From NCBI GenBank assembly GCA_937883755.1, contig CAKZYA010000049.1:1-64000 (forward strand): 64,000 nucleotides of DNA, written 5' to 3'. This document shows, in pieces, positions 1 through 64,000 of this stretch. The DNA is from an uncultured Flammeovirgaceae bacterium (lineage in GTDB: Bacteria; Bacteroidota; Bacteroidia; Cytophagales; Cyclobacteriaceae). Numbering within the stretch: the stretch's first letter is position 1; each line of letters starts with the position of its first letter. The notes below the pieces were generated by a model. It had not been told where the DNA came from. It saw only the letters and a list, made by a program, of their open reading frames with translations, and made no database searches. Position numbers and translations under genes: made by a program.

Positions 1-2009
1 CCATACCCGACGGAAATCTATTCCCTAAAGATGGTTCGGGTGCCCAAACAGAAATAAACACTATTCGCCCACTCAAATCGTACCGAATTAGCATCGATCA
101 AGAAACAGGCTGGCTTTATTGGGGCGATGTAGGCAATGATGCCCGAGTAGATAGTGAGCGAGGCCCGAAGGGATACGATGAAATCAATCAGGCGAAAGAA
201 GCGGGTAACCACGGATGGCCCCACTTCAGGGGAAATCGCGCATACCCCGACTACGATTTTGCTACCGGAGAAATCGGTGACTACTTTGACTTTAATGCTC
301 CGGTTAACAATTCACCCAATAATACAGGGGCTAAAATTCTTCCTCCGTTTAAAAAAGCCCTAATCTGGTATCCTTACGATGATTCTCCTGAATTTCCTAT
401 CGTAGGTAAGGGGGGGCGAAATGCAATGGCTGGCCCAGTCTACCATTACGATCATTATCCACACAGCAATAATAAACTTCCTGCGTACTACGATGATAAA
501 TTATTCATCTACGACTGGATGCGGAACTGGATTATCGCCGTCACTCTGGATGAAAATGGTGATCTGGTACGACTAGAACCATTCTTAGATTCAATGGACT
601 TCATAAAAATCATTGACATGGAGATGGGTCCCGACGGTAGCATGTACATCTTGGAGTACGGCACCGACTGGTTTGCTATCAATCCTAATGCGGCACTCTC
701 TAAGATTGATTACTTTGAAGGAAACCGTGCTCCGGTAGTGCAATTAGCAGCTGACCAAACGGTAGGTGCAGCTCCTTTCACCGTCAACTTTTCCAGCGAG
801 GGCACTTTTGATTATGATGAAGAAGATCAGCTATCGTATCACTGGCATTTTACTGATAGTGACAATCCTCAGTCCGAAGAGATGAGTCCTAGCTTTACTT
901 TTGAAGAACCGGGTATTTACACTGTTAAGTTAGTTGCATCAGATGATAAAGGAGAATCTTCTAGTAAAGACATAGAAATACAAGTGGGCAATCAGCCGCC
1001 TTCGGTAGCTATTGAGTTAGCTTCTAATCAAACGTTCTACTGGGATAATTCCCCCATCGATTACCAAGTTGTTGTTCAGGACAAGGAGGATGGTAGCCTT
1101 CAGGATGGTTCTATTAACCCTCAGTCCGTAAGTTTTGCTTTTAACTTTACCCCGGCAGCCGGAAGCGGAGACGATGATATGGGTCACAAGATGGTTGTTG
1201 ATGGCCTTTCACTCATTGAAAACAGCGGTTGTAAAGCTTGTCATGCCTTTGAAAAACAGTCAGTAGGTCCGGCTTACAATGCCGTAGCCGAACGTTACGA
1301 GCGCAGCGAAGAAGTTACCTTTATGCTGGTCAATAAAATTCTAAAAGGAGGCATGGGTAATTGGGGCGACCGGGCAATGCCTGCCCAAGCCGTTTCTCAA
1401 GAAGAAGCGGAAACCATTATTGACTATATTCTCGCTATTGATGAAGCTTCTTCCATACCACTACAAGGAAGCCTGATTGCTGACCAGCACCTGCCCTACG
1501 GGGGCGGCACGTACGAATTATCGGTAAAATATAAAGACCAAGGAGGTGACCCCGTTGGTTCAATTACCCGAGAAAAAACAGTGACTCTTCGTAACCCAAA
1601 AGTAGAAGCTGAATCGCACAATGAACGTTACCAGTGTCGTCCTCGCCAGCCGAGCCAAACCAATTACGCCTTTATGGCTGATATGCGTGACAGTAGCTAC
1701 TTTACCTTTGAGAATTTTGATTTGAAGAATGTGAATACTTTGCAAGCCCGAGTAGCAGCCAACCAAGCAGGTTTACAGTTGCAAGTACGTATGGATGCTG
1801 CCAACGGGAACGTTATCGCCGAAGCTGCTATTCCAGCGACAGGTGGAGCTACCGAATGGATAACTATTAATTTGCCAATTCAGGAGACTCCTACCGGAAC
1901 CCATACGCTGTATTTCGTAACTCAAGGCGGTACGGCTGATGTTCGAGCCTCCGTGGATTGGATTTACTTTCAAAGTAACCAGTTTGAGCAAAGAGTAGCC
2001 AGCCGCTGA
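1..2009 (+). CDS. PQQ-type sugar dehydrogenase with PKD, cytochrome c and CBM6-like domains (5' partial)
   Basis: The reading frame is open from base 3, so the gene starts before the window; about 668 residues remain. The first ~235 residues are the end of a glucose/sorbosone dehydrogenase beta-propeller, with the family hallmark GNHGWP near residue 68. A PKD domain follows (about 243-328). A class I cytochrome c domain has the haem motif CKACH at about 410-414 and a likely Met axial ligand in AMPAQ near 458. The last ~120 residues resemble a CBM6-type carbohydrate-binding beta-sandwich. Related Bacteroidota proteins often carry an N-terminal ThuA domain, which cannot be checked here. The inferred role is periplasmic or surface sugar oxidation, with electrons passed to the fused haem. 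A strong terminator follows directly. The family call is firm; the substrate is unknown. Confidence 0.88.
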   Translation, partial: IPDGNLFPKDGSGAQTEINTIRPLKSYRISIDQETGWLYWGDVGNDARVDSERGPKGYDEINQAKEAGNHGWPHFRGNRAYPDYDFATGEIGDYFDFNAPVNNSPNNTGAKILPPFKKALIWYPYDDSPEFPIVGKGGRNAMAGPVYHYDHYPHSNNKLPAYYDDKLFIYDWMRNWIIAVTLDENGDLVRLEPFLDSMDFIKIIDMEMGPDGSMYILEYGTDWFAINPNAALSKIDYFEGNRAPVVQLAADQTVGAAPFTVNFSSEGTFDYDEEDQLSYHWHFTDSDNPQSEEMSPSFTFEEPGIYTVKLVASDDKGESSSKDIEIQVGNQPPSVAIELASNQTFYWDNSPIDYQVVVQDKEDGSLQDGSINPQSVSFAFNFTPAAGSGDDDMGHKMVVDGLSLIENSGCKACHAFEKQSVGPAYNAVAERYERSEEVTFMLVNKILKGGMGNWGDRAMPAQAVSQEEAETIIDYILAIDEASSIPLQGSLIADQHLPYGGGTYELSVKYKDQGGDPVGSITREKTVTLRNPKVEAESHNERYQCRPRQPSQTNYAFMADMRDSSYFTFENFDLKNVNTLQARVAANQAGLQLQVRMDAANGNVIAEAAIPATGGATEWITINLPIQETPTGTHTLYFVTQGGTADVRASVDWIYFQSNQFEQRVASR

Positions 2010-2032
2010 TTATAGGATACGTTAGTTTTGTC

Positions 2033-2066
2033 AGCCGAGATGATGTAAATTGTCTCGGCTTTTTTA
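2033..2066 (+). terminator. Rho-independent terminator after the sugar dehydrogenase gene
   Basis: AGCCGAGA at 2033-2040 pairs with TCTCGGCT at 2053-2060 and is followed directly by a T tract. It lies 24 bases after the stop codon and separates the dehydrogenase gene from the glycoside hydrolase gene. Confidence 0.85.
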
Positions 2067-2090
2067 TTGTCTTTACACATTACCCAGCTC

Positions 2091-3410
2091 ATGCGACTTC
2101 TATTTTTTGCTCTTGTTTTTTGCCTCACTACCTCTGGAATAGCTCAAGCTATTTTTCCCCTTTCGGTTAGTGAGAACCAGCGATACTTAGTCGACGCGGA
2201 AGGAAAGCCTTTCTTATACCAAGCCGACACTCCCTGGTTTCTTTTCTTTAAACTCACTTTACCTGAAGTGAGAGAATATATGCAGGCCAGAAAAGAACAA
2301 GGTTTTAATACTCTTCAGATAATGCTGACCGGTGGAAAAGGGCTAAAAAATATTTATGGCGAACTTCCTTTTCATAACAACTATGATTTAGCCCAACCTA
2401 ACGAAAAGTTTTTTCAGCGAGTGGATAGTATCGTGGTAGAAGCGCAAAACCAAAGCTTGCTGCTAGCTCTTGTACCTTTATGGTCGGGCTGTTGCCGAAC
2501 CGATTACGCCGGACAAGATGTTGATGGCAATCCTTTACCTCTGAATCGAAACGGAGTAGAAAAAGCCCGAGCCTACGGTGAGTGGGTAGGCAACCGCTAC
2601 GGTAACTATGATCATATTATATGGGTAATGGGTGGCGATAACGACCCGTTCAATGCGATGGAAGAAATTGAGGTAATGGCTGACGGTTTGCACCGCACTT
2701 CTAACAATCAGCTATTTACTTACCATGCTTCCTCAACCCATAGCAGCACCGATGTTTTTCCTAATGCCGATTGGCTGGACGTATCGATGGTATATACCTA
2801 CTTCCGAGGATTTAATAAAGCCTGGAACAAGATTCAGCCGGATGTGTACGAGGTCTGCTACGACGAATACCAGAAAACTCCTGTCAAACCCTTTTTTCTG
2901 GGCGAATCTACTTATGAAGGGGAACACGATGAATGGGGTTCTGCACTTCAGGCGAGGAAGCAAGCCTATTGGGCCGTGCTTTCGGGAGCTACTGGTCATG
3001 CTTATGGTTCACCCAACTGGCACTTGCGGGACGATTGGCGCAACGTGCTGCAATTTCCGGGTGCTGAAAGCCTAAAGCATCTACCGCCACTGATAAAATC
3101 ATTCGGTTGGCCGAACTTACAGCCCGACTGGCTAGGAACATTTATCATTCGGGGAGATGGTGGTTATGCTACTAACGACTACGCTATTACTGCCTTTTTA
3201 GCTGATTCCTCGCGAGCTGTTACCTACGTACCGTCCGGTCGTGAGCTACAACTTAACTTGTCCGAAATGTCTGGTAAAACTGTGGAATTATCCTGGTTCA
3301 ACCCGCGTAGTGGCAATACTATAAGTATTAACACCTATTCTTTCTCCGCCAAACCAACGATTACTACTCCCGATCAGCAGGATTGGATTTTGCTGAGCAA
3401 TGCCCAATAA
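2091..3410 (+). CDS. Secreted DUF4038-family glycoside hydrolase (apiosidase-like), 439 aa
   Basis: I place the start at the ATG at 2091 because it opens directly onto a signal peptide (MRLLFFALVF, cleavage near GIAQA). An in-frame TTG at 2067 lies against the upstream terminator and is unlikely. The mature protein begins FPLSVSENQRYLVD and continues with FLYQADTPWFLFF and a long TIM-barrel-like region typical of DUF4038 proteins. The C-terminal ~90 residues fit the 'putative collagen-binding' beta domain that usually follows. Some DUF4038 members are apiosidases or other plant and algal polysaccharide hydrolases, so glycan degradation is expected, but the substrate cannot be read from the sequence. 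The sugar-oxidising enzyme upstream fits a carbohydrate theme, though a terminator separates the two transcripts. Confidence 0.82.
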   Translation: MRLLFFALVFCLTTSGIAQAIFPLSVSENQRYLVDAEGKPFLYQADTPWFLFFKLTLPEVREYMQARKEQGFNTLQIMLTGGKGLKNIYGELPFHNNYDLAQPNEKFFQRVDSIVVEAQNQSLLLALVPLWSGCCRTDYAGQDVDGNPLPLNRNGVEKARAYGEWVGNRYGNYDHIIWVMGGDNDPFNAMEEIEVMADGLHRTSNNQLFTYHASSTHSSTDVFPNADWLDVSMVYTYFRGFNKAWNKIQPDVYEVCYDEYQKTPVKPFFLGESTYEGEHDEWGSALQARKQAYWAVLSGATGHAYGSPNWHLRDDWRNVLQFPGAESLKHLPPLIKSFGWPNLQPDWLGTFIIRGDGGYATNDYAITAFLADSSRAVTYVPSGRELQLNLSEMSGKTVELSWFNPRSGNTISINTYSFSAKPTITTPDQQDWILLSNAQ

Positions 3411-3431
3411 TTTCTAAAAGTTTAGTTACGC

Positions 3432-4022
3432 TTATTTGATTGATAATCGGCTATCATACAGTAATTGAATATCCACCTGATTAGTCTTGGCTATCTTTAG
3501 TTCAGGGTCTAACTGTTTAATGAGTTCACCAAGACGAGTCAAGTTTTCGGCAAACTCAATGTGATAGTCTTCGTGCAGCTTTTCCAGAAGGTCAATGATT
3601 TTTCCGGCTCTTTTCACCACGTAGGGAAGAAATTTTACCACCTTTCGGGGCGGCGCACTCAGTAATTTCTTCATATTTGGCTCTAAAAGAGAAATGAGCA
3701 TATCAAGCTGTAGCTCAATCTCGCCAACTTTATCTTTAGTAACGCTACGGTACTCATTGATTGCCCCGCTGCAATCCCGCATTTCCATCATCAAATACCC
3801 CGGACTATAGTAATATGCCGGATAGTACTCAGCCTTACGACGGATATAGTCTTTTACCTCTTCCTTACGTTCTTGCGTAGCTCTTTCCCCTTCCAGCAGC
3901 TTAAACTGTAGCTGGTTGAGTAGATTTGAATCCTTAGCAATTAGCCGAAGCAGTAATTTATCTTTCTCTTTCTCCGGCATCTCAATAATTGCCTGCTTCA
4001 GTTCTTTCTCAATTTTTGCCAT
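3432..4022 (-). CDS. Conserved hypothetical protein, 196 aa, helical
   Basis: I do not recognise a named family. The product is strongly charged and predicted mostly helical, with no signal peptide and no membrane segment. It starts MAKIEKELKQAIIEMPEKEK and has a Tyr-rich patch (YYPAYYYSPGYLMMEMRDC) near residues 66-84 and a run of amphipathic helices after that. It lies downstream of the cysCDN operon on the same strand but beyond that operon's terminator, so it probably has its own promoter in the 90-base gap. Cytoplasmic location is inferred. A structural or adaptor role is possible, but nothing in the sequence establishes one. Confidence 0.7.
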   Translation of the reverse strand: MAKIEKELKQAIIEMPEKEKDKLLLRLIAKDSNLLNQLQFKLLEGERATQERKEEVKDYIRRKAEYYPAYYYSPGYLMMEMRDCSGAINEYRSVTKDKVGEIELQLDMLISLLEPNMKKLLSAPPRKVVKFLPYVVKRAGKIIDLLEKLHEDYHIEFAENLTRLGELIKQLDPELKIAKTNQVDIQLLYDSRLSIK

Positions 4023-4054
4023 AGGTTAAAAAAATTTCGTGCAGTTCTGTAAGC

Positions 4055-4092
4055 AAAAAAAGCCAGAACCAATGAACTGATTCCGGCTTCTC
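4055..4092 (-). terminator. Rho-independent terminator of the cysC-cysD-cysN operon
   Basis: Read on the minus strand, AAGCCGGAA and TTCTGGCTT pair (one G-U) around a short loop and are followed by seven T residues. It begins about 20 bases after the cysN stop codon. Confidence 0.8.
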
Positions 4093-4111
4093 CATGCTTA
4101 TGTAAATCTAC

Positions 4112-5401
4112 TTAGATAATCATTCCAGCTCCGACGGTTTCATTCGTGAACTCATCAATAAGGATTAAGCTACCCGTAGTGCGGTTAGCTTTGTAACTAT
4201 CGTATAGTAGGGGGGTAGTGGTACGGATACTGATTCGCCCAATATCGTTCAGACCAATCTCCAGATCATCTTCCATCCGATGCAACGTATTAATATTCAC
4301 CTTATATTTTATATCCTTTACAATACAACGGGCATCTTTAGAAGTATGCTTAATCGCATATTTTCCGCGAGGTGTCAGTTTTTTCTCGTTCAGCCAGCAA
4401 ATCATCAAATCAATGTCCTGACCCACTTGAGGTTGATTATCGGGTTTGGCAATCATATCGCCCCGGGTTGTGTCAATATCATCTTCCAAGGTCATTGAAA
4501 CCGACATGGGAGCAAAGGCTTCTTCTAATTCTCCATCAATGGTAGCAATAGAAGCAACCTTAGAAGTCAGTCCTGACGGAAGTACAATCACTTCGTCACC
4601 TGGTTTAAATACTCCACCGGCTATCCGTCCGGCATATCCCCGATAATCATGATAAGTATCTGATTGAGGGCGAATAACCCGCTGAACCGGGAAGCGACTA
4701 TCCACAAAGTTATAATCGCTAGAAATTTGAACATTTTCTAAGGTATACAGCAAACTACCACCTTCGTACCAAGGCATGTTTTCCGATTTATGCACTACAT
4801 TGTCACCTTTCAGTGCACTAATCGGAATGTAACGAATATCAGGAATGTCTAGTTTAGAGCTAAACTCCATGAAGTCTTGCTGAATTTTCTCAAACTGCTC
4901 CTGCCCATAGTCAATCAAATCCATCTTGTTCACGCACAAAATCAAATGCTGAATCCGTAACAGCGAAGCAATAAAGGCATGACGACAGGTTTGTTCTACT
5001 ACTCCGTGCCGAGCATCCACTAACACAATCGCGAGATTAGCTGTGGATGCACCGGTTACCATATTACGGGTATACTGAATATGACCCGGAGTATCCGCAA
5101 TAATGAATTTACGCTTGGGAGTGGCAAAGTAACGGTACGCTACGTCAATGGTAATTCCTTGCTCGCGCTCGTCGCGTAGACCATCAGTGAGGAGTGCTAA
5201 GTTTACGTTCTCGTCACCCGCATTGTTACTGGCTTGCTCTACCGCATCTAACTGATCTTCAAAAATAGCTTTGCTATCGTAGAGCAATCGGCCAATCAGC
5301 GTACTTTTACCATCATCTACACTTCCGGCAGTTGTAAAGCGCAGTAAGTCCATGCTCAAATACTGCTCACTGGTTTGTATATCTTGTGTTGGGGAGGTCA
5401 T
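4112..5401 (-). CDS. cysN: Sulfate adenylyltransferase subunit 1 (GTPase)
   Basis: This is the GTP-hydrolysing subunit that drives formation of adenosine 5'-phosphosulfate (APS) from ATP and sulfate by CysD. The translation-factor GTPase motifs are present: G1 AGSVDDGKST (25-34), G3 DTPGH (103-107) and G4 NKMD (158-161), followed by EF-Tu-like beta-barrel domains. At 429 residues it is a stand-alone CysN with no fused APS kinase domain, consistent with the separate cysC two genes upstream. It is the last gene of the operon, 84 bases after cysD, and is followed by a clear terminator. The identification is secure. Confidence 0.96.
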   Translation of the reverse strand: MTSPTQDIQTSEQYLSMDLLRFTTAGSVDDGKSTLIGRLLYDSKAIFEDQLDAVEQASNNAGDENVNLALLTDGLRDEREQGITIDVAYRYFATPKRKFIIADTPGHIQYTRNMVTGASTANLAIVLVDARHGVVEQTCRHAFIASLLRIQHLILCVNKMDLIDYGQEQFEKIQQDFMEFSSKLDIPDIRYIPISALKGDNVVHKSENMPWYEGGSLLYTLENVQISSDYNFVDSRFPVQRVIRPQSDTYHDYRGYAGRIAGGVFKPGDEVIVLPSGLTSKVASIATIDGELEEAFAPMSVSMTLEDDIDTTRGDMIAKPDNQPQVGQDIDLMICWLNEKKLTPRGKYAIKHTSKDARCIVKDIKYKVNINTLHRMEDDLEIGLNDIGRISIRTTTPLLYDSYKANRTTGSLILIDEFTNETVGAGMII

Positions 5402-5485
5402 ATAAAATCTGAGATATAAATGTGAAATATGGGGTATTAAATAAAAGAATCATGTCATTTCTAAATACAACTTGACTCCTATATT

Positions 5486-6388
5486 TTAAAAGTATCCTTG
5501 CTTCTTCCGGTCTTCCATTGCTGCCTCCGAGCGCTTGTCATCAGCGCGCCCACCTCGTTCGGTTACTTTAGCGGCGGCCACCTCATGGATAATTGCTTCC
5601 AGTGTATCAGCCGGAGACTCTACTGACCCGGTACAAGTCATATCGCCTACAGTTCGGAAGCGAATCTGGCGCTCTTCGTAAGACTCACCTTCTAATAAGG
5701 TTATAAATTCAGATTTGGCTAATAAAACTCCATCGCGCTTTACTACCTCACGTTGGTGAGAGAAGTAGATTTTGGGAATATCCAGGTTCTCTGCGGCAAT
5801 GTATTGCCATACATCCATTTCTGTCCAGTTACTCAGCGGGAATACCCGGAAGTGCTCACCTAATGTCTTTTTACCATTGAATAAATTCCAGAGTTCAGGT
5901 CGCTGGTTACGAGGATCCCACTGTCCAAATTCATCGCGGTGGGAGAAGAAGCGCTCTTTCGCCCGCGCTTTTTCTTCATCGCGCCGTGCTCCTCCAAAAG
6001 CTGCATCGAACTTCAATTCTTCAATACCATCCAGTAAAGTAATTGTCTGTAATCCGTTCCGGCTAGGGTTTGGTCCTTTTTCTTCCACCGCCTTTCCTTG
6101 ATCAATTGAATCCTGTACGTAACGTACAATAAGCTTGGCACCCAATTGTTCTACCAGATTGTCCCGAAACTCAATGGTTTCTGGAAAATTATGTCCGGTA
6201 TCAATGTGCATAAGTGGAAAGGGAATCTTGGCGGGCCAGAAGGCTTTCTGAGCCAACCGCACCATAACGATAGAGTCTTTCCCGCCGGAAAAAAGTAGCA
6301 CTGGTTTTTCAAACTGTGATGCCACCTCCCGCATAATAAAGATAGCTTCTGATTCTAATTGCCTTAAGTGAGTTAAACTATATTTCAT
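5486..6388 (-). CDS. cysD: Sulfate adenylyltransferase subunit 2
   Basis: This is the catalytic ATP-sulfurylase subunit, which transfers AMP from ATP to sulfate. It belongs to the PP-loop (adenine nucleotide alpha hydrolase) superfamily, with the PP-loop SGGKDS at residues 34-39. The length of 300 residues and the conserved C-terminal stretch (GDMTCTGSVESPADTLEAII) match the family. It sits between cysC (19-base gap) and cysN (84-base gap) on the same strand. No cysH or sulfite reductase gene is nearby, so the pathway could feed either cysteine synthesis or sulfation through PAPS. Confidence 0.97.
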   Translation of the reverse strand: MKYSLTHLRQLESEAIFIMREVASQFEKPVLLFSGGKDSIVMVRLAQKAFWPAKIPFPLMHIDTGHNFPETIEFRDNLVEQLGAKLIVRYVQDSIDQGKAVEEKGPNPSRNGLQTITLLDGIEELKFDAAFGGARRDEEKARAKERFFSHRDEFGQWDPRNQRPELWNLFNGKKTLGEHFRVFPLSNWTEMDVWQYIAAENLDIPKIYFSHQREVVKRDGVLLAKSEFITLLEGESYEERQIRFRTVGDMTCTGSVESPADTLEAIIHEVAAAKVTERGGRADDKRSEAAMEDRKKQGYF

Positions 6389-6407
6389 AACTGACTGAAT
6401 TTCAGAA

Positions 6408-6998
6408 TTAATAAGATGTGGTTTCTAAAATCTTACTGACTAGTAATTGATGACTGTCTTCTATAGATTGTTGATGTGTGCTAACCTTCAGGTTAGGTTG
6501 CTGGGGCTCTTCAAAGGGAGAAGAAATTCCGGTAAAGTCTTTGATTTCGCCTCGGCGGGCTTTGGCGTATAAGCCTTTTACATCGCGCTGCTCGCATACT
6601 TCCAACGGACAATGAATAAACACCTCAAAGTAATTATCTCCAATAATTTCCTTAGCCATCTGACGAATACTTTCGGTCGGGCTAATGAGTGAACAGATGG
6701 TAATGATACCACATTGCGAAAATAACTTAGCTACTTCGGCTGCCCGACGGATATTTTCCCGACGGTCTTCCTGACTAAACCCCAAATTATTGTTTACACC
6801 CGTCCGAAGATTGTCACCATCTAGTAGCATGGTTACTTTTCCTTGCTGATGCAGGGAGTTTTCAGCTGCCCGAGCTAGCGTACTCTTTCCTGAACCAGAT
6901 AAACCAACCATCCAGATAACTTTGCCTTTTTGCTTTAGTAAAGTCTCCTTATCAGCTTGGCTTAGGATTGTATCAAAGATAGGATATATGTTATTCAA
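6408..6998 (-). CDS. cysC: Adenylylsulfate kinase (APS kinase)
   Basis: The enzyme phosphorylates APS to PAPS, the donor for sulfotransferases and the substrate of PAPS reductases. The P-loop GLSGSGKST lies at residues 32-40, with DGDNLRTG and the family's FTGISSPFE stretch further on. Length is 196 residues, normal for stand-alone CysC. It is the first gene of the cysC-cysD-cysN operon. A TAATTTTG box lies about 23 bases upstream. Because the operon is led by APS kinase and lacks linked reductases, PAPS supply for sulfated surface glycans is plausible, though this is inference. Confidence 0.96.
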   Translation of the reverse strand: MNNIYPIFDTILSQADKETLLKQKGKVIWMVGLSGSGKSTLARAAENSLHQQGKVTMLLDGDNLRTGVNNNLGFSQEDRRENIRRAAEVAKLFSQCGIITICSLISPTESIRQMAKEIIGDNYFEVFIHCPLEVCEQRDVKGLYAKARRGEIKDFTGISSPFEEPQQPNLKVSTHQQSIEDSHQLLVSKILETTSY

Positions 6999-7020
6999 TA
7001 GAATATAATTGTATTTTTTA

Positions 7021-7028
7021 CAAAATTA
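7021..7028 (-). promoter_or_regulatory. Putative -7 box of the cysCDN promoter
   Basis: On the minus strand the sequence TAATTTTG matches the Bacteroidota -7 consensus TAnnTTTG, about 23 bases before the cysC start in a very AT-rich gap. I see no convincing -33 TTTG partner, so this is tentative. Confidence 0.4.
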
Positions 7029-7075
7029 ATATAAATATTACATTAAAAAAATTATAAAGCTAACTTATCTTGCTT

Positions 7076-7939
7076 TTAGCGACGTGCTACAACAAAGCGA
7101 TCTTTATTCTGCATATCCTGCACAACCTGCACTTCAGAAAAACTTTCTGCTATTAGCAAATCGGCTATTTCGGTAGCATAGTTTTCGTGTACTTCTAAAT
7201 AAACCCACTTTACTGTAGTGAGGTGTTGGCTACAAAGCTCCGAAATTCGACGGTAAAATAGAAGCGGATTGGTATCTTCTACGAATAGTGCTTCGGCAGG
7301 TTCGTACTGCTTCACGTTCGGGCGCATTGTCTTTGCCTCCGATGCAAGTACGTAAGGAGGGTTGCTTACCAGAATATCAAGTTGTTTGTTATCGGGAATA
7401 CCTGACAGTATATCCATCTCTATCAAATGTACTGAGGCAGCTAGCTCTTTGACATTTTGTTGGGTAACCCGCAGTGCATCTTGACTACTATCCAGTGCCC
7501 ACACAGTAGCATTTAGTAGTTCTTTGGCTACTGTAATAGCAATACACCCACTCCCTGTGCCAATATCGAGCACTTGCAAACCTTCAAAATTTTTATGTTG
7601 CTGAATAATGAACTGTACTAACTCTTCGGTTTCAGGACGGGGAATTAATACGCTAGGGGTTATTTTAAATTTCCTGCCATAGAACTCGCACTCACCTAAA
7701 ATGTATTGAATAGGCTCTTCCCGATTAATTCGCTTAATAGATTGACGTAATCTCTGATGCTGCTGGTCAGATACTTTTATCGTTTTATTCAGTAAAATTT
7801 CTGTTTGAGATACTTTTAATGTGTATTCTAACAGCCACTGTAGTATTACGTTTACCTCTGAGGCAGAATAGTTAGCGTGCACATTATCGGTAAGTTGCCC
7901 GAATAGTTTATCGTATAATTCTTTTGCTCCAATTGCCAC
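7076..7939 (-). CDS. prmC: Release-factor glutamine N5-methyltransferase
   Basis: This enzyme methylates the Gln of the GGQ motif in peptide-chain release factors. From the GTG start at 7939 the protein is 287 residues, the usual PrmC length. The frame is open back to 8044, but the extra 35 residues would lie antisense to the start of the divergent ribD-like gene and look unlike PrmC. The N-terminal helical domain contains EEPIQYILGECEFYGRKF, followed by the PRPETEELV stretch, the SAM-binding motif GTGSG (127-131) and the catalytic NPPY (193-196). It is divergent from the ribD-like gene with only 35 bases between starts, so both promoters must overlap the other gene's 5' region. Function is secure; the exact start is less so. 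Confidence 0.93.
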   Translation of the reverse strand: MAIGAKELYDKLFGQLTDNVHANYSASEVNVILQWLLEYTLKVSQTEILLNKTIKVSDQQHQRLRQSIKRINREEPIQYILGECEFYGRKFKITPSVLIPRPETEELVQFIIQQHKNFEGLQVLDIGTGSGCIAITVAKELLNATVWALDSSQDALRVTQQNVKELAASVHLIEMDILSGIPDNKQLDILVSNPPYVLASEAKTMRPNVKQYEPAEALFVEDTNPLLFYRRISELCSQHLTTVKWVYLEVHENYATEIADLLIAESFSEVQVVQDMQNKDRFVVARR

Positions 7940-7974
7940 CAGAAACTTCGTATTTTCGCCCAAAGCTACACAAG

Positions 7975-8925
7975 ATGCAGGGAAATAACTGGCTTTTCGG
8001 TAAAAGAACCATTGACCTGGCAAGGGATAGTTTCCAACGCGCATCAGTTTATCCGTTGGTAGGTTGGGTAGTTACTGTCAAAGGACAAATTCAGGCTGAA
8101 GGTTGGCTAGATCTCGAGACTTCTCTCGAAGATCAATTAGCAAATACTACATTCTCGGCTAATTCTGTTCTGTTTGTCAATACTAATCCGCTTGAGAATA
8201 TTGAGCAACTCCATCAGTTAGCTAATCAGTACCAGATTCAAGACGTTCAGATTGCTAAAGATATACATGAAAAACTGCAATTAGAAGAAGCGTTTCTTAA
8301 TCGTCGACACTACACATTTCACCGAGAAAAGCGTCCTTACATCGTACTAAAGTGGGCGCAGACTGTCGATGGTTTCGTAGCTCGTTCTAATTATGATTCT
8401 AAGTGGATTAGCGGGATTCATGCTCGTAAGCTGGTTCATCAATGGCGATCACAGGAGATGGCTATTTGGGTAGGAAAGAATACCTATCGCTACGATAATC
8501 CTCAACTGAATGTACGAGATTGGTCGGGGAAAAATCCGATGCAAATTGTCATTGACCCTGAGCAAACACTGGATAAGCAACTAAACGTATTTGATCAAAC
8601 TCAACCGACACTTTGCTACACTCAGCACCCACCCGAAGATTTGCCGAATCTGGAGTTTACTGCATTACCCCAAGAAGCAGACTGGTATTCCTGTATTTCG
8701 TACATGTTGCATAATTTACACCACCGAGAGGTAGCTTCAGTTTTTGTAGAGGGCGGAGCGCAACTTCTTTCTTTTCTCATTCAGCATGGCTGGTGGGACG
8801 AAGCCCGGGTTTTCAGTAGTGAAACGAAATTTGGGGAAGGTATTGCTGCCCCAGTGATTGATGAAAAACTTTTGGCAGAAGAAAAAACGGTAAGTGATGA
8901 TAAGCTTTCTATCTACTATCGCTAG
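7975..8925 (+). CDS. RibD-like protein: 5-amino-6-ribosylaminouracil reductase with degenerate deaminase half
   Basis: The C-terminal ~210 residues are a typical RibD reductase domain (HREKRPYIVLKWAQTVDGF, LVHQWRSQEMAIWVGKNT, VFVEGGAQLL), which uses NADPH to reduce the pyrimidine intermediate of riboflavin synthesis. The N-terminal ~110 residues align by position with the RibD deaminase (PLVGWVVTVKGQIQAEGW) but lack the zinc-binding His-Ala-Glu segment. Where PCxxxGxTPPC should stand they have VNTNPLENIEQLH. Both zinc sites are therefore missing. I use the ATG at 7975; the frame extends to a TTG at 7924 inside the prmC promoter and coding region. Total 316 residues, shorter than usual bifunctional RibD. 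A separate deaminase would be needed for riboflavin synthesis. It overlaps the convergent ctaE-like gene by four bases. Confidence 0.85.
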   Translation: MQGNNWLFGKRTIDLARDSFQRASVYPLVGWVVTVKGQIQAEGWLDLETSLEDQLANTTFSANSVLFVNTNPLENIEQLHQLANQYQIQDVQIAKDIHEKLQLEEAFLNRRHYTFHREKRPYIVLKWAQTVDGFVARSNYDSKWISGIHARKLVHQWRSQEMAIWVGKNTYRYDNPQLNVRDWSGKNPMQIVIDPEQTLDKQLNVFDQTQPTLCYTQHPPEDLPNLEFTALPQEADWYSCISYMLHNLHHREVASVFVEGGAQLLSFLIQHGWWDEARVFSSETKFGEGIAAPVIDEKLLAEEKTVSDDKLSIYYR

Positions 8926-9554
8926 AAACTAAACAGAAAGTAGAAAAAGAGAATTAGCCAAAGGGCATCCACAAAATGCCAATAACTTGCTAGCATTTCT
9001 AGCTTAATTTTTTGGTAAGGATTAGTCACCATAATCAGCTTTTTCACTGGATCTCGGGAGATAGCACTCAATTGAGTGTACATAATAGTAAGTACAACCA
9101 AGCCACCCGCCAGGTGAAATACATGTAAGCCTGAAATAACGTACAGATACGCCCCCGAAGCCTCACCCGAAAGATAGATGCCCGAACGGTACAGTTCTGC
9201 CCAGCCTACGTACTGCGAAATAGTAAAAGCTATTCCCAACAATAATGTAAGTCCTAATGAATTCTTAACTGTTGTCAGGTCATCTTTTACAAACGCCGGA
9301 ACTACCCTGGTCATAGTATAGCTAGAAAATAAGAGCAGTACTAAACTTACAATAAATGCTTTGGGAAATGCAAAGTTGATAAAAATATCAGCATCACGCT
9401 GACTCATGGTGTACGAAACAATCATGAATACAAATACCAAACTACTACCAAAAATAGCCAGATACAGCAGTGTTTTATGGGGATGCAACTGCTCGAGACG
9501 AGTAATTGCATTGTTACGTTCGGCTTTCTCGGTGTTTTTATGGTAATTTTGCAT
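8922..9554 (-). CDS. ctaE: Cytochrome c oxidase subunit III-like protein (haem-copper oxidase)
   Basis: A membrane protein of 210 residues with five predicted helices (about 28-46, 65-82, 100-118, 135-158 and 190-209). The sequence around HVFHLAGGLVVL, and the C-terminal ASYWHFVDALWLILFFYFLF, are hallmarks of subunit III of aa3-type oxidases and of the short five-helix bacterial form. It would support the respiratory proton-pumping oxidase in the inner membrane. It stands alone here, with no subunits I or II in the window, and is convergent with the ribD-like gene. The symbol follows common usage; the exact oxidase it serves cannot be told. Confidence 0.88.
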   Translation of the reverse strand: MQNYHKNTEKAERNNAITRLEQLHPHKTLLYLAIFGSSLVFVFMIVSYTMSQRDADIFINFAFPKAFIVSLVLLLFSSYTMTRVVPAFVKDDLTTVKNSLGLTLLLGIAFTISQYVGWAELYRSGIYLSGEASGAYLYVISGLHVFHLAGGLVVLTIMYTQLSAISRDPVKKLIMVTNPYQKIKLEMLASYWHFVDALWLILFFYFLFSF

Positions 9555-9687
9555 CGTTCCGCAGGTCTAAGAATTTGATGAACTACTTAAGAAACATATC
9601 TGAGGGGTTCTGGTTCTAGGTATCATTCAAAACGTTTATTTCTCTGTACTTGTTTCCCATTCGTATTCTATAATTATACCATTTTCT

Positions 9688-12600
9688 GTGCAGTCAACAC
9701 AATTTCTTAACCAATATATTCAGGATAGCTTTATACAGACGTTAGCCGCGCAAATTAAGGCCAAACCTAAAACCCAATTAAAAGGAGTAATCGGCAGTTT
9801 GGATGCAGTGTTAGCTAGTGCTTTGCACCAGATAAACCCACAGCTAATGCTGTTTGTACTAGCCGACCGGGAAGCAGCAGCTTACTTTCAAAACGATCTG
9901 CAAAATCTGAACCCGTCACGGGAAGTTCATCTGTTTCCAGCTTCCTACAAAAAGCCTTATCAATTAGATGAAACCGAGAATGCTAATGTACTGATGCGAG
10001 CCGAGATTCTCAACATCATTAGTAATACTCCTTCACTCGGTCACCTGATTGTTACCTACCCAGATGCATTAGCTGAAAAGGTGATCAACAAACGTTCGCT
10101 TCAGGAAAACACCTTTTTCATTAAGGCGGGCGAGCGATTGGATACCCAGTTTATTGCCGAGCTACTGGCTACTTACGACTTTGAGAAAACTGATTTTGTA
10201 TACGAACCTGGTCAATTTGCGGTACGGGGGGGAATTATTGACGTTTTTTCCTACGCCCACGAATTACCTTATCGCATCGAACTATTTGGCGATGAAGTAG
10301 AAAGCATCCGCACATTTGAGATTACTTCCCAGCTTTCGCAAGAAGAGGTGAAGCAAGTGAGCATTATTCCTAACGTACAGACCAAACTGCTAGAAGAAGA
10401 GCGGCAGTCATTCATCAGTTTTCTTCCTACCGAAAATACCCAAATTTGGTGGAAAGATGCCGAGGCAGCGGAAGATATGGTAAACCGCTACTACGTAGAA
10501 GCCTGTGAGAATTTTGATTCATTAATGGAAGAATCGGCGGGAACCCAGGTGGTTTTCAGCCCGGAAACCTTATTTGAAACCCGCGCCAGTTTTCTGGAAA
10601 GTCTAGAACCTTTCACTCAAGTAGAATTTGGCAACCGTTTTTCATTTAAAACTCATAGCGTATTCACCATAAAAAGTCAGCCTCAGCCATCGTTTAACAA
10701 AAACTTTGAGCTACTGGCGGCTAACCTGCATGAAAATAAGGATCAAGACGTCACAAATTTTATTGCTTCTGACTCAGAACAGCAAATTGAGCGGCTTCGC
10801 AAAATTTTTGACGAACTAGACTCTGAAATTAGTTTTCAGCCGCTGTACACTTCCCTACGTGAGGGCTTCGTAGATCAAACGCTGAATATCGCCTGCTATA
10901 CTGACCATCAATTATTTGATCGCTTTCATCGCTACAAAACCAAAGGTATCCGAGCTAAATCCAAAGCAATTACACTTAAGGAACTACGCTCGCTCAAAGT
11001 AGGTGATTACGTTACCCACGTCGACCACGGCATCGGTCGCTTTGCAGGGATGGAGAAAATTGATATGGGCGGTCGGGAGCAAGAATCCATCCGGCTGGTG
11101 TACCGCGATGATGATTTGCTATATGTGAGTGTACATTCGCTGCACAAAATTTCTAAATACAGCGGCAAAGAAGATACTCCTCCTGCTATCAGTAAGCTCG
11201 GCTCACCCGAGTGGGAAAACAAGAAGAAACGAGCGAAAAAGAAAGTACAAGACATTGCTAAGGACTTAATTAACCTGTACGCCAAACGCAAATCAGCTCC
11301 CGGCTTTGCCTATCAACCCGATAGTTTTCTACAAGCCGAACTAGAGTCTTCCTTTATGTTCGAAGATACACCTGACCAAGCAACTGCTACCGAAGATGTA
11401 AAACGGGATATGCAGCTCCATCACCCAATGGACCGACTCATTTGCGGTGACGTAGGTTTCGGCAAAACCGAAATTGCTATTCGGGCGGCATTCAAAGCAG
11501 TAACCGAAGGTAAGCAGATAGCGGTGCTGGTTCCTACTACCATTCTAGCCATGCAGCATTATCATACCTTCAAAAATCGATTGGCTGATTTTCCGGTACG
11601 GATGGACTACATCAACCGCTTCAAGTCCACTAAAAGCATCAGGGAGATTCTAAATTTGGTAAAGGAAGGGGAAATCAATATTCTGATTGGTACACACCGT
11701 ATTGTGAATAGAGATGTTGAGTTTAAAAACCTGGGTTTACTAATTATTGACGAAGAGCAAAAATTTGGCGTAAAAGTAAAGGAACGATTAAAGGAGATGC
11801 GGGTGAACGTGGATGTATTGACTCTCACGGCCACGCCCATTCCCCGAACCCTACAATTCTCTCTCATGGGCGCCCGTGATTTGAGTATCATTGCCACTCC
11901 GCCGCCCAACCGCCGTCCGGTCACTACTGAAATTCATACCTTCAATGAAAGCGTCATTCGCGATGCTATCAGTTTTGAGCTAAAGCGGGGTGGGCAAGTT
12001 TTCTTTGTTCATAATCGAGTAAGCAATATTGAGGAAGTTGCTAACATCATTTTACGACTAGTGCCCGACGCCCGAGTAGCAGTAGCGCACGGACAAATGG
12101 ATGGTACTAAACTGGAAAAAACCATGCTTCAATTTATTGATGGCGAATACGATGTGCTGGTTTCTACCAATATTATCGAGTCTGGTCTGGATATTCCCAA
12201 CGCCAACACTATTTTGATCAACAATGCCCACATGTTCGGTTTATCCGATTTGCACCAGATGCGGGGTAGGGTAGGCCGATCCAATCGCAAAGCCTTTTGT
12301 TATTTGCTTTCTCCTCCGGCCTCAGGCTTAACTTCTGACGCCCGCAAACGACTCTCTACTCTGGAAGAGTTTTCAGAGTTGGGCGATGGCTTCAAAGTAG
12401 CTATGCGTGACTTAGATATTCGGGGAGCAGGAAATTTGCTGGGTGCCGAGCAGAGTGGTTTCATTTCTGATCTAGGGTTTGACATGTACCACAAGATTCT
12501 GGATGAAGCCGTGCAAGAGTTAAAGGAAACTGAGTTCAAAAATTTATTTACCCGCGATTTATCCGAAGTAGTAAAGCCAGTGGTGCAAGACTGTAGTATC

Positions 12601-13038
12601 GAGACCGACTTAGAAATCCTCATTCCCGAGAACTATGTTACTAACACCACCGAGCGACTACGACTATATTCCCGATTGGATAATATTCAGAATGAAGAGC
12701 AGTTGCAAGAATTTAAAACAATGCTGGAAGATCGCTTCGGCGAAGTGCCAGAACCTGTACTAGAACTGATGTCTACGGTACGTTTACGCTGGAAAGCTGA
12801 ACAACTGGGCTTTGAGAAGCTTACCTTAAAAGGTGGCATCATGAAATGTTACCTACTTGGGCTGGATAATGAAGAGTACTTTAAATCTGAAACTTTCGGA
12901 AAAATCTTGCAATACGTGCAGCAGCACTCAAAAAGATGCCGCATCAAAGAAACTAAAAAACGACCGATATTGTCCATAGAAAAAATAGAGACTACACAGC
13001 AAGCCATCAGTACTTTAGACGATATTGGCTCGCTATAA
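9688..13038 (+). CDS. mfd: Transcription-repair coupling factor
   Basis: A 1116-residue SF2 translocase that removes RNA polymerase stalled at DNA lesions and recruits UvrA. The N-terminal UvrB-like region is followed by the RNA-polymerase interaction domain (VGDYVTHVDHGIGRFAGM). The helicase core has Walker A GDVGFGKTE (587-595), DEEQ (688-691) and TLTATPIPRTL, followed by the TRG motif region and the C-terminal domain. The start is GTG at 9688, which fits the family N-terminus (the frame has no nearer ATG giving a full-length protein). It is monocistronic, with 133 bases to the divergent ctaE-like gene. The identification is secure. Confidence 0.96.
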   Translation: MQSTQFLNQYIQDSFIQTLAAQIKAKPKTQLKGVIGSLDAVLASALHQINPQLMLFVLADREAAAYFQNDLQNLNPSREVHLFPASYKKPYQLDETENANVLMRAEILNIISNTPSLGHLIVTYPDALAEKVINKRSLQENTFFIKAGERLDTQFIAELLATYDFEKTDFVYEPGQFAVRGGIIDVFSYAHELPYRIELFGDEVESIRTFEITSQLSQEEVKQVSIIPNVQTKLLEEERQSFISFLPTENTQIWWKDAEAAEDMVNRYYVEACENFDSLMEESAGTQVVFSPETLFETRASFLESLEPFTQVEFGNRFSFKTHSVFTIKSQPQPSFNKNFELLAANLHENKDQDVTNFIASDSEQQIERLRKIFDELDSEISFQPLYTSLREGFVDQTLNIACYTDHQLFDRFHRYKTKGIRAKSKAITLKELRSLKVGDYVTHVDHGIGRFAGMEKIDMGGREQESIRLVYRDDDLLYVSVHSLHKISKYSGKEDTPPAISKLGSPEWENKKKRAKKKVQDIAKDLINLYAKRKSAPGFAYQPDSFLQAELESSFMFEDTPDQATATEDVKRDMQLHHPMDRLICGDVGFGKTEIAIRAAFKAVTEGKQIAVLVPTTILAMQHYHTFKNRLADFPVRMDYINRFKSTKSIREILNLVKEGEINILIGTHRIVNRDVEFKNLGLLIIDEEQKFGVKVKERLKEMRVNVDVLTLTATPIPRTLQFSLMGARDLSIIATPPPNRRPVTTEIHTFNESVIRDAISFELKRGGQVFFVHNRVSNIEEVANIILRLVPDARVAVAHGQMDGTKLEKTMLQFIDGEYDVLVSTNIIESGLDIPNANTILINNAHMFGLSDLHQMRGRVGRSNRKAFCYLLSPPASGLTSDARKRLSTLEEFSELGDGFKVAMRDLDIRGAGNLLGAEQSGFISDLGFDMYHKILDEAVQELKETEFKNLFTRDLSEVVKPVVQDCSIETDLEILIPENYVTNTTERLRLYSRLDNIQNEEQLQEFKTMLEDRFGEVPEPVLELMSTVRLRWKAEQLGFEKLTLKGGIMKCYLLGLDNEEYFKSETFGKILQYVQQHSKRCRIKETKKRPILSIEKIETTQQAISTLDDIGSL

Positions 13039-13278
13039 AGCTATACGCTAAAATTATCTTACTGTGGATAATTTCAGATAGCCCAATTCGTTATGAACGT
13101 AGCGTGATTTATATATGTCACTATTTCTTGCTTATTTTATACTGTAACTTACATACATATAATTTTTCCTAGTATTTATTATTAATATTAGGTTATTGTA
13201 TGCAAATTAGCAGCATCGTTTATAAAACAGTTTGTGTTATCCGTCTAAACAGCGTTCTAAAAGTTAATAAAACAGGTT

Positions 13279-14493
13279 ATGAAGCAATTGGTCAACCAAG
13301 TCTCTAGAGCTTGGCAGTTTGTGTTATGTGCTGCCGTGCTAGCTGCCTGCAGTAAGAGCCAGCCCACCAGTATGAATCCTGGTCCATCAAGTAGTGTTAC
13401 TGGTATTGAGTATAATGTGGAAGGAAACTTTACACTAGACGAATATCAGGGTCAGCCCGAAGCACCCAACATGGTGTACATTGAAGGTGGACGTTTTACC
13501 ATGGGTTCTTTTGAAGAAGATCTTATGGGCACCCGCGACAATCTGGAGCGTACCGTTACGGTAGCTTCATTCTATATGGATCAGACTGAGGTCGCCAACA
13601 TTCACTGGTTAGAATATTTATTTGATATTCGTCAAGATTCTACTACTGAATTTTATGAGTCAGCTCTGCCTGACACTACCGTATGGCGTCGGTCACTAGC
13701 GTTTAACGATCCTTACGAAGATCACTATCTGCGTTACCCAGGTTTCCGTTTCTTCCCAGTAGTAGGGGTTACCTGGCGACAGGCCAACGATTACTCCAAG
13801 TGGCGTACTTCAGTGGTGAACGAAAAACTAGTTGAAGAGTCAGGAGCCGAAGTGGAAATTCCTGAGGGTGGACGTATTCCGCTAGAAAGTGGCGTAGTAC
13901 TACCTGATTTCCGATTACCGACTGAAGCTGAATGGGAGTATGCTGCTAAAGCACTTATCGGTACTCAGTACCTGGATGAAAACCAAACGCACTCTCGTAT
14001 TTATCCGTGGGATGGGCATGCTACTCGTAACCCTTATGGAAAACAAATGGGTAATATGTTAGCCAACTTCAAGCGAGGTCGTGGTGACTACGCGGGTATT
14101 GCCGGAAAACTGAATGATGCTGCTATGATTACCGACTACATTTACGAGTATCCTCCTAATGATTTTGGATTATACAATATGGCGGGTAATGTAAATGAGT
14201 GGGTACTGGACGTGTATCGTCCGCTTTCTTACCAGGATTTTAATGATCTGAATCCAATTCGCCGGGATGGAACCATTGACCCAGAAGAAAAGTATGACAA
14301 CGAGAAGTTTCCTAACTTCCAAGGTGAATTTAACTCTTTGGTTACCAATGAATTACGAGTTTATAAAGGTGGTTCTTGGGCTGATGTTGCCTACTGGTTA
14401 TCTCCAGGTACTCGTCGTTATCTAGAGCAGGATTCCGCTACGGCTACTATTGGATTCCGTTGCGCTATGATCCGAGCAGGTACTAATTACTAG
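13279..14493 (+). CDS. gldJ: Gliding-motility lipoprotein GldJ-like, FGE/sulfatase-modifying fold
   Basis: The protein has a lipoprotein signal peptide with the lipobox LAAC (Cys24). From residue ~65 it has the formylglycine-generating-enzyme-like fold seen in GldJ and GldK (MVYIEGGRFTMGS, VASFYMDQTEV, RLPTEAEWEYAA, YNMAGNVNEWV, KGGSWAD, IGFRCA). GldJ rather than GldK is favoured by ALPDTTVWRR, NDPYEDHYLRYPGF and FPVVGVTWRQAN, which match GldJ proteins as I know them. GldJ is needed for gliding and stabilises GldK, part of the type IX secretion machinery, on the periplasmic side of the outer membrane. At 404 residues it is shorter than the Flavobacterium protein. It is monocistronic with a strong terminator; no other gld genes are in the window. 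Confidence 0.85.
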   Translation: MKQLVNQVSRAWQFVLCAAVLAACSKSQPTSMNPGPSSSVTGIEYNVEGNFTLDEYQGQPEAPNMVYIEGGRFTMGSFEEDLMGTRDNLERTVTVASFYMDQTEVANIHWLEYLFDIRQDSTTEFYESALPDTTVWRRSLAFNDPYEDHYLRYPGFRFFPVVGVTWRQANDYSKWRTSVVNEKLVEESGAEVEIPEGGRIPLESGVVLPDFRLPTEAEWEYAAKALIGTQYLDENQTHSRIYPWDGHATRNPYGKQMGNMLANFKRGRGDYAGIAGKLNDAAMITDYIYEYPPNDFGLYNMAGNVNEWVLDVYRPLSYQDFNDLNPIRRDGTIDPEEKYDNEKFPNFQGEFNSLVTNELRVYKGGSWADVAYWLSPGTRRYLEQDSATATIGFRCAMIRAGTNY

Positions 14494-14518
14494 ATTTAGT
14501 CTTACAAATAAAATAAAC

Positions 14519-14553
14519 AAAAAAGAGCTTTGCTTAATCGCAAGCTCTTTTTT
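14519..14553 (+). terminator. Rho-independent terminator after gldJ
   Basis: AAAAGAGCTT (14521-14530) pairs with AAGCTCTTTT (14542-14551), with a TGC/GCA extension toward the loop, and ends in a T tract. The A tract on the 5' side could also make it work for the opposite strand, toward which comF reads away. Confidence 0.85.
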
Positions 14554-14610
14554 GTTATCATAGTTATTTTTGAATTAGTCAAGTTATACTGAACGGTTCA
14601 AATGGGGATT

Positions 14611-14650
14611 GTAGGGACGTGATTAATCGCGCGGCGGGACCGCCCCGGCG
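14611..14650. repeat. Extragenic palindromic repeat, degenerate copy
   Basis: GTAGGGACGTGATTAATC matches the left arm and core of the perfect palindrome at 28633-28660 with one difference, and is followed by a GC-rich stretch (GCGCGGCGGGACCGCCCC) instead of the expected mirror arm. It fits a partly eroded or recombined member of the same family. Confidence 0.6.
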
Positions 14651-14663
14651 AACCGTCATCTAC

Positions 14664-15341
14664 CTACTCCGGTGTAGCCAAAGCTGCTATGCTCACGGCT
14701 CGGCATCCACCCACTAGTAATAATTTCGCACAAGCTCCTAATGTGGCCCCTGTAGTTACTACATCGTCTACCAGCAGAATGTGTTTTCCCTTAATGTTAG
14801 CTCCTTTCCGGATGGCGTAAGCTTGGTAGCTATTTCGGTAGCGCTCCATCCGATTTTTGCGAGTTTGAGATTCCGTATTTTCGGTTTTCACCAGTATTTG
14901 TGCTGACCAGGGAATATCCAATATTTCTGCCAACCCCCAAACAATGAAATCGCACTGATTGTACCCACGTTTCCTTTGTTTTTTCTTGTGGAGGGGAATT
15001 GGCACTATCATGTCAATTTTTGCTTTACTTACATTTTCCTGTAGAGCATAGCCAAACCATTTACCTGACAATTCTCCCACCTCGGGATGGTTTTGGTACT
15101 TAAGGGCATGAAGTAATTTCTGCACCTTTCCGTGCTTAGAAAATTTGTAGTAAGCCCAAGCATTTTCCACCGGAGCAAAACTGTAGACTCGACGAATCAG
15201 TGCCGTATTCTCTTCATTCAGATCAAACTTTGGTAAGTTTATGATTGCCTGAGTAGCAATTAAATGCTCACCCTTAGCCAAAGGAACCCGAGAGAGTAGG
15301 CAGGTTCGGGGAAATATAAGTGAGAAGAAATCCTTTAGCAT
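14664..15341 (-). CDS. ComF-family phosphoribosyltransferase-like protein
   Basis: The frame opens at 15365, but MLKDFFSLIFPRTC at 15341 is the usual family N-terminus, giving 225 residues. The C-terminal half is a type I phosphoribosyltransferase fold with the PRPP-binding loop DDVVTTGATL and the family's RKRGYNQ motif. ComF/GntX proteins are associated with DNA uptake and are of uncertain biochemistry. ComF proteins normally begin with a four-Cys zinc site; here only the first Cys (PRTC) remains, the others having been replaced (LLSRVPLAKGEHLIATQ). It is convergent with gldJ and divergent from the small gene at 15446. Confidence 0.85.
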   Translation of the reverse strand: MLKDFFSLIFPRTCLLSRVPLAKGEHLIATQAIINLPKFDLNEENTALIRRVYSFAPVENAWAYYKFSKHGKVQKLLHALKYQNHPEVGELSGKWFGYALQENVSKAKIDMIVPIPLHKKKQRKRGYNQCDFIVWGLAEILDIPWSAQILVKTENTESQTRKNRMERYRNSYQAYAIRKGANIKGKHILLVDDVVTTGATLGACAKLLLVGGCRAVSIAALATPE

Positions 15342-15445
15342 TTTGCTCCGTATAGAAACACACAAGGTACAATACCAGTCACTCGCTCACCATTGGTTCA
15401 GGGCGATAAACTTACGAGCGTAATTTTCCTAATCTTTTTCTTAGC

Positions 15446-15805
15446 ATGTATCAGAAGGACTTAGTACTGGAACAAAAGTGGCAAAAACTGCTGACTACTA
15501 TTGAGCAACAAATTGGTAAACGACCGGCTGATTTGAACGGAGTACTTTTTTTGATAGGAGTACAGGAACTAGGGAAGGGAGCACAGCCTTTTTCTAAAGA
15601 AGAAAAACAAGACTTGATGCACATTGCTATTTGTAAAGTTCTCTCTCTTTCTGGGTTTTATGAGCTAGAAGGAATAGACCAAGACGGATGGCCCCACTGG
15701 AAACTTCAGAAAAAATTGCCGCACTTTGATTTGCTCGAGCAAGAAAAGCTTCTAAAAATGCACGTAATTGAATACTTTGAACAAGAACTGGGAATTGCTA
15801 CTTAA
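15446..15805 (+). CDS. Conserved hypothetical protein, 119 aa
   Basis: A small soluble protein that I do not assign to a named family. It has no signal peptide or membrane helix and is rich in Lys, Glu and Gln. The sequence NGVLFLIGVQELGKGAQPFS, then HIAICKVLSLSGFYEL, suggests a compact alpha/beta domain. It ends six bases before the xth start on the same strand, so the two are probably cotranscribed. Many Bacteroidota carry short unassigned proteins like this, but I cannot claim a specific ortholog group. A real gene is likely from its coding character and tight spacing. Confidence 0.7.
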   Translation: MYQKDLVLEQKWQKLLTTIEQQIGKRPADLNGVLFLIGVQELGKGAQPFSKEEKQDLMHIAICKVLSLSGFYELEGIDQDGWPHWKLQKKLPHFDLLEQEKLLKMHVIEYFEQELGIAT

Positions 15806-15811
15806 CACTAC

Positions 15812-16576
15812 ATGAAAATTATCTCCTATAACGTAAACGGAATCCGAGCAGCAATCAGAAAAGGGTTTTTAGATTGGCTCCAGGAAGAAAAACCTGATAT
15901 TATCTGCTTACAAGAAACCAAAGCAGCCCCTGACCAAGTACCAGTTTCAGAAATTGAATCACTAGGCTATCAAACATACTGGGAAGTAGCTACTGTCAAG
16001 AAAGGCTACAGCGGAGTAGCTATCTTTTCTAGATTAGAACCTCAACACGTAGCAGTCGGTATGGGAGTTGAAAAATATGACCAAGAGGGGAGGGTTATCC
16101 GAGCTGATTATGATAACTTTTCGGTGATGAGCGTCTACATGCCGTCGGGCACCATGGGCGATGTTCGGCAGGCCTTCAAAATGCAGTGGCTTTCCGACTT
16201 TCAATCTTACATTAACGAACTCAAGCAGAAGAAAGCGAACTTAATTATTAGTGGTGATTATAACATCTGCCACCGCCCTATCGACATTCATGATCCGGTA
16301 AGAAATAAAAATACCACGGGTTTTTTACCCGAAGAACGAGAATGGGTTTCTGGATTTATTGACTCAGGCTTTATTGATACATTTCGGTTTTTTAATCAGG
16401 AACCGAACAATTATTCCTGGTGGAGTTATCGAGCTGGAGCTCGACAAAAAAACCTAGGCTGGCGTATTGATTATCATATGGCAAGTGCCCCGATGAAAGA
16501 CCGATTGACCAATGCTAGTATTTTGCCTCAGGTACATCATTCCGACCATTGCCCAATTGTAGTAGAAATAGAGTAA
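15812..16576 (+). CDS. xth: Exodeoxyribonuclease III / AP endonuclease
   Basis: A 254-residue member of the exonuclease-endonuclease-phosphatase superfamily that cleaves 5' of abasic sites in base-excision repair. Conserved blocks are ISYNVNGIRAA at the start, ICLQETK with the metal-binding Glu, SGDYNICH in the middle, and SDHCPIVVEIE at the end with the catalytic Asp-His. The length matches the ExoA/Xth type. It follows the small hypothetical gene with a six-base gap. The identification is secure. Confidence 0.95.
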   Translation: MKIISYNVNGIRAAIRKGFLDWLQEEKPDIICLQETKAAPDQVPVSEIESLGYQTYWEVATVKKGYSGVAIFSRLEPQHVAVGMGVEKYDQEGRVIRADYDNFSVMSVYMPSGTMGDVRQAFKMQWLSDFQSYINELKQKKANLIISGDYNICHRPIDIHDPVRNKNTTGFLPEEREWVSGFIDSGFIDTFRFFNQEPNNYSWWSYRAGARQKNLGWRIDYHMASAPMKDRLTNASILPQVHHSDHCPIVVEIE

Positions 16577-16661
16577 CCAAACCTATACTTTATTGCTAAT
16601 TTTTCCGTAGTTTTTAAGACGGGCTTATTGTATTTAAAATTATCAATCAACGCTTAATTTT

Positions 16662-19600
16662 ATGTCAGCCGACTCTCACCTTCGTAGCGTTACCGAGCAA
16701 CTTCAGCAGTATAAGCGGAAGTATTACTTAAACAAACTGATCCGGGGAGGAATATTCTTCGGGGCTATTGTGCTCTCTGTATACTTACTATTTAATTCTA
16801 TCGAATACACCGCCCGGCTTAGTAGCCTTTGGCGAGGTATATTATTCTTTAGCTTTCTGTTACTCTTTCTCTTTATTCTGATCAAATGGGTAATTGATCC
16901 ACTCACCCGCTACTATAGCAATCAACGTCAGATCAGTGATGAAGAGGCAGCCCGACAAATTGGAACGTATTTTCCGGAAGTGCAGGATAAGCTGCTGAAC
17001 TTGATCCAACTCGATCGGGCAGGTAGTGGTAAGAGTGCTTTAGTAGCGGCTACTATTGCTCAAAAGACTAAACAGCTTTCGGTGGTTCGCTTTCCCATTG
17101 CTATTGATCTCCGTAAGAACCTTCGGCATCTGAGATATTTAGCAGTTCCGATAGCAGTTATGATGCTGGTACTTTTATTTGTGCCTCAGTTTTTTTCAGA
17201 AGGAACCCGCCGCATTGTAAACTTCAATAAAGAGTTCGTTCCCGAAGCACCGTTTTCATTTAATCTACAGAACGAGTCTTTCATTGCTTTCAAGAACGAA
17301 GATTTTTCTGTCACAGCTGATTTAGTAGGCAATGCTATCCCTGACAAAGTGTATCTGGTAGCTTCAGGGCGACGGTTTCGAATGGCTCCCAATGCCGAAG
17401 GTACGCTAGAATTTGTCTTTCAAAACATCCAACGCGATGCTCCTTTCTATATTGAAGCAGCGGGTTTTAATTCCAACTCCCACACTATTCGAGTAGTTGA
17501 TCGTCCTAACTTAAAGAACTTTAGCGTGTATCTCGATTACCCCGGTTATCTCTCGCGGGAAGACCAGCGATTAGACAACATCGGTAATCTGCAAGTGCCC
17601 GAAGGCACGAATGTCACTTGGCAATTTAATACGCTAGCGGCGGACAGTATGCAGATGAGGTTTGTGGAGCAGGAAGAAAGTTATCGGCTTGAGCAAGACT
17701 CCGAAGGCTCCTTCTCCTTAGAAAAACAGGCTCTCAAGTCTAGTACCTACCAAATTGACTTAGTGAATGAATATAGCAATAATAAGCAAGATATTCGCTA
17801 CTATCTCGATGTCATTCCTGATCAGACTCCACAGATCAGTCTGGAGCAATTTCAGGATACTACTCTTTACCAATTTTTAGTGTTAGGCGGAAATGTGTCG
17901 GACGATTACGGACTTACTCAGCTTTCCCTGTTTTATAAGTTTGAAGAATTGGAAGGAGAGGGGAACGAGTCAAAATATCAGCGACTGAACCTTCCCCTTG
18001 ATTCCCGACAAAACAATCAGAGTTACTACTATCAGTGGAATGTGGACACGCTTGGGCTGAACCCAGGAGAAAAAATTCGCTACTTCTTGAAGGTTTGGGA
18101 CAATGATGCAGTCAACGGATACAAGTCAGCTCAAACCTCTTCTTACGTATTTAGCATTCCTGATCGAGAAACCATTCGGGAAAACCTGGAAAAGTCGACG
18201 GCTGAGACGCAAAGCCAGATCAGTAAAACGGTACAGCAGGCAGAGCAATTAAAACAGGATATTGAGGAAGTAGAGAAGCGACTTAGAGGAAAGAAAGACC
18301 TGACTTGGCAAGATCAGAAAAAGTTGGAAGACATTATAAAACAGCGCGAGGAGCTGGAAAAACAGCTGGAACAACTGAAGGAGCAAAGCCAGTCGAGTAA
18401 AATGCAACGGGAGCAATTTGGTGAGCAGAGCGAAAAAATGAAGGAGCAGATTGATCAGTTGCAACAGCTTATGGACGAGTTACTTGACGAAGAGACCAAA
18501 AAGATGTATGAAGAACTTCAGAAGTTGCTAGACGAGCAGGTTGATATGGATAAAATGCGTGATCAGCTTCAGCAGATCAATGATCAGGAAGAAAACCTGG
18601 AAGAAGAACTAGAGCGAACGCTTGAGCTATTTAAACGAATGAAGTTTGATTCTAAGCTAGAGGATGTACAACAACAGATGGAGCAAAAGGCTGAAGAACA
18701 AGAAAAATTAGCTGAAGAAACTGAAAACAAAGAAAATAGCACGGAAGAATTAAGCGAACAACAAGAGCAGCTGAATCAGGAGTTTGATGAACTTCAGCAA
18801 GAAATGCAGGAGCTAAATGAGCTGAACCAGGATATGAAAAACCCAGCTCCTATGCAAGATATGAAACAGGAGCAGCAGCAAGCCCAACAAGAGCAACAAA
18901 AAGCTCAAGAGTCACTTGAGAAAAATCAGCGCAAGAAGGCACAAAAGTCTCAGAAGAATAGTGCCAAACAGATGCGGCAAATGGCACAAAAGCTTCAGCA
19001 GATGCAACAAAGCATGGAGATGGAAATGCTGCAAGAAAATATGGATAACCTTCGGAATATTCTAGACAATTTGTTGACGCTTTCCTTTGATCAGGAAACA
19101 GTAATGAAGGATTTCCGAGAGGTGAAACAGAATGACCCTCGCTTTATCGATCTCTCTCAGGAGCAACTGAAGCTTCGGGATGATGCTCAGATTATTGAAG
19201 ATAGTTTGCTGGCTTTGGCCGAGCGGGTATTCCAAATTCAGTCATTTGTAACCCGCGAGGTGAAGGACATGAATAAGTACATGGATGAGAGTATGGAATC
19301 ACTGCGGGAGCGGCAGCAGTACAAGGCCATTAGCCAGCAGCAATTTGCCATGACTTCTATCAATAATTTGGCACTTTTACTGAACGATGTACTGAGCCAG
19401 ATGCAACAGCAAATGGCTGATGCTATGGGAAATCCTCAGCAGAATCCAGGTGATACTCAGCAAAATATGAATCTGAGTGAATTGCAAAAGCAGCTTAATG
19501 AACAAATACAGAATTTGCAAAAAAGTGGTAAATCGGGTCGGGCTTTATCTGAAGAATTATCTAAACTTGCCCAGCAGCAGGAAAAGATTCGAAAGGCTTT

Positions 19601-19958
19601 AGAAGAGATGGATTCAGAAGAAGATGGGGGAGGAGGTACTGGTGACGAACTTTCCAAACAAATGGAAGAAACTGAGACTGATTTGGTCAACAAAAAGCTT
19701 TCAAAAGAGTTAGTTGAACGACAGAAGCAAATTTTAACTCGCTTGCTAGATGTAGAGAAATCTGATCGGGAGCAGGAGTTAGACCAGAAGCGTAAGGGCG
19801 AAACCGCTAAAGATAGTTACGAAAAACAAGCCACTCAGCGTTTCGATGAGTACATCAAACTGAAGAAGCAGGAGATTGAGTTGTTGAAAACCGTGCCTCT
19901 TAAGCTCAATCCGTATTATAAAGACGAGGCCAATAAATACTTTAAGCGTTTAAACTAG
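16662..19958 (+). CDS. DUF4175-family giant membrane/coiled-coil protein, 1098 aa
   Basis: The N-terminal part has three predicted membrane helices (about 31-50, 62-86 and 150-172). A large probably periplasmic beta-rich region follows (about 180-500: APFSFNLQN, YRLEQDSEGSF, LGGNVSDDYGL). Then comes a ~450-residue Gln/Glu/Lys-rich coiled coil (about 505-960) with runs such as QQQMEQKAEEQEKLAEE. The architecture and position match the DUF4175 proteins of Bacteroidota; their function is unknown. The gene ends five bases before the HATPase gene and leads into ybeY, so the three appear to form one operon. The coiled coil suggests a scaffold or an envelope-spanning structural part, which is inference. 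Confidence 0.8.
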   Translation: MSADSHLRSVTEQLQQYKRKYYLNKLIRGGIFFGAIVLSVYLLFNSIEYTARLSSLWRGILFFSFLLLFLFILIKWVIDPLTRYYSNQRQISDEEAARQIGTYFPEVQDKLLNLIQLDRAGSGKSALVAATIAQKTKQLSVVRFPIAIDLRKNLRHLRYLAVPIAVMMLVLLFVPQFFSEGTRRIVNFNKEFVPEAPFSFNLQNESFIAFKNEDFSVTADLVGNAIPDKVYLVASGRRFRMAPNAEGTLEFVFQNIQRDAPFYIEAAGFNSNSHTIRVVDRPNLKNFSVYLDYPGYLSREDQRLDNIGNLQVPEGTNVTWQFNTLAADSMQMRFVEQEESYRLEQDSEGSFSLEKQALKSSTYQIDLVNEYSNNKQDIRYYLDVIPDQTPQISLEQFQDTTLYQFLVLGGNVSDDYGLTQLSLFYKFEELEGEGNESKYQRLNLPLDSRQNNQSYYYQWNVDTLGLNPGEKIRYFLKVWDNDAVNGYKSAQTSSYVFSIPDRETIRENLEKSTAETQSQISKTVQQAEQLKQDIEEVEKRLRGKKDLTWQDQKKLEDIIKQREELEKQLEQLKEQSQSSKMQREQFGEQSEKMKEQIDQLQQLMDELLDEETKKMYEELQKLLDEQVDMDKMRDQLQQINDQEENLEEELERTLELFKRMKFDSKLEDVQQQMEQKAEEQEKLAEETENKENSTEELSEQQEQLNQEFDELQQEMQELNELNQDMKNPAPMQDMKQEQQQAQQEQQKAQESLEKNQRKKAQKSQKNSAKQMRQMAQKLQQMQQSMEMEMLQENMDNLRNILDNLLTLSFDQETVMKDFREVKQNDPRFIDLSQEQLKLRDDAQIIEDSLLALAERVFQIQSFVTREVKDMNKYMDESMESLRERQQYKAISQQQFAMTSINNLALLLNDVLSQMQQQMADAMGNPQQNPGDTQQNMNLSELQKQLNEQIQNLQKSGKSGRALSEELSKLAQQQEKIRKALEEMDSEEDGGGGTGDELSKQMEETETDLVNKKLSKELVERQKQILTRLLDVEKSDREQELDQKRKGETAKDSYEKQATQRFDEYIKLKKQEIELLKTVPLKLNPYYKDEANKYFKRLN

Positions 19959-19962
19959 CAAA

Positions 19963-20364
19963 ATGGATTCAATCAGCATTTCTATTCCTTCATTGTCCGA
20001 TAATATTCGGATGATAGAAAGTTTTATCGACAATGCTAAAGAGCAATTTAGTTTGAACGACGACATCTATGGTAACATTATGATTGCTGTTACCGAATCG
20101 GTTAACAATGCTATTCGTCATGGAAACAAAGGTGACTCTCGGAAAAATGTAGATCTTTCTCTTAAACTTAGTGATGGCTCTATTATTTTCTGGGTGAAAG
20201 ATCAAGGCGATGGTTTTGACTACTCAAACCTTCCTGATCCTACTGCACCCGAAAATATTGATAAGCCGGGTGGTAGGGGTATTTTCCTTATGAAACACCT
20301 TTCTGATGAAGTTAATTTCCGAGACGAAGGCTGCACAGTTGAGCTAATTTTTTATATCAACTAG
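19963..20364 (+). CDS. Anti-sigma-factor-like ATP-binding protein (HATPase, RsbW/SpoIIAB type)
   Basis: A 133-residue single-domain GHKL ATPase. The N box ESVNNAIRHGN, the G1 box WVKDQGDGFD and the G2 box GGRGIFLM are all visible, and there is no sensor or dimerisation domain, as in RsbW/SpoIIAB serine kinases. In other bacteria such proteins bind sigma factors or phosphorylate anti-anti-sigma partners; no partner is encoded next to it here. It lies between the DUF4175 gene (4-base gap) and ybeY (1-base gap), so it is likely cotranscribed with both. Confidence 0.9.
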   Translation: MDSISISIPSLSDNIRMIESFIDNAKEQFSLNDDIYGNIMIAVTESVNNAIRHGNKGDSRKNVDLSLKLSDGSIIFWVKDQGDGFDYSNLPDPTAPENIDKPGGRGIFLMKHLSDEVNFRDEGCTVELIFYIN

Positions 20365-20365
20365 C

Positions 20366-20803
20366 GTGATCCAGTTTTTTGTTGAGGATGTGGATTTTGA
20401 TACTAATACTCTTTCCTCTGTTCCGACCTGGCTTTCTAGTATAGTGCAATCTTATCAGCAATCAATTCTTGAGATTAATTATATTTTTTGCTCTGACGAA
20501 TACCTTTTGTCGATAAACCAAGAGTATCTTTCTCACGATTTTTATACTGACATTATCACTTTCGATAATCGAGACGATACTACCCAAGCTATTGAGAGTG
20601 ATATTTTTATTAGCATTGATCGAGTGACTGAGAATGCTGAACGATTAGATACCCCATTCCTAAGTGAACTACTGCGGGTGCTTGTTCACGGACTTCTACA
20701 TATACTTGGTTTTTCTGATCATTCTGATGAAGAGAAAAATGAAATGCGCTCTTTGGAAAATCGCTACTTAGAGCTTTACTTTAATCTGTTTCACACTCTG
20801 TGA
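20366..20803 (+). CDS. ybeY: Endoribonuclease YbeY (16S rRNA 3' processing)
   Basis: A 145-residue zinc metalloprotein acting in rRNA maturation and ribosome quality control. The signature HGLLHILGFSDH places the three zinc ligands at His108, His112 and His118, preceded by the conserved TDIITF stretch. The start is GTG at 20366, one base after the HATPase stop codon, which supports translation from the same mRNA. The stop codon lies inside the left arm of a hairpin (20799-20821). Confidence 0.95.
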   Translation: MIQFFVEDVDFDTNTLSSVPTWLSSIVQSYQQSILEINYIFCSDEYLLSINQEYLSHDFYTDIITFDNRDDTTQAIESDIFISIDRVTENAERLDTPFLSELLRVLVHGLLHILGFSDHSDEEKNEMRSLENRYLELYFNLFHTL

Positions 20804-20821
20804 AACCACCACTTTTCACAG
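20799..20821 (+). terminator. Stem-loop at the ybeY stop codon, possible weak terminator
   Basis: CTGTGAAA (20799-20806) pairs perfectly with TTTCACAG (20814-20821) around an eight-base loop. No T tract follows, so it may act in mRNA stability rather than termination. It abuts the parS-like palindrome. Confidence 0.4.
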
Positions 20822-20846
20822 TCAATGTTCCACGTGGAACATTGAC
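20821..20846. promoter_or_regulatory. parS-like centromere site (ParB binding)
   Basis: The core TGTTCCACGTGGAACA (20826-20841) is the GC-richer form of the bacterial parS consensus, a perfect 16-bp palindrome. The symmetry extends to 26 bp (GTCAA on the left, TTGAC on the right). ParB-CTP clamps load at such sites, usually close to the replication origin. It lies just upstream of mnmG and about 5.4 kb from the DnaA-box cluster, which supports the reading. No parA or parB gene is in the window. Confidence 0.85.
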
Positions 20847-20958
20847 AAATCACTTCATACTCTCCAGGTAAAGTCGCTAATAGTGAGCAACATAAGTGTC
20901 CGTATTTCTACCCATCTAATTCAGATGCAGAAATCGCATTAATTAGGAAACGAAATAC

Positions 20959-20966
20959 TAATTTTG
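20959..20966 (+). promoter_or_regulatory. Putative -7 box of the mnmG promoter
   Basis: TAATTTTG matches TAnnTTTG, 32 bases before the mnmG start. The -33 region is not clear. The same octamer precedes cysC, which adds some weight. Confidence 0.45.
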
Positions 20967-20998
20967 TGTGTAGAGTAAAGGAATAAGACGAATATCAA

Positions 20999-22864
20999 AT
21001 GCTATTTGAAACATACGATGTAATTGTAGTAGGAGCTGGTCATGCCGGAAACGAGGCAGCAGCAGCAGCAGCAAAACTAGGTTCTAAGACTCTTCTTATC
21101 ACCATGGATATGGCGAAGATGGGGCAAATGTCTTGTAACCCCGCTATGGGGGGAGTGGCTAAAGGCCAAATTGTTCGCGAAATTGATGCGCTTGGTGGAA
21201 TATCCGGAATTATCACTGATTTGTCAGCCATTCAGTTTCGGATGTTGAACCGCTCCAAAGGTCCAGCTATGTGGAGCCCGCGTACTCAAAACGATCGAGC
21301 TAGATTCACTGAGGCTTGGAGAATGGAGCTAGAGAAGATTCCCAAATTGGATTTTCTACAAGAAATGGTGACCGAAATTCTAGTAGAAGGGGAGAAGGTA
21401 ACCGGAGTGCGAACCAGCATTGGTTTAGATATCAAATCCAAATCAGTCATTCTTACCAATGGTACTTTTCTCAACGGACTAATTCACATTGGTGACAAGC
21501 AAATGGGAGGGGGACGTTCAGGTGAGCGAGCTTCTAAAGGAATTACGGAACAACTGGTTCAACTTGGGTTTGAATCAGGGCGCATGAAAACTGGAACCCC
21601 GCCTCGCGTAGATGGGCGTTCGCTTGATTATAGCAAAATGGAAGAACAACCCGGCGACGAGCATCCGGGAAAGTTTTCTTTTACTGATACAAGGCCTTTA
21701 GCTCATCAACGTAGTTGCCATATCACCTACACCAACCCAACGGTTCACGAAGTACTGGAAGGCGGATTTGACCGTTCACCCATGTTTAATGGACGAATTC
21801 GAGGGCAAGGCCCGCGCTATTGTCCTTCTATCGAAGATAAAATCAACCGTTTTGCGGAGCGGGATCGCCATCAGATTTTTGTAGAACCCGAAGGTTGGGA
21901 CACAGTAGAAGTATACGTAAATGGTTTTTCTACTTCACTACCCGAAGAAGTGCAGCATCAGGCCATTCGGCATATTCCTGGATTTGAAAAAGCTAAACTG
22001 TTCCGACCGGGCTACGCCATTGAGTATGATTATTTTCCACCTACTCAATTATCACTTAGCCTGGAAACCAAGCTTATTGAAAACCTATTTTTTGCCGGGC
22101 AAATTAACGGTACTACTGGTTACGAAGAAGCTGCTTGTCAGGGATTGATGGCAGGAATTAATGCTCACCGTAAAATTCAGGAGCAGGAAGCTTTCGTGCT
22201 GCGCCGTTCTGAAGCCTATATTGGAGTGCTGATTGATGATTTGATAAATAAAGGGACTGAAGAACCTTATCGGATGTTTACCTCTCGGGCTGAATTCCGA
22301 TTACTACTTCGTCAGGATAATGCTGATTTACGACTTACCGAGAAGGGGCACCAGCTAGGTTTGATTAATGACGTTCGACTGGAAAAAGTGTTTGATAAAA
22401 GAAACGCTATTCAGGAATTGTTGACGGATTTGAAACAACGCAAGGCAGCTCCCGATGAAATTAATGAAGGTCTAGACGAGATCTCTACTGCAACAATCAA
22501 AGAGAAAGTCAGTATTCACCAGTTACTAAAACGTCCCGAAATTTCACTGACAACTCTGGAGCAACTCGATTCTAGCCTGAAGGAGTACTTTCAAAAGTTT
22601 GATACTGAAGTGCGGGAACAAGTAGAAATCCTAACTAAGTACGAAAGTTATTTGGAAAAAGAGCGACAGCACGCTGAGCGGGTCGAGAGCCTAGAAGATT
22701 ATCGTATTCCAGTAAATTTCGACTATGGTACCGTAAAAGCTCTTTCTACTGAGGCGAGAGAGAAGCTAGGTAAAATCCGTCCTCAAACCATTGGGCAAGC
22801 CTCCCGCATTAGCGGGGTTTCTCCAGCTGACGTATCCGTTATTATGATTTACCTGGGAAAATAG
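20999..22864 (+). CDS. mnmG: tRNA U34 carboxymethylaminomethyl synthesis flavoenzyme MnmG (GidA)
   Basis: This FAD enzyme works with MnmE to modify the wobble uridine of several tRNAs. The N-terminal dinucleotide fold (VVGAGHAGNEAA), the family blocks SCNPAMGGVAKGQIVREIDALGG, TGTPPRVDGRSLD and GQINGTTGYEEAACQG, and the length of 621 residues are all typical. In many bacteria this gene (gidA) lies beside oriC; here a parS-like site is directly upstream and the origin about 3.4 kb downstream. It is followed after six bases by a small exported-protein gene. Confidence 0.97.
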   Translation: MLFETYDVIVVGAGHAGNEAAAAAAKLGSKTLLITMDMAKMGQMSCNPAMGGVAKGQIVREIDALGGISGIITDLSAIQFRMLNRSKGPAMWSPRTQNDRARFTEAWRMELEKIPKLDFLQEMVTEILVEGEKVTGVRTSIGLDIKSKSVILTNGTFLNGLIHIGDKQMGGGRSGERASKGITEQLVQLGFESGRMKTGTPPRVDGRSLDYSKMEEQPGDEHPGKFSFTDTRPLAHQRSCHITYTNPTVHEVLEGGFDRSPMFNGRIRGQGPRYCPSIEDKINRFAERDRHQIFVEPEGWDTVEVYVNGFSTSLPEEVQHQAIRHIPGFEKAKLFRPGYAIEYDYFPPTQLSLSLETKLIENLFFAGQINGTTGYEEAACQGLMAGINAHRKIQEQEAFVLRRSEAYIGVLIDDLINKGTEEPYRMFTSRAEFRLLLRQDNADLRLTEKGHQLGLINDVRLEKVFDKRNAIQELLTDLKQRKAAPDEINEGLDEISTATIKEKVSIHQLLKRPEISLTTLEQLDSSLKEYFQKFDTEVREQVEILTKYESYLEKERQHAERVESLEDYRIPVNFDYGTVKALSTEAREKLGKIRPQTIGQASRISGVSPADVSVIMIYLGK

Positions 22865-22870
22865 CAGGTT

Positions 22871-23449
22871 ATGCAGTTTACACAGACTGTTTTGGGGGTA
22901 CTGCTACTTATGTGTTTTCTCCCACTTTCTAGTCAAGCCCAAGAACTTTTGAAAGAGGAGAAAGAAAGGCGCATTAAGTTTAATGAAATACCTCAGTCGG
23001 CTCAAGATTATCTGGAAAATTGGCTGGATAAATCACGTCGAGTACGGTACTACTACGAGACCGACGCTGAACACAGTAGTTACGAAGCTAAACTAATCCG
23101 TGACCGACGGAGGTTTAGTATTGAGTTTGATGAAGCTGGGAAGCTAGAGGACATTGAAGAGTTGATTGACTTTAATCAAATTTCGGATACTGTAAAACAA
23201 GCTATCCATTCTTTCCTAATAGAGAACTACGGAAAGTATTCGGTTCAGAGAGTTCAGCGACAGTTTCTTGCGAGCCAGAGTAAAAGTTATACTCAACTTA
23301 CTGAAGAGAAGATTGGAAACTACGAGCTGGAGATTAACTTAACTGAAAAATCAAGACTACAATCGTATGAAATGCTGTTTGATGCGAGCGGAAGACTAAA
23401 ACAAAAACGCTTGATCGTTCGTCGGTCGTTAGATAATTTTCTCTACTGA
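22871..23449 (+). CDS. Exported hypothetical protein, 192 aa, PepSY-like character
   Basis: A signal peptide (LLLMCFLPLSSQAQ) is followed by a charged, mixed alpha/beta protein. The pattern IPQSAQDYLENWLDKSRRVRYYYETD, then YEAKLIRDRRRFSIEFDEAGKLED, is reminiscent of the PepSY-like small repeats of Bacteroidota (helix plus beta hairpin with a 'F D x x G K' turn). I make this comparison by eye only. It begins six bases after mnmG and ends four bases before the DUF2490 gene, so it probably belongs to the same transcript. It is likely periplasmic. Confidence 0.7.
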   Translation: MQFTQTVLGVLLLMCFLPLSSQAQELLKEEKERRIKFNEIPQSAQDYLENWLDKSRRVRYYYETDAEHSSYEAKLIRDRRRFSIEFDEAGKLEDIEELIDFNQISDTVKQAIHSFLIENYGKYSVQRVQRQFLASQSKSYTQLTEEKIGNYELEINLTEKSRLQSYEMLFDASGRLKQKRLIVRRSLDNFLY

Positions 23450-23453
23450 TCCT

Positions 23454-24161
23454 GTGCATTCATTTTTTCTTTCTGTTCTTATTCTATTTTTAGTAAGTAT
23501 TTGTGCTTCGGCTCAGTCTACTACACCCGTTCAATGGGAACCCGGCCTTTCTTTTACTCAGAAATTTCCCAACCGTTGGTCGTTTAACGTAAATACTTTT
23601 CAACGTGCAACATTCACTGAGCTTAATTCTGAAGAGATAGATCAGGATTTCCGCTGGAATTTAAATGAAACTCAGTTTTTCGCTACCTACGAACTTTGGC
23701 AAAATAAAAAGCTTAGTGGCGGATATGCCTTCCAAATTCAAGCCGAAGAGCCGGGTGAGTTTCATGAGCATCGACTGATGCAACAATTTGCGTTTGTAAC
23801 CTATGCCTTGGGCGGAAAGCGTATTGCCCACCGAGCACGAGTAGAGCAGCGTTTCCGAAACTCAGCGCTGACAAATCGTTTGCGGTACCGACTAGGGTTT
23901 GATAGTCCGCTCAACGGAGAGCAACTTGACCCAGGCGAATTTTATGGTATCATTACCAATGAGTTTTTGTGGTCTTTTAATCAACAAGGGCAACATGGAG
24001 AAAATCGCTTATTTGCTGGTATCGGTTGGTTCTTCAATCGCAAGTACAAATTACAAACGGGGCTTATGCACCGCCTGGTTAGAAGAGGAAATCGCTATAT
24101 AAATACCCTAGCAATTTCTACTACGCTTTATATGAACAATCAAAAGAAAGCAATCGAATAA
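23454..24161 (+). CDS. DUF2490-family outer-membrane beta-barrel protein
   Basis: The start is GTG at 23454, giving a signal peptide (FLSVLILFLVSICASAQ). The mature part has alternating aromatic strands (WSFNVNTFQRATF, QQFAFVTYALGG, RLRYRLGFDSPL, NEFLWSFNQQG, RLFAGIGWFFN) typical of DUF2490 barrels, with 235 residues in total. Function is unknown; outer-membrane location is inferred from the pattern. The four-base gap to the preceding exported protein suggests the pair are made together. Confidence 0.78.
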   Translation: MHSFFLSVLILFLVSICASAQSTTPVQWEPGLSFTQKFPNRWSFNVNTFQRATFTELNSEEIDQDFRWNLNETQFFATYELWQNKKLSGGYAFQIQAEEPGEFHEHRLMQQFAFVTYALGGKRIAHRARVEQRFRNSALTNRLRYRLGFDSPLNGEQLDPGEFYGIITNEFLWSFNQQGQHGENRLFAGIGWFFNRKYKLQTGLMHRLVRRGNRYINTLAISTTLYMNNQKKAIE

Positions 24162-24189
24162 ACGTTTATAAATAGAGAACTACCATAAT

Positions 24190-26256
24190 ATGATAAAACA
24201 ATACGGTTGGCTACTGACCTTCTGGATCCTCCTAATTTTGTCTGGATCGTGTGCCCGAAGGGGAAGTCCTACTGGGGGACCGAAAGATTCCATCCCCCCG
24301 AAACTGGTAAATATGTACCCCGAGCTGGAAACTGTCAACTTTGATGATAATGAAATTGAGCTGGAGTTCGACGAATTTATAGAAGCCCGAGATCTGAAGC
24401 GGGAACTCATTATTACTCCGCCTATTGAAGAATTTAGTTTTTACGCAGCCCGTCGAACGCTCTTTCTAGAGATTGAAGAAGAGCTGCGAGATAGTACCAC
24501 TTATACTTTCAATTTTCGCGAAGCAGTGAAGGATGCTTCGGAAAAGAACCCCGCCGAAAACCTGATTGTAGCCTTTAGCACCGGAGCCGAAATTGATTCT
24601 TTTCAGGTGAATGGAACTGTACGAAATCTTCTGAGTCAACAACTGGTTGAAGATGCGGTAGTTGCTCTTTACGATGTGAACGATACGTTAGATGCCTTCA
24701 CCGGACCACCTATGTATTTGGCGAAAACTGATGAAGAAGGAAATTATACGATCCGCTACATTCGGGAAGGATTATACAATGTCTTTACCTACGTAGACGA
24801 GAACGGTAACCTCAAAATTGATTCTAATAATGAACCTTTCGGGTTTAAATCGGAGCCAATTTATCTGGGTACTGATGTGAACCGGGAAATTCGAGCTGAC
24901 TCTCTGGCTACGGCAGATTCTGTGTTTTCCCTTAATAAGACAATTGATCTGGTACTTCAGCGACAAGACATTCGACCTATCCAATTGCAGAGTGCTCGGG
25001 CTAACGGAAAATACTATGAGATAAAATTCAATAAATCGCTAGATGACTATACCCTAACCATTGAAGGAGAAATTGACGCTTCTACCGAAAAATTCTTGAG
25101 AGATTCAGTAGCATTTAATTTAGCTGATACGAGTGTGAATATATTTAGCAATTTTCAGGATGAGCAGAAAGTCGTTCGTATTTATAATACTCTCCGCCAA
25201 GATAGTTTAGGAATAAAAGTAACTGCTACCGACTCAGCTCAACAGACGTTAGCTGATACATTACTTTATTTGCAGTTTACCGAAAGTCGCCGAAAGATAG
25301 CCGACTTTACCAGTCAGTTTACTGCTGATGGCGATGAAATCACTGACACTATTTCGGGAACATTTATTTTCTCTAAGCCCATTGCCCAACTCAATACCGA
25401 CAGTATTTTACTCAGCTACGATACACTTTTTTATATTCCCATTGATTATGATCAGGCTTTAAACTGGAACCAACGTTTTGATCAAGTTACGCTCAAGATT
25501 CCAGTATCTCAGTCCAGTATGGTCGATAGTGTAATCTTCTATTCAAAAATGAACGATAGTTCAATATATGAAGATCGTATTCGCCAGCAGACTCTTTACT
25601 TAGATAGCCTCAGAACTCCAGTAGACTCAGTAGAAAGACGATTAAACTGGTTGCAAGAATTTATATCTGTCAAACGGAGTAGTGAAGACCGAATTTTAGT
25701 GGATAGTATTCAATCCTTGGAAGATGAAACGCTTCAGCTTAGTTTACTAAATAATTACGTAGACACCGTTCAGATCAATCGAAAGTTTGTTCCCAGAATT
25801 TACGAGCGAGAAGAAATTACGAACGACCTACGATCATTTAACTTCTACGTTAGCCCGGGTAGTTTTATGAGTATCGAGAATGATAGTAGTGAACAGGTAA
25901 TTCAAAAATTCTCATTTAAAAACCCAGAAGACTATGGTGCTATCCGGGGAGTCGTCGCTACTGACTATCCTAGCTTTTTCATACAATTAGTAGATCAGAA
26001 TTTTGAGCTGATACGCGAAGCTAAAAATGCGAAAGAATTTTCTTTTGATTTGTTGCCGCCCGGCAAGTACCAAATCCGAATATTAATTGATGCTGATGAG
26101 GACGGCATCTGGGAACCAGGAAGTATCCTAACCAAGCAAGAACCAGAGCCAGTCTACTTCTACACCGAGGAAGAAGTTATCGATCTACGGGCTAACTGGG
26201 AACGTAACGATCTTACGATTACAGTTGGGGAGTTATCCACATTATCGAGTGAATAA
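24190..26256 (+). CDS. Ig-like (SbsA/Big_5 type) lipoprotein, 688 aa
   Basis: The lipoprotein signal peptide ends at Cys21 (LILSGSC). After it comes the phylum-typical opening RRGSPTGGPKDSIPPKLV and an Ig-like SbsA domain (NFDDNEIELEFDEFIE, ITPPIEE, TYTFNF). The middle contains a carboxypeptidase-regulatory-like segment (VVALYDVNDT, TDEEGNYTIRYIREGLYNVF), and the end has a second such motif (LLPPGKYQIRILIDADEDGIWEPG). Orthologs occur across Bacteroidota without a known function. It is probably anchored in the outer membrane. Its last codons already contain a perfect DnaA box (26233-26241), so the gene runs directly into the origin. Confidence 0.82.
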   Translation: MIKQYGWLLTFWILLILSGSCARRGSPTGGPKDSIPPKLVNMYPELETVNFDDNEIELEFDEFIEARDLKRELIITPPIEEFSFYAARRTLFLEIEEELRDSTTYTFNFREAVKDASEKNPAENLIVAFSTGAEIDSFQVNGTVRNLLSQQLVEDAVVALYDVNDTLDAFTGPPMYLAKTDEEGNYTIRYIREGLYNVFTYVDENGNLKIDSNNEPFGFKSEPIYLGTDVNREIRADSLATADSVFSLNKTIDLVLQRQDIRPIQLQSARANGKYYEIKFNKSLDDYTLTIEGEIDASTEKFLRDSVAFNLADTSVNIFSNFQDEQKVVRIYNTLRQDSLGIKVTATDSAQQTLADTLLYLQFTESRRKIADFTSQFTADGDEITDTISGTFIFSKPIAQLNTDSILLSYDTLFYIPIDYDQALNWNQRFDQVTLKIPVSQSSMVDSVIFYSKMNDSSIYEDRIRQQTLYLDSLRTPVDSVERRLNWLQEFISVKRSSEDRILVDSIQSLEDETLQLSLLNNYVDTVQINRKFVPRIYEREEITNDLRSFNFYVSPGSFMSIENDSSEQVIQKFSFKNPEDYGAIRGVVATDYPSFFIQLVDQNFELIREAKNAKEFSFDLLPPGKYQIRILIDADEDGIWEPGSILTKQEPEPVYFYTEEEVIDLRANWERNDLTITVGELSTLSSE

Positions 26257-26612
26257 CCTGTGGAAAAGCTAACAATAACTTGTTAATAAATTTCGTGTTA
26301 TCCACTCCTCATCCGGCAATCAACATTTCACATAAGTTATTCACTCCTCGGTGTAAGTTATTAACAGTGTTATGCACTTTTAATATTATCTACATAGTTA
26401 TCCACATATTAGTTAACAACTAACTAATATCTTTGCAAAGATCTATAAATCAGTAACTTAATTGTGGATAACTATGTTAATAATTTGTAAATAATTATTG
26501 GAGTTATTCACAATGTTAGATGATTGGTCGTTTTTTCTAAAGTTATCAACAAATTCACAGTGTAGTAATTAATAGTAATTTCGAAGAAAAATAATTAAAT
26601 AATAATGTAATA
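26233..26612. other. Chromosomal replication origin (oriC), DnaA-box cluster
   Basis: At least eleven 9-mers match or nearly match the DnaA box within 320 bases. Perfect TTATCCACA occurs at 26233-26241 and 26398-26406, with its complement TGTGGATAA at 26463-26471. One-mismatch boxes are at 26259-26267 (minus), 26298-26306, 26386-26394, 26504-26512 and 26543-26551; two-mismatch boxes are at 26337-26345, 26358-26366 and 26370-26378. The right end (about 26555-26612) is almost pure A/T and is a candidate unwinding element. No gene is encoded in this ~390-base gap. mnmG and a parS-like site nearby agree with an origin; dnaA itself is not adjacent, as is common in Bacteroidota. Confidence 0.92.
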
Positions 26613-26650
26613 TGTTAGTTGATAAGTTATCGATTTCTAAACCACAAAAC

Positions 26651-28486
26651 ATGATTCGCACTATAACCTGGATTATTATTTTACTAACAAACGCTAACAT
26701 GCTGGCTTTTGGGCAGAATACCCAGCAAATAGAGTTAGCGCAGCAATACGACGATAAAGGGGAAATAGAAAAAGCAAAAACGATCTATGATGAGCTGGCT
26801 GGAAAAAAGAAAAACATTCCGGTCATCCACGATCGCTACTTTCGTTTGTTGATAAACAACGGCTACCTAAACGAGGCAAAACAATATCTCAGCAAAACAC
26901 TTCGCCATTATCCTGATAATATTCTGTATCAGTTGGATGCTGGCATTGTTGATCTACGGCAAGGTGACGATGTAAAAGCGGAAGAATATTTCACCCGCGT
27001 ATTTGATCAGGCGAAGGCTGATATCTACAAAGTGCGAATTGTTGCCGGACATCTCATTAAGCACGAACTAATTGAACGAGCCGTAAATATGTATCTGGCA
27101 GGTAGGCAAACCAGCGGTGATCCTAGCTTGTATGCGTTAGAACTAGCTAATGTCTACCGTCGCCTGAACAAGGTAGATCAAATGGTACTAGAGTATTTAG
27201 CTTATGCCAATGAAGACCCTTCCCGAATCAGTTATGTGAAAAATGTGCTACAAAATATTCTGACGGAAGATGAGGATTTGGATAGCATGGCTAATCTATT
27301 GCTAGATCGCATTCAGAAGGACGCTGACAATCCGTTGTACAGTGAGTTGCTTATATGGATCAATCTGCAACAGAAAAACTTTTATGGGGCGTTTATGCAA
27401 GCCCGAGCGGTAGATCGCCGACAACGTACTGATGGTGATGAGGTGATGAGCGTTGCTCAGATTGCTCTGGAAAACCAGGATTACGAGAATGCTCTAAAAA
27501 TGTACGATCACGTAATCGAGCGTTACCCTCGCACATCAAACTACGTATCAGCTCGTCGGTACAAAATCAAAGCAAGGGAAGAATTGGTGAAAAACCAGTT
27601 CCCAGTGCAGCAGGAAGAGATTGTCAAGCTGATTCAGGATTACCAAAACTTTATTGACGAAAGTAAAGGCTCACCCATAGGACCTAGTGCTGCTACACTA
27701 GAAGCTATGCGAAGTCAGGCGTTACTCTATGCCTTTTACATGGATGAAAAGAATAAAGCCATTACCATTTTGCAGCAAGTGGCCGGAAGCCCCAAAGCTA
27801 GCCGAGAAATAAAGGCGCAGAGCAAACTAGATATGGGCGATATCTACATATTGATGAACGAACCCTGGGAGTCTACGCTGCTATATGCCCAGGTAGAAAA
27901 AGCCCACAAAGAAGAACCCGTAGGTTACGAGGCCAAGCTTCGCAACGCCAAACTCTCGTATTACAAAGGGGATTTTCAGTTAGCTCAGGATCATTTGGAC
28001 GTGCTAAAGGAAGCCACTACCCGTGAAATTGCCAACGATGCTATGTCGCTGAGTCTGCTCATCCAGAATAATACTGTTTTAGACACCTCAGGGGCGGCTA
28101 TGCAAGCTTATGCTGACGTAGAGCTGATGTTATTCCAAAATAAGCAAGAATCCGCTCTACAGAAGCTAGATAGCATGTTAGCGGACTACAAAGGTCATCC
28201 GCTAGAAGATGAGGTATACTGGCTTATGGCTAAAGTGCAGATGCAACTTGGGAACTTTGAACAGTCACTGGACAAGCTGGACAAGATAAACCAGTCGTAT
28301 AACTACGATATTCTAGGCGATGATGCCTTGTTTATGACCGGACGGATTTACGAAGAACAATTGAAAGACACTGAAAAAGCGATGGAATTGTACACCCAGT
28401 TTCTGCGAGAATATCCGGGCAGTATTTACGTGGCCGATGTCCGCAAACGCTTCCGTAATCTACGGGGTGACTTTAACATAAATTGA
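26651..28486 (+). CDS. Exported TPR-repeat protein, 611 aa
   Basis: I use the ATG at 26651, which gives a clean signal peptide (TWIIILLTNANMLAFGQ). An in-frame ATG at 26612 would add 13 residues encoded at the edge of the origin. The mature protein is built of tetratricopeptide repeats (AQQYDDKGEIEKAKTIYDEL, IALENQDYENALKMYDHVIE, VQMQLGNFEQSLDKLDKI, RIYEEQLKDTEKAMELYTQF). TPR solenoids are protein-binding scaffolds; in the periplasm of this phylum they often serve envelope assembly or secretion. The partner is unknown. It is the first gene to the right of the origin and is transcribed away from it. Confidence 0.85.
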   Translation: MIRTITWIIILLTNANMLAFGQNTQQIELAQQYDDKGEIEKAKTIYDELAGKKKNIPVIHDRYFRLLINNGYLNEAKQYLSKTLRHYPDNILYQLDAGIVDLRQGDDVKAEEYFTRVFDQAKADIYKVRIVAGHLIKHELIERAVNMYLAGRQTSGDPSLYALELANVYRRLNKVDQMVLEYLAYANEDPSRISYVKNVLQNILTEDEDLDSMANLLLDRIQKDADNPLYSELLIWINLQQKNFYGAFMQARAVDRRQRTDGDEVMSVAQIALENQDYENALKMYDHVIERYPRTSNYVSARRYKIKAREELVKNQFPVQQEEIVKLIQDYQNFIDESKGSPIGPSAATLEAMRSQALLYAFYMDEKNKAITILQQVAGSPKASREIKAQSKLDMGDIYILMNEPWESTLLYAQVEKAHKEEPVGYEAKLRNAKLSYYKGDFQLAQDHLDVLKEATTREIANDAMSLSLLIQNNTVLDTSGAAMQAYADVELMLFQNKQESALQKLDSMLADYKGHPLEDEVYWLMAKVQMQLGNFEQSLDKLDKINQSYNYDILGDDALFMTGRIYEEQLKDTEKAMELYTQFLREYPGSIYVADVRKRFRNLRGDFNIN

Positions 28487-28608
28487 ACGATAGTTTAATT
28501 AACTTATCATGAAGTCTTCACTTTTAAAACACACTAAATATTAAGCATATTTAACTGAATAGTGCTTTTTTTGATATGCTATTATAATCAACCATAGATA
28601 GTATTGAT

Positions 28609-28660
28609 AATATGAACACATGTTCATATTTCGTAGGTACGTGATTAATCACGTACCTAC
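28609..28660. repeat. Two adjacent perfect palindromes
   Basis: The first, 28609-28630, has 10-base arms AATATGAACA and TGTTCATATT around a CA spacer. The second, 28633-28660, is a perfect 28-bp palindrome with left half GTAGGTACGTGATT. They lie between two convergent genes (TPR protein and outer-membrane receptor). The second matches the family seen at 14611. Either could also serve as a bidirectional terminator, although neither has a T tract. Confidence 0.75.
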
Positions 28661-28690
28661 GGTCAGTCTACCAAGACAAAAACATAAACT

Positions 28691-31096
28691 CTACTGACGA
28701 TTAATGCGGTTCAGTTCTTCTTCTGAAATTGCCTTATTGCCTAGTTGACTGGCTTTCAGTAGACCGAAAGTCCAATTCAAAGAAAGCTGAATGTAACGGA
28801 AATCCCCCTGGGAGCGATACGTCCACTCATTGTTATACACACTAGCTACACCGGTAAATTTGTACTGTTTAAAAACATCATTGGCTAAAAAGCGAACTAG
28901 CAATTGATTGTTCCAGAACTTCCGGCTGGCTGCCAGAGAAAGAGCCGAGATGGGATTATCGGTATAAATACCGTCCACTCGCGGGGAAGTGTACTGGTAA
29001 GTAGCTTCTAAAACGATATTGCTAGGCAGACGAACCATTTGATTGGTATACAAATAGAAGCCATAAGTCTGATTAGAAACCAACCTTCCTAAATCTTTAT
29101 ATTGATGTTCTTCCCAGCGTCCGGTCAACGAATTATACGAAGACCACCATCCCTTCTCCAACGGTACCGAGAGAGTGATAGCTGCTAGTTCGGTTTGCTC
29201 AATGTTGTCGCGTCTAAAATCAAAAATGGCGGGTTCTTCCGGGTTTTTGATCTCAATAATGGTGTTGATTTTATCTCGGGTGCGATTGTAGTTGAAGCTG
29301 AGATTCCAGCTTTTATACTGAGTATTGAGCGAAAAATTATGGCTGTATTCCGGAACTAGGTCGGGATTACCCCGGAAAGAAACTAGGGAATCGGCGTAAA
29401 ATGTGAAAGGGTTTAAATCTTGAAAGGAAGGTCGCTGAATCCGATAGTTGTAGCTCAGTTTCAAGTTTGCCTGCTCAGCGAGTTGATAAGCTATTGATGC
29501 TGAGGGAAATAGGTTATTGTACGTTCGTTCATTTCTTTGCTCTGCATCATTCTGATAAGTAAGTGTCTGAATAGCAGTTTGTTCTGTCCGCAGACCTAGG
29601 TAGTAATTCCATTTCTGAATAGCTACGGAAGACTGTAGATAAACCGAAGATACGCTCTCCTCATATTCATAATCAGTACTAAACTCAGGAAGAGTCGTGA
29701 ATGACCTATCTTCTTCAATAGCCTGGAAATTAAGCAGACTGTTATTGTTGATTCGCGCACTTTTAACGCCAATATCCAATTGCCACTGCGGGCTAAGAGA
29801 TTTATGATAGTCGAGCTGAAAAGTTCTCACCCGAATATCATTGGTATTGAAGGTTCGCCGTTCGGTCACAGAGTTGCTTTGTGAGTTATATCGCTCCTGA
29901 AAAATATTTTCAATACGCTCCAGATCATAGGTCGCGTACTGAGCTGATGCCGAAAGTGAAGAACCTAGCGTGTCAAGGTCTAGTGAATAAGAAAGACTAG
30001 CAGTATTATTTCTCTGATCAAACGGTCCGGTTATCTGAGTATCCATATTAAAAAATCGGGCTTCATTCACATCAAATACATTTCGGTTCAGCCCATCTCG
30101 TTCAGAATAGGAAATAGAACCATTGTACTGAATACCGATGTGTTGGCGCGGACTTAATTCGTAATTAGTCTTCAAATGGAAAAGATGGTTGGTTCGGTCA
30201 ATAATCGAGGCGTATCGATTATCTATCTCAACAGCATTGCCCCTGAATTCGTAAGTGCGGGCATAATCATTATCTATTCGGTACTCAATGGGACGGTAAC
30301 TGTAGCCAACTTGGGAAACCCAACCCCGGCTTTTGTAATTAAGGTTAGTTTTTAGTTGCCCTCGTAAATAATTGGTGGCTCCAATTTCCTGAAGCAGCGT
30401 TAATTTGTAGCCCTCCAGGTTCATTCGCTTGGTAACGATATTAATTACGGCATTTCCGGCTGCATCGTACTTCGCCGGAGGGTTCTCAATTACTTCCACT
30501 GACTTTACATCCGAAGAAGCAATATTTTCCAAAGTTTGGTTAGAAGTCAACAACTGACCATCCAAATAAATTAAGGCACTGCCCTTCCCTACCACATTAA
30601 TCTGACCACTACTATTAAATATCACCTTCGGAGCGTTTCGCAGAATATCTAGCGCATTGCCCGAATTACCCAGCGACGAATTTTCCAGCTGAAGAACAAT
30701 GCGGTCGGCCTCCACTTCATAAGTGGGTCGCTGACCTATAACTTCCACAGCTTGCAGTTGATCTAACGTTAGTACCAGTGAACCTAAGTCAGTAGTTTCC
30801 GCAGAAACCGCTACTTCTTTAGTTAAAGGATGATATCCTAAAGCCGTAATTCTTAGCAGATATGTAGTAGCAGGAACGTCTTCAATCGTAAATAACCCAT
30901 CTAGTAGTATCGCTCCTTGAACCAGTGATGAATCAGCCGGAGATAAAAGAACTGCGTTTCCAGCATCAATGGGCAAATTATCGTCACCAGTTACCCGACC
31001 GGTAACCGTGCTTAGGTTCTGGGAAAATGTGGTTAGGCTACTCAGCCATAATACTCCCATAAAGAATGGCGAGAAGAAGTTTTTAAAGAAATGCAT
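28691..31096 (-). CDS. Outer-membrane TonB-receptor-like beta-barrel protein (801 aa)
   Basis: The start is placed at 31096 (MHFFKNFFSPFF), which opens the signal peptide; the frame runs back to 31159. After cleavage near TTFSQ there is a carboxypeptidase-regulatory-like domain (VTGRVTGDDN...LLRITALGYHPLTKEV, about 25-115). Next is a plug-like domain (DILRNAPKVIFNSSGQINVVGKG, SVEVIENPPAKYDAAGNAVINI), then a ~600-residue barrel of the 'outer membrane protein beta-barrel family' type. No SusD partner or TonB box is evident, so its ligand is unknown. It is divergent from a MocR-type regulator, which may control it. Confidence 0.88.
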   Translation of the reverse strand: MHFFKNFFSPFFMGVLWLSSLTTFSQNLSTVTGRVTGDDNLPIDAGNAVLLSPADSSLVQGAILLDGLFTIEDVPATTYLLRITALGYHPLTKEVAVSAETTDLGSLVLTLDQLQAVEVIGQRPTYEVEADRIVLQLENSSLGNSGNALDILRNAPKVIFNSSGQINVVGKGSALIYLDGQLLTSNQTLENIASSDVKSVEVIENPPAKYDAAGNAVINIVTKRMNLEGYKLTLLQEIGATNYLRGQLKTNLNYKSRGWVSQVGYSYRPIEYRIDNDYARTYEFRGNAVEIDNRYASIIDRTNHLFHLKTNYELSPRQHIGIQYNGSISYSERDGLNRNVFDVNEARFFNMDTQITGPFDQRNNTASLSYSLDLDTLGSSLSASAQYATYDLERIENIFQERYNSQSNSVTERRTFNTNDIRVRTFQLDYHKSLSPQWQLDIGVKSARINNNSLLNFQAIEEDRSFTTLPEFSTDYEYEESVSSVYLQSSVAIQKWNYYLGLRTEQTAIQTLTYQNDAEQRNERTYNNLFPSASIAYQLAEQANLKLSYNYRIQRPSFQDLNPFTFYADSLVSFRGNPDLVPEYSHNFSLNTQYKSWNLSFNYNRTRDKINTIIEIKNPEEPAIFDFRRDNIEQTELAAITLSVPLEKGWWSSYNSLTGRWEEHQYKDLGRLVSNQTYGFYLYTNQMVRLPSNIVLEATYQYTSPRVDGIYTDNPISALSLAASRKFWNNQLLVRFLANDVFKQYKFTGVASVYNNEWTYRSQGDFRYIQLSLNWTFGLLKASQLGNKAISEEELNRINRQ

Positions 31097-31138
31097 ACTC
31101 TTATTATTGATGTAATAAGGATAAAAGTATAATTTGAC

Positions 31139-31181
31139 TGGTGCATTTAAGTAATCCATTTTTGATATACTAACTGCACCA
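31139..31181. promoter_or_regulatory. Inverted repeat in the divergent receptor/regulator promoter
   Basis: TGGTGCA (31139-31145) and TGCACCA (31175-31181) are perfect inverted arms separated by 29 bases. The right arm ends four bases before the ATG of the MocR gene. It is a candidate operator for the adjacent regulator; the reading is by position only. Confidence 0.4.
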
Positions 31182-31185
31182 CTTT

Positions 31186-32664
31186 ATGCTGCCTTACAAA
31201 TCAATAATCCGAATAGACCGCTCATCGGGACAAGCTCTTTATCTTCAGATTAGTAATGAGATTTTAAAGCGAATTACTGAGGGGGTGATTAGTTCGGGAC
31301 ATAAACTGCCGAGCAGTCGCCAACTATCAGAATTACTTCAGGTAAACCGACGAACGGTGATTGCCGCGTATGAAGAATTGGAAACTCAGGGTTGGATTGA
31401 GACAATTTCGCACCGAGGAAGCTTTGTCAGCGATAAATTACCACTGCTGAGGCAGAAGCATTTTGCAACTAACGCATCAGAGAAGATCTTGGACAGAAGC
31501 AAAAGTAGTTGGCTTCCTAATAAATATAACTTTCTGACCGAACGATCAGATGATCACATTAAGGTAAAACACGTCATTGATGCCGGATACCCGGATGTAC
31601 GGCTGGCACCCGCTCGAGAGTTGAGTCGGAACTTAAATGCTCTTTCCCGCAGTAAACGCTACCTGTCGCTGATGAATTATTCCGATCAATTTGGCGGAGA
31701 TATTAAACTAAGGGAGGAACTTATTCGGAATCTGGCGGAAACCCGAAGTATTCACGTAGATCTAAACCAGATTTTTGTGACTCGGGGTAGCTTGATGGCA
31801 TTTAATTTACTTTTCCAGTTGTTGTTAGAACCGGGAGACTCGGTAGTGGTGGCGCAGATAAGTTTTAAGGTAGTCAACCAAATTATTGAGGTTCATGGCG
31901 GTCAACTAATAAAAGTCGGTATTGACGAGGAAGGAATTGATGTAGATGCCATTGAGGCAGTATGCCAGAAAAAGAAAATTAGAGCAGTTTTCGTAATGCC
32001 CCACCATAATAATCCGACAACGGTGACCCTCTCAGCTAAGCGGCGAATGAAGCTTTTAGCACTAGCAGAGAAGTACCAATTTGTCATTATTGAAGATGAT
32101 TACGATTACGACTTTCATTTCAACAGTAGCCCAATTCTTCCGATGTTCAGTGCCGATCGTTTCGGAAATGTCATTTACGTAGGATCACTCAGCAAAACGA
32201 TTGCGCCGGGACTACGAATGGGCTATGTGGTTGCTTCCGAAGAAATCATTCAGCAACTCTCAGCTCTCAGCCGAATTATGGATTGCCACGGTAACCATTC
32301 TCTAGAACGAGCGGTAGCAGTACTGTACCAAGATGGCGATATCCGGCGCTACCTGAAAAAATCGCTGCGCCTGTATCATCAGCGACGCGACCTATTCTGT
32401 AAGGCTTTACGAGAACGTTTAGGTGACAAAGTGCAATTTCAAGTGCCCGAAGGCGGACTAGCCGTTTGGGTACATTTTACTGGTGGGTGTAGCATCAGAG
32501 AAATTAGACAGCGAGCCTTGAAACTAGGGTTGCGTTTACCAAAAACCGTATTTCAAGATGAGCAAGGAAATGATGTAAACGCTATAAGAATGGGCTTTGC
32601 CTCTCTCGATAATGAAGAAATGAACGAAGTGATTAAGTTACTAGCGGAAGCAGCAGCAGAGTAA
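31186..32664 (+). CDS. MocR/PdxR-family transcriptional regulator (GntR HTH + aminotransferase-like domain)
   Basis: A 492-residue fusion. Residues ~1-80 are a GntR winged helix (LYLQISNEILKRI, HKLPSSRQLSELLQVNRRTVIAAYEELE). The rest is a fold-type I aminotransferase domain binding PLP, with the Schiff-base lysine in GSLSKTIAPGLRMGY at Lys337 and the preceding IIEDDYDYDF. Members sense PLP or amino-acid derivatives (PdxR, GabR). No pyridoxal synthase or GABA gene is nearby; the divergent partner is an outer-membrane receptor, so that gene is the most likely target. The effector is unknown. Confidence 0.9.
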   Translation: MLPYKSIIRIDRSSGQALYLQISNEILKRITEGVISSGHKLPSSRQLSELLQVNRRTVIAAYEELETQGWIETISHRGSFVSDKLPLLRQKHFATNASEKILDRSKSSWLPNKYNFLTERSDDHIKVKHVIDAGYPDVRLAPARELSRNLNALSRSKRYLSLMNYSDQFGGDIKLREELIRNLAETRSIHVDLNQIFVTRGSLMAFNLLFQLLLEPGDSVVVAQISFKVVNQIIEVHGGQLIKVGIDEEGIDVDAIEAVCQKKKIRAVFVMPHHNNPTTVTLSAKRRMKLLALAEKYQFVIIEDDYDYDFHFNSSPILPMFSADRFGNVIYVGSLSKTIAPGLRMGYVVASEEIIQQLSALSRIMDCHGNHSLERAVAVLYQDGDIRRYLKKSLRLYHQRRDLFCKALRERLGDKVQFQVPEGGLAVWVHFTGGCSIREIRQRALKLGLRLPKTVFQDEQGNDVNAIRMGFASLDNEEMNEVIKLLAEAAAE

Positions 32665-32688
32665 CTTTTAGATAGGCAATAATAAAAG

Positions 32689-32763
32689 TGGGACGTACTG
32701 GATTCGAACCAGTGACCTCTGCCCTGTCAAGGCAGCGCTCTAAACCAACTGAGCTAACGACCC
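32689..32763 (-). tRNA. tRNA-Val (anticodon GAC)
   Basis: On the minus strand the gene folds into a full cloverleaf: acceptor GGGTCGT/ACGTCCC, D stem GCTC/GAGC, anticodon stem CTGCC/GGCAG with loop TTGACAG (anticodon GAC), and T arm ACTGG TTCGAAT CCAGT. The discriminator is A and CCA is not encoded. The acceptor has a U-U mismatch at the fourth pair. It is downstream of the S41 peptidase gene's opposite end and upstream of nothing obvious. Confidence 0.93.
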
Positions 32764-32828
32764 AAGTAAAATATGAAACATGAGATGTGAAATAAGAAAA
32801 CTTTTCTCACATTTCATATCTTAAAAAG

Positions 32829-33902
32829 CTAGGCTCCGCCATTTACCTGTTCATCAAATACTTGCCCGATTAGCTTCAGAGCTTCTTCCAGAATAGTGTC
32901 ACGGCCAGCTTCTCGGTCTTCATCGGTAATGTCTACCCGGACATCGGGGGCTACACCATCTTCAATATTTTCTCCGGCTACGGTAGTAGTAACGGTAGAT
33001 GAAAATCGGTAGGTCCAGCCATTGGGCAATTCGCGATTAATAGGAAGACCTCCCCCGCCGCCAGTGCTATCGCCCATCACTACTACATTGGGAAAATTTT
33101 TCATGATCTGTACAAAGAAGTTGGTGGCACTGTAGCAAGAACGGTTAGCTAATACTACTACTGGGCCATTGTACTGAAATGCTCCTCCGGGTTCAATATA
33201 TTTTTTTACCGGATCAGTAAAATCATTATGGCCAGGACCATCTTTATACTGCCAGTTTTGTATGTGACGACGTTCGTCCGCAAATCGGCTAGCTAAAGTA
33301 TTTACATTATCGAGGCTGCCACCACCGTTATCGCGTACGTCAATAATTAGCCCTTTAAAAATTAGCGTATCGTCATCACCCGTAACTCGGCTAGCGTACA
33401 GCGTCACCAAATAGTCAGCAATAGATTCGCTGAAATCATCCTCAAAACTCTCGTAGTAAATGTAGCCAACGGAATCAATAGCACGGTGCAAAAAGGGACC
33501 GGTTATATCGTAATCATCAGCGAGATAATTGCGCTCAATTGTGGTAAAATCAAAGTTCTGGGGAAAGTCTAAGTACCAATCCCAGTTACGCGATAGATCA
33601 AAACCAGCTTGCAGATTAACGTGCCCATCGCGAAGGACAAACAGCATATCTGCCAGAACATTGAATAGCGAATCGCGGCGCATTCCGTCTTGCACTCGGG
33701 GGCGATTAGCCTCGTACACTGCATCCCAGTCAATGCCTTTAAAGTCAAAGAAAGAGTAATTTTCATCTACGGTGGTCCACATAGAGTTGAAGACATCTAC
33801 CGCATTGTCATTGTATTCATCACGAATAAAGGCTTCCTCACACGAGGCGAAAGCCAACAGGCTGACCAAGACGATTAGAAATCCGTTAACTAACTTCATC
33901 AT
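32829..33902 (-). CDS. S41-family peptidase lipoprotein (C-terminal-processing-protease-like)
   Basis: The start at 33902 (MMKLVNGFLIVLVSLLAFASC) gives a lipoprotein signal with the modified Cys at position 21. The S41 core is present: YSFFDFKGIDWDAVYE at the start, a short region where PDZ would be expected, DVRDNGGGSLDNVN, and the nucleophile region NRSCYSATNFF followed by GDSTGGGGG. Such enzymes degrade peptides or process exported proteins by a Ser-Lys dyad. The protein is 357 residues, likely outer-membrane or periplasmic. It starts one base after the stop of the barrel-protein gene, so the two are cotranscribed from lysA's direction. Confidence 0.87.
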   Translation of the reverse strand: MMKLVNGFLIVLVSLLAFASCEEAFIRDEYNDNAVDVFNSMWTTVDENYSFFDFKGIDWDAVYEANRPRVQDGMRRDSLFNVLADMLFVLRDGHVNLQAGFDLSRNWDWYLDFPQNFDFTTIERNYLADDYDITGPFLHRAIDSVGYIYYESFEDDFSESIADYLVTLYASRVTGDDDTLIFKGLIIDVRDNGGGSLDNVNTLASRFADERRHIQNWQYKDGPGHNDFTDPVKKYIEPGGAFQYNGPVVVLANRSCYSATNFFVQIMKNFPNVVVMGDSTGGGGGLPINRELPNGWTYRFSSTVTTTVAGENIEDGVAPDVRVDITDEDREAGRDTILEEALKLIGQVFDEQVNGGA

Positions 33903-33903
33903 G

Positions 33904-34710
33904 CTAAAAATTAAACATGGTACCAAAAACTATATTGTGCGAAGCGGCTTGCACCAACCGAGGTTCACTGTAACGCACGTAGTTCCACTCGTAGCTGAGG
34001 CGAAGGCGGTTTCGGTTTGATAGAAAATACTCTAGCGACCAGGTATTGCTGTAGCGAAAGAATTTATTAAAACTGGTAATAGAACCGCTTTCAAAAAACT
34101 GAGCTAAGGGCTCGTCCCGCTCATCATCCAGAAAGCCTGGCAGGCGCGTGGTGCCATAAGATGGTCGTACTGCAAACGTAAGTAGAGGCAGATACGCCGA
34201 GTACGAAGCCCGAAATTGCCGATTCCAGAGTTTGAAGGGATATACCAGAGAAGTAGCCGGACTAAGTGAAATATATAGACTAGTATTGAAGGAGTTGTTA
34301 CTAAAGTTAGAGAAGTCCCATAGAGTGTATAGCGTATTGATAGATCCACCCACAAACCATTGAAGACGATTTTGCCAGATATCTCTAATTCGTTTTTTGT
34401 AACTATAATTTCCCTCGATGCGGAAAGAATTGACATCGGCAAACTCAAAAGCAAAAGCGGACATTTGACCGTAATCAAATCGTAGATCGATATGCTCTAG
34501 CGTACTACTATCTTTACGGAAGTGAAAACCTCCCACCACCGAAGCAGCGTGCCCTTGGTAACGAAGTGATGAAAAACTGCGATCAAAAAACTTGGGTAAA
34601 GTGTAGCCGAACCCAATGTTAAATGAACGAAACTTTTCCTGCGCTTGGGTTGGGTTGATTGATAAGATGAGAAAGGCTATCAGCAGGCAATAAGGTACTA
34701 AATTCTTCAC
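33904..34710 (-). CDS. Outer-membrane beta-barrel-like protein, 268 aa
   Basis: The signal peptide (NLVPYCLLIAFLILSINPTQA) begins right after a GTG at 34710, my preferred start. The frame stays open to an ATG at 34899 that overlaps the lysA stop codon (ATGA), but residues 24-63 of that longer form are encoded by an inverted pair of a dispersed CCCCCT...AGGGGG repeat, so the extension is probably not native. The mature protein shows alternating aromatic strands (FRSFNIGFGYTLPKFF, HIDLRFDYGQMSAFAFEF, RFRLRLSYEWNYVR-like) typical of small barrels. Function unknown. It lies between lysA and the S41 peptidase gene on one strand. Confidence 0.7.
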   Translation of the reverse strand: MKNLVPYCLLIAFLILSINPTQAQEKFRSFNIGFGYTLPKFFDRSFSSLRYQGHAASVVGGFHFRKDSSTLEHIDLRFDYGQMSAFAFEFADVNSFRIEGNYSYKKRIRDIWQNRLQWFVGGSINTLYTLWDFSNFSNNSFNTSLYISLSPATSLVYPFKLWNRQFRASYSAYLPLLTFAVRPSYGTTRLPGFLDDERDEPLAQFFESGSITSFNKFFRYSNTWSLEYFLSNRNRLRLSYEWNYVRYSEPRLVQAASHNIVFGTMFNF

Positions 34711-34834
34711 CCCCCCCCAGCCCCCTTTTCTAAAGGGGGAGTTTCTCCCATTCTTAAAAATATCCAATGTCTTTGTTCTGGAAAAAAAATGTTCATCTAT
34801 GCCCTCCCCCTTAGAAAAAAGGGGCAAGGGGGAT
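34711..34834. repeat. Inverted pair of CCCCCT...AGGGGG dispersed repeat elements
   Basis: Two copies in opposite orientation, at 34711-34740 (AGCCCCCTTTTCTAAAGGGG) and 34802-34834 (CTCCCCCTTAGAAAAAAGGG), are separated by about 60 bases. Each copy is itself a hairpin. The same element is present as another inverted pair at 47331-47497. Confidence 0.8.
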
Positions 34835-34895
34835 TTCTCGCGTCGATCTATTCCTGAGTATTCAGTGAAAGACTTTATCGATAATGAACGATTGT

Positions 34896-36149
34896 TCATA
34901 ATGGTAATTCTATTTGATTCTGTAGAATATCATCCATTGTCTCCCGCTGGCGGATTAGTTTGGCTTCTCCCTGGTGTATAAGTACCTCGGCAGGACGCAA
35001 GCGAGAATTATAGTTGGATGCCATACTAAAACCATAAGCTCCCGCATTCTTGATGGCCAAAATATCTCCCGGTCGCACTTCAGCAATCATCCGCCCTTCG
35101 GCTAAATTATCCGTTTCGCAAATATAGCCAACTACGTGGTAGGGTTGCTGAGCTCCTTCAGGATTGCTTACATTCACTATATCGTGGTAAGCATCATACA
35201 TCATCGGGCGTAACAAATGATTCAGACCAGTATCTACGTGAACAAAGTCAATTCCTGGATTTTCCTTTACTACCGTAACTTCAGTAAGTAGGTAACCACT
35301 ATCACTTACAATAAATTTCCCCGGCTCGAACCACATCTCTAGCTCTCTCCCATACTGCTGGCAAAATTCCTGGAAAGAATCTTCCATCAAACGAGCTAGT
35401 TGAGGAATATCAGTTGCGATATCACCCTCTTTGTATGCTACTTTAAATCCACTACCAAAATCGATAAACTGTAAATCAGGGAAATGCTGGGCGGCAGCAT
35501 AAAGGCGTTGAGCACCTTGGGCAAATACTTTAGGATCTTTAATATCGGAACCCGTATGAATGTGCAAACCATTAATAGTGATTCCGTACTGCTTAACAAC
35601 ATCTACCACTAAGTCTAGTTGTGATAACGCAATACCAAACTTAGATTCGTTGTGCCCCACTGAAATTTTTGCGTGCCCGCCCGCCCGAATATCTGGATTT
35701 AGACGAAGACAGCAGGGAACTGTATTTCCATAACGTTCACCGATATAGCGCAGTAGTGGTAAACTATCTACGTTCATTTGAAAACCCAGCTCAATGGCCT
35801 CATCAATTTCAGCAAAAGGAACTCCGCTGGGAGTGTACATGATTTGTTTAGGAGTAAACCCTGCTTTCAGAGCAATATGTCCTTCCTGAATAGAAACTAC
35901 ATCCAGATCAATTCCTTGCTGGCGAATCAGCTTGAGTATCGAGATATTGGTGAGGGCTTTAGCAGCGTACTTAAATTTGGTTTTGGGGTAGGTGAAGGCA
36001 TTTTTTAGTGCCTCAATCTGGCGAATAATAATATCAGCATCGTATAGATACAACGGAGTGCTAAACTGTTGGCAAACCTGCTCTAGATCAACTCCCTGAG
36101 GTGAGAGAGTAGTTGGCATGACTTCGGTTACGGAGGTAGAAAAAGACAT
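34896..36149 (-). CDS. lysA: Diaminopimelate decarboxylase
   Basis: A PLP enzyme of the alanine racemase-like fold III group that makes lysine from meso-diaminopimelate. Visible blocks are TPLYLYDADIII at the N-terminus, KFKYAAKALTN with the Schiff-base lysine, GLHIHTGSD, FIDFGSGFKVAYKEGD, EPGKFIVSDSGYLLTEV and, near the end, CETDNLAEGR with NAGAYGFSMASNYNSR. Length 417 residues is typical. It is the first gene of a possible lysA-barrel protein-S41 peptidase transcript; the upstream 189 bases hold only low-complexity sequence. Confidence 0.95.
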   Translation of the reverse strand: MSFSTSVTEVMPTTLSPQGVDLEQVCQQFSTPLYLYDADIIIRQIEALKNAFTYPKTKFKYAAKALTNISILKLIRQQGIDLDVVSIQEGHIALKAGFTPKQIMYTPSGVPFAEIDEAIELGFQMNVDSLPLLRYIGERYGNTVPCCLRLNPDIRAGGHAKISVGHNESKFGIALSQLDLVVDVVKQYGITINGLHIHTGSDIKDPKVFAQGAQRLYAAAQHFPDLQFIDFGSGFKVAYKEGDIATDIPQLARLMEDSFQEFCQQYGRELEMWFEPGKFIVSDSGYLLTEVTVVKENPGIDFVHVDTGLNHLLRPMMYDAYHDIVNVSNPEGAQQPYHVVGYICETDNLAEGRMIAEVRPGDILAIKNAGAYGFSMASNYNSRLRPAEVLIHQGEAKLIRQRETMDDILQNQIELPL

Positions 36150-36338
36150 AAATAAATTATTCAGAACCGTGAAGATACAATAAGATTTGGGAATAGCGGA
36201 TGGATTTTAGAAACTTGTCGGCATTTTTACGTAAAGGAAACCGAAATGATTAATGGCTACGGTTGCCAGCAGATAGCAAACGAAAGCTAGTACAATCTGA
36301 AGTCATTATTCATTCATCATTACTCATCAATCATTACC

Positions 36339-38192
36339 ATGAAGAAGTCAGTAGAAGCAATATTCCAGGGTCGCCTTTCTGAGTTTCAGCAGCAAGCCCA
36401 GATACTACAAAAGAAGTATAATCAAGTTTCTATCCTGCGGATTATTTTCTTCTTCGTAGCGATCATCGGCGTTATTTATTTAGCAAATGCCCGGGAAACG
36501 TATTGGTTTGTAGTAGCACTGATAGTAGCCATAGTAGGATTCATCTTGCTCATTAAATGGCACCAACACGTGAAGCAGCAATACGAACAAACAGAACGGT
36601 TGGTAACTATCAACCAAGAAGAACTTCAACGGTTGAACTATAATTTTCAGTCTTTTGATGCTGGCGTAACCTATCAAGATGCCCGTCACCCCTATTCTGG
36701 CGATTTGGATGTATTTGGCGACCATTCGCTTTTTCAATTAATTAACCGCAGTGCTACCCGCAAAGGAAAAGACTTTATAGCGGATTGGCTTCGAGAAACT
36801 GCCTCTAAAGTAGAAATTGAAGCTCGGCAAGAAGCAATACAAGAACTAATCAGGCAATTGGATTGGCGACAAACTCAGCAGGCCTACGGTCGGCAGGTAA
36901 AAACTACGCAGGAAGAAATTGAGCAGCTACTAGCGTGGGTTGCTTCCCCTTCGGCCATTTCGCCCCAGTGGCAAACTATTTACCGAATAATTCGGTATAC
37001 CTTCAGTTTTTTAACGCTGCTACTTATCGTATTATCAGTTGTCCATCCCTCAATAAATTGGACGGTTCCAATGGTGGCTGTTCTGATTAATATGATCGTA
37101 GTGGGTAGTATTGCCAAGGCTGCGAGTGAAGTCCATCAACAAACCAACCAAAGTGTGTCAACCTTGAAGGCTTATCAGTTTATGATGCAGGGGGTAGAAC
37201 AGCAAACGTTTCACTCAACAAAACTTCAAAGGTTACAACAGGCACTAAAGGGCGATGGCTTGCCCCAGACTCGTTCTGGGGGAAAATCAGCTTCTCAATC
37301 GGTAAAGGAATTAAGTTATATACTTTCTAATTTTGATGCCCGGGCTAATGTCATGTATCATATTTTCAATGTGATTCTGTTGCTGGATGTCCACTGGCTG
37401 CTAAGAGCTGACCGTTGGAAAGCTCGGGCAAAAGACCGCATTGAAGGTTGGCTGAATAGTATTGGTGAAGTAGAAGCTCTGGACAGTATTGCCAGCTTTG
37501 CTTACGCACAACCGGAGTTTACTTTTCCTAAGATTTCCGATCAGCGGCATTACATCCACACCGAAGCAATGGGGCACTGTCTGATTCCACCTCAGCAGCG
37601 GGTGACTAATGATTTTGCGATGCAAGGTCGGGGTGGCATCAACGTGGTCACTGGGTCAAATATGTCGGGTAAAAGTACTTTTCTGCGGACGGTAGGCACC
37701 AACATAGTACTAGCCCTGACCGGAGCCCCAGTGTGTGCCCAGCAGTTTGAAGTATCCATTATGCAGGTTTTTACCAGTATGCGTACCCAAGATTCGCTGG
37801 AGGAGAATGTCTCTTCGTTTTACGCTGAGTTACAGCGGTTGCGGCAGCTATTAACTATGCTGGAAACTCCTCAATTACCCATACTATTTATGCTGGACGA
37901 AATTCTAAAAGGAACCAACTCCCAAGATCGCCACCACGGAGCAGCTTCGCTGATTAAACAACTAGGAAAATTGGAAGCCTCTGGTTTCGTATCTACTCAC
38001 GATCTGGAACTAGGAAAATTGGCGGATGAACTACTAAATTTGCGTAACTACAATTTTACCAGCACTATTGAAGGTGATGAAATTATTTTTGATTATAAAC
38101 TACACGATGGGGTTTGCCAAAGCTTTAATGCCAGCAAGCTGATGGAAAAAATGGGGATTGCGATTGAGAAAACGCAAAATCAAGCTTCATAG
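36339..38192 (+). CDS. Membrane-anchored MutS-family ATPase, 617 aa
   Basis: The C-terminal ~200 residues are a MutS ATPase domain with Walker A TGSNMSGKST (438-447), Walker B LFMLDEILKGTNSQDR and the STHDLELG stretch. The preceding region resembles the MutS core/lever domain (GDHSLFQLINRSATRKGKDFIADWL). Unlike MutS and MutS2 it starts with two predicted membrane helices (about 29-48 and 55-73) and has two more near residues 215-260, and it lacks the mismatch-recognition domain and the Smr domain. Such membrane MutS-like proteins exist in Bacteroidota, with unknown function. Classical mismatch repair is unlikely. Confidence 0.85.
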   Translation: MKKSVEAIFQGRLSEFQQQAQILQKKYNQVSILRIIFFFVAIIGVIYLANARETYWFVVALIVAIVGFILLIKWHQHVKQQYEQTERLVTINQEELQRLNYNFQSFDAGVTYQDARHPYSGDLDVFGDHSLFQLINRSATRKGKDFIADWLRETASKVEIEARQEAIQELIRQLDWRQTQQAYGRQVKTTQEEIEQLLAWVASPSAISPQWQTIYRIIRYTFSFLTLLLIVLSVVHPSINWTVPMVAVLINMIVVGSIAKAASEVHQQTNQSVSTLKAYQFMMQGVEQQTFHSTKLQRLQQALKGDGLPQTRSGGKSASQSVKELSYILSNFDARANVMYHIFNVILLLDVHWLLRADRWKARAKDRIEGWLNSIGEVEALDSIASFAYAQPEFTFPKISDQRHYIHTEAMGHCLIPPQQRVTNDFAMQGRGGINVVTGSNMSGKSTFLRTVGTNIVLALTGAPVCAQQFEVSIMQVFTSMRTQDSLEENVSSFYAELQRLRQLLTMLETPQLPILFMLDEILKGTNSQDRHHGAASLIKQLGKLEASGFVSTHDLELGKLADELLNLRNYNFTSTIEGDEIIFDYKLHDGVCQSFNASKLMEKMGIAIEKTQNQAS

Positions 38193-38206
38193 AACAGCAA
38201 ACAGCA

Positions 38207-38228
38207 GTACGGGCGTATACGCCCTAAC
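38207..38228. repeat. Extragenic palindrome GGGCGTATACGCCC
   Basis: A perfect 14-bp palindrome at 38211-38224, 18 bases after the MutS-like gene. It resembles in style the palindromes at 14611 and 28633 but has a different core. It could also work as a hairpin at the mRNA 3' end. Confidence 0.5.
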
Positions 38229-38257
38229 GACTCATCGATCATTCGGATAGCACTTTC

Positions 38258-38752
38258 ATGAATGAAATACTGATACTTACGGGTGCTTGTGGGGTAGGAA
38301 AAACTACAGTAGCACGACAGTGGGCAAGGGGTAAGAATGGGGTAGCCATAGAAGCTGACTATTTTACCGAATGGATCCACGATGATAGCTTTGAGCGGTT
38401 TACCCAAGAGGAAGAGAGACTGGTGGCGAATCTGAGTTTGGTAACTGCGAAAGAGTACTTAATGCAAAAAATGTCCGTAGTTATCGAGGGAGTGTGGAGT
38501 CCTTATGGCTTAAATCTACTGAGAATTAGGCTAGAAGAGGAGATGAAAAATATAAGTATGAAGTTTGCTTGGCTCTACTGCGAAATCAATGAAAACCATC
38601 GTCGCGATGAGCTTCGAGTTCTGGAAGATCAGATGAAGAATCGGGTAGATATTGTCAATGAGGAATTGCGCAGCTACCAATGGGAAAGCTACGTTCATAA
38701 AATTGATACGACCAAAATAACTGTTCAAGAAACACTTAATATTATTGAATAG
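38258..38752 (+). CDS. P-loop kinase-like protein, 164 aa
   Basis: A small single-domain P-loop NTPase with Walker A GACGVGKTT (9-17) at the N-terminus. It continues with IEADYFTEWIHDD and VVIEGVWSPYGLNLL, which is the pattern of AAA_33/chloramphenicol-phosphotransferase-like or shikimate-kinase-like enzymes. No transmembrane part. The substrate cannot be predicted. It stands alone between the MutS-like gene and a convergent dehydrogenase gene. Confidence 0.78.
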   Translation: MNEILILTGACGVGKTTVARQWARGKNGVAIEADYFTEWIHDDSFERFTQEEERLVANLSLVTAKEYLMQKMSVVIEGVWSPYGLNLLRIRLEEEMKNISMKFAWLYCEINENHRRDELRVLEDQMKNRVDIVNEELRSYQWESYVHKIDTTKITVQETLNIIE

Positions 38753-38773
38753 CTTGGATAGAGTAGTTTGTAA

Positions 38774-39721
38774 TCAAACAGTGACAACAATTTTCCCCGG
38801 AACATGCACCTGCTTGGATTCAACTTCTCGAAGTGCGGAAATTACGTCTTCAAACGCGTAGGTCTTACCTATGATTGTCTTCAGTGTTCCTTCACTAGCC
38901 CGCTGAACCAGATCAATTAAGTCTGCTCTTTTCACGGTAACCCCCAGAACATCATGTTTCTGTTCGCTGAACAAATTGTTGAAAAAGCTGCCAATAAAAG
39001 CCGGAATACCAGGTTGAGTATCCAAATAAATACCCGGATGATTGAGGAGCGGTTTCGCCTCCGAAAACGGTAGGCGCTTAGAGGTATCTAAAATTACGTC
39101 ATATGTTTTTCCGTATTGCCGAATGTCGGTTTGGGTATAATCTACAATATCATCTACTCCTAGTTTTTCGGCCAAAGTAGTATGTTCTCGATTACAAGTA
39201 CCGGTAACAGTTGCCCCCACCTGTTTCGCTAACTGAACTGCGTAGTGTCCGAGACCACCAGTGCAACCGTTAATCAGTATCGTTTGATTAGGTTGTAGTT
39301 TAGCTTCATCCAACAGAGCTTGGCGAGCGGTTGCGCCTACCATTGGTAAACAGGCACCTTCTTCAAACGAGACATTAGCGGACTTTTTAGCTAGTTGTGG
39401 GGTTTTCAGTACTGCGTATTCGGCGTAAGAACCTGCGTGCTTAAAATCTAGCCAGCCAATAACTTCATCGCCAGTGACAAATTCAGTGACTTTGGCTCCG
39501 CAGTGCTTCACTACTCCGGCCAGATCGCAACCCATTCCTCGGGGAAAGTGAGAACCAGTCATAATTTTTTGGTCACCGTTACGCACTTTCCAATCAATCT
39601 CATTAATTGAAAAAGCTCTGACTTCTACCAATATTTCGTCTGCATCTACTTCAGGAATAGGAGTTTCTTTCACCGACAATGTGTCTAGCCCACCGTATTC
39701 GGAATATTCTACTCGCTTCAT
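38774..39721 (-). CDS. Zinc-independent medium-chain NADPH:quinone reductase-like oxidoreductase
   Basis: A 315-residue MDR-family protein. The N-terminal GroES-like fold (MKRVEYSEYGGLDTLSV, VRAFSINEIDWKVRNGD, MGCDLAGVV) and the Rossmann fold (ILINGCTGGLGHYAVQLAKQVGATVTGTC) match quinone oxidoreductases (QOR/zeta-crystallin type). The structural-zinc Cys cluster is absent. The likely reaction is NADPH-dependent reduction of quinones or alpha,beta-unsaturated carbonyls. It is convergent with the kinase-like gene; tRNA-Leu starts 128 bases from its start codon on the opposite strand. Confidence 0.88.
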   Translation of the reverse strand: MKRVEYSEYGGLDTLSVKETPIPEVDADEILVEVRAFSINEIDWKVRNGDQKIMTGSHFPRGMGCDLAGVVKHCGAKVTEFVTGDEVIGWLDFKHAGSYAEYAVLKTPQLAKKSANVSFEEGACLPMVGATARQALLDEAKLQPNQTILINGCTGGLGHYAVQLAKQVGATVTGTCNREHTTLAEKLGVDDIVDYTQTDIRQYGKTYDVILDTSKRLPFSEAKPLLNHPGIYLDTQPGIPAFIGSFFNNLFSEQKHDVLGVTVKRADLIDLVQRASEGTLKTIIGKTYAFEDVISALREVESKQVHVPGKIVVTV

Positions 39722-39845
39722 AGTTTAAGGATTAGGGATGTGTTTAAGTAGAACCCTACCTAGTAGAGAAGGTTAGAAAAAATATCAAATCCGTATCGGT
39801 AAGCCAAGGCGTTGTGCATCCTGAAAGAAATCCCTAATTTTGGAT

Positions 39846-40463
39846 TTACGCTGGGGTGGCGGAATTGGTAGACGCGCACGTTTCAGGTGCGTGTGAGGTA
39901 ATACTCGTGCGGGTTCGACTCCCGCCCTCAGCACTTTCTTTATGAGCTATTTCAGTAGGTTCTCTCAGGGTAGCTTCATCCCGATACTTCTTATACAGCA
40001 AAGCCCCATTTTTTATGGCCTCTTTTTCCCAGGGGCGATCAAGGTAAGCCATACTTTTTACTTTTTTGCAGGCCTGCTCTTTCCATCGATAGTGGGTTAA
40101 GTCACACTGCACCAAGCGCCCTTCAATAAATTGTTGGGCGTGTACCATCTCGTGTGCCAGCGTGTGCATTTGGGAAGCTCGTCCGGCTTTTCGGCTGAGC
40201 GTGATGTTTATCTGGTGTCCAGCTCCCTCTGCCCGAACATCCCGATAGCGGGTGAAGCCTCCCAAATTTCGAGATACTCGGTGGCTAAAGCTAATCAGGA
40301 TATACACGTCAGTGTCAAAATCTAAAGCACGAGCGTAGTATTCTGCCCATCGTTTTATCTCATCTGGATTATGGTCATTTTTGACAACAATAATGGCCTG
40401 AGCCGAAGAAAAGTGGTAAGCTAGCGAGGAAACAATTGCTCCAATAATGAAGAAAGGACGCAT
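39846..40463 (-). CDS. Exported HExxH metalloprotease-like protein overlapping tRNA-Leu antisense
   Basis: A signal peptide (MRPFFIIGAIVSSLAYHFSSAQA) is followed by a zincin-like core with HEMVH at His104-Glu105-His108 (MHTLAHEMVHAQQFIEGRL) and a possible third ligand further on. The natural stop codon lies beyond the tRNA-Leu gene, so residues ~177-205 (KESAEGGSRTRTS and what follows) are the antisense translation of the tRNA. The folded domain probably ends near residue 165. The upstream 206 bases contain a hairpin. I cannot tell whether the tail is made; the annotated end assumes simple readthrough to the first stop. Confidence 0.7.
   Translation of the reverse strand: MRPFFIIGAIVSSLAYHFSSAQAIIVVKNDHNPDEIKRWAEYYARALDFDTDVYILISFSHRVSRNLGGFTRYRDVRAEGAGHQINITLSRKAGRASQMHTLAHEMVHAQQFIEGRLVQCDLTHYRWKEQACKKVKSMAYLDRPWEKEAIKNGALLYKKYRDEATLREPTEIAHKESAEGGSRTRTSITSHAPETCASTNSATPA
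39850..39933 (+). tRNA. tRNA-Leu (anticodon CAG)
   Basis: The acceptor stem GCTGGGG/CCTCAGC, the type II long variable arm (TGTGAGGTAATACTCGTG), the anticodon stem CACGT/GCGTG with loop TTCAGGT (anticodon CAG) and the T arm CGGG TTCGACT CCCG form a class II tRNA of 84 bases. The discriminator is A and CCA is not encoded. A reading frame on the opposite strand passes through the whole gene. Confidence 0.93.
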
Positions 40464-40527
40464 ACAATAATGGATTATACAACAAGCGGTGCAACCGTTG
40501 ACTAAAGCAATACTAATTATTGTAAGG

Positions 40528-40584
40528 TGTTGAAGATAAATGATTTACGCAATCACCCGATTCGGGGTATATTGATCTTCAACA
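40528..40584. promoter_or_regulatory. Long hairpin upstream of the metalloprotease-like gene
   Basis: TGTTGAAGAT (40528-40537) and ATCTTCAACA (40575-40584) are perfect inverted arms around a 37-base loop that contains a small internal CCCGA/TCGGG hairpin. It lies in the 206-base gap between a gene start and a gene end on the same strand, which holds no open reading frame. It could be a terminator remnant of the nucleoside hydrolase gene or a regulatory hairpin. Confidence 0.4.
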
Positions 40585-40669
40585 AACAGTTCAGTGTCGT
40601 TTATTGAGCAGGTTAATCTGGTGGATATAGATTTGTGTGAACTGAATGAAGGTACCGCTAATTAGCGTA

Positions 40670-41623
40670 TCAGTACGTAGTAGAAAGCGCACCTAACAGA
40701 TAGTTGTAAAATAACTTTTTGTTAACATCGGTAGCGACTTTGGCGTGATAGCCAGAATTTGCTTTTCGGTACGTTCTCCCTGCCGACGCACCTTGGGTTA
40801 CTATATCAACTTCTGCTTCTTCCAGAGTAAATGCTTCGGGTATGTGTAAAAAACTAGTTGCCAATACATCCCACATAAAATATGTGTATTCGTAAGTGGG
40901 AATGGTATCTAGGGTAGTGGCCCAAAATTGTCCAGCTAAATTTGCCCAGGATTGGGATGACTGATTCGCCAGTTTCTTCAAAAAATCAATTGTTACGGGC
41001 ACGTGATTGGTTACGTCAAGTGGTATAAAAATAACGGGTATTTGATGTGCTAGTAATGATTTAGCAGAGATGGGGTCCCAAAACACATTCCATTCAGCAG
41101 TACTATTATGATTATAGGTTACCACGTTGCCGGGCACGTCAAAGGCTCCACCCATCCAGACTACTTCAGCGATGTGATTCAGAATTTTTGGTTCTCGCTC
41201 AATAGCTTGAACTAAGCTGGAGCAGGGTCCAGTCAATAGCACCGTGACTGTCTCTTGGGCGGTTAGTAATTTCTCAATAATCAGCTCCTGACTATTCCGA
41301 AAGGCGGATGGATCTGGATTGGTATCAATACCGATCAGGTCAGGTAGTGCATTTAGAATTTTTGGTTTAGCTCGCCAATCAGCCGGAAAAGCATTGATAC
41401 CGTGAAAATGACCGATTCCAATCTCAATATTGGTTCTTTTGGCTTTCGTAAGTAGCTTTAGGGTAGTTTCTAAGGCATTTTCGAGGTAGCAATCGGCGGG
41501 TGTTATGCTAACTCCAAGTAAATCAATATGCTCCATTGATAACAAAAGAATTAAAGAAAGGAAATCATCGGCGGAGCCATCGTGATCCATGATAACAGGT
41601 CTAGTTCTTATCTTTTTAAACAT
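40670..41623 (-). CDS. Inosine-uridine-preferring nucleoside hydrolase family protein
   Basis: A 317-residue member of the IunH fold that hydrolyses the N-glycosidic bond of nucleosides. The calcium-binding N-terminal motif DxDxxxDD is present as DHDGSADD (Asp13, 15, 19 and 20), and the family's LLTGPCSSL and WMGGAFDVPGN stretches follow. The substrate, purine or pyrimidine riboside, is not readable. It is divergent from an NrtR-like Nudix regulator; the start codon is 5 bases from a 37-bp palindrome, so repression by occlusion is likely. Confidence 0.88.
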   Translation of the reverse strand: MFKKIRTRPVIMDHDGSADDFLSLILLLSMEHIDLLGVSITPADCYLENALETTLKLLTKAKRTNIEIGIGHFHGINAFPADWRAKPKILNALPDLIGIDTNPDPSAFRNSQELIIEKLLTAQETVTVLLTGPCSSLVQAIEREPKILNHIAEVVWMGGAFDVPGNVVTYNHNSTAEWNVFWDPISAKSLLAHQIPVIFIPLDVTNHVPVTIDFLKKLANQSSQSWANLAGQFWATTLDTIPTYEYTYFMWDVLATSFLHIPEAFTLEEAEVDIVTQGASAGRTYRKANSGYHAKVATDVNKKLFYNYLLGALSTTY

Positions 41624-41627
41624 GTAA

Positions 41628-41664
41628 ACGTATTTTTTACGCTAACTTAGCGTAAAAAATACGT
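41628..41664. promoter_or_regulatory. 37-bp palindromic operator between nucleoside hydrolase and NrtR-like genes
   Basis: The left arm CGTATTTTTTACGCTAA (41629-41645) and the right arm TTAGCGTAAAAAATACG (41647-41663) are exact reverse complements around one central base; one more pair extends the symmetry to 41628-41664. It lies 4 bases from the nucleoside hydrolase start and 7 bases from the Nudix gene start, almost filling the 48-base divergent gap. Confidence 0.85.
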
Positions 41665-41671
41665 AAAGGCA

Positions 41672-42328
41672 ATGATACATTTCAAAATAGCAATAGATTG
41701 TGTAATTGTAGGCTATGATAGTCAGCTCAATGAGTTAAAAGTTCTGCTTACCGAAAGGGTAAATGAGCCTCAGAAAGGAAAGTGGGCTTTGCCCGGTGGG
41801 TTTGTAAAAAAGACTGAAAGCTTTGAAAAAACCGCAGCATCTATCCTGCTGCGGGAAACTGGAATGACTAATGTATATCTTCGGCAACTAAAAGCGTACA
41901 GCCTAACGGACGCCTCTCAGGATAATAGAATTGCTTCAGTAGCCTACTATTCACTTGTCAAATTTGAGAACCTGACTGATGCCAGCCGACAACAATACTC
42001 TCGATGGTTTCCCTGGAATGGAATACCGACTTTACCATTCGACCACGGAAAGAAAGTAGCGTTTGCATTTGAGAAAATAAAGGAATTAGTAAGGCTCGAG
42101 CCAGTGGTTTATCATTTGCTGCCTACCAAATTCCCCTTAAATCAATTGCAACGATTTTACGAAGCGCTGTACAATATCAAAATAGACAACCGTAACTTCA
42201 GAAAGAAAATACTGAAACTGCCTTACATCGAGCGACTTGATGAGGTTGAAAAGAATGTCTCGCACCGACCAGGTTATCTATACCACTTCAATGAGAAAAA
42301 GTATAAAGAAAATAGCAGTCCATACTAA
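41672..42328 (+). CDS. NrtR-like Nudix-domain transcriptional regulator
   Basis: The protein has an N-terminal Nudix fold (residues ~1-140) and a C-terminal winged-helix-like region (YHLLPTKFPLNQLQRFYEAL, NFRKKILKLPYIERL) as in NrtR-type regulators. The Nudix box (43-65) keeps the Gly-x5-Glu start and the Gly64, but the catalytic REUxEE is replaced by SILLRE. Hydrolase activity is therefore doubtful, and a ligand-sensing role fits. NrtR relatives regulate NAD or sugar metabolism; here the divergent nucleoside hydrolase and the palindrome between them point to nucleoside or ribose use. 218 residues. Confidence 0.85.
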   Translation: MIHFKIAIDCVIVGYDSQLNELKVLLTERVNEPQKGKWALPGGFVKKTESFEKTAASILLRETGMTNVYLRQLKAYSLTDASQDNRIASVAYYSLVKFENLTDASRQQYSRWFPWNGIPTLPFDHGKKVAFAFEKIKELVRLEPVVYHLLPTKFPLNQLQRFYEALYNIKIDNRNFRKKILKLPYIERLDEVEKNVSHRPGYLYHFNEKKYKENSSPY

Positions 42329-42374
42329 CCTCAAAAAGGGCTATCGGGGAGGTGTACAATAAAAGAAGCAAAGG

Positions 42375-42785
42375 CTAGAAATGCCGTTGCGTAAGGCTAA
42401 ACCAGTTGCCAGAATTATCTTTAAACATGGCTTCTATACCGTAGGGTCGTTCTTGAGGCGGAGCGATAAACTCTACGCCTTTGCTTTTCAACTCTTCATA
42501 AGTAGCCTGGCAATTCGTGGTGGCAAATACTCCCGAACCCATGGCTCCCTTTTTAACAAGTTCTTGCATTTGTGCTACAGTTGCTTCATCGTAAAGCGGG
42601 CCGGGTTGAATGGCCATTAGGGTAATTTCCAGATCGGGCTGTCCGGAAGGAGTTACGGTAAGCCAGCGGAAGCCTTCCATCGTAGTATCAGTACAAACTT
42701 CAAAGCCAAGCTTATTCACATAAAAATCTTTGGCTTCATCTTGATTAAGAACATACAAGGCAGTGTGAGACATTTTGGTAATCAT
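42375..42785 (-). CDS. VOC-superfamily (glyoxalase-like) protein
   Basis: A 136-residue single vicinal-oxygen-chelate domain with the typical opening MSHTALYVLNQDEAKDFYVNKLGFEV and closing EAMFKDNSGNWFSLTQ. These proteins include glyoxalases, dioxygenases and antibiotic-binding proteins, so the specific function is open. The AraC-type gene lies 155 bases upstream on the same strand. AraC/VOC pairs are a common arrangement in this phylum, and the VOC gene may be the regulator's target. Confidence 0.85.
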   Translation of the reverse strand: MITKMSHTALYVLNQDEAKDFYVNKLGFEVCTDTTMEGFRWLTVTPSGQPDLEITLMAIQPGPLYDEATVAQMQELVKKGAMGSGVFATTNCQATYEELKSKGVEFIAPPQERPYGIEAMFKDNSGNWFSLTQRHF

Positions 42786-42940
42786 AGGTCACGTTATTTG
42801 ATAATGAATAATTGAAAGTGGAAAGGGTTTTTTGTAGCATTAGAGATACTCAGAGGTAAGCAATTCTATGCCTAAATAATGTACCCCTTAGTTTTAGCCA
42901 AAGATAAAAAGCTAGTTTGAGATGTACTTTCGGAATATTG

Positions 42941-43345
42941 CTATTCTGCGGAGTAGTGGCTTCGGATAAAGCAGAAAGGAATCGTTGTTTCGGGTTTCTT
43001 CAGGGCTTGATGCAACTGTTGACGCTGTGTTTCCCGGTATTGGGTAGGGAAGGTACCTGTCCACTTACGAAAGGTAACGTTAAAGTGAGGGACACTCTGA
43101 AAACCTACGTCGTAGCTTATTTCAGCAATACTAGCTTCACTATTCGTAAGTAAGTCTTTAGCGGCATCAATACGCTTGCGAGTTAAGTACTGATGTGGGG
43201 TAACTTGGTACAGTTGACGGAACAATCGGAGAAAATGGAAGCGAGAGAAATAGGCAGCTTCCGAAAGTTGCTCCAATGACAGTGTTTGATGATACTGCTG
43301 GTCAATAAACAGCTTAGCTCGGACAATGCGTTGGTAAAGGGTCAT
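42941..43345 (-). CDS. AraC-family transcriptional regulator (DNA-binding domain only)
   Basis: The 134-residue protein consists of the two helix-turn-helix units of an AraC domain (LEQLSEAAYFSRFHFLRLFRQLYQVTPHQYLTRKRIDAAKDLL, then IAEISYDVGFQSVPHFNVTFRKWTGTFPTQYR) plus a short tail. No effector domain is fused. It starts two bases after the sulfatase stop codon on the same strand, so it is probably transcribed with it. Confidence 0.9.
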   Translation of the reverse strand: MTLYQRIVRAKLFIDQQYHQTLSLEQLSEAAYFSRFHFLRLFRQLYQVTPHQYLTRKRIDAAKDLLTNSEASIAEISYDVGFQSVPHFNVTFRKWTGTFPTQYRETQRQQLHQALKKPETTIPFCFIRSHYSAE

Positions 43346-43347
43346 TA

Positions 43348-44787
43348 TTAGTTGATAAAATCATTAGGGTAGGCCTTTCGAAGTTGTTTCTGGAGCTCCC
43401 TTACAATTTCCTTATTTTCTGGTTGATCTACAATATTTACATTTTCCAGCGAGTCTTGATGATGATCGTACAGCATTCGGGCGTATACTTCGCCATCGTC
43501 CTCACTCCATTCGGTGTAGCGGTAGCGGTTATTTTTCACCGTAAATCCATCAAAAAATTTACTGAATACATATTCTTTGCCGGATGCGTCGGGCTGAGAT
43601 AATATCGGTACTAAGCTTTGTCCATCTAAATAGCCGGGTTCGGGAAGTTGGGCTAAATCACACAGGGTTGGATAGATATCTATGAATTCAGTAAGGGCTT
43701 CGGTGCGTTGTCCGGCTGGTAAACCAGGAGCTTTAATAAGTAGAGGAGCACGGAGTGAAGTTTCAAAATTGCAATGCTTGCACCATAAGCCGTGTTCTTC
43801 TAGATTCCAGCCGTGGTCACCCCATAGCACCACAATGGTATTGTCAGCTAAATCTAACTCTTCTAATGTATCCAGCAATTTGCCAATCTGGGCATCGGTA
43901 TAGCTAGTGCAGGCATAGTATCCGTGAACCATCAGCTTTGCTATGCTTTTGCTCAGTGCTCCTTCCGGAGGAATACCCGCGTAGTTTCGCAATTCACCAA
44001 AATTATGGATTGCGGCATCCGGGGCGTTTTCCGGTGGAAATGGATTAGAAGCCTTAGGAAGGTTTTGGGGATCGTACAAATCCCAGTATCGAGACGGGGC
44101 GTTGAAGGGTAAATGCGGTTTGAGAAACCCTACGGCCAGAAAAAATGGCTGATCTTGTTTCTTTAAGCGTTGTAAGTCAGCAATCGTTTTAGCTGCAATT
44201 TTTCCGTCGAAATAAGCCGTATCGGGTACATCAGCCTGCTCAAAAGCTGGCCCACGTCCGTTTTCGTGATCAGTCGCAATTCTCTGAGCGGCTTCAGTCA
44301 CATAGTCGCGCCAATTGCTGTTAGGATTGCGAGGGCGCCAAGGTAGCTCGCTCCAACTTTCCAATTTATCATCCTGGTGGTGAAAAATCTTTCCATTAGA
44401 AATGGTATAATAGCCATTATTTTTAAAGTGTTGGGGTAACGTTAATGCCTCGGGGGCATCTTTATCTGCCCAGGTATCATAACCCAAAAAGCGGCTTCGA
44501 TTAGGACGTAAGCCCGTGAGCAGACTTGCCCGGGAGGCCCCGCATACCGGAATCTGACAGTACGCCCGATTAAATAATGTACCCTGCGAAGCCAAGCGGT
44601 CAATATTTGGCGAAATCACCGCCGATTTTCCGTAGCAGCCTAGTTCGGGACGCAGATCGTCTACCGCGATAAATAAAATATTTGGTTTATTGGGAGCAGT
44701 ATTTTGATTCTGAAAAGACCCAGTTGGGTAAGCTGCCGAAAGAAGCAGCGCTATGAACCAAAGCTGGAAAAAGCTAGCGTAATTCAT
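43348..44787 (-). CDS. Exported type I sulfatase (iduronate-2-sulfatase-like)
   Basis: A signal peptide (FIALLLSAAYPTG) is followed by an alkaline-phosphatase-fold sulfatase of 479 residues. The metal-binding Asp43-Asp44 (FIAVDDLRPELGCYG) and the active-site motif CGASR (82-86, then ASLLTG) are present; Cys82 would be converted to formylglycine. The motif has Ala where most type I sulfatases have Pro, as is seen in a subset of this family. Further blocks are GKIFHH, FLKPHLPF and LWGDHGWNLEEHGLWCKH. It likely removes sulfate from a sulfated glycan in the periplasm. An AraC-type gene follows by two bases. Confidence 0.9.
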   Translation of the reverse strand: MNYASFFQLWFIALLLSAAYPTGSFQNQNTAPNKPNILFIAVDDLRPELGCYGKSAVISPNIDRLASQGTLFNRAYCQIPVCGASRASLLTGLRPNRSRFLGYDTWADKDAPEALTLPQHFKNNGYYTISNGKIFHHQDDKLESWSELPWRPRNPNSNWRDYVTEAAQRIATDHENGRGPAFEQADVPDTAYFDGKIAAKTIADLQRLKKQDQPFFLAVGFLKPHLPFNAPSRYWDLYDPQNLPKASNPFPPENAPDAAIHNFGELRNYAGIPPEGALSKSIAKLMVHGYYACTSYTDAQIGKLLDTLEELDLADNTIVVLWGDHGWNLEEHGLWCKHCNFETSLRAPLLIKAPGLPAGQRTEALTEFIDIYPTLCDLAQLPEPGYLDGQSLVPILSQPDASGKEYVFSKFFDGFTVKNNRYRYTEWSEDDGEVYARMLYDHHQDSLENVNIVDQPENKEIVRELQKQLRKAYPNDFIN

Positions 44788-44860
44788 AAGGGATAAATTA
44801 CGAATTATAATTGAAAAGAAGAATGTACTTGAGGGTTCACATATTTCTGAAGATTAAGCA

Positions 44861-44894
44861 AGTTTGCGCACCTGAACACTCTAACACCCTTCCT
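44861..44894. repeat. GT-rich intergenic repeat (reverse copy)
   Basis: On the minus strand the sequence GGGTGTTAGAGTGTTCAGGT resembles the stretches at 48848-48900 and 60663-60720. It sits right after the barrel-protein gene's stop codon. Confidence 0.5.
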
Positions 44895-45455
44895 TCACAA
44901 CTGATAAAACAGCGAAAACGCTAGACTACGGTTACGAAAAAAATCTAGTGAACTAGAGCTAAAAAGTCCATTAATGATACTGACGGAGAAAGCGGCATTG
45001 TCAAAGGGTTGATACATTATGCCTGCTGTATAACAAACATCAAAATTCCGAAACTGATCGTGGATGGATGTAAAACCACCCCCACCATCTACTTTTGCCT
45101 GAATCAGATAATTAGCCGTAAATCCTCCGGTAAGTGACACTTTTTCTAACAAAGTATACTGGGCCACTAACGGAAGTTCTAGATAATTCACCCGTAAAAT
45201 CTGAAAAATGGGATCGCGCTCCCCGTGCCGACTGCCCTTCCCACTGTACACCATGCCACCCCGAACGAGCCAACTGCTATCCATCGGAAGAGCAACGTGC
45301 GCTCCAATTCGTAAACCTGGCTGGTTATAACCCGCTAATTCATCCCCGTCAATCTGCGAAGCATTGATTCCTAACTCGGCATACGCTTGAAAACTTTGAG
45401 CGTAAACGATGGGTGAGAAAGAAAGCAGAAAGAGAAATAATCCGGCGTATCGCAT
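44895..45455 (-). CDS. PorT-like outer-membrane beta-barrel protein, 186 aa
   Basis: I start at 45455 (MRYAGLFLFLLSFSPIVYAQ), which gives a standard signal peptide; the frame runs back into the purK promoter and coding region. The mature protein reads as an eight-strand barrel (FQAYAELGINASQIDG, GLRIGAHVALPM, WLVRGGMVYSGKGSRH, LELPLVAQYTLLEKVSLTGGF, DVCYTAGIMYQPF) matching the PorT/OMP_b-brl_2 group. Ligand and role are unknown. It is divergent from purK with 40 bases between starts. Confidence 0.8.
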   Translation of the reverse strand: MRYAGLFLFLLSFSPIVYAQSFQAYAELGINASQIDGDELAGYNQPGLRIGAHVALPMDSSWLVRGGMVYSGKGSRHGERDPIFQILRVNYLELPLVAQYTLLEKVSLTGGFTANYLIQAKVDGGGGFTSIHDQFRNFDVCYTAGIMYQPFDNAAFSVSIINGLFSSSSLDFFRNRSLAFSLFYQL

Positions 45456-45495
45456 AACCGAAAGAAACCCGTAATTTTGAAGAAATAAAAACACA

Positions 45496-46635
45496 ATGAG
45501 CACAATTTATAAAAACCTAACCTTAGGCGTTGTTGGCGGGGGGCAACTAGGTCGTATGCTAATTCAGGCGGCAATTGATCTGAATATTGATGTACATGTA
45601 CTCGACCCCGATGCTAACGCTCCTTGTCGGGATATTGCCACCCAATTTACTCAAGGTTCACTTACAGATGCCAACACCGTTTACGAATTTGCCCAAAGCT
45701 GCGACGTAATTACAATTGAAATTGAGAATGTGAGTACTGAGGCGTTACAAAAGCTGAGGGAAGAAGGAAAAAAGGTGTACCCCGAACCCAATGTAATCTC
45801 GCTCATTCAGGATAAGCGGAAGCAAAAGCAGTTTTACCAGCAACACGGCATTCCAACAGCACCCTTCGTACTCACCGAACAGCAATCTGACTTAGAAAAA
45901 CATCAAGATATGCTACCTGCCGTGCAAAAACTAGGGCGAGCTGGTTACGATGGTAGGGGCGTACAGAAAATCCAATCTCCCGAAGATATTTCCAAGGGGT
46001 TTGACCAGCCGGGTTTATTAGAAAGATTAATAGATTTTGAGAAAGAGTTAGCGGTAATTGTAGCGCGTAACCCATCGGGCGAAGTCAAAGCGTTTCCAGT
46101 GACCGAGATGGTGTTTCACCCCGAGCACAATCTGGTAGAATATCTCTTCGCTCCCGCCAACATTAGCACTGAGATTGCTCAGAAAGCTACTGATTTGGCG
46201 AAGAAGGTTATTGAAGAACTAAGTATGACCGGACTACTGGCAGTAGAAATGTTCCTGACTCGAGATGGGGAAATTCTGGTGAATGAAGTGGCACCTCGCC
46301 CTCACAACAGTGGCCACCATACTATTGAAGGTAATGCTACTTCTCAGTACGCGCAACACCTTCGGGCTATTCTGGATTTACCGCTGGGGTCAACCGATAC
46401 GCTCATTCCCACTGCTATGGTGAATTTGTTGGGCGAAGATGGCTACACCGGAGAAGCCCAGTACCAAGGTTTGGACAAAGTGTTGGCGGTAGAAGGTATC
46501 AATGTGCATCTGTACGGAAAAAAACTGACTAAACCCTTCCGAAAGATGGGACACGTAACCATTTTAGATCAGAATCTAGACCAATTGAAAGAGAAAGCAC
46601 AATTTGTTAAAGAACATTTAAAAGTAATCGCATGA
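45496..46635 (+). CDS. purK: N5-carboxyaminoimidazole ribonucleotide synthase
   Basis: An ATP-grasp enzyme that carboxylates AIR in purine synthesis using ATP and bicarbonate. Typical blocks are [16 protein letters not shown] at the N-terminus, [27 protein letters not shown], and [29 protein letters not shown]. 379 residues is normal. The last four bases overlap purE as ATGA, so the pair is translationally coupled. Confidence 0.96.
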
Positions 46636-47159
46636 GCAAACCCCAAATCGGCATCATCATGGGCAGTAAATCTGATCTACCTGTGATGCAGGAAGCCATC
46701 AAGTTTCTAGAAGACCAAGAAATTCCCCACGAAGTAAGTATCGTTTCAGCTCACCGTACGCCCCACCGGATGGTAAAGTATGCGGAAGGCGCCCGCAAGC
46801 GAGGTATCAAAGTGATTGTGGCTGGAGCCGGCGGAGCGGCTCATCTACCTGGAATGGTGGCTTCGCTAACCACTCTTCCCGTGATTGGAGTACCTATAAA
46901 ATCCAGTAATTCTATCGATGGCTGGGACTCGGTGCTTTCCATTTTGCAGATGCCGGGCGGAGTGCCCGTCGCTACCGTGGCACTTAACGGAGCCAAAAAT
47001 GCGGGGATTCTGGCGGCGCAAATTCTAGGAGCTACAGATAAAGCAATTGCTAAAAAGCTAGACGTCTATAAAAAAGAGATGAAGGAGAAAGTGGAAGAAT
47101 CAGCTGAGCAGGTGGAACGCTACGGTTACCGAGGGAACAAAATCGGCTTTGGTACGTAA
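46632..47159 (+). CDS. purE: N5-carboxyaminoimidazole ribonucleotide mutase
   Basis: The class I mutase moves the carboxyl group from N5-CAIR to CAIR. The sequence starts [17 protein letters not shown] and contains [10 protein letters not shown] with the catalytic-site His, [15 protein letters not shown] and [31 protein letters not shown]. 175 residues. It is coupled to purK by a four-base overlap. Identification is secure. Confidence 0.96.
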
Positions 47160-47330
47160 TTTTTCCATAGAGCAGTCGTTCATCATCTATACCTAATCTA
47201 CGATTGAATACCGCTATTCCATCACACTTTCCTGGGAAGAAGATTAAGTTAAGCAGATTCCTACAATTGCTGCGCGGAGTTGGTCTGTGCCAGAATGTAA
47301 TTTACAGGGCTATCCGAAATACCATTTGGA

Positions 47331-47497
47331 AAATCCCCCTAGCCCGTTCCGCGGCGGCCTCCTTTGGAAAAGGGGGAGAGTCCTCGATGCTTCTTTCCTC
47401 TTTTCCGGGTAAATTTTCTCGCTCAGACAAAAGTAGTTCTGAAATAACAGCTTTGCTTTTGGGGTTTCCCCCTTTGGAAAAGGGGGCTAGGGGGATT
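47331..47497. repeat. Inverted pair of CCCCCT...AGGGGG dispersed repeat elements
   Basis: The copy at 47466-47497 (CCCCCTTTGGAAAAGGGGGC) is a clean hairpin. The opposite copy at 47331-47378 carries an internal GC-rich insertion (GTTCCGCGGCGGCCT). The spacer is about 90 bases. The element is the same as at 34711-34834 and again sits directly before an exported-protein gene; translated, it makes an artificial N-terminus for that gene. Confidence 0.8.
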
Positions 47498-47530
47498 TAT
47501 AAAAGTTTTCAAGACAATATTAAGTCCCAT

Positions 47531-48847
47531 TTGGTCTACTGGCTCACATTGATATTAGCAGTTGGTGTCACCTCCTGCTCCTACGACCGCGAACGACAGG
47601 GCGCATCCCAGTCTCAAAAGCAAGAATCAGCTCCAGCTCAAAACGCTGCCGTAGAAGAGACACCCAAAAGTACGTACGCTGCTTCGGTATACTTAGAAAA
47701 TTCAGGGAGTATGGACGGTTACGTACGGGGGAATACCCAGTTTGAGGATGCCATCTACCGCATGCTGGTAGACGTGGGCTACTGGGCCGACACATTGCAA
47801 CTCTACTACATCAACTCCCGACCTATTCCTTATCAGCAGGATATTTCCCAGTTTATCAGTGATCTGGAACCTCAGGAATTTCAGCGGCGAGGAGGCAACC
47901 GTGGTAATAGCAACCTGAATGAAATTTTGCAAAAAGTAGCCGCTCAAGCCAGCCAGGGTGAAGTGAGTGCGCTGGTATCGGACTTTATTTTCTCGGTAAA
48001 AGGTGGGGATACCGAAGATTTGCTCAATAATCAAAAAATTAGCCTTTATAATACCTTTCGGCAACAACTGGGGCAATCGCCATTCAGTACCTTAGTTATC
48101 AAATTGCAGTCTGAATTTAGCGGGAGTTACTACGATAAAAATGATCGACCGATTTCACTCAGTAATACTATTCGCCCCTACTATATCTGGATGATGGGGC
48201 CGGAAGAGGCTATCCGGTCTTTACAGCAGAAGGTGCGTTTTTCGGCATTAGATGGTTATCAAACTAGTTACTTTTTATCGGCTGATCAGGAAGGGGGGGC
48301 GCCGTTTTATACCGTCCTCAGTAATACGATGACTACTGCCTCATTCCGCACTGATCGTGATTATTCCTCAGCCGACTACGTAAGAGGTATTGAGAAAGTA
48401 GAAATGGGACGAAGAGGTGATAGTAAAAAATTAAGCTTTGCCGTAGCCATAGACTTAGCCTCCATTCCAGCTGAAGAAAATTACGTAATAAGCCTTAGTA
48501 ATTATCGGGTAGAGGGCTATCAGTTGGATTCTATTGTCAGTATTAGTGAAGTAGCCCGGACTCACCCTCGCGATCAGTCTCTAATAGAAGGGAAAGCCAG
48601 TCATGTATTGGTCGTGAGCACGGAGCAAACCAATTATCCCGACTTGAAAATCTCTTTAGTAAAGCAGACACCCGCTTGGGTTCTGAATACTAGTTCTACG
48701 GATGACACCGGTATTCAGCGAAGTAAAACCCAGCAAACCCAAACTTTCGGATTACAGTACTTGGTAGAAGGGGTGGAAGAGGCGTACGAACAGGTATTTA
48801 ATAATCAGGAGGTTTACTTTACGGCGGAGGTTTCGGTGAAAAAGTAG
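47531..48847 (+). CDS. Lipoprotein with von Willebrand A-like MIDAS motif, 438 aa
   Basis: The frame is open from a TTG at 47204, but its first ~105 residues are encoded largely by an inverted repeat pair, so I start at the TTG at 47531. This yields a short lipoprotein signal with Cys16 (AVGVTSC). The mature protein opens with YAASVYLENSGSMDGYVRG. The VWA MIDAS motif DxSGSM is recognisable but its first Asp is Glu (ENSGSM, 56-61). A Rossmann-like VWA fold then follows by appearance (DTLQLYYINSRPIPY, EVSALVSDFIFSV), plus a large beta-rich C-terminal half of unknown type. Outer-membrane or periplasmic location is expected. It may belong with the tubulin-like/actin-like gene set 3.5 kb downstream. 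The start is uncertain. Confidence 0.65.
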   Translation: MVYWLTLILAVGVTSCSYDRERQGASQSQKQESAPAQNAAVEETPKSTYAASVYLENSGSMDGYVRGNTQFEDAIYRMLVDVGYWADTLQLYYINSRPIPYQQDISQFISDLEPQEFQRRGGNRGNSNLNEILQKVAAQASQGEVSALVSDFIFSVKGGDTEDLLNNQKISLYNTFRQQLGQSPFSTLVIKLQSEFSGSYYDKNDRPISLSNTIRPYYIWMMGPEEAIRSLQQKVRFSALDGYQTSYFLSADQEGGAPFYTVLSNTMTTASFRTDRDYSSADYVRGIEKVEMGRRGDSKKLSFAVAIDLASIPAEENYVISLSNYRVEGYQLDSIVSISEVARTHPRDQSLIEGKASHVLVVSTEQTNYPDLKISLVKQTPAWVLNTSSTDDTGIQRSKTQQTQTFGLQYLVEGVEEAYEQVFNNQEVYFTAEVSVKK

Positions 48848-48900
48848 TGTGTTAGGGTGTTTATGTGTTCGTGTATTCAAGTGTGTAAACTACGTGAACA
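48848..48900. repeat. GT-rich intergenic repeat
   Basis: GTGTGTTAGGGTGTTTATGT and the following bases resemble 60663-60720 and, inverted, 44861-44894. Low complexity makes the family assignment tentative. Confidence 0.5.
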
Positions 48901-48934
48901 CCTGGATACATATCTATATTTAAAGCACAGGTAT

Positions 48935-50071
48935 ATGAATATTGACATTATTGGAGCAGGTATCGGTGGATTGACTACGGCCATCGCGCTTCAAAAAAAG
49001 GGAATTAGGGCGAAAATATTGGAGCAAGCCAACGAGATTAAACCAGTTGGTGCAGGCATTATTCTGGCTAATAATGCCATGCAAGTTTATGATCACTTAG
49101 GGTTAAGAAAGGAGATCGAGGATGGCGGGAATCTAGTATCGTCTATGAATATTACTGATGCCAGCTTAAGCCGCATTTCCAGTATTGATTTGACCTACTT
49201 TGAGAAGAAACACGGGGTTAAGAACGTAGCCATTCATCGGGGCGAATTACAGAAGATCTTAGTTCAGCAACTGGATAAAAGTAAGGTAGAACTAGGCAAC
49301 GAACTTATCAAAGTAGAAAAGTTAGATTCGGCGTATCAACTAAAGTTTAGCGATGGAAGCTCAACTACTTCCGCAGTACTGCTAGGAGCGGATGGATTGA
49401 ACTCAAAAGTAAGAGAGTATTTATTTTCAGAAACTAAGATTCGTAGCGCCTATCAAATGTGTTGGCGAGGGGTAACTAATTTTACCCTACCGAAAAACTA
49501 TCGCAACGAGCTGAATGAGGCTTGGGGAAAAGGCGATAGGATTGGGTTCGTGCAAATATCTTCTGAAAAAGTGTATTGGTATGCGCTGAAAACGTTCCGC
49601 CAAGATCAATACTCAGTTGATGATTTGGCAATGCTTTTCCAGAATTATCACCCCATCGTAAAAGAAATCATTCGGAGCACACCTGTCGGAGCTATCCATA
49701 CGGCCACTATTTCTGATCTAGAGCCAATCAAGCATTGGCACCAAGATAATGTTTGTCTTATTGGTGATGCCGCTCACGCTACCACTCCCAATATGGGTCA
49801 GGGGGCTTGCCAAGCAATAGAAGATGCTTTTGTATTATCAGAATGCCTGGCTAAATATGGGTTGGATCACCCAGCCCAGGCTTTTTCGGAATATCAGCGA
49901 TTAAGAATGCCCAAAGCCCACCAAGTAGTAAATACGAGTTGGACGTTAGGCAAAGTAGCTCATTGGAAAAGCTCGCTAGCTATACAGCTCAGAAATCAGC
50001 TAATGAGAATGGTCCCTCCGAGTATCAACCGGAAGCAATCAGAAAAAATATTTCAACTAGCCTCCGTATAA
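48935..50071 (+). CDS. FAD-dependent monooxygenase (group A aromatic hydroxylase type)
   Basis: I use the ATG at 48935 since MNIDIIGAGIGGLTTAIAL is the canonical start; the frame upstream is encoded by the GT-rich repeat. The FAD-binding GxGxxG is at 7-12. The family's DG motif (LLGADGLNSKVREYL) and GD motif (VCLIGDAAHATTPNMGQGACQAIEDA) are clear. 378 residues. Such enzymes hydroxylate aromatic or quinone-like substrates with NAD(P)H and O2; the substrate is unknown. It ends one base before the DUF3995 gene, so both are probably cotranscribed. Confidence 0.92.
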   Translation: MNIDIIGAGIGGLTTAIALQKKGIRAKILEQANEIKPVGAGIILANNAMQVYDHLGLRKEIEDGGNLVSSMNITDASLSRISSIDLTYFEKKHGVKNVAIHRGELQKILVQQLDKSKVELGNELIKVEKLDSAYQLKFSDGSSTTSAVLLGADGLNSKVREYLFSETKIRSAYQMCWRGVTNFTLPKNYRNELNEAWGKGDRIGFVQISSEKVYWYALKTFRQDQYSVDDLAMLFQNYHPIVKEIIRSTPVGAIHTATISDLEPIKHWHQDNVCLIGDAAHATTPNMGQGACQAIEDAFVLSECLAKYGLDHPAQAFSEYQRLRMPKAHQVVNTSWTLGKVAHWKSSLAIQLRNQLMRMVPPSINRKQSEKIFQLASV

Positions 50072-50072
50072 T

Positions 50073-50498
50073 ATGAACGTACTGTCGGTAATCTTGTGTC
50101 TCATTTTCTTGGCTCTTGCCTTCTTGCATTTTAGCTGGGCGTTAGGTAACCAATGGGGTCTCAGTAGTACATTACCTACCAATGAGCAGGGAGAAAAAGT
50201 ATTAAATCCTGGGGCGGTTGATTGTATTGTTGTAGGGCTGGGGCTAACAGTCTTTGCATTATTCTACTTACTCCGAATGGAGATGATCGAGGTGGGTATT
50301 CCCGAATGGATACTTAAATACGGTGGTTGGCTTATTCCATCAATTTTCATCTTACGAGCTATCGGTGATTTTAAGTACGTTGGCCTATTCAAAAAAATTA
50401 GGCAAACTGAATTCGGAAAGCGGGATACTCAGTTCTACTCTCCCTTATGTCTGATGATTGGAACGGTGGGAATTATTATTCAACTGATAGAGATCTAG
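50073..50498 (+). CDS. DUF3995-family small membrane protein
   Basis: A 141-residue protein with four predicted membrane helices (about 3-24, 47-66, 81-98 and 118-138). The sequence LNPGAVDCIVVGLGL and RAIGDFKYVGLFKK match the DUF3995 family; nothing is known of its function. It starts one base after the monooxygenase stop. Confidence 0.85.
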   Translation: MNVLSVILCLIFLALAFLHFSWALGNQWGLSSTLPTNEQGEKVLNPGAVDCIVVGLGLTVFALFYLLRMEMIEVGIPEWILKYGGWLIPSIFILRAIGDFKYVGLFKKIRQTEFGKRDTQFYSPLCLMIGTVGIIIQLIEI

Positions 50499-50599
50499 TA
50501 GTGTGCCGTCTATTTGTTTTTTATATCTCTAATAATTTAAATCTTGAGTAGCGTATGTAAAGTCTAATACCTAAATTCTAAAAAATAATAAACAGGTGT

Positions 50600-51007
50600 A
50601 TGAACGATTTTTTTGCTCCTCTTTACGAAGGCTGGGGAGCCTTTTATCTGGACAGTTTTTCGGACGATCTGTACAACGAGCGGCTGTACATTCCTATTGG
50701 GTGGACATTACTATTGACTACGCTCGGGCTAGTTGCGATGTACTACTACGTCGTCAATCACCCCCGATTCAACCGATGGTTTCACTGGCTGGTCTATGTG
50801 TTAATAATCGGTATAATTAACTTTACGGTAGCCTACTTCATCAGCTACAACGAAATCAGCGTACTTTACGAGGAAGATCCCTACAGCTCGGAATACTATA
50901 CCTTCAGTTTGGTGAATTTCCTCTGGGCATTGGCATTTTGCTTGCTATTTTCATTTGGTCTTCGTTGGTGGAGTACCAATAGCTCGACAACTCCTGTTCC
51001 TCAGTAA
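50600..51007 (+). CDS. Small three-helix membrane protein, 135 aa
   Basis: The product has three predicted membrane segments (about 29-51, 63-85 and 108-128) and short acidic loops (YEEDPYSSEYY). I do not recognise a family. The gene stands 101 bases after the DUF3995 gene and 90 bases before the tubulin-like gene, on the same strand. It could be the first member of the cytoskeleton-like operon or an unrelated single gene. An overlapping frame one base offset is a shadow. Confidence 0.7.
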   Translation: MNDFFAPLYEGWGAFYLDSFSDDLYNERLYIPIGWTLLLTTLGLVAMYYYVVNHPRFNRWFHWLVYVLIIGIINFTVAYFISYNEISVLYEEDPYSSEYYTFSLVNFLWALAFCLLFSFGLRWWSTNSSTTPVPQ

Positions 51008-51097
51008 ACAATATCAATTGACAGGTAACAATGGATAATTGATAATGATCCAGTCTAAACTATCCACTTTCCATTGTCCATTATAAACTAACATTCT

Positions 51098-52567
51098 ATG
51101 GCAAGGCTTTTTATTTTTGGTATCGGGGGTACTGGCGTTCGCGTCATCAAATCGCTAACCATGCTGCTGGCTTCGGGGGTGAAGATGAACACTACCGAAG
51201 TCATCCCAATCATTGTCGACCCTCATCAGAGTAATCAGGATTTGAAGCGTACACTGAACCTATTGGAAGATTATCAGGCAGTGCGCGACAAGCGTGATCC
51301 GGGCCGCGAAGGGTTTTTCCAAACCAATATCAGTACGCTACAGCGGCTCACCGGAAGTCAGAATATTGGTAGCACGTTCTCCTTTAAGTTGAAAAATGTA
51401 CAAAATGAGCAGTTTAAGGATTATATTAACTTCGGTAGTCTAGATGAGAAAAATAAGTCGTTGGTGAGCTTATTATTTTCAGAGAAAAATCTGGCGACTG
51501 AAATGGACATTGGTTTCGTGGGGAATCCCAATATTGGCAGTGTAGTGCTCAATCAGTTTAAAGACTCCGGCGAGTTTGTCAATTTTGCATCCAACTTTTC
51601 GCAGAACGACCGGATTTTCATCATTAGCTCCATCTTCGGTGGTACTGGGGCGGCAGGCTTTCCTACCATCCTGAAAAATATTCGTAATGCCCAACCTCCC
51701 TTGCCGAATCATGAGTGGATTCGTAACGCTAAGATGGGGGCGGTCACGCTACTGCCTTACTTCGGGGTAGCTCCCGATCCGGCCAGTAAAATTGATAAAG
51801 CGACGTTTATTTCTAAGTCCAAAGCTGCTCTAGCCTACTACGAGACTAATGTAAGCGGTAATAACTCAGTGAACGCGCTGTATTATCTGGGAGATGACCG
51901 TACCAAAGACTATCCGAACGACCCGGGCGAGCATGGCCAACGTAACGATGCCCACTTTATGGAAGTGGCGGCAGCTCTTTCGGTGGTTGACTTTATGAAT
52001 ATGCCGGATACGGCTTTAGGATCAGAAAACGGACGAGCCGTACAACCAATTTACAAGGAATTCGGCATCAAGCGCGATGAAGAATTGGTTAGCTTCACTC
52101 AACTGGGTGACGAAACCCAAGCTCAGATCAAAACACCGCTTACGCAGTACTGGTACTTTTATTTGTACCTACGCGATAAGCTGAGCCAAACCTTGGGCAA
52201 ACAACCCTGGACTAATCGCAAGAAACCACCCATTAATAAGGCCTTTACGTACGGCTCGTTTTACCAGAACCACCTTAGTCCGTTTAATGAGCAGTTCGGC
52301 ACTTGGTTGAAGGAGTTACGTCAGAACAAACGAGCATTTGCCCCCTTTTCGCTAAGTGAAAAAACTTCGTCGGGGTTATTTGACACGGTGCGAGGTATAG
52401 AACCTCAGCGCCACTGGAGTCCGTTTGCCCGGGACAATTATGTATTGTACGATGAGGAACTAAACCGAGCCGAACGAAACGTAGGTAGCCTTCCCGTAGA
52501 ACAGAAGTTTATGCGTATCTTCTACCAAGCTACCCACTCTTTAGTAAACCGTAAGTTTGATTTTTAA
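51098..52567 (+). CDS. Tubulin/FtsZ-like GTPase-fold protein (Tubulin_2-like), 489 aa
   Basis: The protein begins MARLFIFGIGGTGVRVIKSL, a Gly-rich nucleotide-binding loop in the position of the first FtsZ loop. It has a tubulin-signature-like loop IFGGTGAAG at residues 179-187 (FtsZ and tubulin: GGTGSG), preceded by strand residues RIFIISS. This two-loop pattern is that of the 'tubulin-like' Pfam family I recall as Tubulin_2. The C-terminal half (about 320-489) is unfamiliar. There is no signal peptide or membrane helix, so it is cytoplasmic. It is followed after 11 bases by the actin/Hsp70-like gene and heads a six-gene string. GTP binding and polymerisation are inferred, not shown. Confidence 0.78.
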   Translation: MARLFIFGIGGTGVRVIKSLTMLLASGVKMNTTEVIPIIVDPHQSNQDLKRTLNLLEDYQAVRDKRDPGREGFFQTNISTLQRLTGSQNIGSTFSFKLKNVQNEQFKDYINFGSLDEKNKSLVSLLFSEKNLATEMDIGFVGNPNIGSVVLNQFKDSGEFVNFASNFSQNDRIFIISSIFGGTGAAGFPTILKNIRNAQPPLPNHEWIRNAKMGAVTLLPYFGVAPDPASKIDKATFISKSKAALAYYETNVSGNNSVNALYYLGDDRTKDYPNDPGEHGQRNDAHFMEVAAALSVVDFMNMPDTALGSENGRAVQPIYKEFGIKRDEELVSFTQLGDETQAQIKTPLTQYWYFYLYLRDKLSQTLGKQPWTNRKKPPINKAFTYGSFYQNHLSPFNEQFGTWLKELRQNKRAFAPFSLSEKTSSGLFDTVRGIEPQRHWSPFARDNYVLYDEELNRAERNVGSLPVEQKFMRIFYQATHSLVNRKFDF

Positions 52568-52578
52568 CTAAAGTAAGC

Positions 52579-55500
52579 ATGCCCAAAGTATTAACCTATC
52601 ATAACCTAACCAACGGCGAGCACTGGTTTAAAGCGGATGCTTACGGTCGGCGCCAGATTGATGCCATTAGCGATCCCGAAGGCGGAAATACGGAGCAACC
52701 GCCTACTTCTATTCCTAGTCCATTTGCCCAGATTGACCTGGTACGGACGGCTTTCCGAAACATTGTAAAGGATGAGGAGCTGCGCGGAACGACGCTGGAT
52801 CGCAAGCTAGTATCTGACTGTCTAGATGTGGCTGAACTGCTGTTTAATGCCGATTATATCAAGGGGAAATTACAGATTGTGGCCTGGGACCCGGATACGG
52901 ATTTAAAAAATCTGTTACAATCCAGTAATGAGGCGCACCGCCGATTGGGTGAAGTACTAGAGTTGTACCTAAAGCAGGATGCGGATACATACAACTTTGA
53001 TGAGATTAAGCGACTGTATATCTTTTACTATGATTATAAGGTAGTGGGAGGCACCTCTCCGGCATCTTTATTTTTTGCCTCGTCCAACGACCTAAGTTTT
53101 GTAGACGTCCCTCTTGACAAAAATAAACTGTTTAGCGGTTCGTACCCTCCTCTCTACGAGCGGGGTGAAGCCTTTCAGCTTTATCTCTACGGACTACTAG
53201 AGTTTTTCCGATCCAGTTCGGGCGGTAATTTTCGCGATTGTTTTCCCGAGGTAGCTGAGTATCTGGCGAAAAACTTAAAAGTCTTAGATAGGAAAAACCC
53301 TGAATTATACCAACGGATTAATGAATTCAAGAATAAAAGCTCTTTTGAAGAACAGTTCGCCGAACTCGATACCGGAAGTGCGGGTGATACCGTAGAACTT
53401 TTGAGCTACCCACTTCGCAAGAAAAAGGTTGAGCAAGGTTCAGTAGCTGAACAGAGTGATTTTGTCATTCAATCCAGTAAATACCAAGAAGCTGTCAAGC
53501 CGTTGGTACTGCAAAACCAGTTCAATAAACCCTACACTTACGTTAGTGAGCCTTGGAATAACGATCAGGAAGTGCCCTATCATGTGGCCGAACCACTAGC
53601 GCAGCGTACTTTGCCAGGGCAAGTTATCCAGTATCCGTACCTAACGGTTAGCGACTTTTTGGAACCCTACCTAATTAAGCTGGTCTACCCGATCAACCGG
53701 AGGAAGTACTTTGATGGGCATTGGGTCGGACAGGAGCAAGATGCTGGCTACGTGCTGCCCATCAAACCCTTTTACCTTCAGTTCTTCAATTTAGCTGAAT
53801 TACAGGGAACGGTAGTCGGGGGAAAGAATACCATTGATATGGAGCCACTGGCAGCGGGAGGCGTGCGAGTAACCCTGCGCATTCCGGTGAAACAGGGCTT
53901 TGTGACTTTTGAGCGAATTTATACTCCAGGAGTGACCGAAGGCGAAGTGCCACCGCCCGACGAAGGCCGAAATAAAGGCGTGATTGTCGAGCATCAGTTT
54001 GGCGTAACGCTGTATCCGTTCATCAAAACGGGGAATAAAGTAGAAAATACGCACTACCGGGTGCAGCTTATCGATCGGGATGTAAGTCCGCACACTCGCC
54101 ACCACCAGTACGATTTACAGTTTTTCGGCGAAAGTAGCACTCAGCCTATTGACCATCAGGCGGAAAAGCAGCGCAGCGATAAGTGCGCCGACGACCGCGC
54201 TAGCACTCAGTACTACGTGTTGCAGCAAGAATTTGACTACATGCAGTTGAAAACGGGTACTGCGCAAGGAATCGTTATTCCTAAATTTCCGGCCTACAGC
54301 GGTGGTAATGATACTTATACTTTTGCGATTGACTTCGGAACTACCAATACCCATATTGAGTACAAAGTGGGTAACGGAAACCCTCGTCCATTCGATATTA
54401 CTGAAGAAGACGTACAGATTGCTACTCTGCACGATCCGGCCTTTGCCCAGGCGAATCCTGATTTCGGAGGAAGCGGGGCTACGCTCATTCGCGATCTGAT
54501 TCCGCAGGAGTTTTTGCCCCGCTATATTGGACAGCAGTTTGAGTTCCGCTTTCCGCAGCGTACCGTCATTGGCGAAAACCACAACCTGAATTTGGATACG
54601 TCTACCTACGTGCTGTCGGATTTTAATATTCCGTTTGTTTACGAGAAGTATCCTGTTCAGAATAATACCCGGGTGACTACGGACCTGAAGTGGTCGAACT
54701 ACACTCGTAATCAGGAAGATAAGCGTCGGGTAGAAGCCTTCTTTGAAAACCTGCTCTTCCTCATTCGCTCTAAGGTACTGATGAATAACGGCGATCTGAA
54801 AAAGACCAAACTGATTTGGTTTTATCCGTCCAGTATGCTACCCAACCGTCGTAATAGTCTGGAAGCCACTTGGCGGGATTTATATCATCGCTATATCACT
54901 GCCGAGCGCGATCCGCAGAAATTATCCGAAAGTATTGCACCCTTCTACTTTTATAAAGAGCGATTGGGCAAGAGTGCAGCGGATAAGCCTTCAGTGGGTA
55001 TCGATATTGGCGGAGGTACTACCGACATTGTAATCTTCCAGAATAATCAGCCGACGGTGCTTACCTCGTTTCGGTTTGCGGCCAACGCTATTTTTGGTGA
55101 TAGTTTTCACGGTTCGGCGGCTATCAATGGTTTTATTCGTCGCTATGCGGATGAAATTGGTCGGTTGCTACAGGAAAATCGACAGAATGAGTTATTGCGG
55201 GTTTACAACGCTATTCTAGAAGAGCAACGATCACAGGATATTGTTGCTTTCTTTTTCTCACTGGAAGAGAATAAGCATATCAAAGAACAGCAAATCCCAA
55301 TTTCCTTCCACGCTATGCTGAAGGAAGATGAAGATTTCAAAATCGTCTTCATTGTCTTCTACACGGCGCTTATCTATCACTTAGCCAAACTGATGCGGGC
55401 GAAAGGACTGGAAATGCCTCGCCATATTCTGTTCAGTGGCCGGGGTTCTAAGGTGGTAAACATTATTGATCCCAGTCCTCGGCTCAGTAGTTTGAACACT

Positions 55501-56013
55501 CTGACCCAATTAGTGTTCAAGCACATCTACCAAGATGAAGCCGACGCTATCGAATTGGAGCAGTACCCTGAACCTAAAGAAATCACTTGTAAAGGGGGTT
55601 TACTAAGCGGTGTAGACGTAGATATTGATCAAATTAAGACGGTACTGTTAGGAACGGGTGAGGGAGTGATGATTCCTGAACAATCAATAAAATACCCGAA
55701 CCTGACGGATGAAATGTTGCAGCAGGTGTTAGGCGAGGTAGATGAATTTATGCAGTTACTTTTCACTATTCATCAAGAATACAACTTCGCTCATCACTTC
55801 GGAGTGAATCCGTCGCACCTGAGTAGCTACCAAATGATGCTGAAAGAAGATCTGATGGAGTACCTAAAATCAGGGCAACAACTAAAGATGAAAGAGCTAG
55901 CTGGAAACCAGGATGTAAACGTCGAGGAAACCCTATTTTTCTATCCACTCACCGGAGCCCTGAACCGGATGGCATTCAAAATTGCCACCGAACTGACGGA
56001 AGAGTATAATTGA
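52579..56013 (+). CDS. Large actin/Hsp70-type ATPase protein, 1144 aa
   Basis: Residues ~1-575 form a unique N-terminal region with no family I know, predicted mixed alpha/beta. From residue 580 a complete actin/Hsp70 ATPase fold follows: phosphate-1 loop FAIDFGTTNTH (582-592), phosphate-2 loop VGIDIGGGTTDIVIF (806-820) and adenosine motif HILFSGRGSK (949-958). The spacing is normal for the superfamily. It is not a chaperone DnaK: the substrate-binding domain is absent. The C-terminal ~120 residues are helical. SrfB-like virulence proteins and other large Hsp70-like proteins are possible relatives. It lies 11 bases after the tubulin-like gene and 3 before the dehydrogenase gene. Confidence 0.85.
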   Translation: MPKVLTYHNLTNGEHWFKADAYGRRQIDAISDPEGGNTEQPPTSIPSPFAQIDLVRTAFRNIVKDEELRGTTLDRKLVSDCLDVAELLFNADYIKGKLQIVAWDPDTDLKNLLQSSNEAHRRLGEVLELYLKQDADTYNFDEIKRLYIFYYDYKVVGGTSPASLFFASSNDLSFVDVPLDKNKLFSGSYPPLYERGEAFQLYLYGLLEFFRSSSGGNFRDCFPEVAEYLAKNLKVLDRKNPELYQRINEFKNKSSFEEQFAELDTGSAGDTVELLSYPLRKKKVEQGSVAEQSDFVIQSSKYQEAVKPLVLQNQFNKPYTYVSEPWNNDQEVPYHVAEPLAQRTLPGQVIQYPYLTVSDFLEPYLIKLVYPINRRKYFDGHWVGQEQDAGYVLPIKPFYLQFFNLAELQGTVVGGKNTIDMEPLAAGGVRVTLRIPVKQGFVTFERIYTPGVTEGEVPPPDEGRNKGVIVEHQFGVTLYPFIKTGNKVENTHYRVQLIDRDVSPHTRHHQYDLQFFGESSTQPIDHQAEKQRSDKCADDRASTQYYVLQQEFDYMQLKTGTAQGIVIPKFPAYSGGNDTYTFAIDFGTTNTHIEYKVGNGNPRPFDITEEDVQIATLHDPAFAQANPDFGGSGATLIRDLIPQEFLPRYIGQQFEFRFPQRTVIGENHNLNLDTSTYVLSDFNIPFVYEKYPVQNNTRVTTDLKWSNYTRNQEDKRRVEAFFENLLFLIRSKVLMNNGDLKKTKLIWFYPSSMLPNRRNSLEATWRDLYHRYITAERDPQKLSESIAPFYFYKERLGKSAADKPSVGIDIGGGTTDIVIFQNNQPTVLTSFRFAANAIFGDSFHGSAAINGFIRRYADEIGRLLQENRQNELLRVYNAILEEQRSQDIVAFFFSLEENKHIKEQQIPISFHAMLKEDEDFKIVFIVFYTALIYHLAKLMRAKGLEMPRHILFSGRGSKVVNIIDPSPRLSSLNTLTQLVFKHIYQDEADAIELEQYPEPKEITCKGGLLSGVDVDIDQIKTVLLGTGEGVMIPEQSIKYPNLTDEMLQQVLGEVDEFMQLLFTIHQEYNFAHHFGVNPSHLSSYQMMLKEDLMEYLKSGQQLKMKELAGNQDVNVEETLFFYPLTGALNRMAFKIATELTEEYN

Positions 56014-56016
56014 TCT

Positions 56017-57159
56017 ATGCAACAACTCACATTTCTAGGTAAGAACCGAGTAGATTGGCGGGAAGTAGCGGAACCTACGTTACAGAGTGAGCGAGAGGCA
56101 ATTGTACGTCCGTTTGTCGCCGCTCGTTGCGATGGGGATAGCCTTTTCCTCTTTCACAATTATCGTAAAGCGATGCCTCTAGGAGTAAACCTCCACTATT
56201 TAGACCCGAAAGTGTTGGATGCGTTTGGAAACCCTCCATTACAGCCTCCGTTCGGTGTAGGGCATGAAGCAATTGGCGAAGTAACCGAAATAGGTTCCGC
56301 CGTAAAGAATGTTAAGCAGGGCGACGTAGTGGTAGTTCCCTGGGCAATTTCTTGCGGTAAGTGCCAGCCGTGTTATCAGCAGTTACCCGCTAATTGTAGT
56401 AGAAATGGTAAAAAGACCCTTATTTCTGCCTACGGCTTTGGCGCGGGAACGGGTGGTTTCGGTGGTATGGTCAGTGATAAAATCTGGATTCCTTTTGCCG
56501 ATGCTATGCTGGTGAAAATACCGGAGGGCATTGATCCAGTCCACTGTGCTTCGTTGAGCGACAACATTAGTGATGCGTACCGATCAGTAGGACCACAGTT
56601 AGATAAATTCCCGGAGGCACCCGTGCTTATTTTTGGTGGAAATGCCAAAAGTATTGGACTGTACGCAGCCGCGCTGGCGGTAGCTAAAGGATCGGTTCAG
56701 GTAGATTATGTAGATGATAATTTAGAGCGACTGACTATTGCCGCCCGAGTGGGGGCTAATCCCATTGAACTAAGAAAAAGGCAAAAGGTAGATACGCTCA
56801 GTGGTGCATTACGGAAAGACGGCTATCCGATTGCGGTAGATGCCAGTGGTTCAGTTTCAAAGCTAGCTTTTGCTATACAAAACTTAGCTCCCGGTGGTAC
56901 GGCTACTGGAGTAGCGTTTTACGTGAAGAAAAGAAACTCACTACCTTTGTGGGAGATGTACCTGAAGAGTGCCACGCTACACGTCGGTATTTCACATTCG
57001 CGCCGGGATATTCCTAATGTGTTTCCGTTAATTCAAAGTAAGAAGTTTCAGCCGGAAAAAATTACTACTATGCTAACTGATTGGTCGGATGCCCCGAAAG
57101 CTTATTTAGAACAGACTACTAAACTAGTTGTATTTAGAGAGCGGCTTAACCAAAACTAA
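56017..57159 (+). CDS. Zinc-dependent medium-chain alcohol dehydrogenase-like protein
   Basis: A 380-residue MDR dehydrogenase. The catalytic-zinc region has Cys in AARCDGDSL and GHE in GVGHEAIGEV; the structural zinc site is CGKCQPCYQQLPANC, with four Cys. The Rossmann fold follows (VLIFGGNAKSIGLYAAALA). It starts three bases after the actin-like gene's stop codon and ends eight bases before the next gene, so it is an integral part of the operon, although a small-molecule dehydrogenase is unexpected there. Substrate unknown. Confidence 0.9.
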   Translation: MQQLTFLGKNRVDWREVAEPTLQSEREAIVRPFVAARCDGDSLFLFHNYRKAMPLGVNLHYLDPKVLDAFGNPPLQPPFGVGHEAIGEVTEIGSAVKNVKQGDVVVVPWAISCGKCQPCYQQLPANCSRNGKKTLISAYGFGAGTGGFGGMVSDKIWIPFADAMLVKIPEGIDPVHCASLSDNISDAYRSVGPQLDKFPEAPVLIFGGNAKSIGLYAAALAVAKGSVQVDYVDDNLERLTIAARVGANPIELRKRQKVDTLSGALRKDGYPIAVDASGSVSKLAFAIQNLAPGGTATGVAFYVKKRNSLPLWEMYLKSATLHVGISHSRRDIPNVFPLIQSKKFQPEKITTMLTDWSDAPKAYLEQTTKLVVFRERLNQN

Positions 57160-57167
57160 CGATACTC

Positions 57168-58436
57168 ATGATTCGCAGAGCCCTACTACTACTTATATTC
57201 TATTGTCTGTTACAACCTGCCCAAGCTACCGTTATTCGAGAGCAGTTTTCCCAAACAGTGGACTATATAGGTTGGCAGATTATGGATGCCTATATGCAGG
57301 ATTACCTGAGCATCCGGCCTAACCAAGCTGCTGAGCGAGTGGGTTACGAAGCCTTTCAGCAGGAATTTAGCCAAGCTAATTATAGTATTGGGCAACCGCC
57401 TAACAGTGAAGCCGTCGCTACCTTCTTAGAAAATAACGATTGGCGTAATGCCAGCACCAATCTATACCGTCGGATTATCGGCATCAAGGAAATGTATCGC
57501 AATGAGTGGACGGAGGATGAGGCTATCAATTTTCTACAGCAGCAAATCCGAAATATTAGCCTTCAGCCACTGCGGGTAGCCAATGAAGATGACTACAACC
57601 AATTGAAGCAGGCCAAAGCTTTATTAATTCAAGAGATAAAGCAGTATCTCACTTCAGAATCATCAGCTCCAACTTCAGAAGAATCTAATCCTGAGCCGCA
57701 AACAGTAACGGAGCAGACTACTTCGCCAACTAACCCTCCTGCGATAGCATTAGATCAAACGAATGAAGCACTACGTGAGAATCTTGCATTTTTGGATAGC
57801 CAATATTACAAACTGGCACTTTTGGTCATAATCGTATTATTGCTAGGATTATTGTGGTATACTCTGCGTTTGCTTCGGAAGCAAGATGTCCGCATCGACC
57901 GCCACACCAAGCGGATTGAAGAACTAACCGCTCGGCAGCTCCAAAAAAGTACTCCCTACGTTACCCGTGAAGAAGTAGCTCAATTGAAAAATCGGGTGAA
58001 GGAAGCCGAGGCCCAAGTAACCGCCTTACGGAAACAATTACCTCAGAAAAAAGAAATAACAAAACCGCGTTTCGGTCCGAATAACCCTCCGGCTCCAGTT
58101 ACAAAATCCTATTACTTATCTACGCCCAACAGCGACGGTACATTTCCAGCGGGTTCCATGTCTGCCCAATTCCGCCCGTCGGCTTCCATCTACCACTTCG
58201 AGGTGCTGGAGCAGAACGGAGAAAATACGGCTACTTTTACCGTAGCCAATAATGCCGATGCCATGAAGGATGCCTTAAGTTCTCCGGGTAGCTATCTGGA
58301 ACCTGTTTGTGAGAGCGAGAATTCCTACTTTCCGGGAGCGCAGCGCATTGTGAATGTAGAACCAGGGAAAGCGACCCGGGAAGGCGACCAGTGGGTGGTA
58401 ACTCCCGAAGATAAAGCTCTGATTCGTTATGAGTGA
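57168..58436 (+). CDS. Exported/membrane coiled-coil protein with C-terminal domain, 422 aa
   Basis: The layout is a signal peptide (1-20, LLQPAQA), a ~190-residue periplasmic helical region, a membrane helix at 216-237 (LALLVIIVLLLGLLWYTLRLL), a coiled coil (about 240-295) on the cytoplasmic side, and a compact C-terminal domain (312-422). That domain starts YYLSTPNSDGTFPAGSMSA and has PVCESENSYFPGAQRIVNVEPG. I believe similar C-terminal domains recur in other Bacteroidota proteins, with no known role. The gene overlaps the next by eight bases. It is a candidate anchor linking periplasm to the cytoplasmic tubulin-like and actin-like proteins; this is inference. Confidence 0.75.
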   Translation: MIRRALLLLIFYCLLQPAQATVIREQFSQTVDYIGWQIMDAYMQDYLSIRPNQAAERVGYEAFQQEFSQANYSIGQPPNSEAVATFLENNDWRNASTNLYRRIIGIKEMYRNEWTEDEAINFLQQQIRNISLQPLRVANEDDYNQLKQAKALLIQEIKQYLTSESSAPTSEESNPEPQTVTEQTTSPTNPPAIALDQTNEALRENLAFLDSQYYKLALLVIIVLLLGLLWYTLRLLRKQDVRIDRHTKRIEELTARQLQKSTPYVTREEVAQLKNRVKEAEAQVTALRKQLPQKKEITKPRFGPNNPPAPVTKSYYLSTPNSDGTFPAGSMSAQFRPSASIYHFEVLEQNGENTATFTVANNADAMKDALSSPGSYLEPVCESENSYFPGAQRIVNVEPGKATREGDQWVVTPEDKALIRYE

Positions 58437-59880
58437 TTTGGCTACGTTTGAAACCATTCTACTAATCTTTTCTATCGGAGTACAAGTATGGTTTTTCTGG
58501 CAGGCGTGGCAGCGAATGAGGCAATTTTCTCATTGGATACCTTCGGAGGAAGCTATCAAAATAGTACCTAAGCGCATTCCACTTGCAGAACTAACCCAAA
58601 CCAATACTGATCAGTTACTAGAGCGATTTTACCAAGGGAAACTGCGATTTGCTGAAGGCATCAAACTACCGATGCTGCAAGCCGAAAATTATAGCTCTGC
58701 TGCCCGCTACCGACTTTTTTATGCGCTTAATCGCTACTTGCTCAAGAGCCGAGGAGTAGTACTAGACTTCGCCCTAATTCAAAATCTGGTAGCTCGGCAA
58801 GAGATGCAAATTCGGCAGGGATTGAAACAAAGAGCTTGGTTGCCTCTACTGATTGGATTAGGGTTTACCATCATTGGGTTAGGAGTTAGTGCCTTCTTCT
58901 TACCGAATCTTCCCAGTGAGATTGTTACAAACGCTATCTATTTAAGTACTGCCGTAATATTTTTTAGCGGGGTTAAAATTATCGTGCTAGCGACTATCAT
59001 CGGCGCATTATTAAGTTTGACACTTCTGGGCTGGCAGCTCCCAACTGTTCAGCGAAAAGCTCTTCAGCGGAAAAATGGATTTCTAACGCTTATTCAAACC
59101 GAATGGTTACCTCAACTGGCGCAGGATACTACACAGACACTGCAAACTTTGCAAGGGCAACTCAGTGGCTTTCAGCAGAATTTTATGGATAATCTAAGTA
59201 CGTTAGAAGGACTACTCAGCAGAAATTACGAAACACTGAAGGCGCAGGAGAAAATTGCCCAGGTATTGCAGGAAATTGATATTATGGAGTTGGCAAAGGC
59301 CAATCTGGAAATATTTCAATCGTTAAACGACAGTGCTAAGGAGCTGACCCAGTTTAAAGATTATCTTACCCAGACCAACCAGATGGTCGATAGTACATCG
59401 GGGCTAACCGAAAAGCTCAACCAGTTTTTGTACCGTACGCAGGAAGTGGAAAACGTGCTGGGAGAAATTCGGGGGATTGCCCAAAAAAGTGAAAAGCTCC
59501 AGCAATTCTTACGCTCTCATTTCACTGAGTTAGAGCAGCGTGGTCAGGTGATTAATGATGCCGTAATCAAGGTAGACCACGTGCTGGATAAGAGCTTACA
59601 AGAACTTCTGGAGCATACCCAAACGCGCATCCGCACCATTCGCGATCTAGCTATTCAGGAGGAAAGTCGCCTACGAAAAGCCTTTGACGACAATCAGCAC
59701 GCAGTAGGGAAGCTAGCACTTATGGAGCCTCTGAACCAAAACATTAAGGCGTTAAAAGAGCAAAATGATCAGCAACAATCAGCAATACTCGAACAACTAA
59801 AGTTGCTAAATCAACAAATTTCTTCAAATAAGTCAGGTGCGGGAACAAATTTTTTTAAAAAACTCTGGCGAGGTGAATAA
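58429..59880 (+). CDS. Membrane protein with long cytoplasmic coiled coil, 483 aa
   Basis: One membrane helix lies near the N-terminus (about 8-27), and two more at 138-158 and 182-202. The latter pair (LIGLGFTIIGLGVSAFF, then FFSGVKIIVLATIIGALLSL) has the Gly-rich look of MotA/ExbB/ZorA-type channel helices, but I see no conserved proton-carrying residue and treat the resemblance as weak. The C-terminal ~260 residues are a long coiled coil (AQVLQEIDIMELAKANLEIF, LEQRGQVINDAVIKVDHVL). It overlaps the upstream gene by eight bases and precedes the protease gene. A membrane scaffold role is likely. Confidence 0.75.
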   Translation: MSDLATFETILLIFSIGVQVWFFWQAWQRMRQFSHWIPSEEAIKIVPKRIPLAELTQTNTDQLLERFYQGKLRFAEGIKLPMLQAENYSSAARYRLFYALNRYLLKSRGVVLDFALIQNLVARQEMQIRQGLKQRAWLPLLIGLGFTIIGLGVSAFFLPNLPSEIVTNAIYLSTAVIFFSGVKIIVLATIIGALLSLTLLGWQLPTVQRKALQRKNGFLTLIQTEWLPQLAQDTTQTLQTLQGQLSGFQQNFMDNLSTLEGLLSRNYETLKAQEKIAQVLQEIDIMELAKANLEIFQSLNDSAKELTQFKDYLTQTNQMVDSTSGLTEKLNQFLYRTQEVENVLGEIRGIAQKSEKLQQFLRSHFTELEQRGQVINDAVIKVDHVLDKSLQELLEHTQTRIRTIRDLAIQEESRLRKAFDDNQHAVGKLALMEPLNQNIKALKEQNDQQQSAILEQLKLLNQQISSNKSGAGTNFFKKLWRGE

Positions 59881-59909
59881 TCTCCGGCATAGAAATCGTT
59901 ATATTAGTA

Positions 59910-60662
59910 ATGATGAGAAGTATTATTTGGTCTCTTGCCTTCGCCATACTGCTCTCAGGTTGTAATAGTTGCTCTCGTTCTGCCCGTAAAATGAAGGCGC
60001 AACGCACTTCCTTGCAAAAAATGGCCACTGACGATGTAGCTCCCGATACGGTGGCTACGTACAGCCCCCCCGTTTCATCTACCGAGAGAAAGAAAAAATC
60101 CCTCACGGATATTGTAGAAATTGCCGAACCTAGCGTCTTTGTAGTGTACACTTACAACCGTAGCGGTAAGCGAATTGGTCAAGGAACCGGGTTCTTTATT
60201 GAGAAAAACGGAATTGCCGTCAGTAACCACCATGTTTTTGAGAAAGGCGAAAGCTGGAAGATCAAAACATTTGCTGGGAACGAATTTGGCGTGAAACGCA
60301 TCGTTAAACAAAGTGAAAAGTACGACTACGTTATTTTTCAAGTGGAAAAAACCGAAGAAATACAGCCGCTTCCTTTATCGGCATCGTTACCCCGCAAGGG
60401 TGAAGATATTTTTGTATTGGGCAATCCTAAGGGGCTGGAAAGCACCGTGTCGCGAGGTATTGTTTCCTCTATCCGCAAGTACAAAGGCCAGCGAGATGCG
60501 CTCATTCAAATGGATGCCGCTATCTCTCCGGGTAGCAGTGGCAGTCCGGTTATGAACAGCAAAGGCGAAGTGGTAGGTATTGCTACTATGCAGGTGAAGC
60601 AGTGTGAAAACTGTAACTTCGCTTTTAACATTGCACTACTGCAAGATGATACTTCGTTGTAA
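59910..60662 (+). CDS. Trypsin-like serine protease lipoprotein
   Basis: A lipoprotein signal (LLSGC, Cys18) is followed by a linker and a S1/DegP-like protease domain from about residue 66. The catalytic triad is His108 (SNHHVF), Asp139 (YDYVIF) and Ser210 (PGSSGSP). There is no PDZ domain. Length 250 residues. It lies 29 bases after the coiled-coil membrane protein gene and closes the operon. It could process or monitor periplasmic parts of the complex; this is inference from position. Confidence 0.88.
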   Translation: MMRSIIWSLAFAILLSGCNSCSRSARKMKAQRTSLQKMATDDVAPDTVATYSPPVSSTERKKKSLTDIVEIAEPSVFVVYTYNRSGKRIGQGTGFFIEKNGIAVSNHHVFEKGESWKIKTFAGNEFGVKRIVKQSEKYDYVIFQVEKTEEIQPLPLSASLPRKGEDIFVLGNPKGLESTVSRGIVSSIRKYKGQRDALIQMDAAISPGSSGSPVMNSKGEVVGIATMQVKQCENCNFAFNIALLQDDTSL

Positions 60663-60720
60663 ATAATGTGTTTAGGTGTTATGGTGTTAGTGTGTTCAAA
60701 GCTGCGTAGGTTTGAACTCA
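60663..60720. repeat. GT-rich intergenic repeat
   Basis: ATGTGTTTAGGTGTTATGGT and what follows resembles 48848-48900 and, inverted, 44861-44894. It directly follows the last gene of the operon. Confidence 0.5.
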
Positions 60721-60744
60721 AGACGATTAGTACCTATCTGAAAA

Positions 60745-61182
60745 ATGATAAAGCTTGAGGATATTAACTACCAGAATGTAGAAGAGTCATTTGGAATGGG
60801 TGGGCCATTAATGGGTGATGTTTATCTCCAAGAAAATAAATTAAAGGGGCGATTTCTGGTAGACAACGATAAATACTCGGATGACAAGCAATATCTGCTG
60901 CTAAGTAGATGGAGAGGTGAGATAGAGATACATACAAAGATTTTAGGGTTTATACCAATGGTTCGATTAGGTAAAGATTTTAGAATTGTGATAATTGAGA
61001 GAGCAACCAATAAAATCTATCAATCTCAAACCATTGAAAGTGCCTTATATATTGTAAATATGCTGAATGGATTAATTACCTATTATCAAGCATTTCACGA
61101 CGGGATTAAAAAATTTGAAAGAAGTATGAATTTCTCTGAAGAAACCTTTAAAGAGATTACGGATAACGAAATATATGAATGA
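60745..61182 (+). CDS. Hypothetical protein, 145 aa
   Basis: A soluble protein with no recognised family, signal peptide or membrane segment. It has a beta-rich first part (VYLQENKLKGRFLVD, YLLLSRWRGEIEIHTKIL, FRIVIIERATNKIY) and a helical C-terminus. Its base composition is more A/T-rich than that of the operon upstream. Eighty-two bases with a GT-rich repeat separate it from the protease gene, so it may not belong to the operon. The following 168 bases hold nothing I can recognise. Confidence 0.6.
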   Translation: MIKLEDINYQNVEESFGMGGPLMGDVYLQENKLKGRFLVDNDKYSDDKQYLLLSRWRGEIEIHTKILGFIPMVRLGKDFRIVIIERATNKIYQSQTIESALYIVNMLNGLITYYQAFHDGIKKFERSMNFSEETFKEITDNEIYE

Positions 61183-61350
61183 AGACAGGCACTAATAAGG
61201 TGTAGCTCTCAGCCTAGCAAAAACATAGTACGATCGTTCATTTCGCCAATTACGGAAATTAATACTCGTATAGAAAAAGTCAGCAGACCGACTAAGGGCT
61301 TTTACTTAGCAATTATTTCTCAATGGGGAAGACAAACAAACACTAAAACC

Positions 61351-62394
61351 CTAAATTTTCTTCGCTACAATTTGAGCGTGACCGGGGATTGTTCGCATCC
61401 AGACGCTACGGTGAGGTTGTAATCCAGCCTGCTGCTGCCAATGTCTAATTTCTGATTCAGAGTATATGCCTGCTTGACTGGTGGCGGCAAAGAATAAGTT
61501 GAATAACCCGCCCAAATGATCTCCTGATTTAGGAGTATCTATTCGGATAAAATCCTGAACGATATAATAACCACCCGGTTTTAATGCTTGGGCTATCCGT
61601 TTGGCTAAGGCAATATTAGTGGTGTCATCAAAGTGATGGGTTAGGCTCGAGATAAAAATTACGTCCCACTCACTTCTTCCCAGATCATCGGTTAAGGCAT
61701 CTCCGGCGTGGTGTACCACGCGGCTGCTCATTTCTTCTTGGGCTAAAATATCTTGAGCATGTTCAATAGCTGCCGGAAGCTCTAGGATAGTAGATTGAAG
61801 CTGAGGATAACGTCGGCATAGTGCCACGGAGTAATATCCGTGCGCCCCACCAATATCCAGCAGTTTAGTGGCTTTTTTAGGAATAGGAGTACGAAGAGCC
61901 ACCTCATCAGCCGAAATTCCCGCGACTGAGCGCATTCCTCGCTGGTAGATTTGCCATTGTTGATTATTCATGTAGTTGTGATAATCAACAGGCTGCCCAG
62001 TGCGTACGTAGTCTTCATAGTGCTCTACAAACTCCCATTCTAGAAACTGTAGCATCATCTTGTCGTAAAGCGATTGGTTAGCATCTTTTAGCATCCACTT
62101 GCGAGCCAGAGTTGATAAACGATACTGATCGCGACGGAGTTTTATGTAGCCAAGGTGTACCAGCGTGTTTAGTAAAGTTTGCGTGGCAGTTTTGTGCGTA
62201 GAGCAATAAGTAGCAATCTCGTCTACCGTTCGTGATTGTTCGGCCAGTGCTTCAAAAACACCTAATTTCACTCCAACCATGATCGTGCGAGCCATCATAA
62301 ATGAGAGATGAGTATCGCTAATGGGAGTAGGAGCTATTTTTAGCCATACCGCCAGACGTTCTAACCAGTTTTCAGGGGCAGCGATGAGTTTCAT
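61351..62394 (-). CDS. SAM-dependent O-methyltransferase (family 2 type)
   Basis: I start at 62394 (MKLIAAPENWLERLAVWL), the likely N-terminus; the frame runs back to 62424. The N-terminal half is a winged-helix dimerisation domain (MARTIMVGVKLGVFEALAEQSRTVDEIA, TLVHLGYIKL) and the C-terminal half a Rossmann methyltransferase (KLLDIGGAHGYYSVALCRRYP, DVIFISSLTHHF, LKPGGYYIVQDF), as in plant-type and bacterial family 2 O-methyltransferases. 347 residues. The substrate is unknown. It follows the RDD gene on the same strand with a 48-base gap. Confidence 0.88.
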   Translation of the reverse strand: MKLIAAPENWLERLAVWLKIAPTPISDTHLSFMMARTIMVGVKLGVFEALAEQSRTVDEIATYCSTHKTATQTLLNTLVHLGYIKLRRDQYRLSTLARKWMLKDANQSLYDKMMLQFLEWEFVEHYEDYVRTGQPVDYHNYMNNQQWQIYQRGMRSVAGISADEVALRTPIPKKATKLLDIGGAHGYYSVALCRRYPQLQSTILELPAAIEHAQDILAQEEMSSRVVHHAGDALTDDLGRSEWDVIFISSLTHHFDDTTNIALAKRIAQALKPGGYYIVQDFIRIDTPKSGDHLGGLFNLFFAATSQAGIYSESEIRHWQQQAGLQPHRSVWMRTIPGHAQIVAKKI

Positions 62395-62442
62395 AAAAAG
62401 CGCGTAGCAATAGTTGATTGTCAACTATCTCCCCTGATAAGT

Positions 62443-63144
62443 TTATTGAGCCGTAATATGTTTGTAATCCCGTACAATGGTGTACAAAAATTGTAGCGGG
62501 CGCATATCATGGGTTATGCTTAATAATGTTTCTATTTTCTCTGCGGTGGCTCGCAAGGGAGCAGTTTGCCCAGTTTCGCGGTAGGTAGTAATGACTCGTA
62601 AGATAGTCTCAATATCTGCGTCGGATAGTTGAGTAACCTGAGGGAATTGGGGCTGGTGATCTTCATCTACCGTAAACATAGCCAGCGATGGAGCATCTTT
62701 TGTTTTTACGACCGTGGTACCCGCTGCCAAATCGCCCAGTCGCTGGTCGTTTTGTGAAACAGCGATGCTAAGAATAGCTACTCCGCCCGAAAAGAGAATA
62801 AGGTCAATAGGGCGTAATAGCCAGCGTAGCAGGTAAGCACTGAAGCCGGGGGGGGAGCCATCTAACCGAACCACCCGAATATTCATTTGGCGTTTGCCTA
62901 CGGACTGACCATTTAAGAGAGTTTCGCACAGTAGGTGATACAAAAAGGAAGGAAGGAAGAGTAGAATTAGGATAACGGTCGACGGCTCAGAGTCAATGGT
63001 AGAAAGATACCCCCAGAATACAGCGATCAAATACACGCCTACTATCAGCGAATCAATCAAGTAAGCCAGTATACGACTGCCTAGCCCGGCCAGAACAAAC
63101 TCAATAGCGACATTCTGGGTTGTTTGAATTTTAATCTTTTGCAT
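62443..63144 (-). CDS. RDD-family membrane protein
   Basis: The domain begins VLAGLGSRILAYLIDSLIVGVYL and continues with three to four membrane helices and QSVGKRQMNIRVVRLDG, the signature of RDD proteins, which are thought to be small transport proteins. The C-terminal ~75 residues are soluble. 233 residues. It is divergent from the SpoIIM-type gene, an arrangement typical of a Bacteroidota cluster that also contains DUF4129, DUF58 and MoxR genes, which would lie outside the window. Confidence 0.9.
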   Translation of the reverse strand: MQKIKIQTTQNVAIEFVLAGLGSRILAYLIDSLIVGVYLIAVFWGYLSTIDSEPSTVILILLFLPSFLYHLLCETLLNGQSVGKRQMNIRVVRLDGSPPGFSAYLLRWLLRPIDLILFSGGVAILSIAVSQNDQRLGDLAAGTTVVKTKDAPSLAMFTVDEDHQPQFPQVTQLSDADIETILRVITTYRETGQTAPLRATAEKIETLLSITHDMRPLQFLYTIVRDYKHITAQ

Positions 63145-63236
63145 AGATATGGCTCATGATCTTTAGTGACAATACACTAAATTAGCTATTTGGATAGCAA
63201 TTTGCTTATAAAGTTTCGTCAGAACCTTACTGTGGT

Positions 63237-64000
63237 ATGCGAGAGGCCGCTTTTGTAAAACAACGTCTGGAAAAATGGGAAGCCTTTGATGCGATGTTAT
63301 CGCAGAAAAATCGGGTGGATCCCGATCAACTGTCGGCTCACTTTGTAGAAGTAACCGATGACTTAGCTTACGCCAACACCTACTACCCGAATAGCAATAC
63401 CACTCGCTATCTAAATAATCTGGCCTCGCGAGTTCATCAGAAGATTTACCAAAACAAGCGAGAAGATCGCAATCGGCTGATCACGTTTTGGCGCGAAGAG
63501 TTACCGCTACTGTTTTATCAAGCTCGGAAACCACTTTTGTACTCTTTCATTATTTTCAGTTTAGCAGTACTAGTTGGAGCAACTTCTGCCGCTCATGATG
63601 AAACATTTGTCCGCTTAATTTTGGGTGATGCTTACGTGAATATGACGTTAGATAATATTGCTCAGGGCGACCCGATGCGGGTGTATAAGGATAGTAAGCA
63701 GGTCGATATGTTTTTTGCTATTACATTTAATAACATTCGAGTATCGTTCTACGCGTTTGCGGCAGGTATTCTGCTATCTATTGGGAGTGGGTTTATTTTG
63801 TTACAAAACGGAATTATGCTCGGGGCATTTCAGTACTTCTTCCATGAACAGGGATTATTATTTGAGTCTGCCTTAACTATCTGGATTCACGGTACAATCG
63901 AGATTGCTTCAATCATTATTGCCGGAGGCGCGGGATTGACAATGGGTAACAGTATCCTATTTCCGGGTACTTATCCCCGGATGCTTTCTTTTCAGCGAGG
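63237..64000 (+). CDS. Stage II sporulation protein M-like (DUF95) membrane protein, 3' partial
   Basis: The ATG at 63237 opens MREAAFVKQRLEKWEAFD, and the frame is open to the window end (254 codons). The sequence contains the DUF95/SpoIIM features YANTYYPNSNTTRYLNNLASRVH, NNIRVSFYAFAAGILLSIGSGFILLQNGIMLG and an HGTIEIASIIIAGGAGLTMG helix. In non-sporulating Bacteroidota this membrane protein is found with RDD, DUF58 and MoxR genes; its function is not known. The C-terminus is cut off. Confidence 0.88.
   Translation, partial: MREAAFVKQRLEKWEAFDAMLSQKNRVDPDQLSAHFVEVTDDLAYANTYYPNSNTTRYLNNLASRVHQKIYQNKREDRNRLITFWREELPLLFYQARKPLLYSFIIFSLAVLVGATSAAHDETFVRLILGDAYVNMTLDNIAQGDPMRVYKDSKQVDMFFAITFNNIRVSFYAFAAGILLSIGSGFILLQNGIMLGAFQYFFHEQGLLFESALTIWIHGTIEIASIIIAGGAGLTMGNSILFPGTYPRMLSFQR

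Follow-up and report, generated by a model that had tools for sequence, protein, structure and literature searches.

The window analysed here, a 64,000-nucleotide stretch from an uncultured Flammeovirgaceae bacterium, carries a one-strand operon of six genes that joins a tubulin-like to an actin-like protein, as the initial annotation had correctly observed. The operon, on the forward strand like the other window genes described below, encodes a putative tubulin-like GTPase of 489 aa (51098..52567), a large actin/Hsp70-type ATPase of 1144 aa (52579..56013), a zinc-binding dehydrogenase with ADH_N and ADH_zinc_N domains (56017..57159), a receptor-like membrane protein (57168..58436), a second coiled-coil protein (58429..59880) and a trypsin-like exported lipoprotein (59910..60662; Trypsin_2, 1.5e-28). 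Upstream lie a VWA-like exported lipoprotein (47204..48847), an FAD monooxygenase together with a 141-aa membrane protein (48857..50498), and a small membrane protein of 135 aa (50600..51007). The window genes of the first parts list were all confirmed, while two elements had been overlooked: the VWA-like lipoprotein, and the probable nature of the second coiled-coil protein as a divergent MotA/TolQ/ExbB (ZorA)-type subunit with a long coiled coil.

The glycine-rich T1 and T4 loops of the 489-aa protein had raised the expectation of an FtsZ-type fold, and a tubulin GTPase fold is indeed predicted in its structure model. The Tubulin_2 profile matched 42 of 45 homologues at E<=0.01, the window protein itself scoring 22.6 against a cut-off of 27. 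A profile of the family found CetZ as its best PDB match (E 0.23) and aligned to the FtsZ of the same genome at the T4 loop only, over 28 columns and with a probability of 0.3%. No long coiled coil follows the FtsZ-like domain, since from residue 338 onwards the helices of the model, which is partly of low confidence, span at most 28 residues. Loops and modelled fold together support a predicted member of the Tubulin/FtsZ superfamily and a putative GTPase.

In the large protein encoded directly downstream, the phosphate-1, phosphate-2 and adenosine motifs of an ATPase occur in order at residues 585, 809 and 952, spanning residues 585-957 and leaving an N-terminal region of about 570 aa of unknown fold. 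Strict patterns for all three motifs were found in 58 of 90 family members, fragments counted, and across 34 aligned domains, themselves picked by the first motif, the key Asp and Gly residues in phosphate-1 and phosphate-2 never varied. Profile matches to PDB entries were weak (MreB, FtsA and Hsp70), and the comparison of the domain with DnaK gave a probability of 44.7%, resting on one motif. The ordered motifs mark the protein as a putative ATPase and a predicted member of the actin/Hsp70 (ASKHA) superfamily.

The two genes are seldom found apart. The actin-like family was present in 87 of 92 loci, and in 84 of the 92 its gene followed directly on the tubulin-like gene, with a median gap of 5 bases. 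Of the five loci without a family member, three (L100, L016 and L101) encode a large partner recognised by the actin-like profile, a fourth (L015) has a large partner detected by BLAST only, and at the fifth (L069) no actin-like gene was found and the tubulin-like gene is split into two ORFs. On a cyanobacterial plasmid (L108), too, the gene after the tubulin-like one encodes a large protein with a match to the actin-like profile (E 2e-20), and a VWA-family protein lies nearby (E 3e-13). From this co-inheritance we infer that the two putative NTPases probably act as one machine.

To place these genes in a wider context, we compared the loci of the best 80 of at least 551 relatives, themselves found among 599 pattern-matching stretches listed from a species-genome collection, with four further loci from viral contigs; because the best 80 were taken, the counts given here are skewed toward close relatives. 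Counts of core, motor and cargo genes refer to the 66 of 92 loci whose DNA extends 3 kb upstream and 8.5 kb downstream of the tubulin-like gene, hereafter well-covered loci. ORFs were called by a custom script throughout and not taken from annotation. Clustering of all ORFs revealed a recurrent order of VWA-like lipoprotein, small membrane protein, tubulin-like, actin-like, receptor-like, ZorA-like and ZorB-like proteins, followed by hydrolases, so that the order is widespread across related bacteria and not confined to one strain, and relatives hold a ZorB-like subunit and other hydrolases beyond the first parts list. Among the 66 well-covered loci, the VWA-like and small membrane proteins were each present in 62, the actin-like protein in 63, a recognised version of the receptor-like protein in 50, and the ZorA-like and ZorB-like subunits in 46 and 41, respectively. 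The tubulin-like gene itself occurred in 8 of 296 genomes sampled from the phylum and in 90 of 291 sampled from the order (25 of 116 genera), the window's own genome counted in both cases. Named loci were mostly from Bacteroidota (73 of 78 grouped rows), among them the cultured environmental genera Spirosoma, Pedobacter, Chitinophaga and Kordia.

The gene for the VWA-like lipoprotein probably starts later than its listed TTG codon, a lipobox-like VTSC ending at ORF residue 125. When its family profile was compared with ordinary VWA domains, five in number and taken from the window's own genome, the match had a probability of 86% (E 5e-6), as against 0.3% for a control profile. An ExSGSM motif was found in 51 of 84 members, and in all 51 the first Asp of the classic metal site is replaced by Glu, making metal binding doubtful. 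Searches of these lipoproteins returned no Pfam VWA domain, no Pfam family common to the members and no PDB match. With homologues in 82 of 91 related loci, the protein is, judging by this co-occurrence, a core component. The small membrane protein is counted with the conserved core as well: BLAST with the window copy found homologues in 59 of the 91 loci, and its 62 well-covered loci are those with a member of its own or of two sister clusters.

The receptor-like protein combines a signal peptide, a variable exported part, a transmembrane segment near residue 215, a coiled coil and a conserved C-terminal domain, its signal peptide and topology having been judged by eye and hydropathy. In 17 close pairs of loci, hand-picked from the tree and reduced to 16 by one pair without a recognised receptor, it was the least conserved core protein in 13, the VWA-like protein scoring lower in the other three. 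Its dN/dS was 0.32 and 0.34 in two pairs, compared with 0.03-0.15 for the other core proteins. In the Spirosoma pairs, however, the lowest conservation did not fall in the exported part, and the trypsin-like cargo reached a dN/dS of 0.24 in one pair; exported proteins often evolve fast for mundane reasons. Comparing the window with its nearest relative (L018), we obtained a dN of 0.035 for the tubulin-like and 0.055 for the actin-like gene (737 codons), with a dS near 2, a saturated value that makes these dN only a rough sign of selection; no dS was obtained in this comparison for the receptor, the channel subunit or the small membrane protein.

The second coiled-coil protein aligns with 34 homologues, and the Pfam MotA_ExbB domain was matched by 21 of the 35 aligned members at E<=0.1, the window copy not among them. 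Some members also matched ZorA models at E<=0.01, and the window copy alone gave no match in the Pfam, PADLOC or ZorA-model scans. On the strength of the family alignment, it is a putative divergent channel subunit of the MotA/ZorA type. In relatives the next gene encodes a ZorB-like protein. PADLOC ZorB1 models were matched by 34 of 34 members of this family at E<=0.1, the best match reaching 5e-17, and the family also hit solved ZorB structures (E 5e-15 and 7e-8); an OmpA-type peptidoglycan-binding domain and MotB_plug were matched by 25 of 34 each (the former at E<=0.1), and the channel Asp motif FW.S[YF].D is kept in 47 of 48 of these proteins. Both subunits were present in 41 of the 66 well-covered loci, neither in 20, Spirosoma included, and ZorB alone was missing in 5. 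In the window's own genome, estimated to be 99.3% complete, no ZorB-like gene (best E 0.117) and no MotB_plug gene was found, whereas in a second genome of its family (G522) ZorB and the tubulin-like gene lie on one contig, some 6.4 kb apart, and seven of ten hand-picked genomes of the order with a tubulin-like gene have ZorB, within about 10 kb of it in six. Given this loss, its retention in the family relative and the 20 motorless loci, the motor appears to be an attached module that was partly lost in the lineage. A complete Zorya-like motor is thus predicted in most well-covered relatives, and the window, with ZorB gone and its channel subunit diverged, seems to represent a variant with an incomplete one.

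Behind the core lies a position of variable cargo, at which scans of one representative each identified aspartic protease, trypsin-like, SNase, endonuclease/exonuclease/phosphatase (EEP), NucA-type and other proteins. At least one of the five named kinds was present in 41 of the 66 well-covered loci. In the window the position is filled by the trypsin-like protein, with His, Asp and Ser motifs at SNHHV 105, YDYVI 138 and GSSGSP 208; it has homologues in 13 of 91 loci, and other hydrolases occupy the same place elsewhere. Most proteins of three kinds carry a lipobox-like pattern (aspartic-protease, 23/28; trypsin-like, 11/14; SNase, 10/15), which is scarce in the EEP (2/7) and NucA-type (2/5) ones. 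The cargo hydrolases thus look mostly exported, the last two kinds less clearly so.

Three further genes of the window are passengers. The zinc dehydrogenase, which the initial annotation had counted among the machine parts, has no homologue in any of the 91 related loci and was rejected as a component; what is supported of the initial proposal is a membrane-linked, conserved set in which a tubulin-like and an actin-like protein are almost always paired and some parts are exported. The FAD monooxygenase, also rejected as a component, and the 141-aa membrane protein each occur in only one of the 91 loci, the nearest relative (L018), and are absent between the same genes in two other loci (L019 and L020). 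The SrfB family, a further candidate, gave no Pfam match at E<=1.

Several comparisons bear on how the set is inherited. Two loci from different families, L024 (Cryomorpha, Cryomorphaceae) and L028 (Halomarinibacterium, Flavobacteriaceae), are alike in DNA only at 8092-19416, which corresponds to the operon: a likeness of about 80% begins shortly after the start of the VWA gene and continues until the SNase gene ends, with a gap in the receptor gene, and none was detected elsewhere within the 21 kb compared. In at least this one case, the alignment indicates that the cassette moved between families as a unit. Two other loci (L067 and L100) have 6.3 kb in common at 95.7% identity and then continue into two different versions of the system; the common stretch holds genes that by eye resemble a relaxase and an integrase, and the element looks mobile. 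L067 is filed under Acetatifactor and its protein lies beside Parabacteroides in the tree, so that it may be misbinned. These sequence comparisons show a genuine and conserved set that is mobile in some cases at least. In Spirosoma, it occupies a stable place, and it is common in another genus of the order (g6); in the window's own family, 20 genomes are listed without the tubulin-like gene and two with it (the window's own and G522). The 113 nearest neighbour genes matched 26 PADLOC models at 1e-10, at least 25 of the models being matched by one or two genes each, probably the same few; a defence-island signal was not seen in this uncontrolled sample. By eye, and anecdotally, single loci had a McrBC-like (L107), a Cas9-like (L022) or an HsdM-like (L023) neighbour.

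Parts of the set resemble systems described previously. Like Zorya, relatives combine a ZorA-like subunit bearing a long coiled-coil tail with a ZorB-like subunit that has the channel Asp and an OmpA-type domain, and they include nucleases among their cargo. According to the accessible text of Mariano et al. 2025 (PMC11890865), the ZorB Asp, peptidoglycan binding by ZorB and the ZorA tail are all required for Zorya defence. The core of the present set, however, consists of tubulin-like, actin-like, VWA-like and receptor-like proteins, its hydrolases look mostly exported, 20 of 66 loci are motorless, and the window has a divergent ZorA and no ZorB. PADLOC matched none of ZorC, ZorD and ZorE among the eight window proteins scanned, its hits there being protease matches and one weak KwaB match, to the receptor-like protein (E 0.003).

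FtsZl1 proteins, linked with VWA, GTPase and OmpA proteins, have been predicted to form membrane-remodelling systems, and most members carry a coiled coil and a helical C-terminal domain; a linked P-loop GTPase or kinase is frequent in their operons and not universal (Makarova and Koonin 2010, PMC2875224, as far as its main text goes). The present set shares with them a divergent tubulin-like protein, a linked VWA gene (82/91 loci) and, in many relatives, an OmpA-type protein. It differs from that description in that the 489-aa window protein has no long coiled-coil extension and a large actin-like partner is present, and in that its OmpA-type protein belongs to a motor, as a MotB-like subunit; Pfam at E<=1 gave no match to a linked P-loop GTPase or kinase among ten window proteins. 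The main-text sections of PMC2875224 name neither an actin-like partner nor a motor, and the species they cover include Bacteroides caccae, so that the set may partly figure in the supplementary operon tables of that paper. The predicted DO-GTPase/GAP1 conflict systems use tubulin or HSP70, VWA and membrane parts (Kaur et al. 2020, PMC7159879); in the text available, one section treats tubulin and HSP70 as non-overlapping themes and an earlier sentence names both together. Those systems are defined there by a TRAFAC GTPase and GAP1, whereas here the tubulin-like and actin-like proteins are near-always together, and Pfam matched, at E<=1, neither a TRAFAC GTPase nor GAP1 in any of the ten window proteins, a search in which Pfam may hold no GAP1 model. 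A 2023 survey left the Tubulin_2 group out of consideration, describing it as sparse and divergent (PMC9871819, accessible text). In the literature searched, mostly outside subscription papers and preprints and without supplements, we found no description of this combination of parts. The set would work partly as Zorya does and is FtsZl1-VWA-like in its look, and lacks defining features of each that were tested.

We put at roughly 45% the probability that the set is a horizontally spread, envelope-spanning conflict machine, probably anti-phage, that would work along Zorya-like lines. Homology of its motor to ZorA and ZorB, whose features Zorya defence needs according to the accessible text of PMC11890865, points this way, as do the exchangeable protease and nuclease cargo (41/66 loci), the cassette transfer and version swap, the patchy spread through phylum and order, and the fast evolution of the receptor. 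Several results weigh against a conflict machine: neighbour genes with few defence-model matches (113 genes, uncontrolled), the absence of both motor subunits from 20 of 66 loci and of ZorB alone from 5, the scarcity of the lipobox-like pattern among EEP and NucA-type proteins, the unmatched ZorC, ZorD and ZorE in the eight window proteins, and the locus (L069) with a divided tubulin-like gene and no actin-like one; fast evolution, moreover, extends to the trypsin-like cargo and spares the exported part in Spirosoma pairs. The stable place in Spirosoma and the frequency in g6 would also fit a housekeeping role, and the stable place lends weight to an accessory, non-immune machine for remodelling or envelope maintenance of the FtsZl1 type, in which polymers under the inner membrane, together with VWA and peptidoglycan-binding parts, would shape, repair or vesiculate the envelope. 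The Tubulin_2 matches, the linked VWA gene and the OmpA-type domain correspond to three elements of the main-text account of Makarova and Koonin 2010, and no defence-island signal was shown, making such a machine a serious contender of roughly one chance in three; the 20 genomes of the family without the set against two with it, and the movement of the cassette between families, argue the other way, and remodelling offers no ready explanation for exchangeable nucleases. On balance, the conflict reading is slightly more likely than remodelling, and it is unproven.

Two other explanations seem improbable to us. The set could use its motor to power surface motility, transport or contact with other cells, similar to gliding or type 9 secretion, with the tubulin-like and actin-like proteins as tracks or scaffolds, as both MotAB-type subunits in 41 of 66 loci and the concentration in Bacteroidota would suggest; yet the core occurs without any motor in 20 of 66 loci, Spirosoma included, which implies that the motor is not its purpose, and a recurrent secretion or adhesin family was not noticed among the clusters listed. 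For the window copy alone, decay is about equally improbable: a remnant that lost ZorB, gained passengers and kept little function would account for a genome without ZorB-like or MotB_plug genes when G522 of the same family keeps ZorB, for the three passenger genes, and for the actin-like gene of the nearest relative (L018), which lies in two ORFs. All core frames of the window copy are open, however, and its low dN, a rough sign only, suggests constraint.

Were the set a conflict machine, its working might run as follows. The exported part of the receptor and the VWA-like lipoprotein would respond to periplasmic damage or to an intruder there and signal to a nucleotide-switched tubulin-actin assembly at the cytoplasmic face; where a motor is present, its ZorB-like subunit would tether to peptidoglycan and the long cytoplasmic tail of its partner would act; and activation would set hydrolases in the periplasm to cleave incoming DNA or protein. 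More ambitiously, and in our judgement rather unlikely as a whole, the family might constitute a new class of machine for immunity or for guarding the envelope, with a tubulin-type GTPase and an actin-type ATPase as its near-obligate central pair, triggered from the periplasm by a fast-evolving receptor and a VWA lipoprotein, and equipped with an optional, peptidoglycan-tethered, ion-driven motor and exchangeable exported nucleases and proteases. If true, it would be, to our knowledge, the first known machine in which both cytoskeletal families are linked to a rotary motor.

In bacteria, most known tubulin-like and actin-like proteins belong to separate systems or to cell division. An operon family that pairs both would make it simple to ask if the two kinds of cytoskeletal protein can act as one switch; the pairing spans Bacteroidota and, with divergent partners, a cyanobacterial plasmid, and the question is testable because several cultured environmental genera carry the set. 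If the motor link is real, a ZorAB-like motor may be a general adaptor that feeds envelope damage to different cytoplasmic switches.

Within the 5' part of the ORF encoding the VWA-like lipoprotein (window 47204-48847, plus strand), we spotted by eye two copies of CCTTTGGAAAAGGGGG at 47361-47486, a pair that was omitted from a repeat listing set to at least 25 bases. The true start of this ORF probably lies near 47490-47540, past these repeats, and the original leader of the gene may therefore have been replaced by repeat DNA.

The actin-like gene of L018, the nearest relative of the window, is present as two ORFs (11483-14914), reflecting either a frameshift or an assembly error, and the tubulin-like gene of a Thermochlorobacter bin (L069, 10001-11239) is likewise represented by two ORFs, with no actin-like gene between it and the ZorA-like motor gene. 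In Spirosoma telluris (L086, approximately 10001-11466), three VWA-family, two tubulin-like and two actin-like ORFs stand in a row, as a result of either duplication or split genes. Close to the operon of Prevotella sp. oral taxon 299 (L107), two genes on the opposite strand (5561-8369) were McrC-like and McrB-like by eye.

A second version of the set was found in three loci (L015, L016 and L100), where a very divergent actin-like partner is located 3' of the tubulin-like gene. Small proteins of TerD-like appearance (by eye) are also encoded on this side, and no motor genes were seen there among the available ORFs. One of these loci, L100, shares a mobile-looking element with L067 (positions 1-8100 and 1-8000, respectively; 95.7% over 6.3 kb), and two different tubulin-actin systems occupy the same place in this common element.

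In the window, the system lies directly downstream of purK and purE (45496-47159), and it occupies the same place in L018, L019 and L020, indicating that within this clade the system is inherited together with its genomic site.
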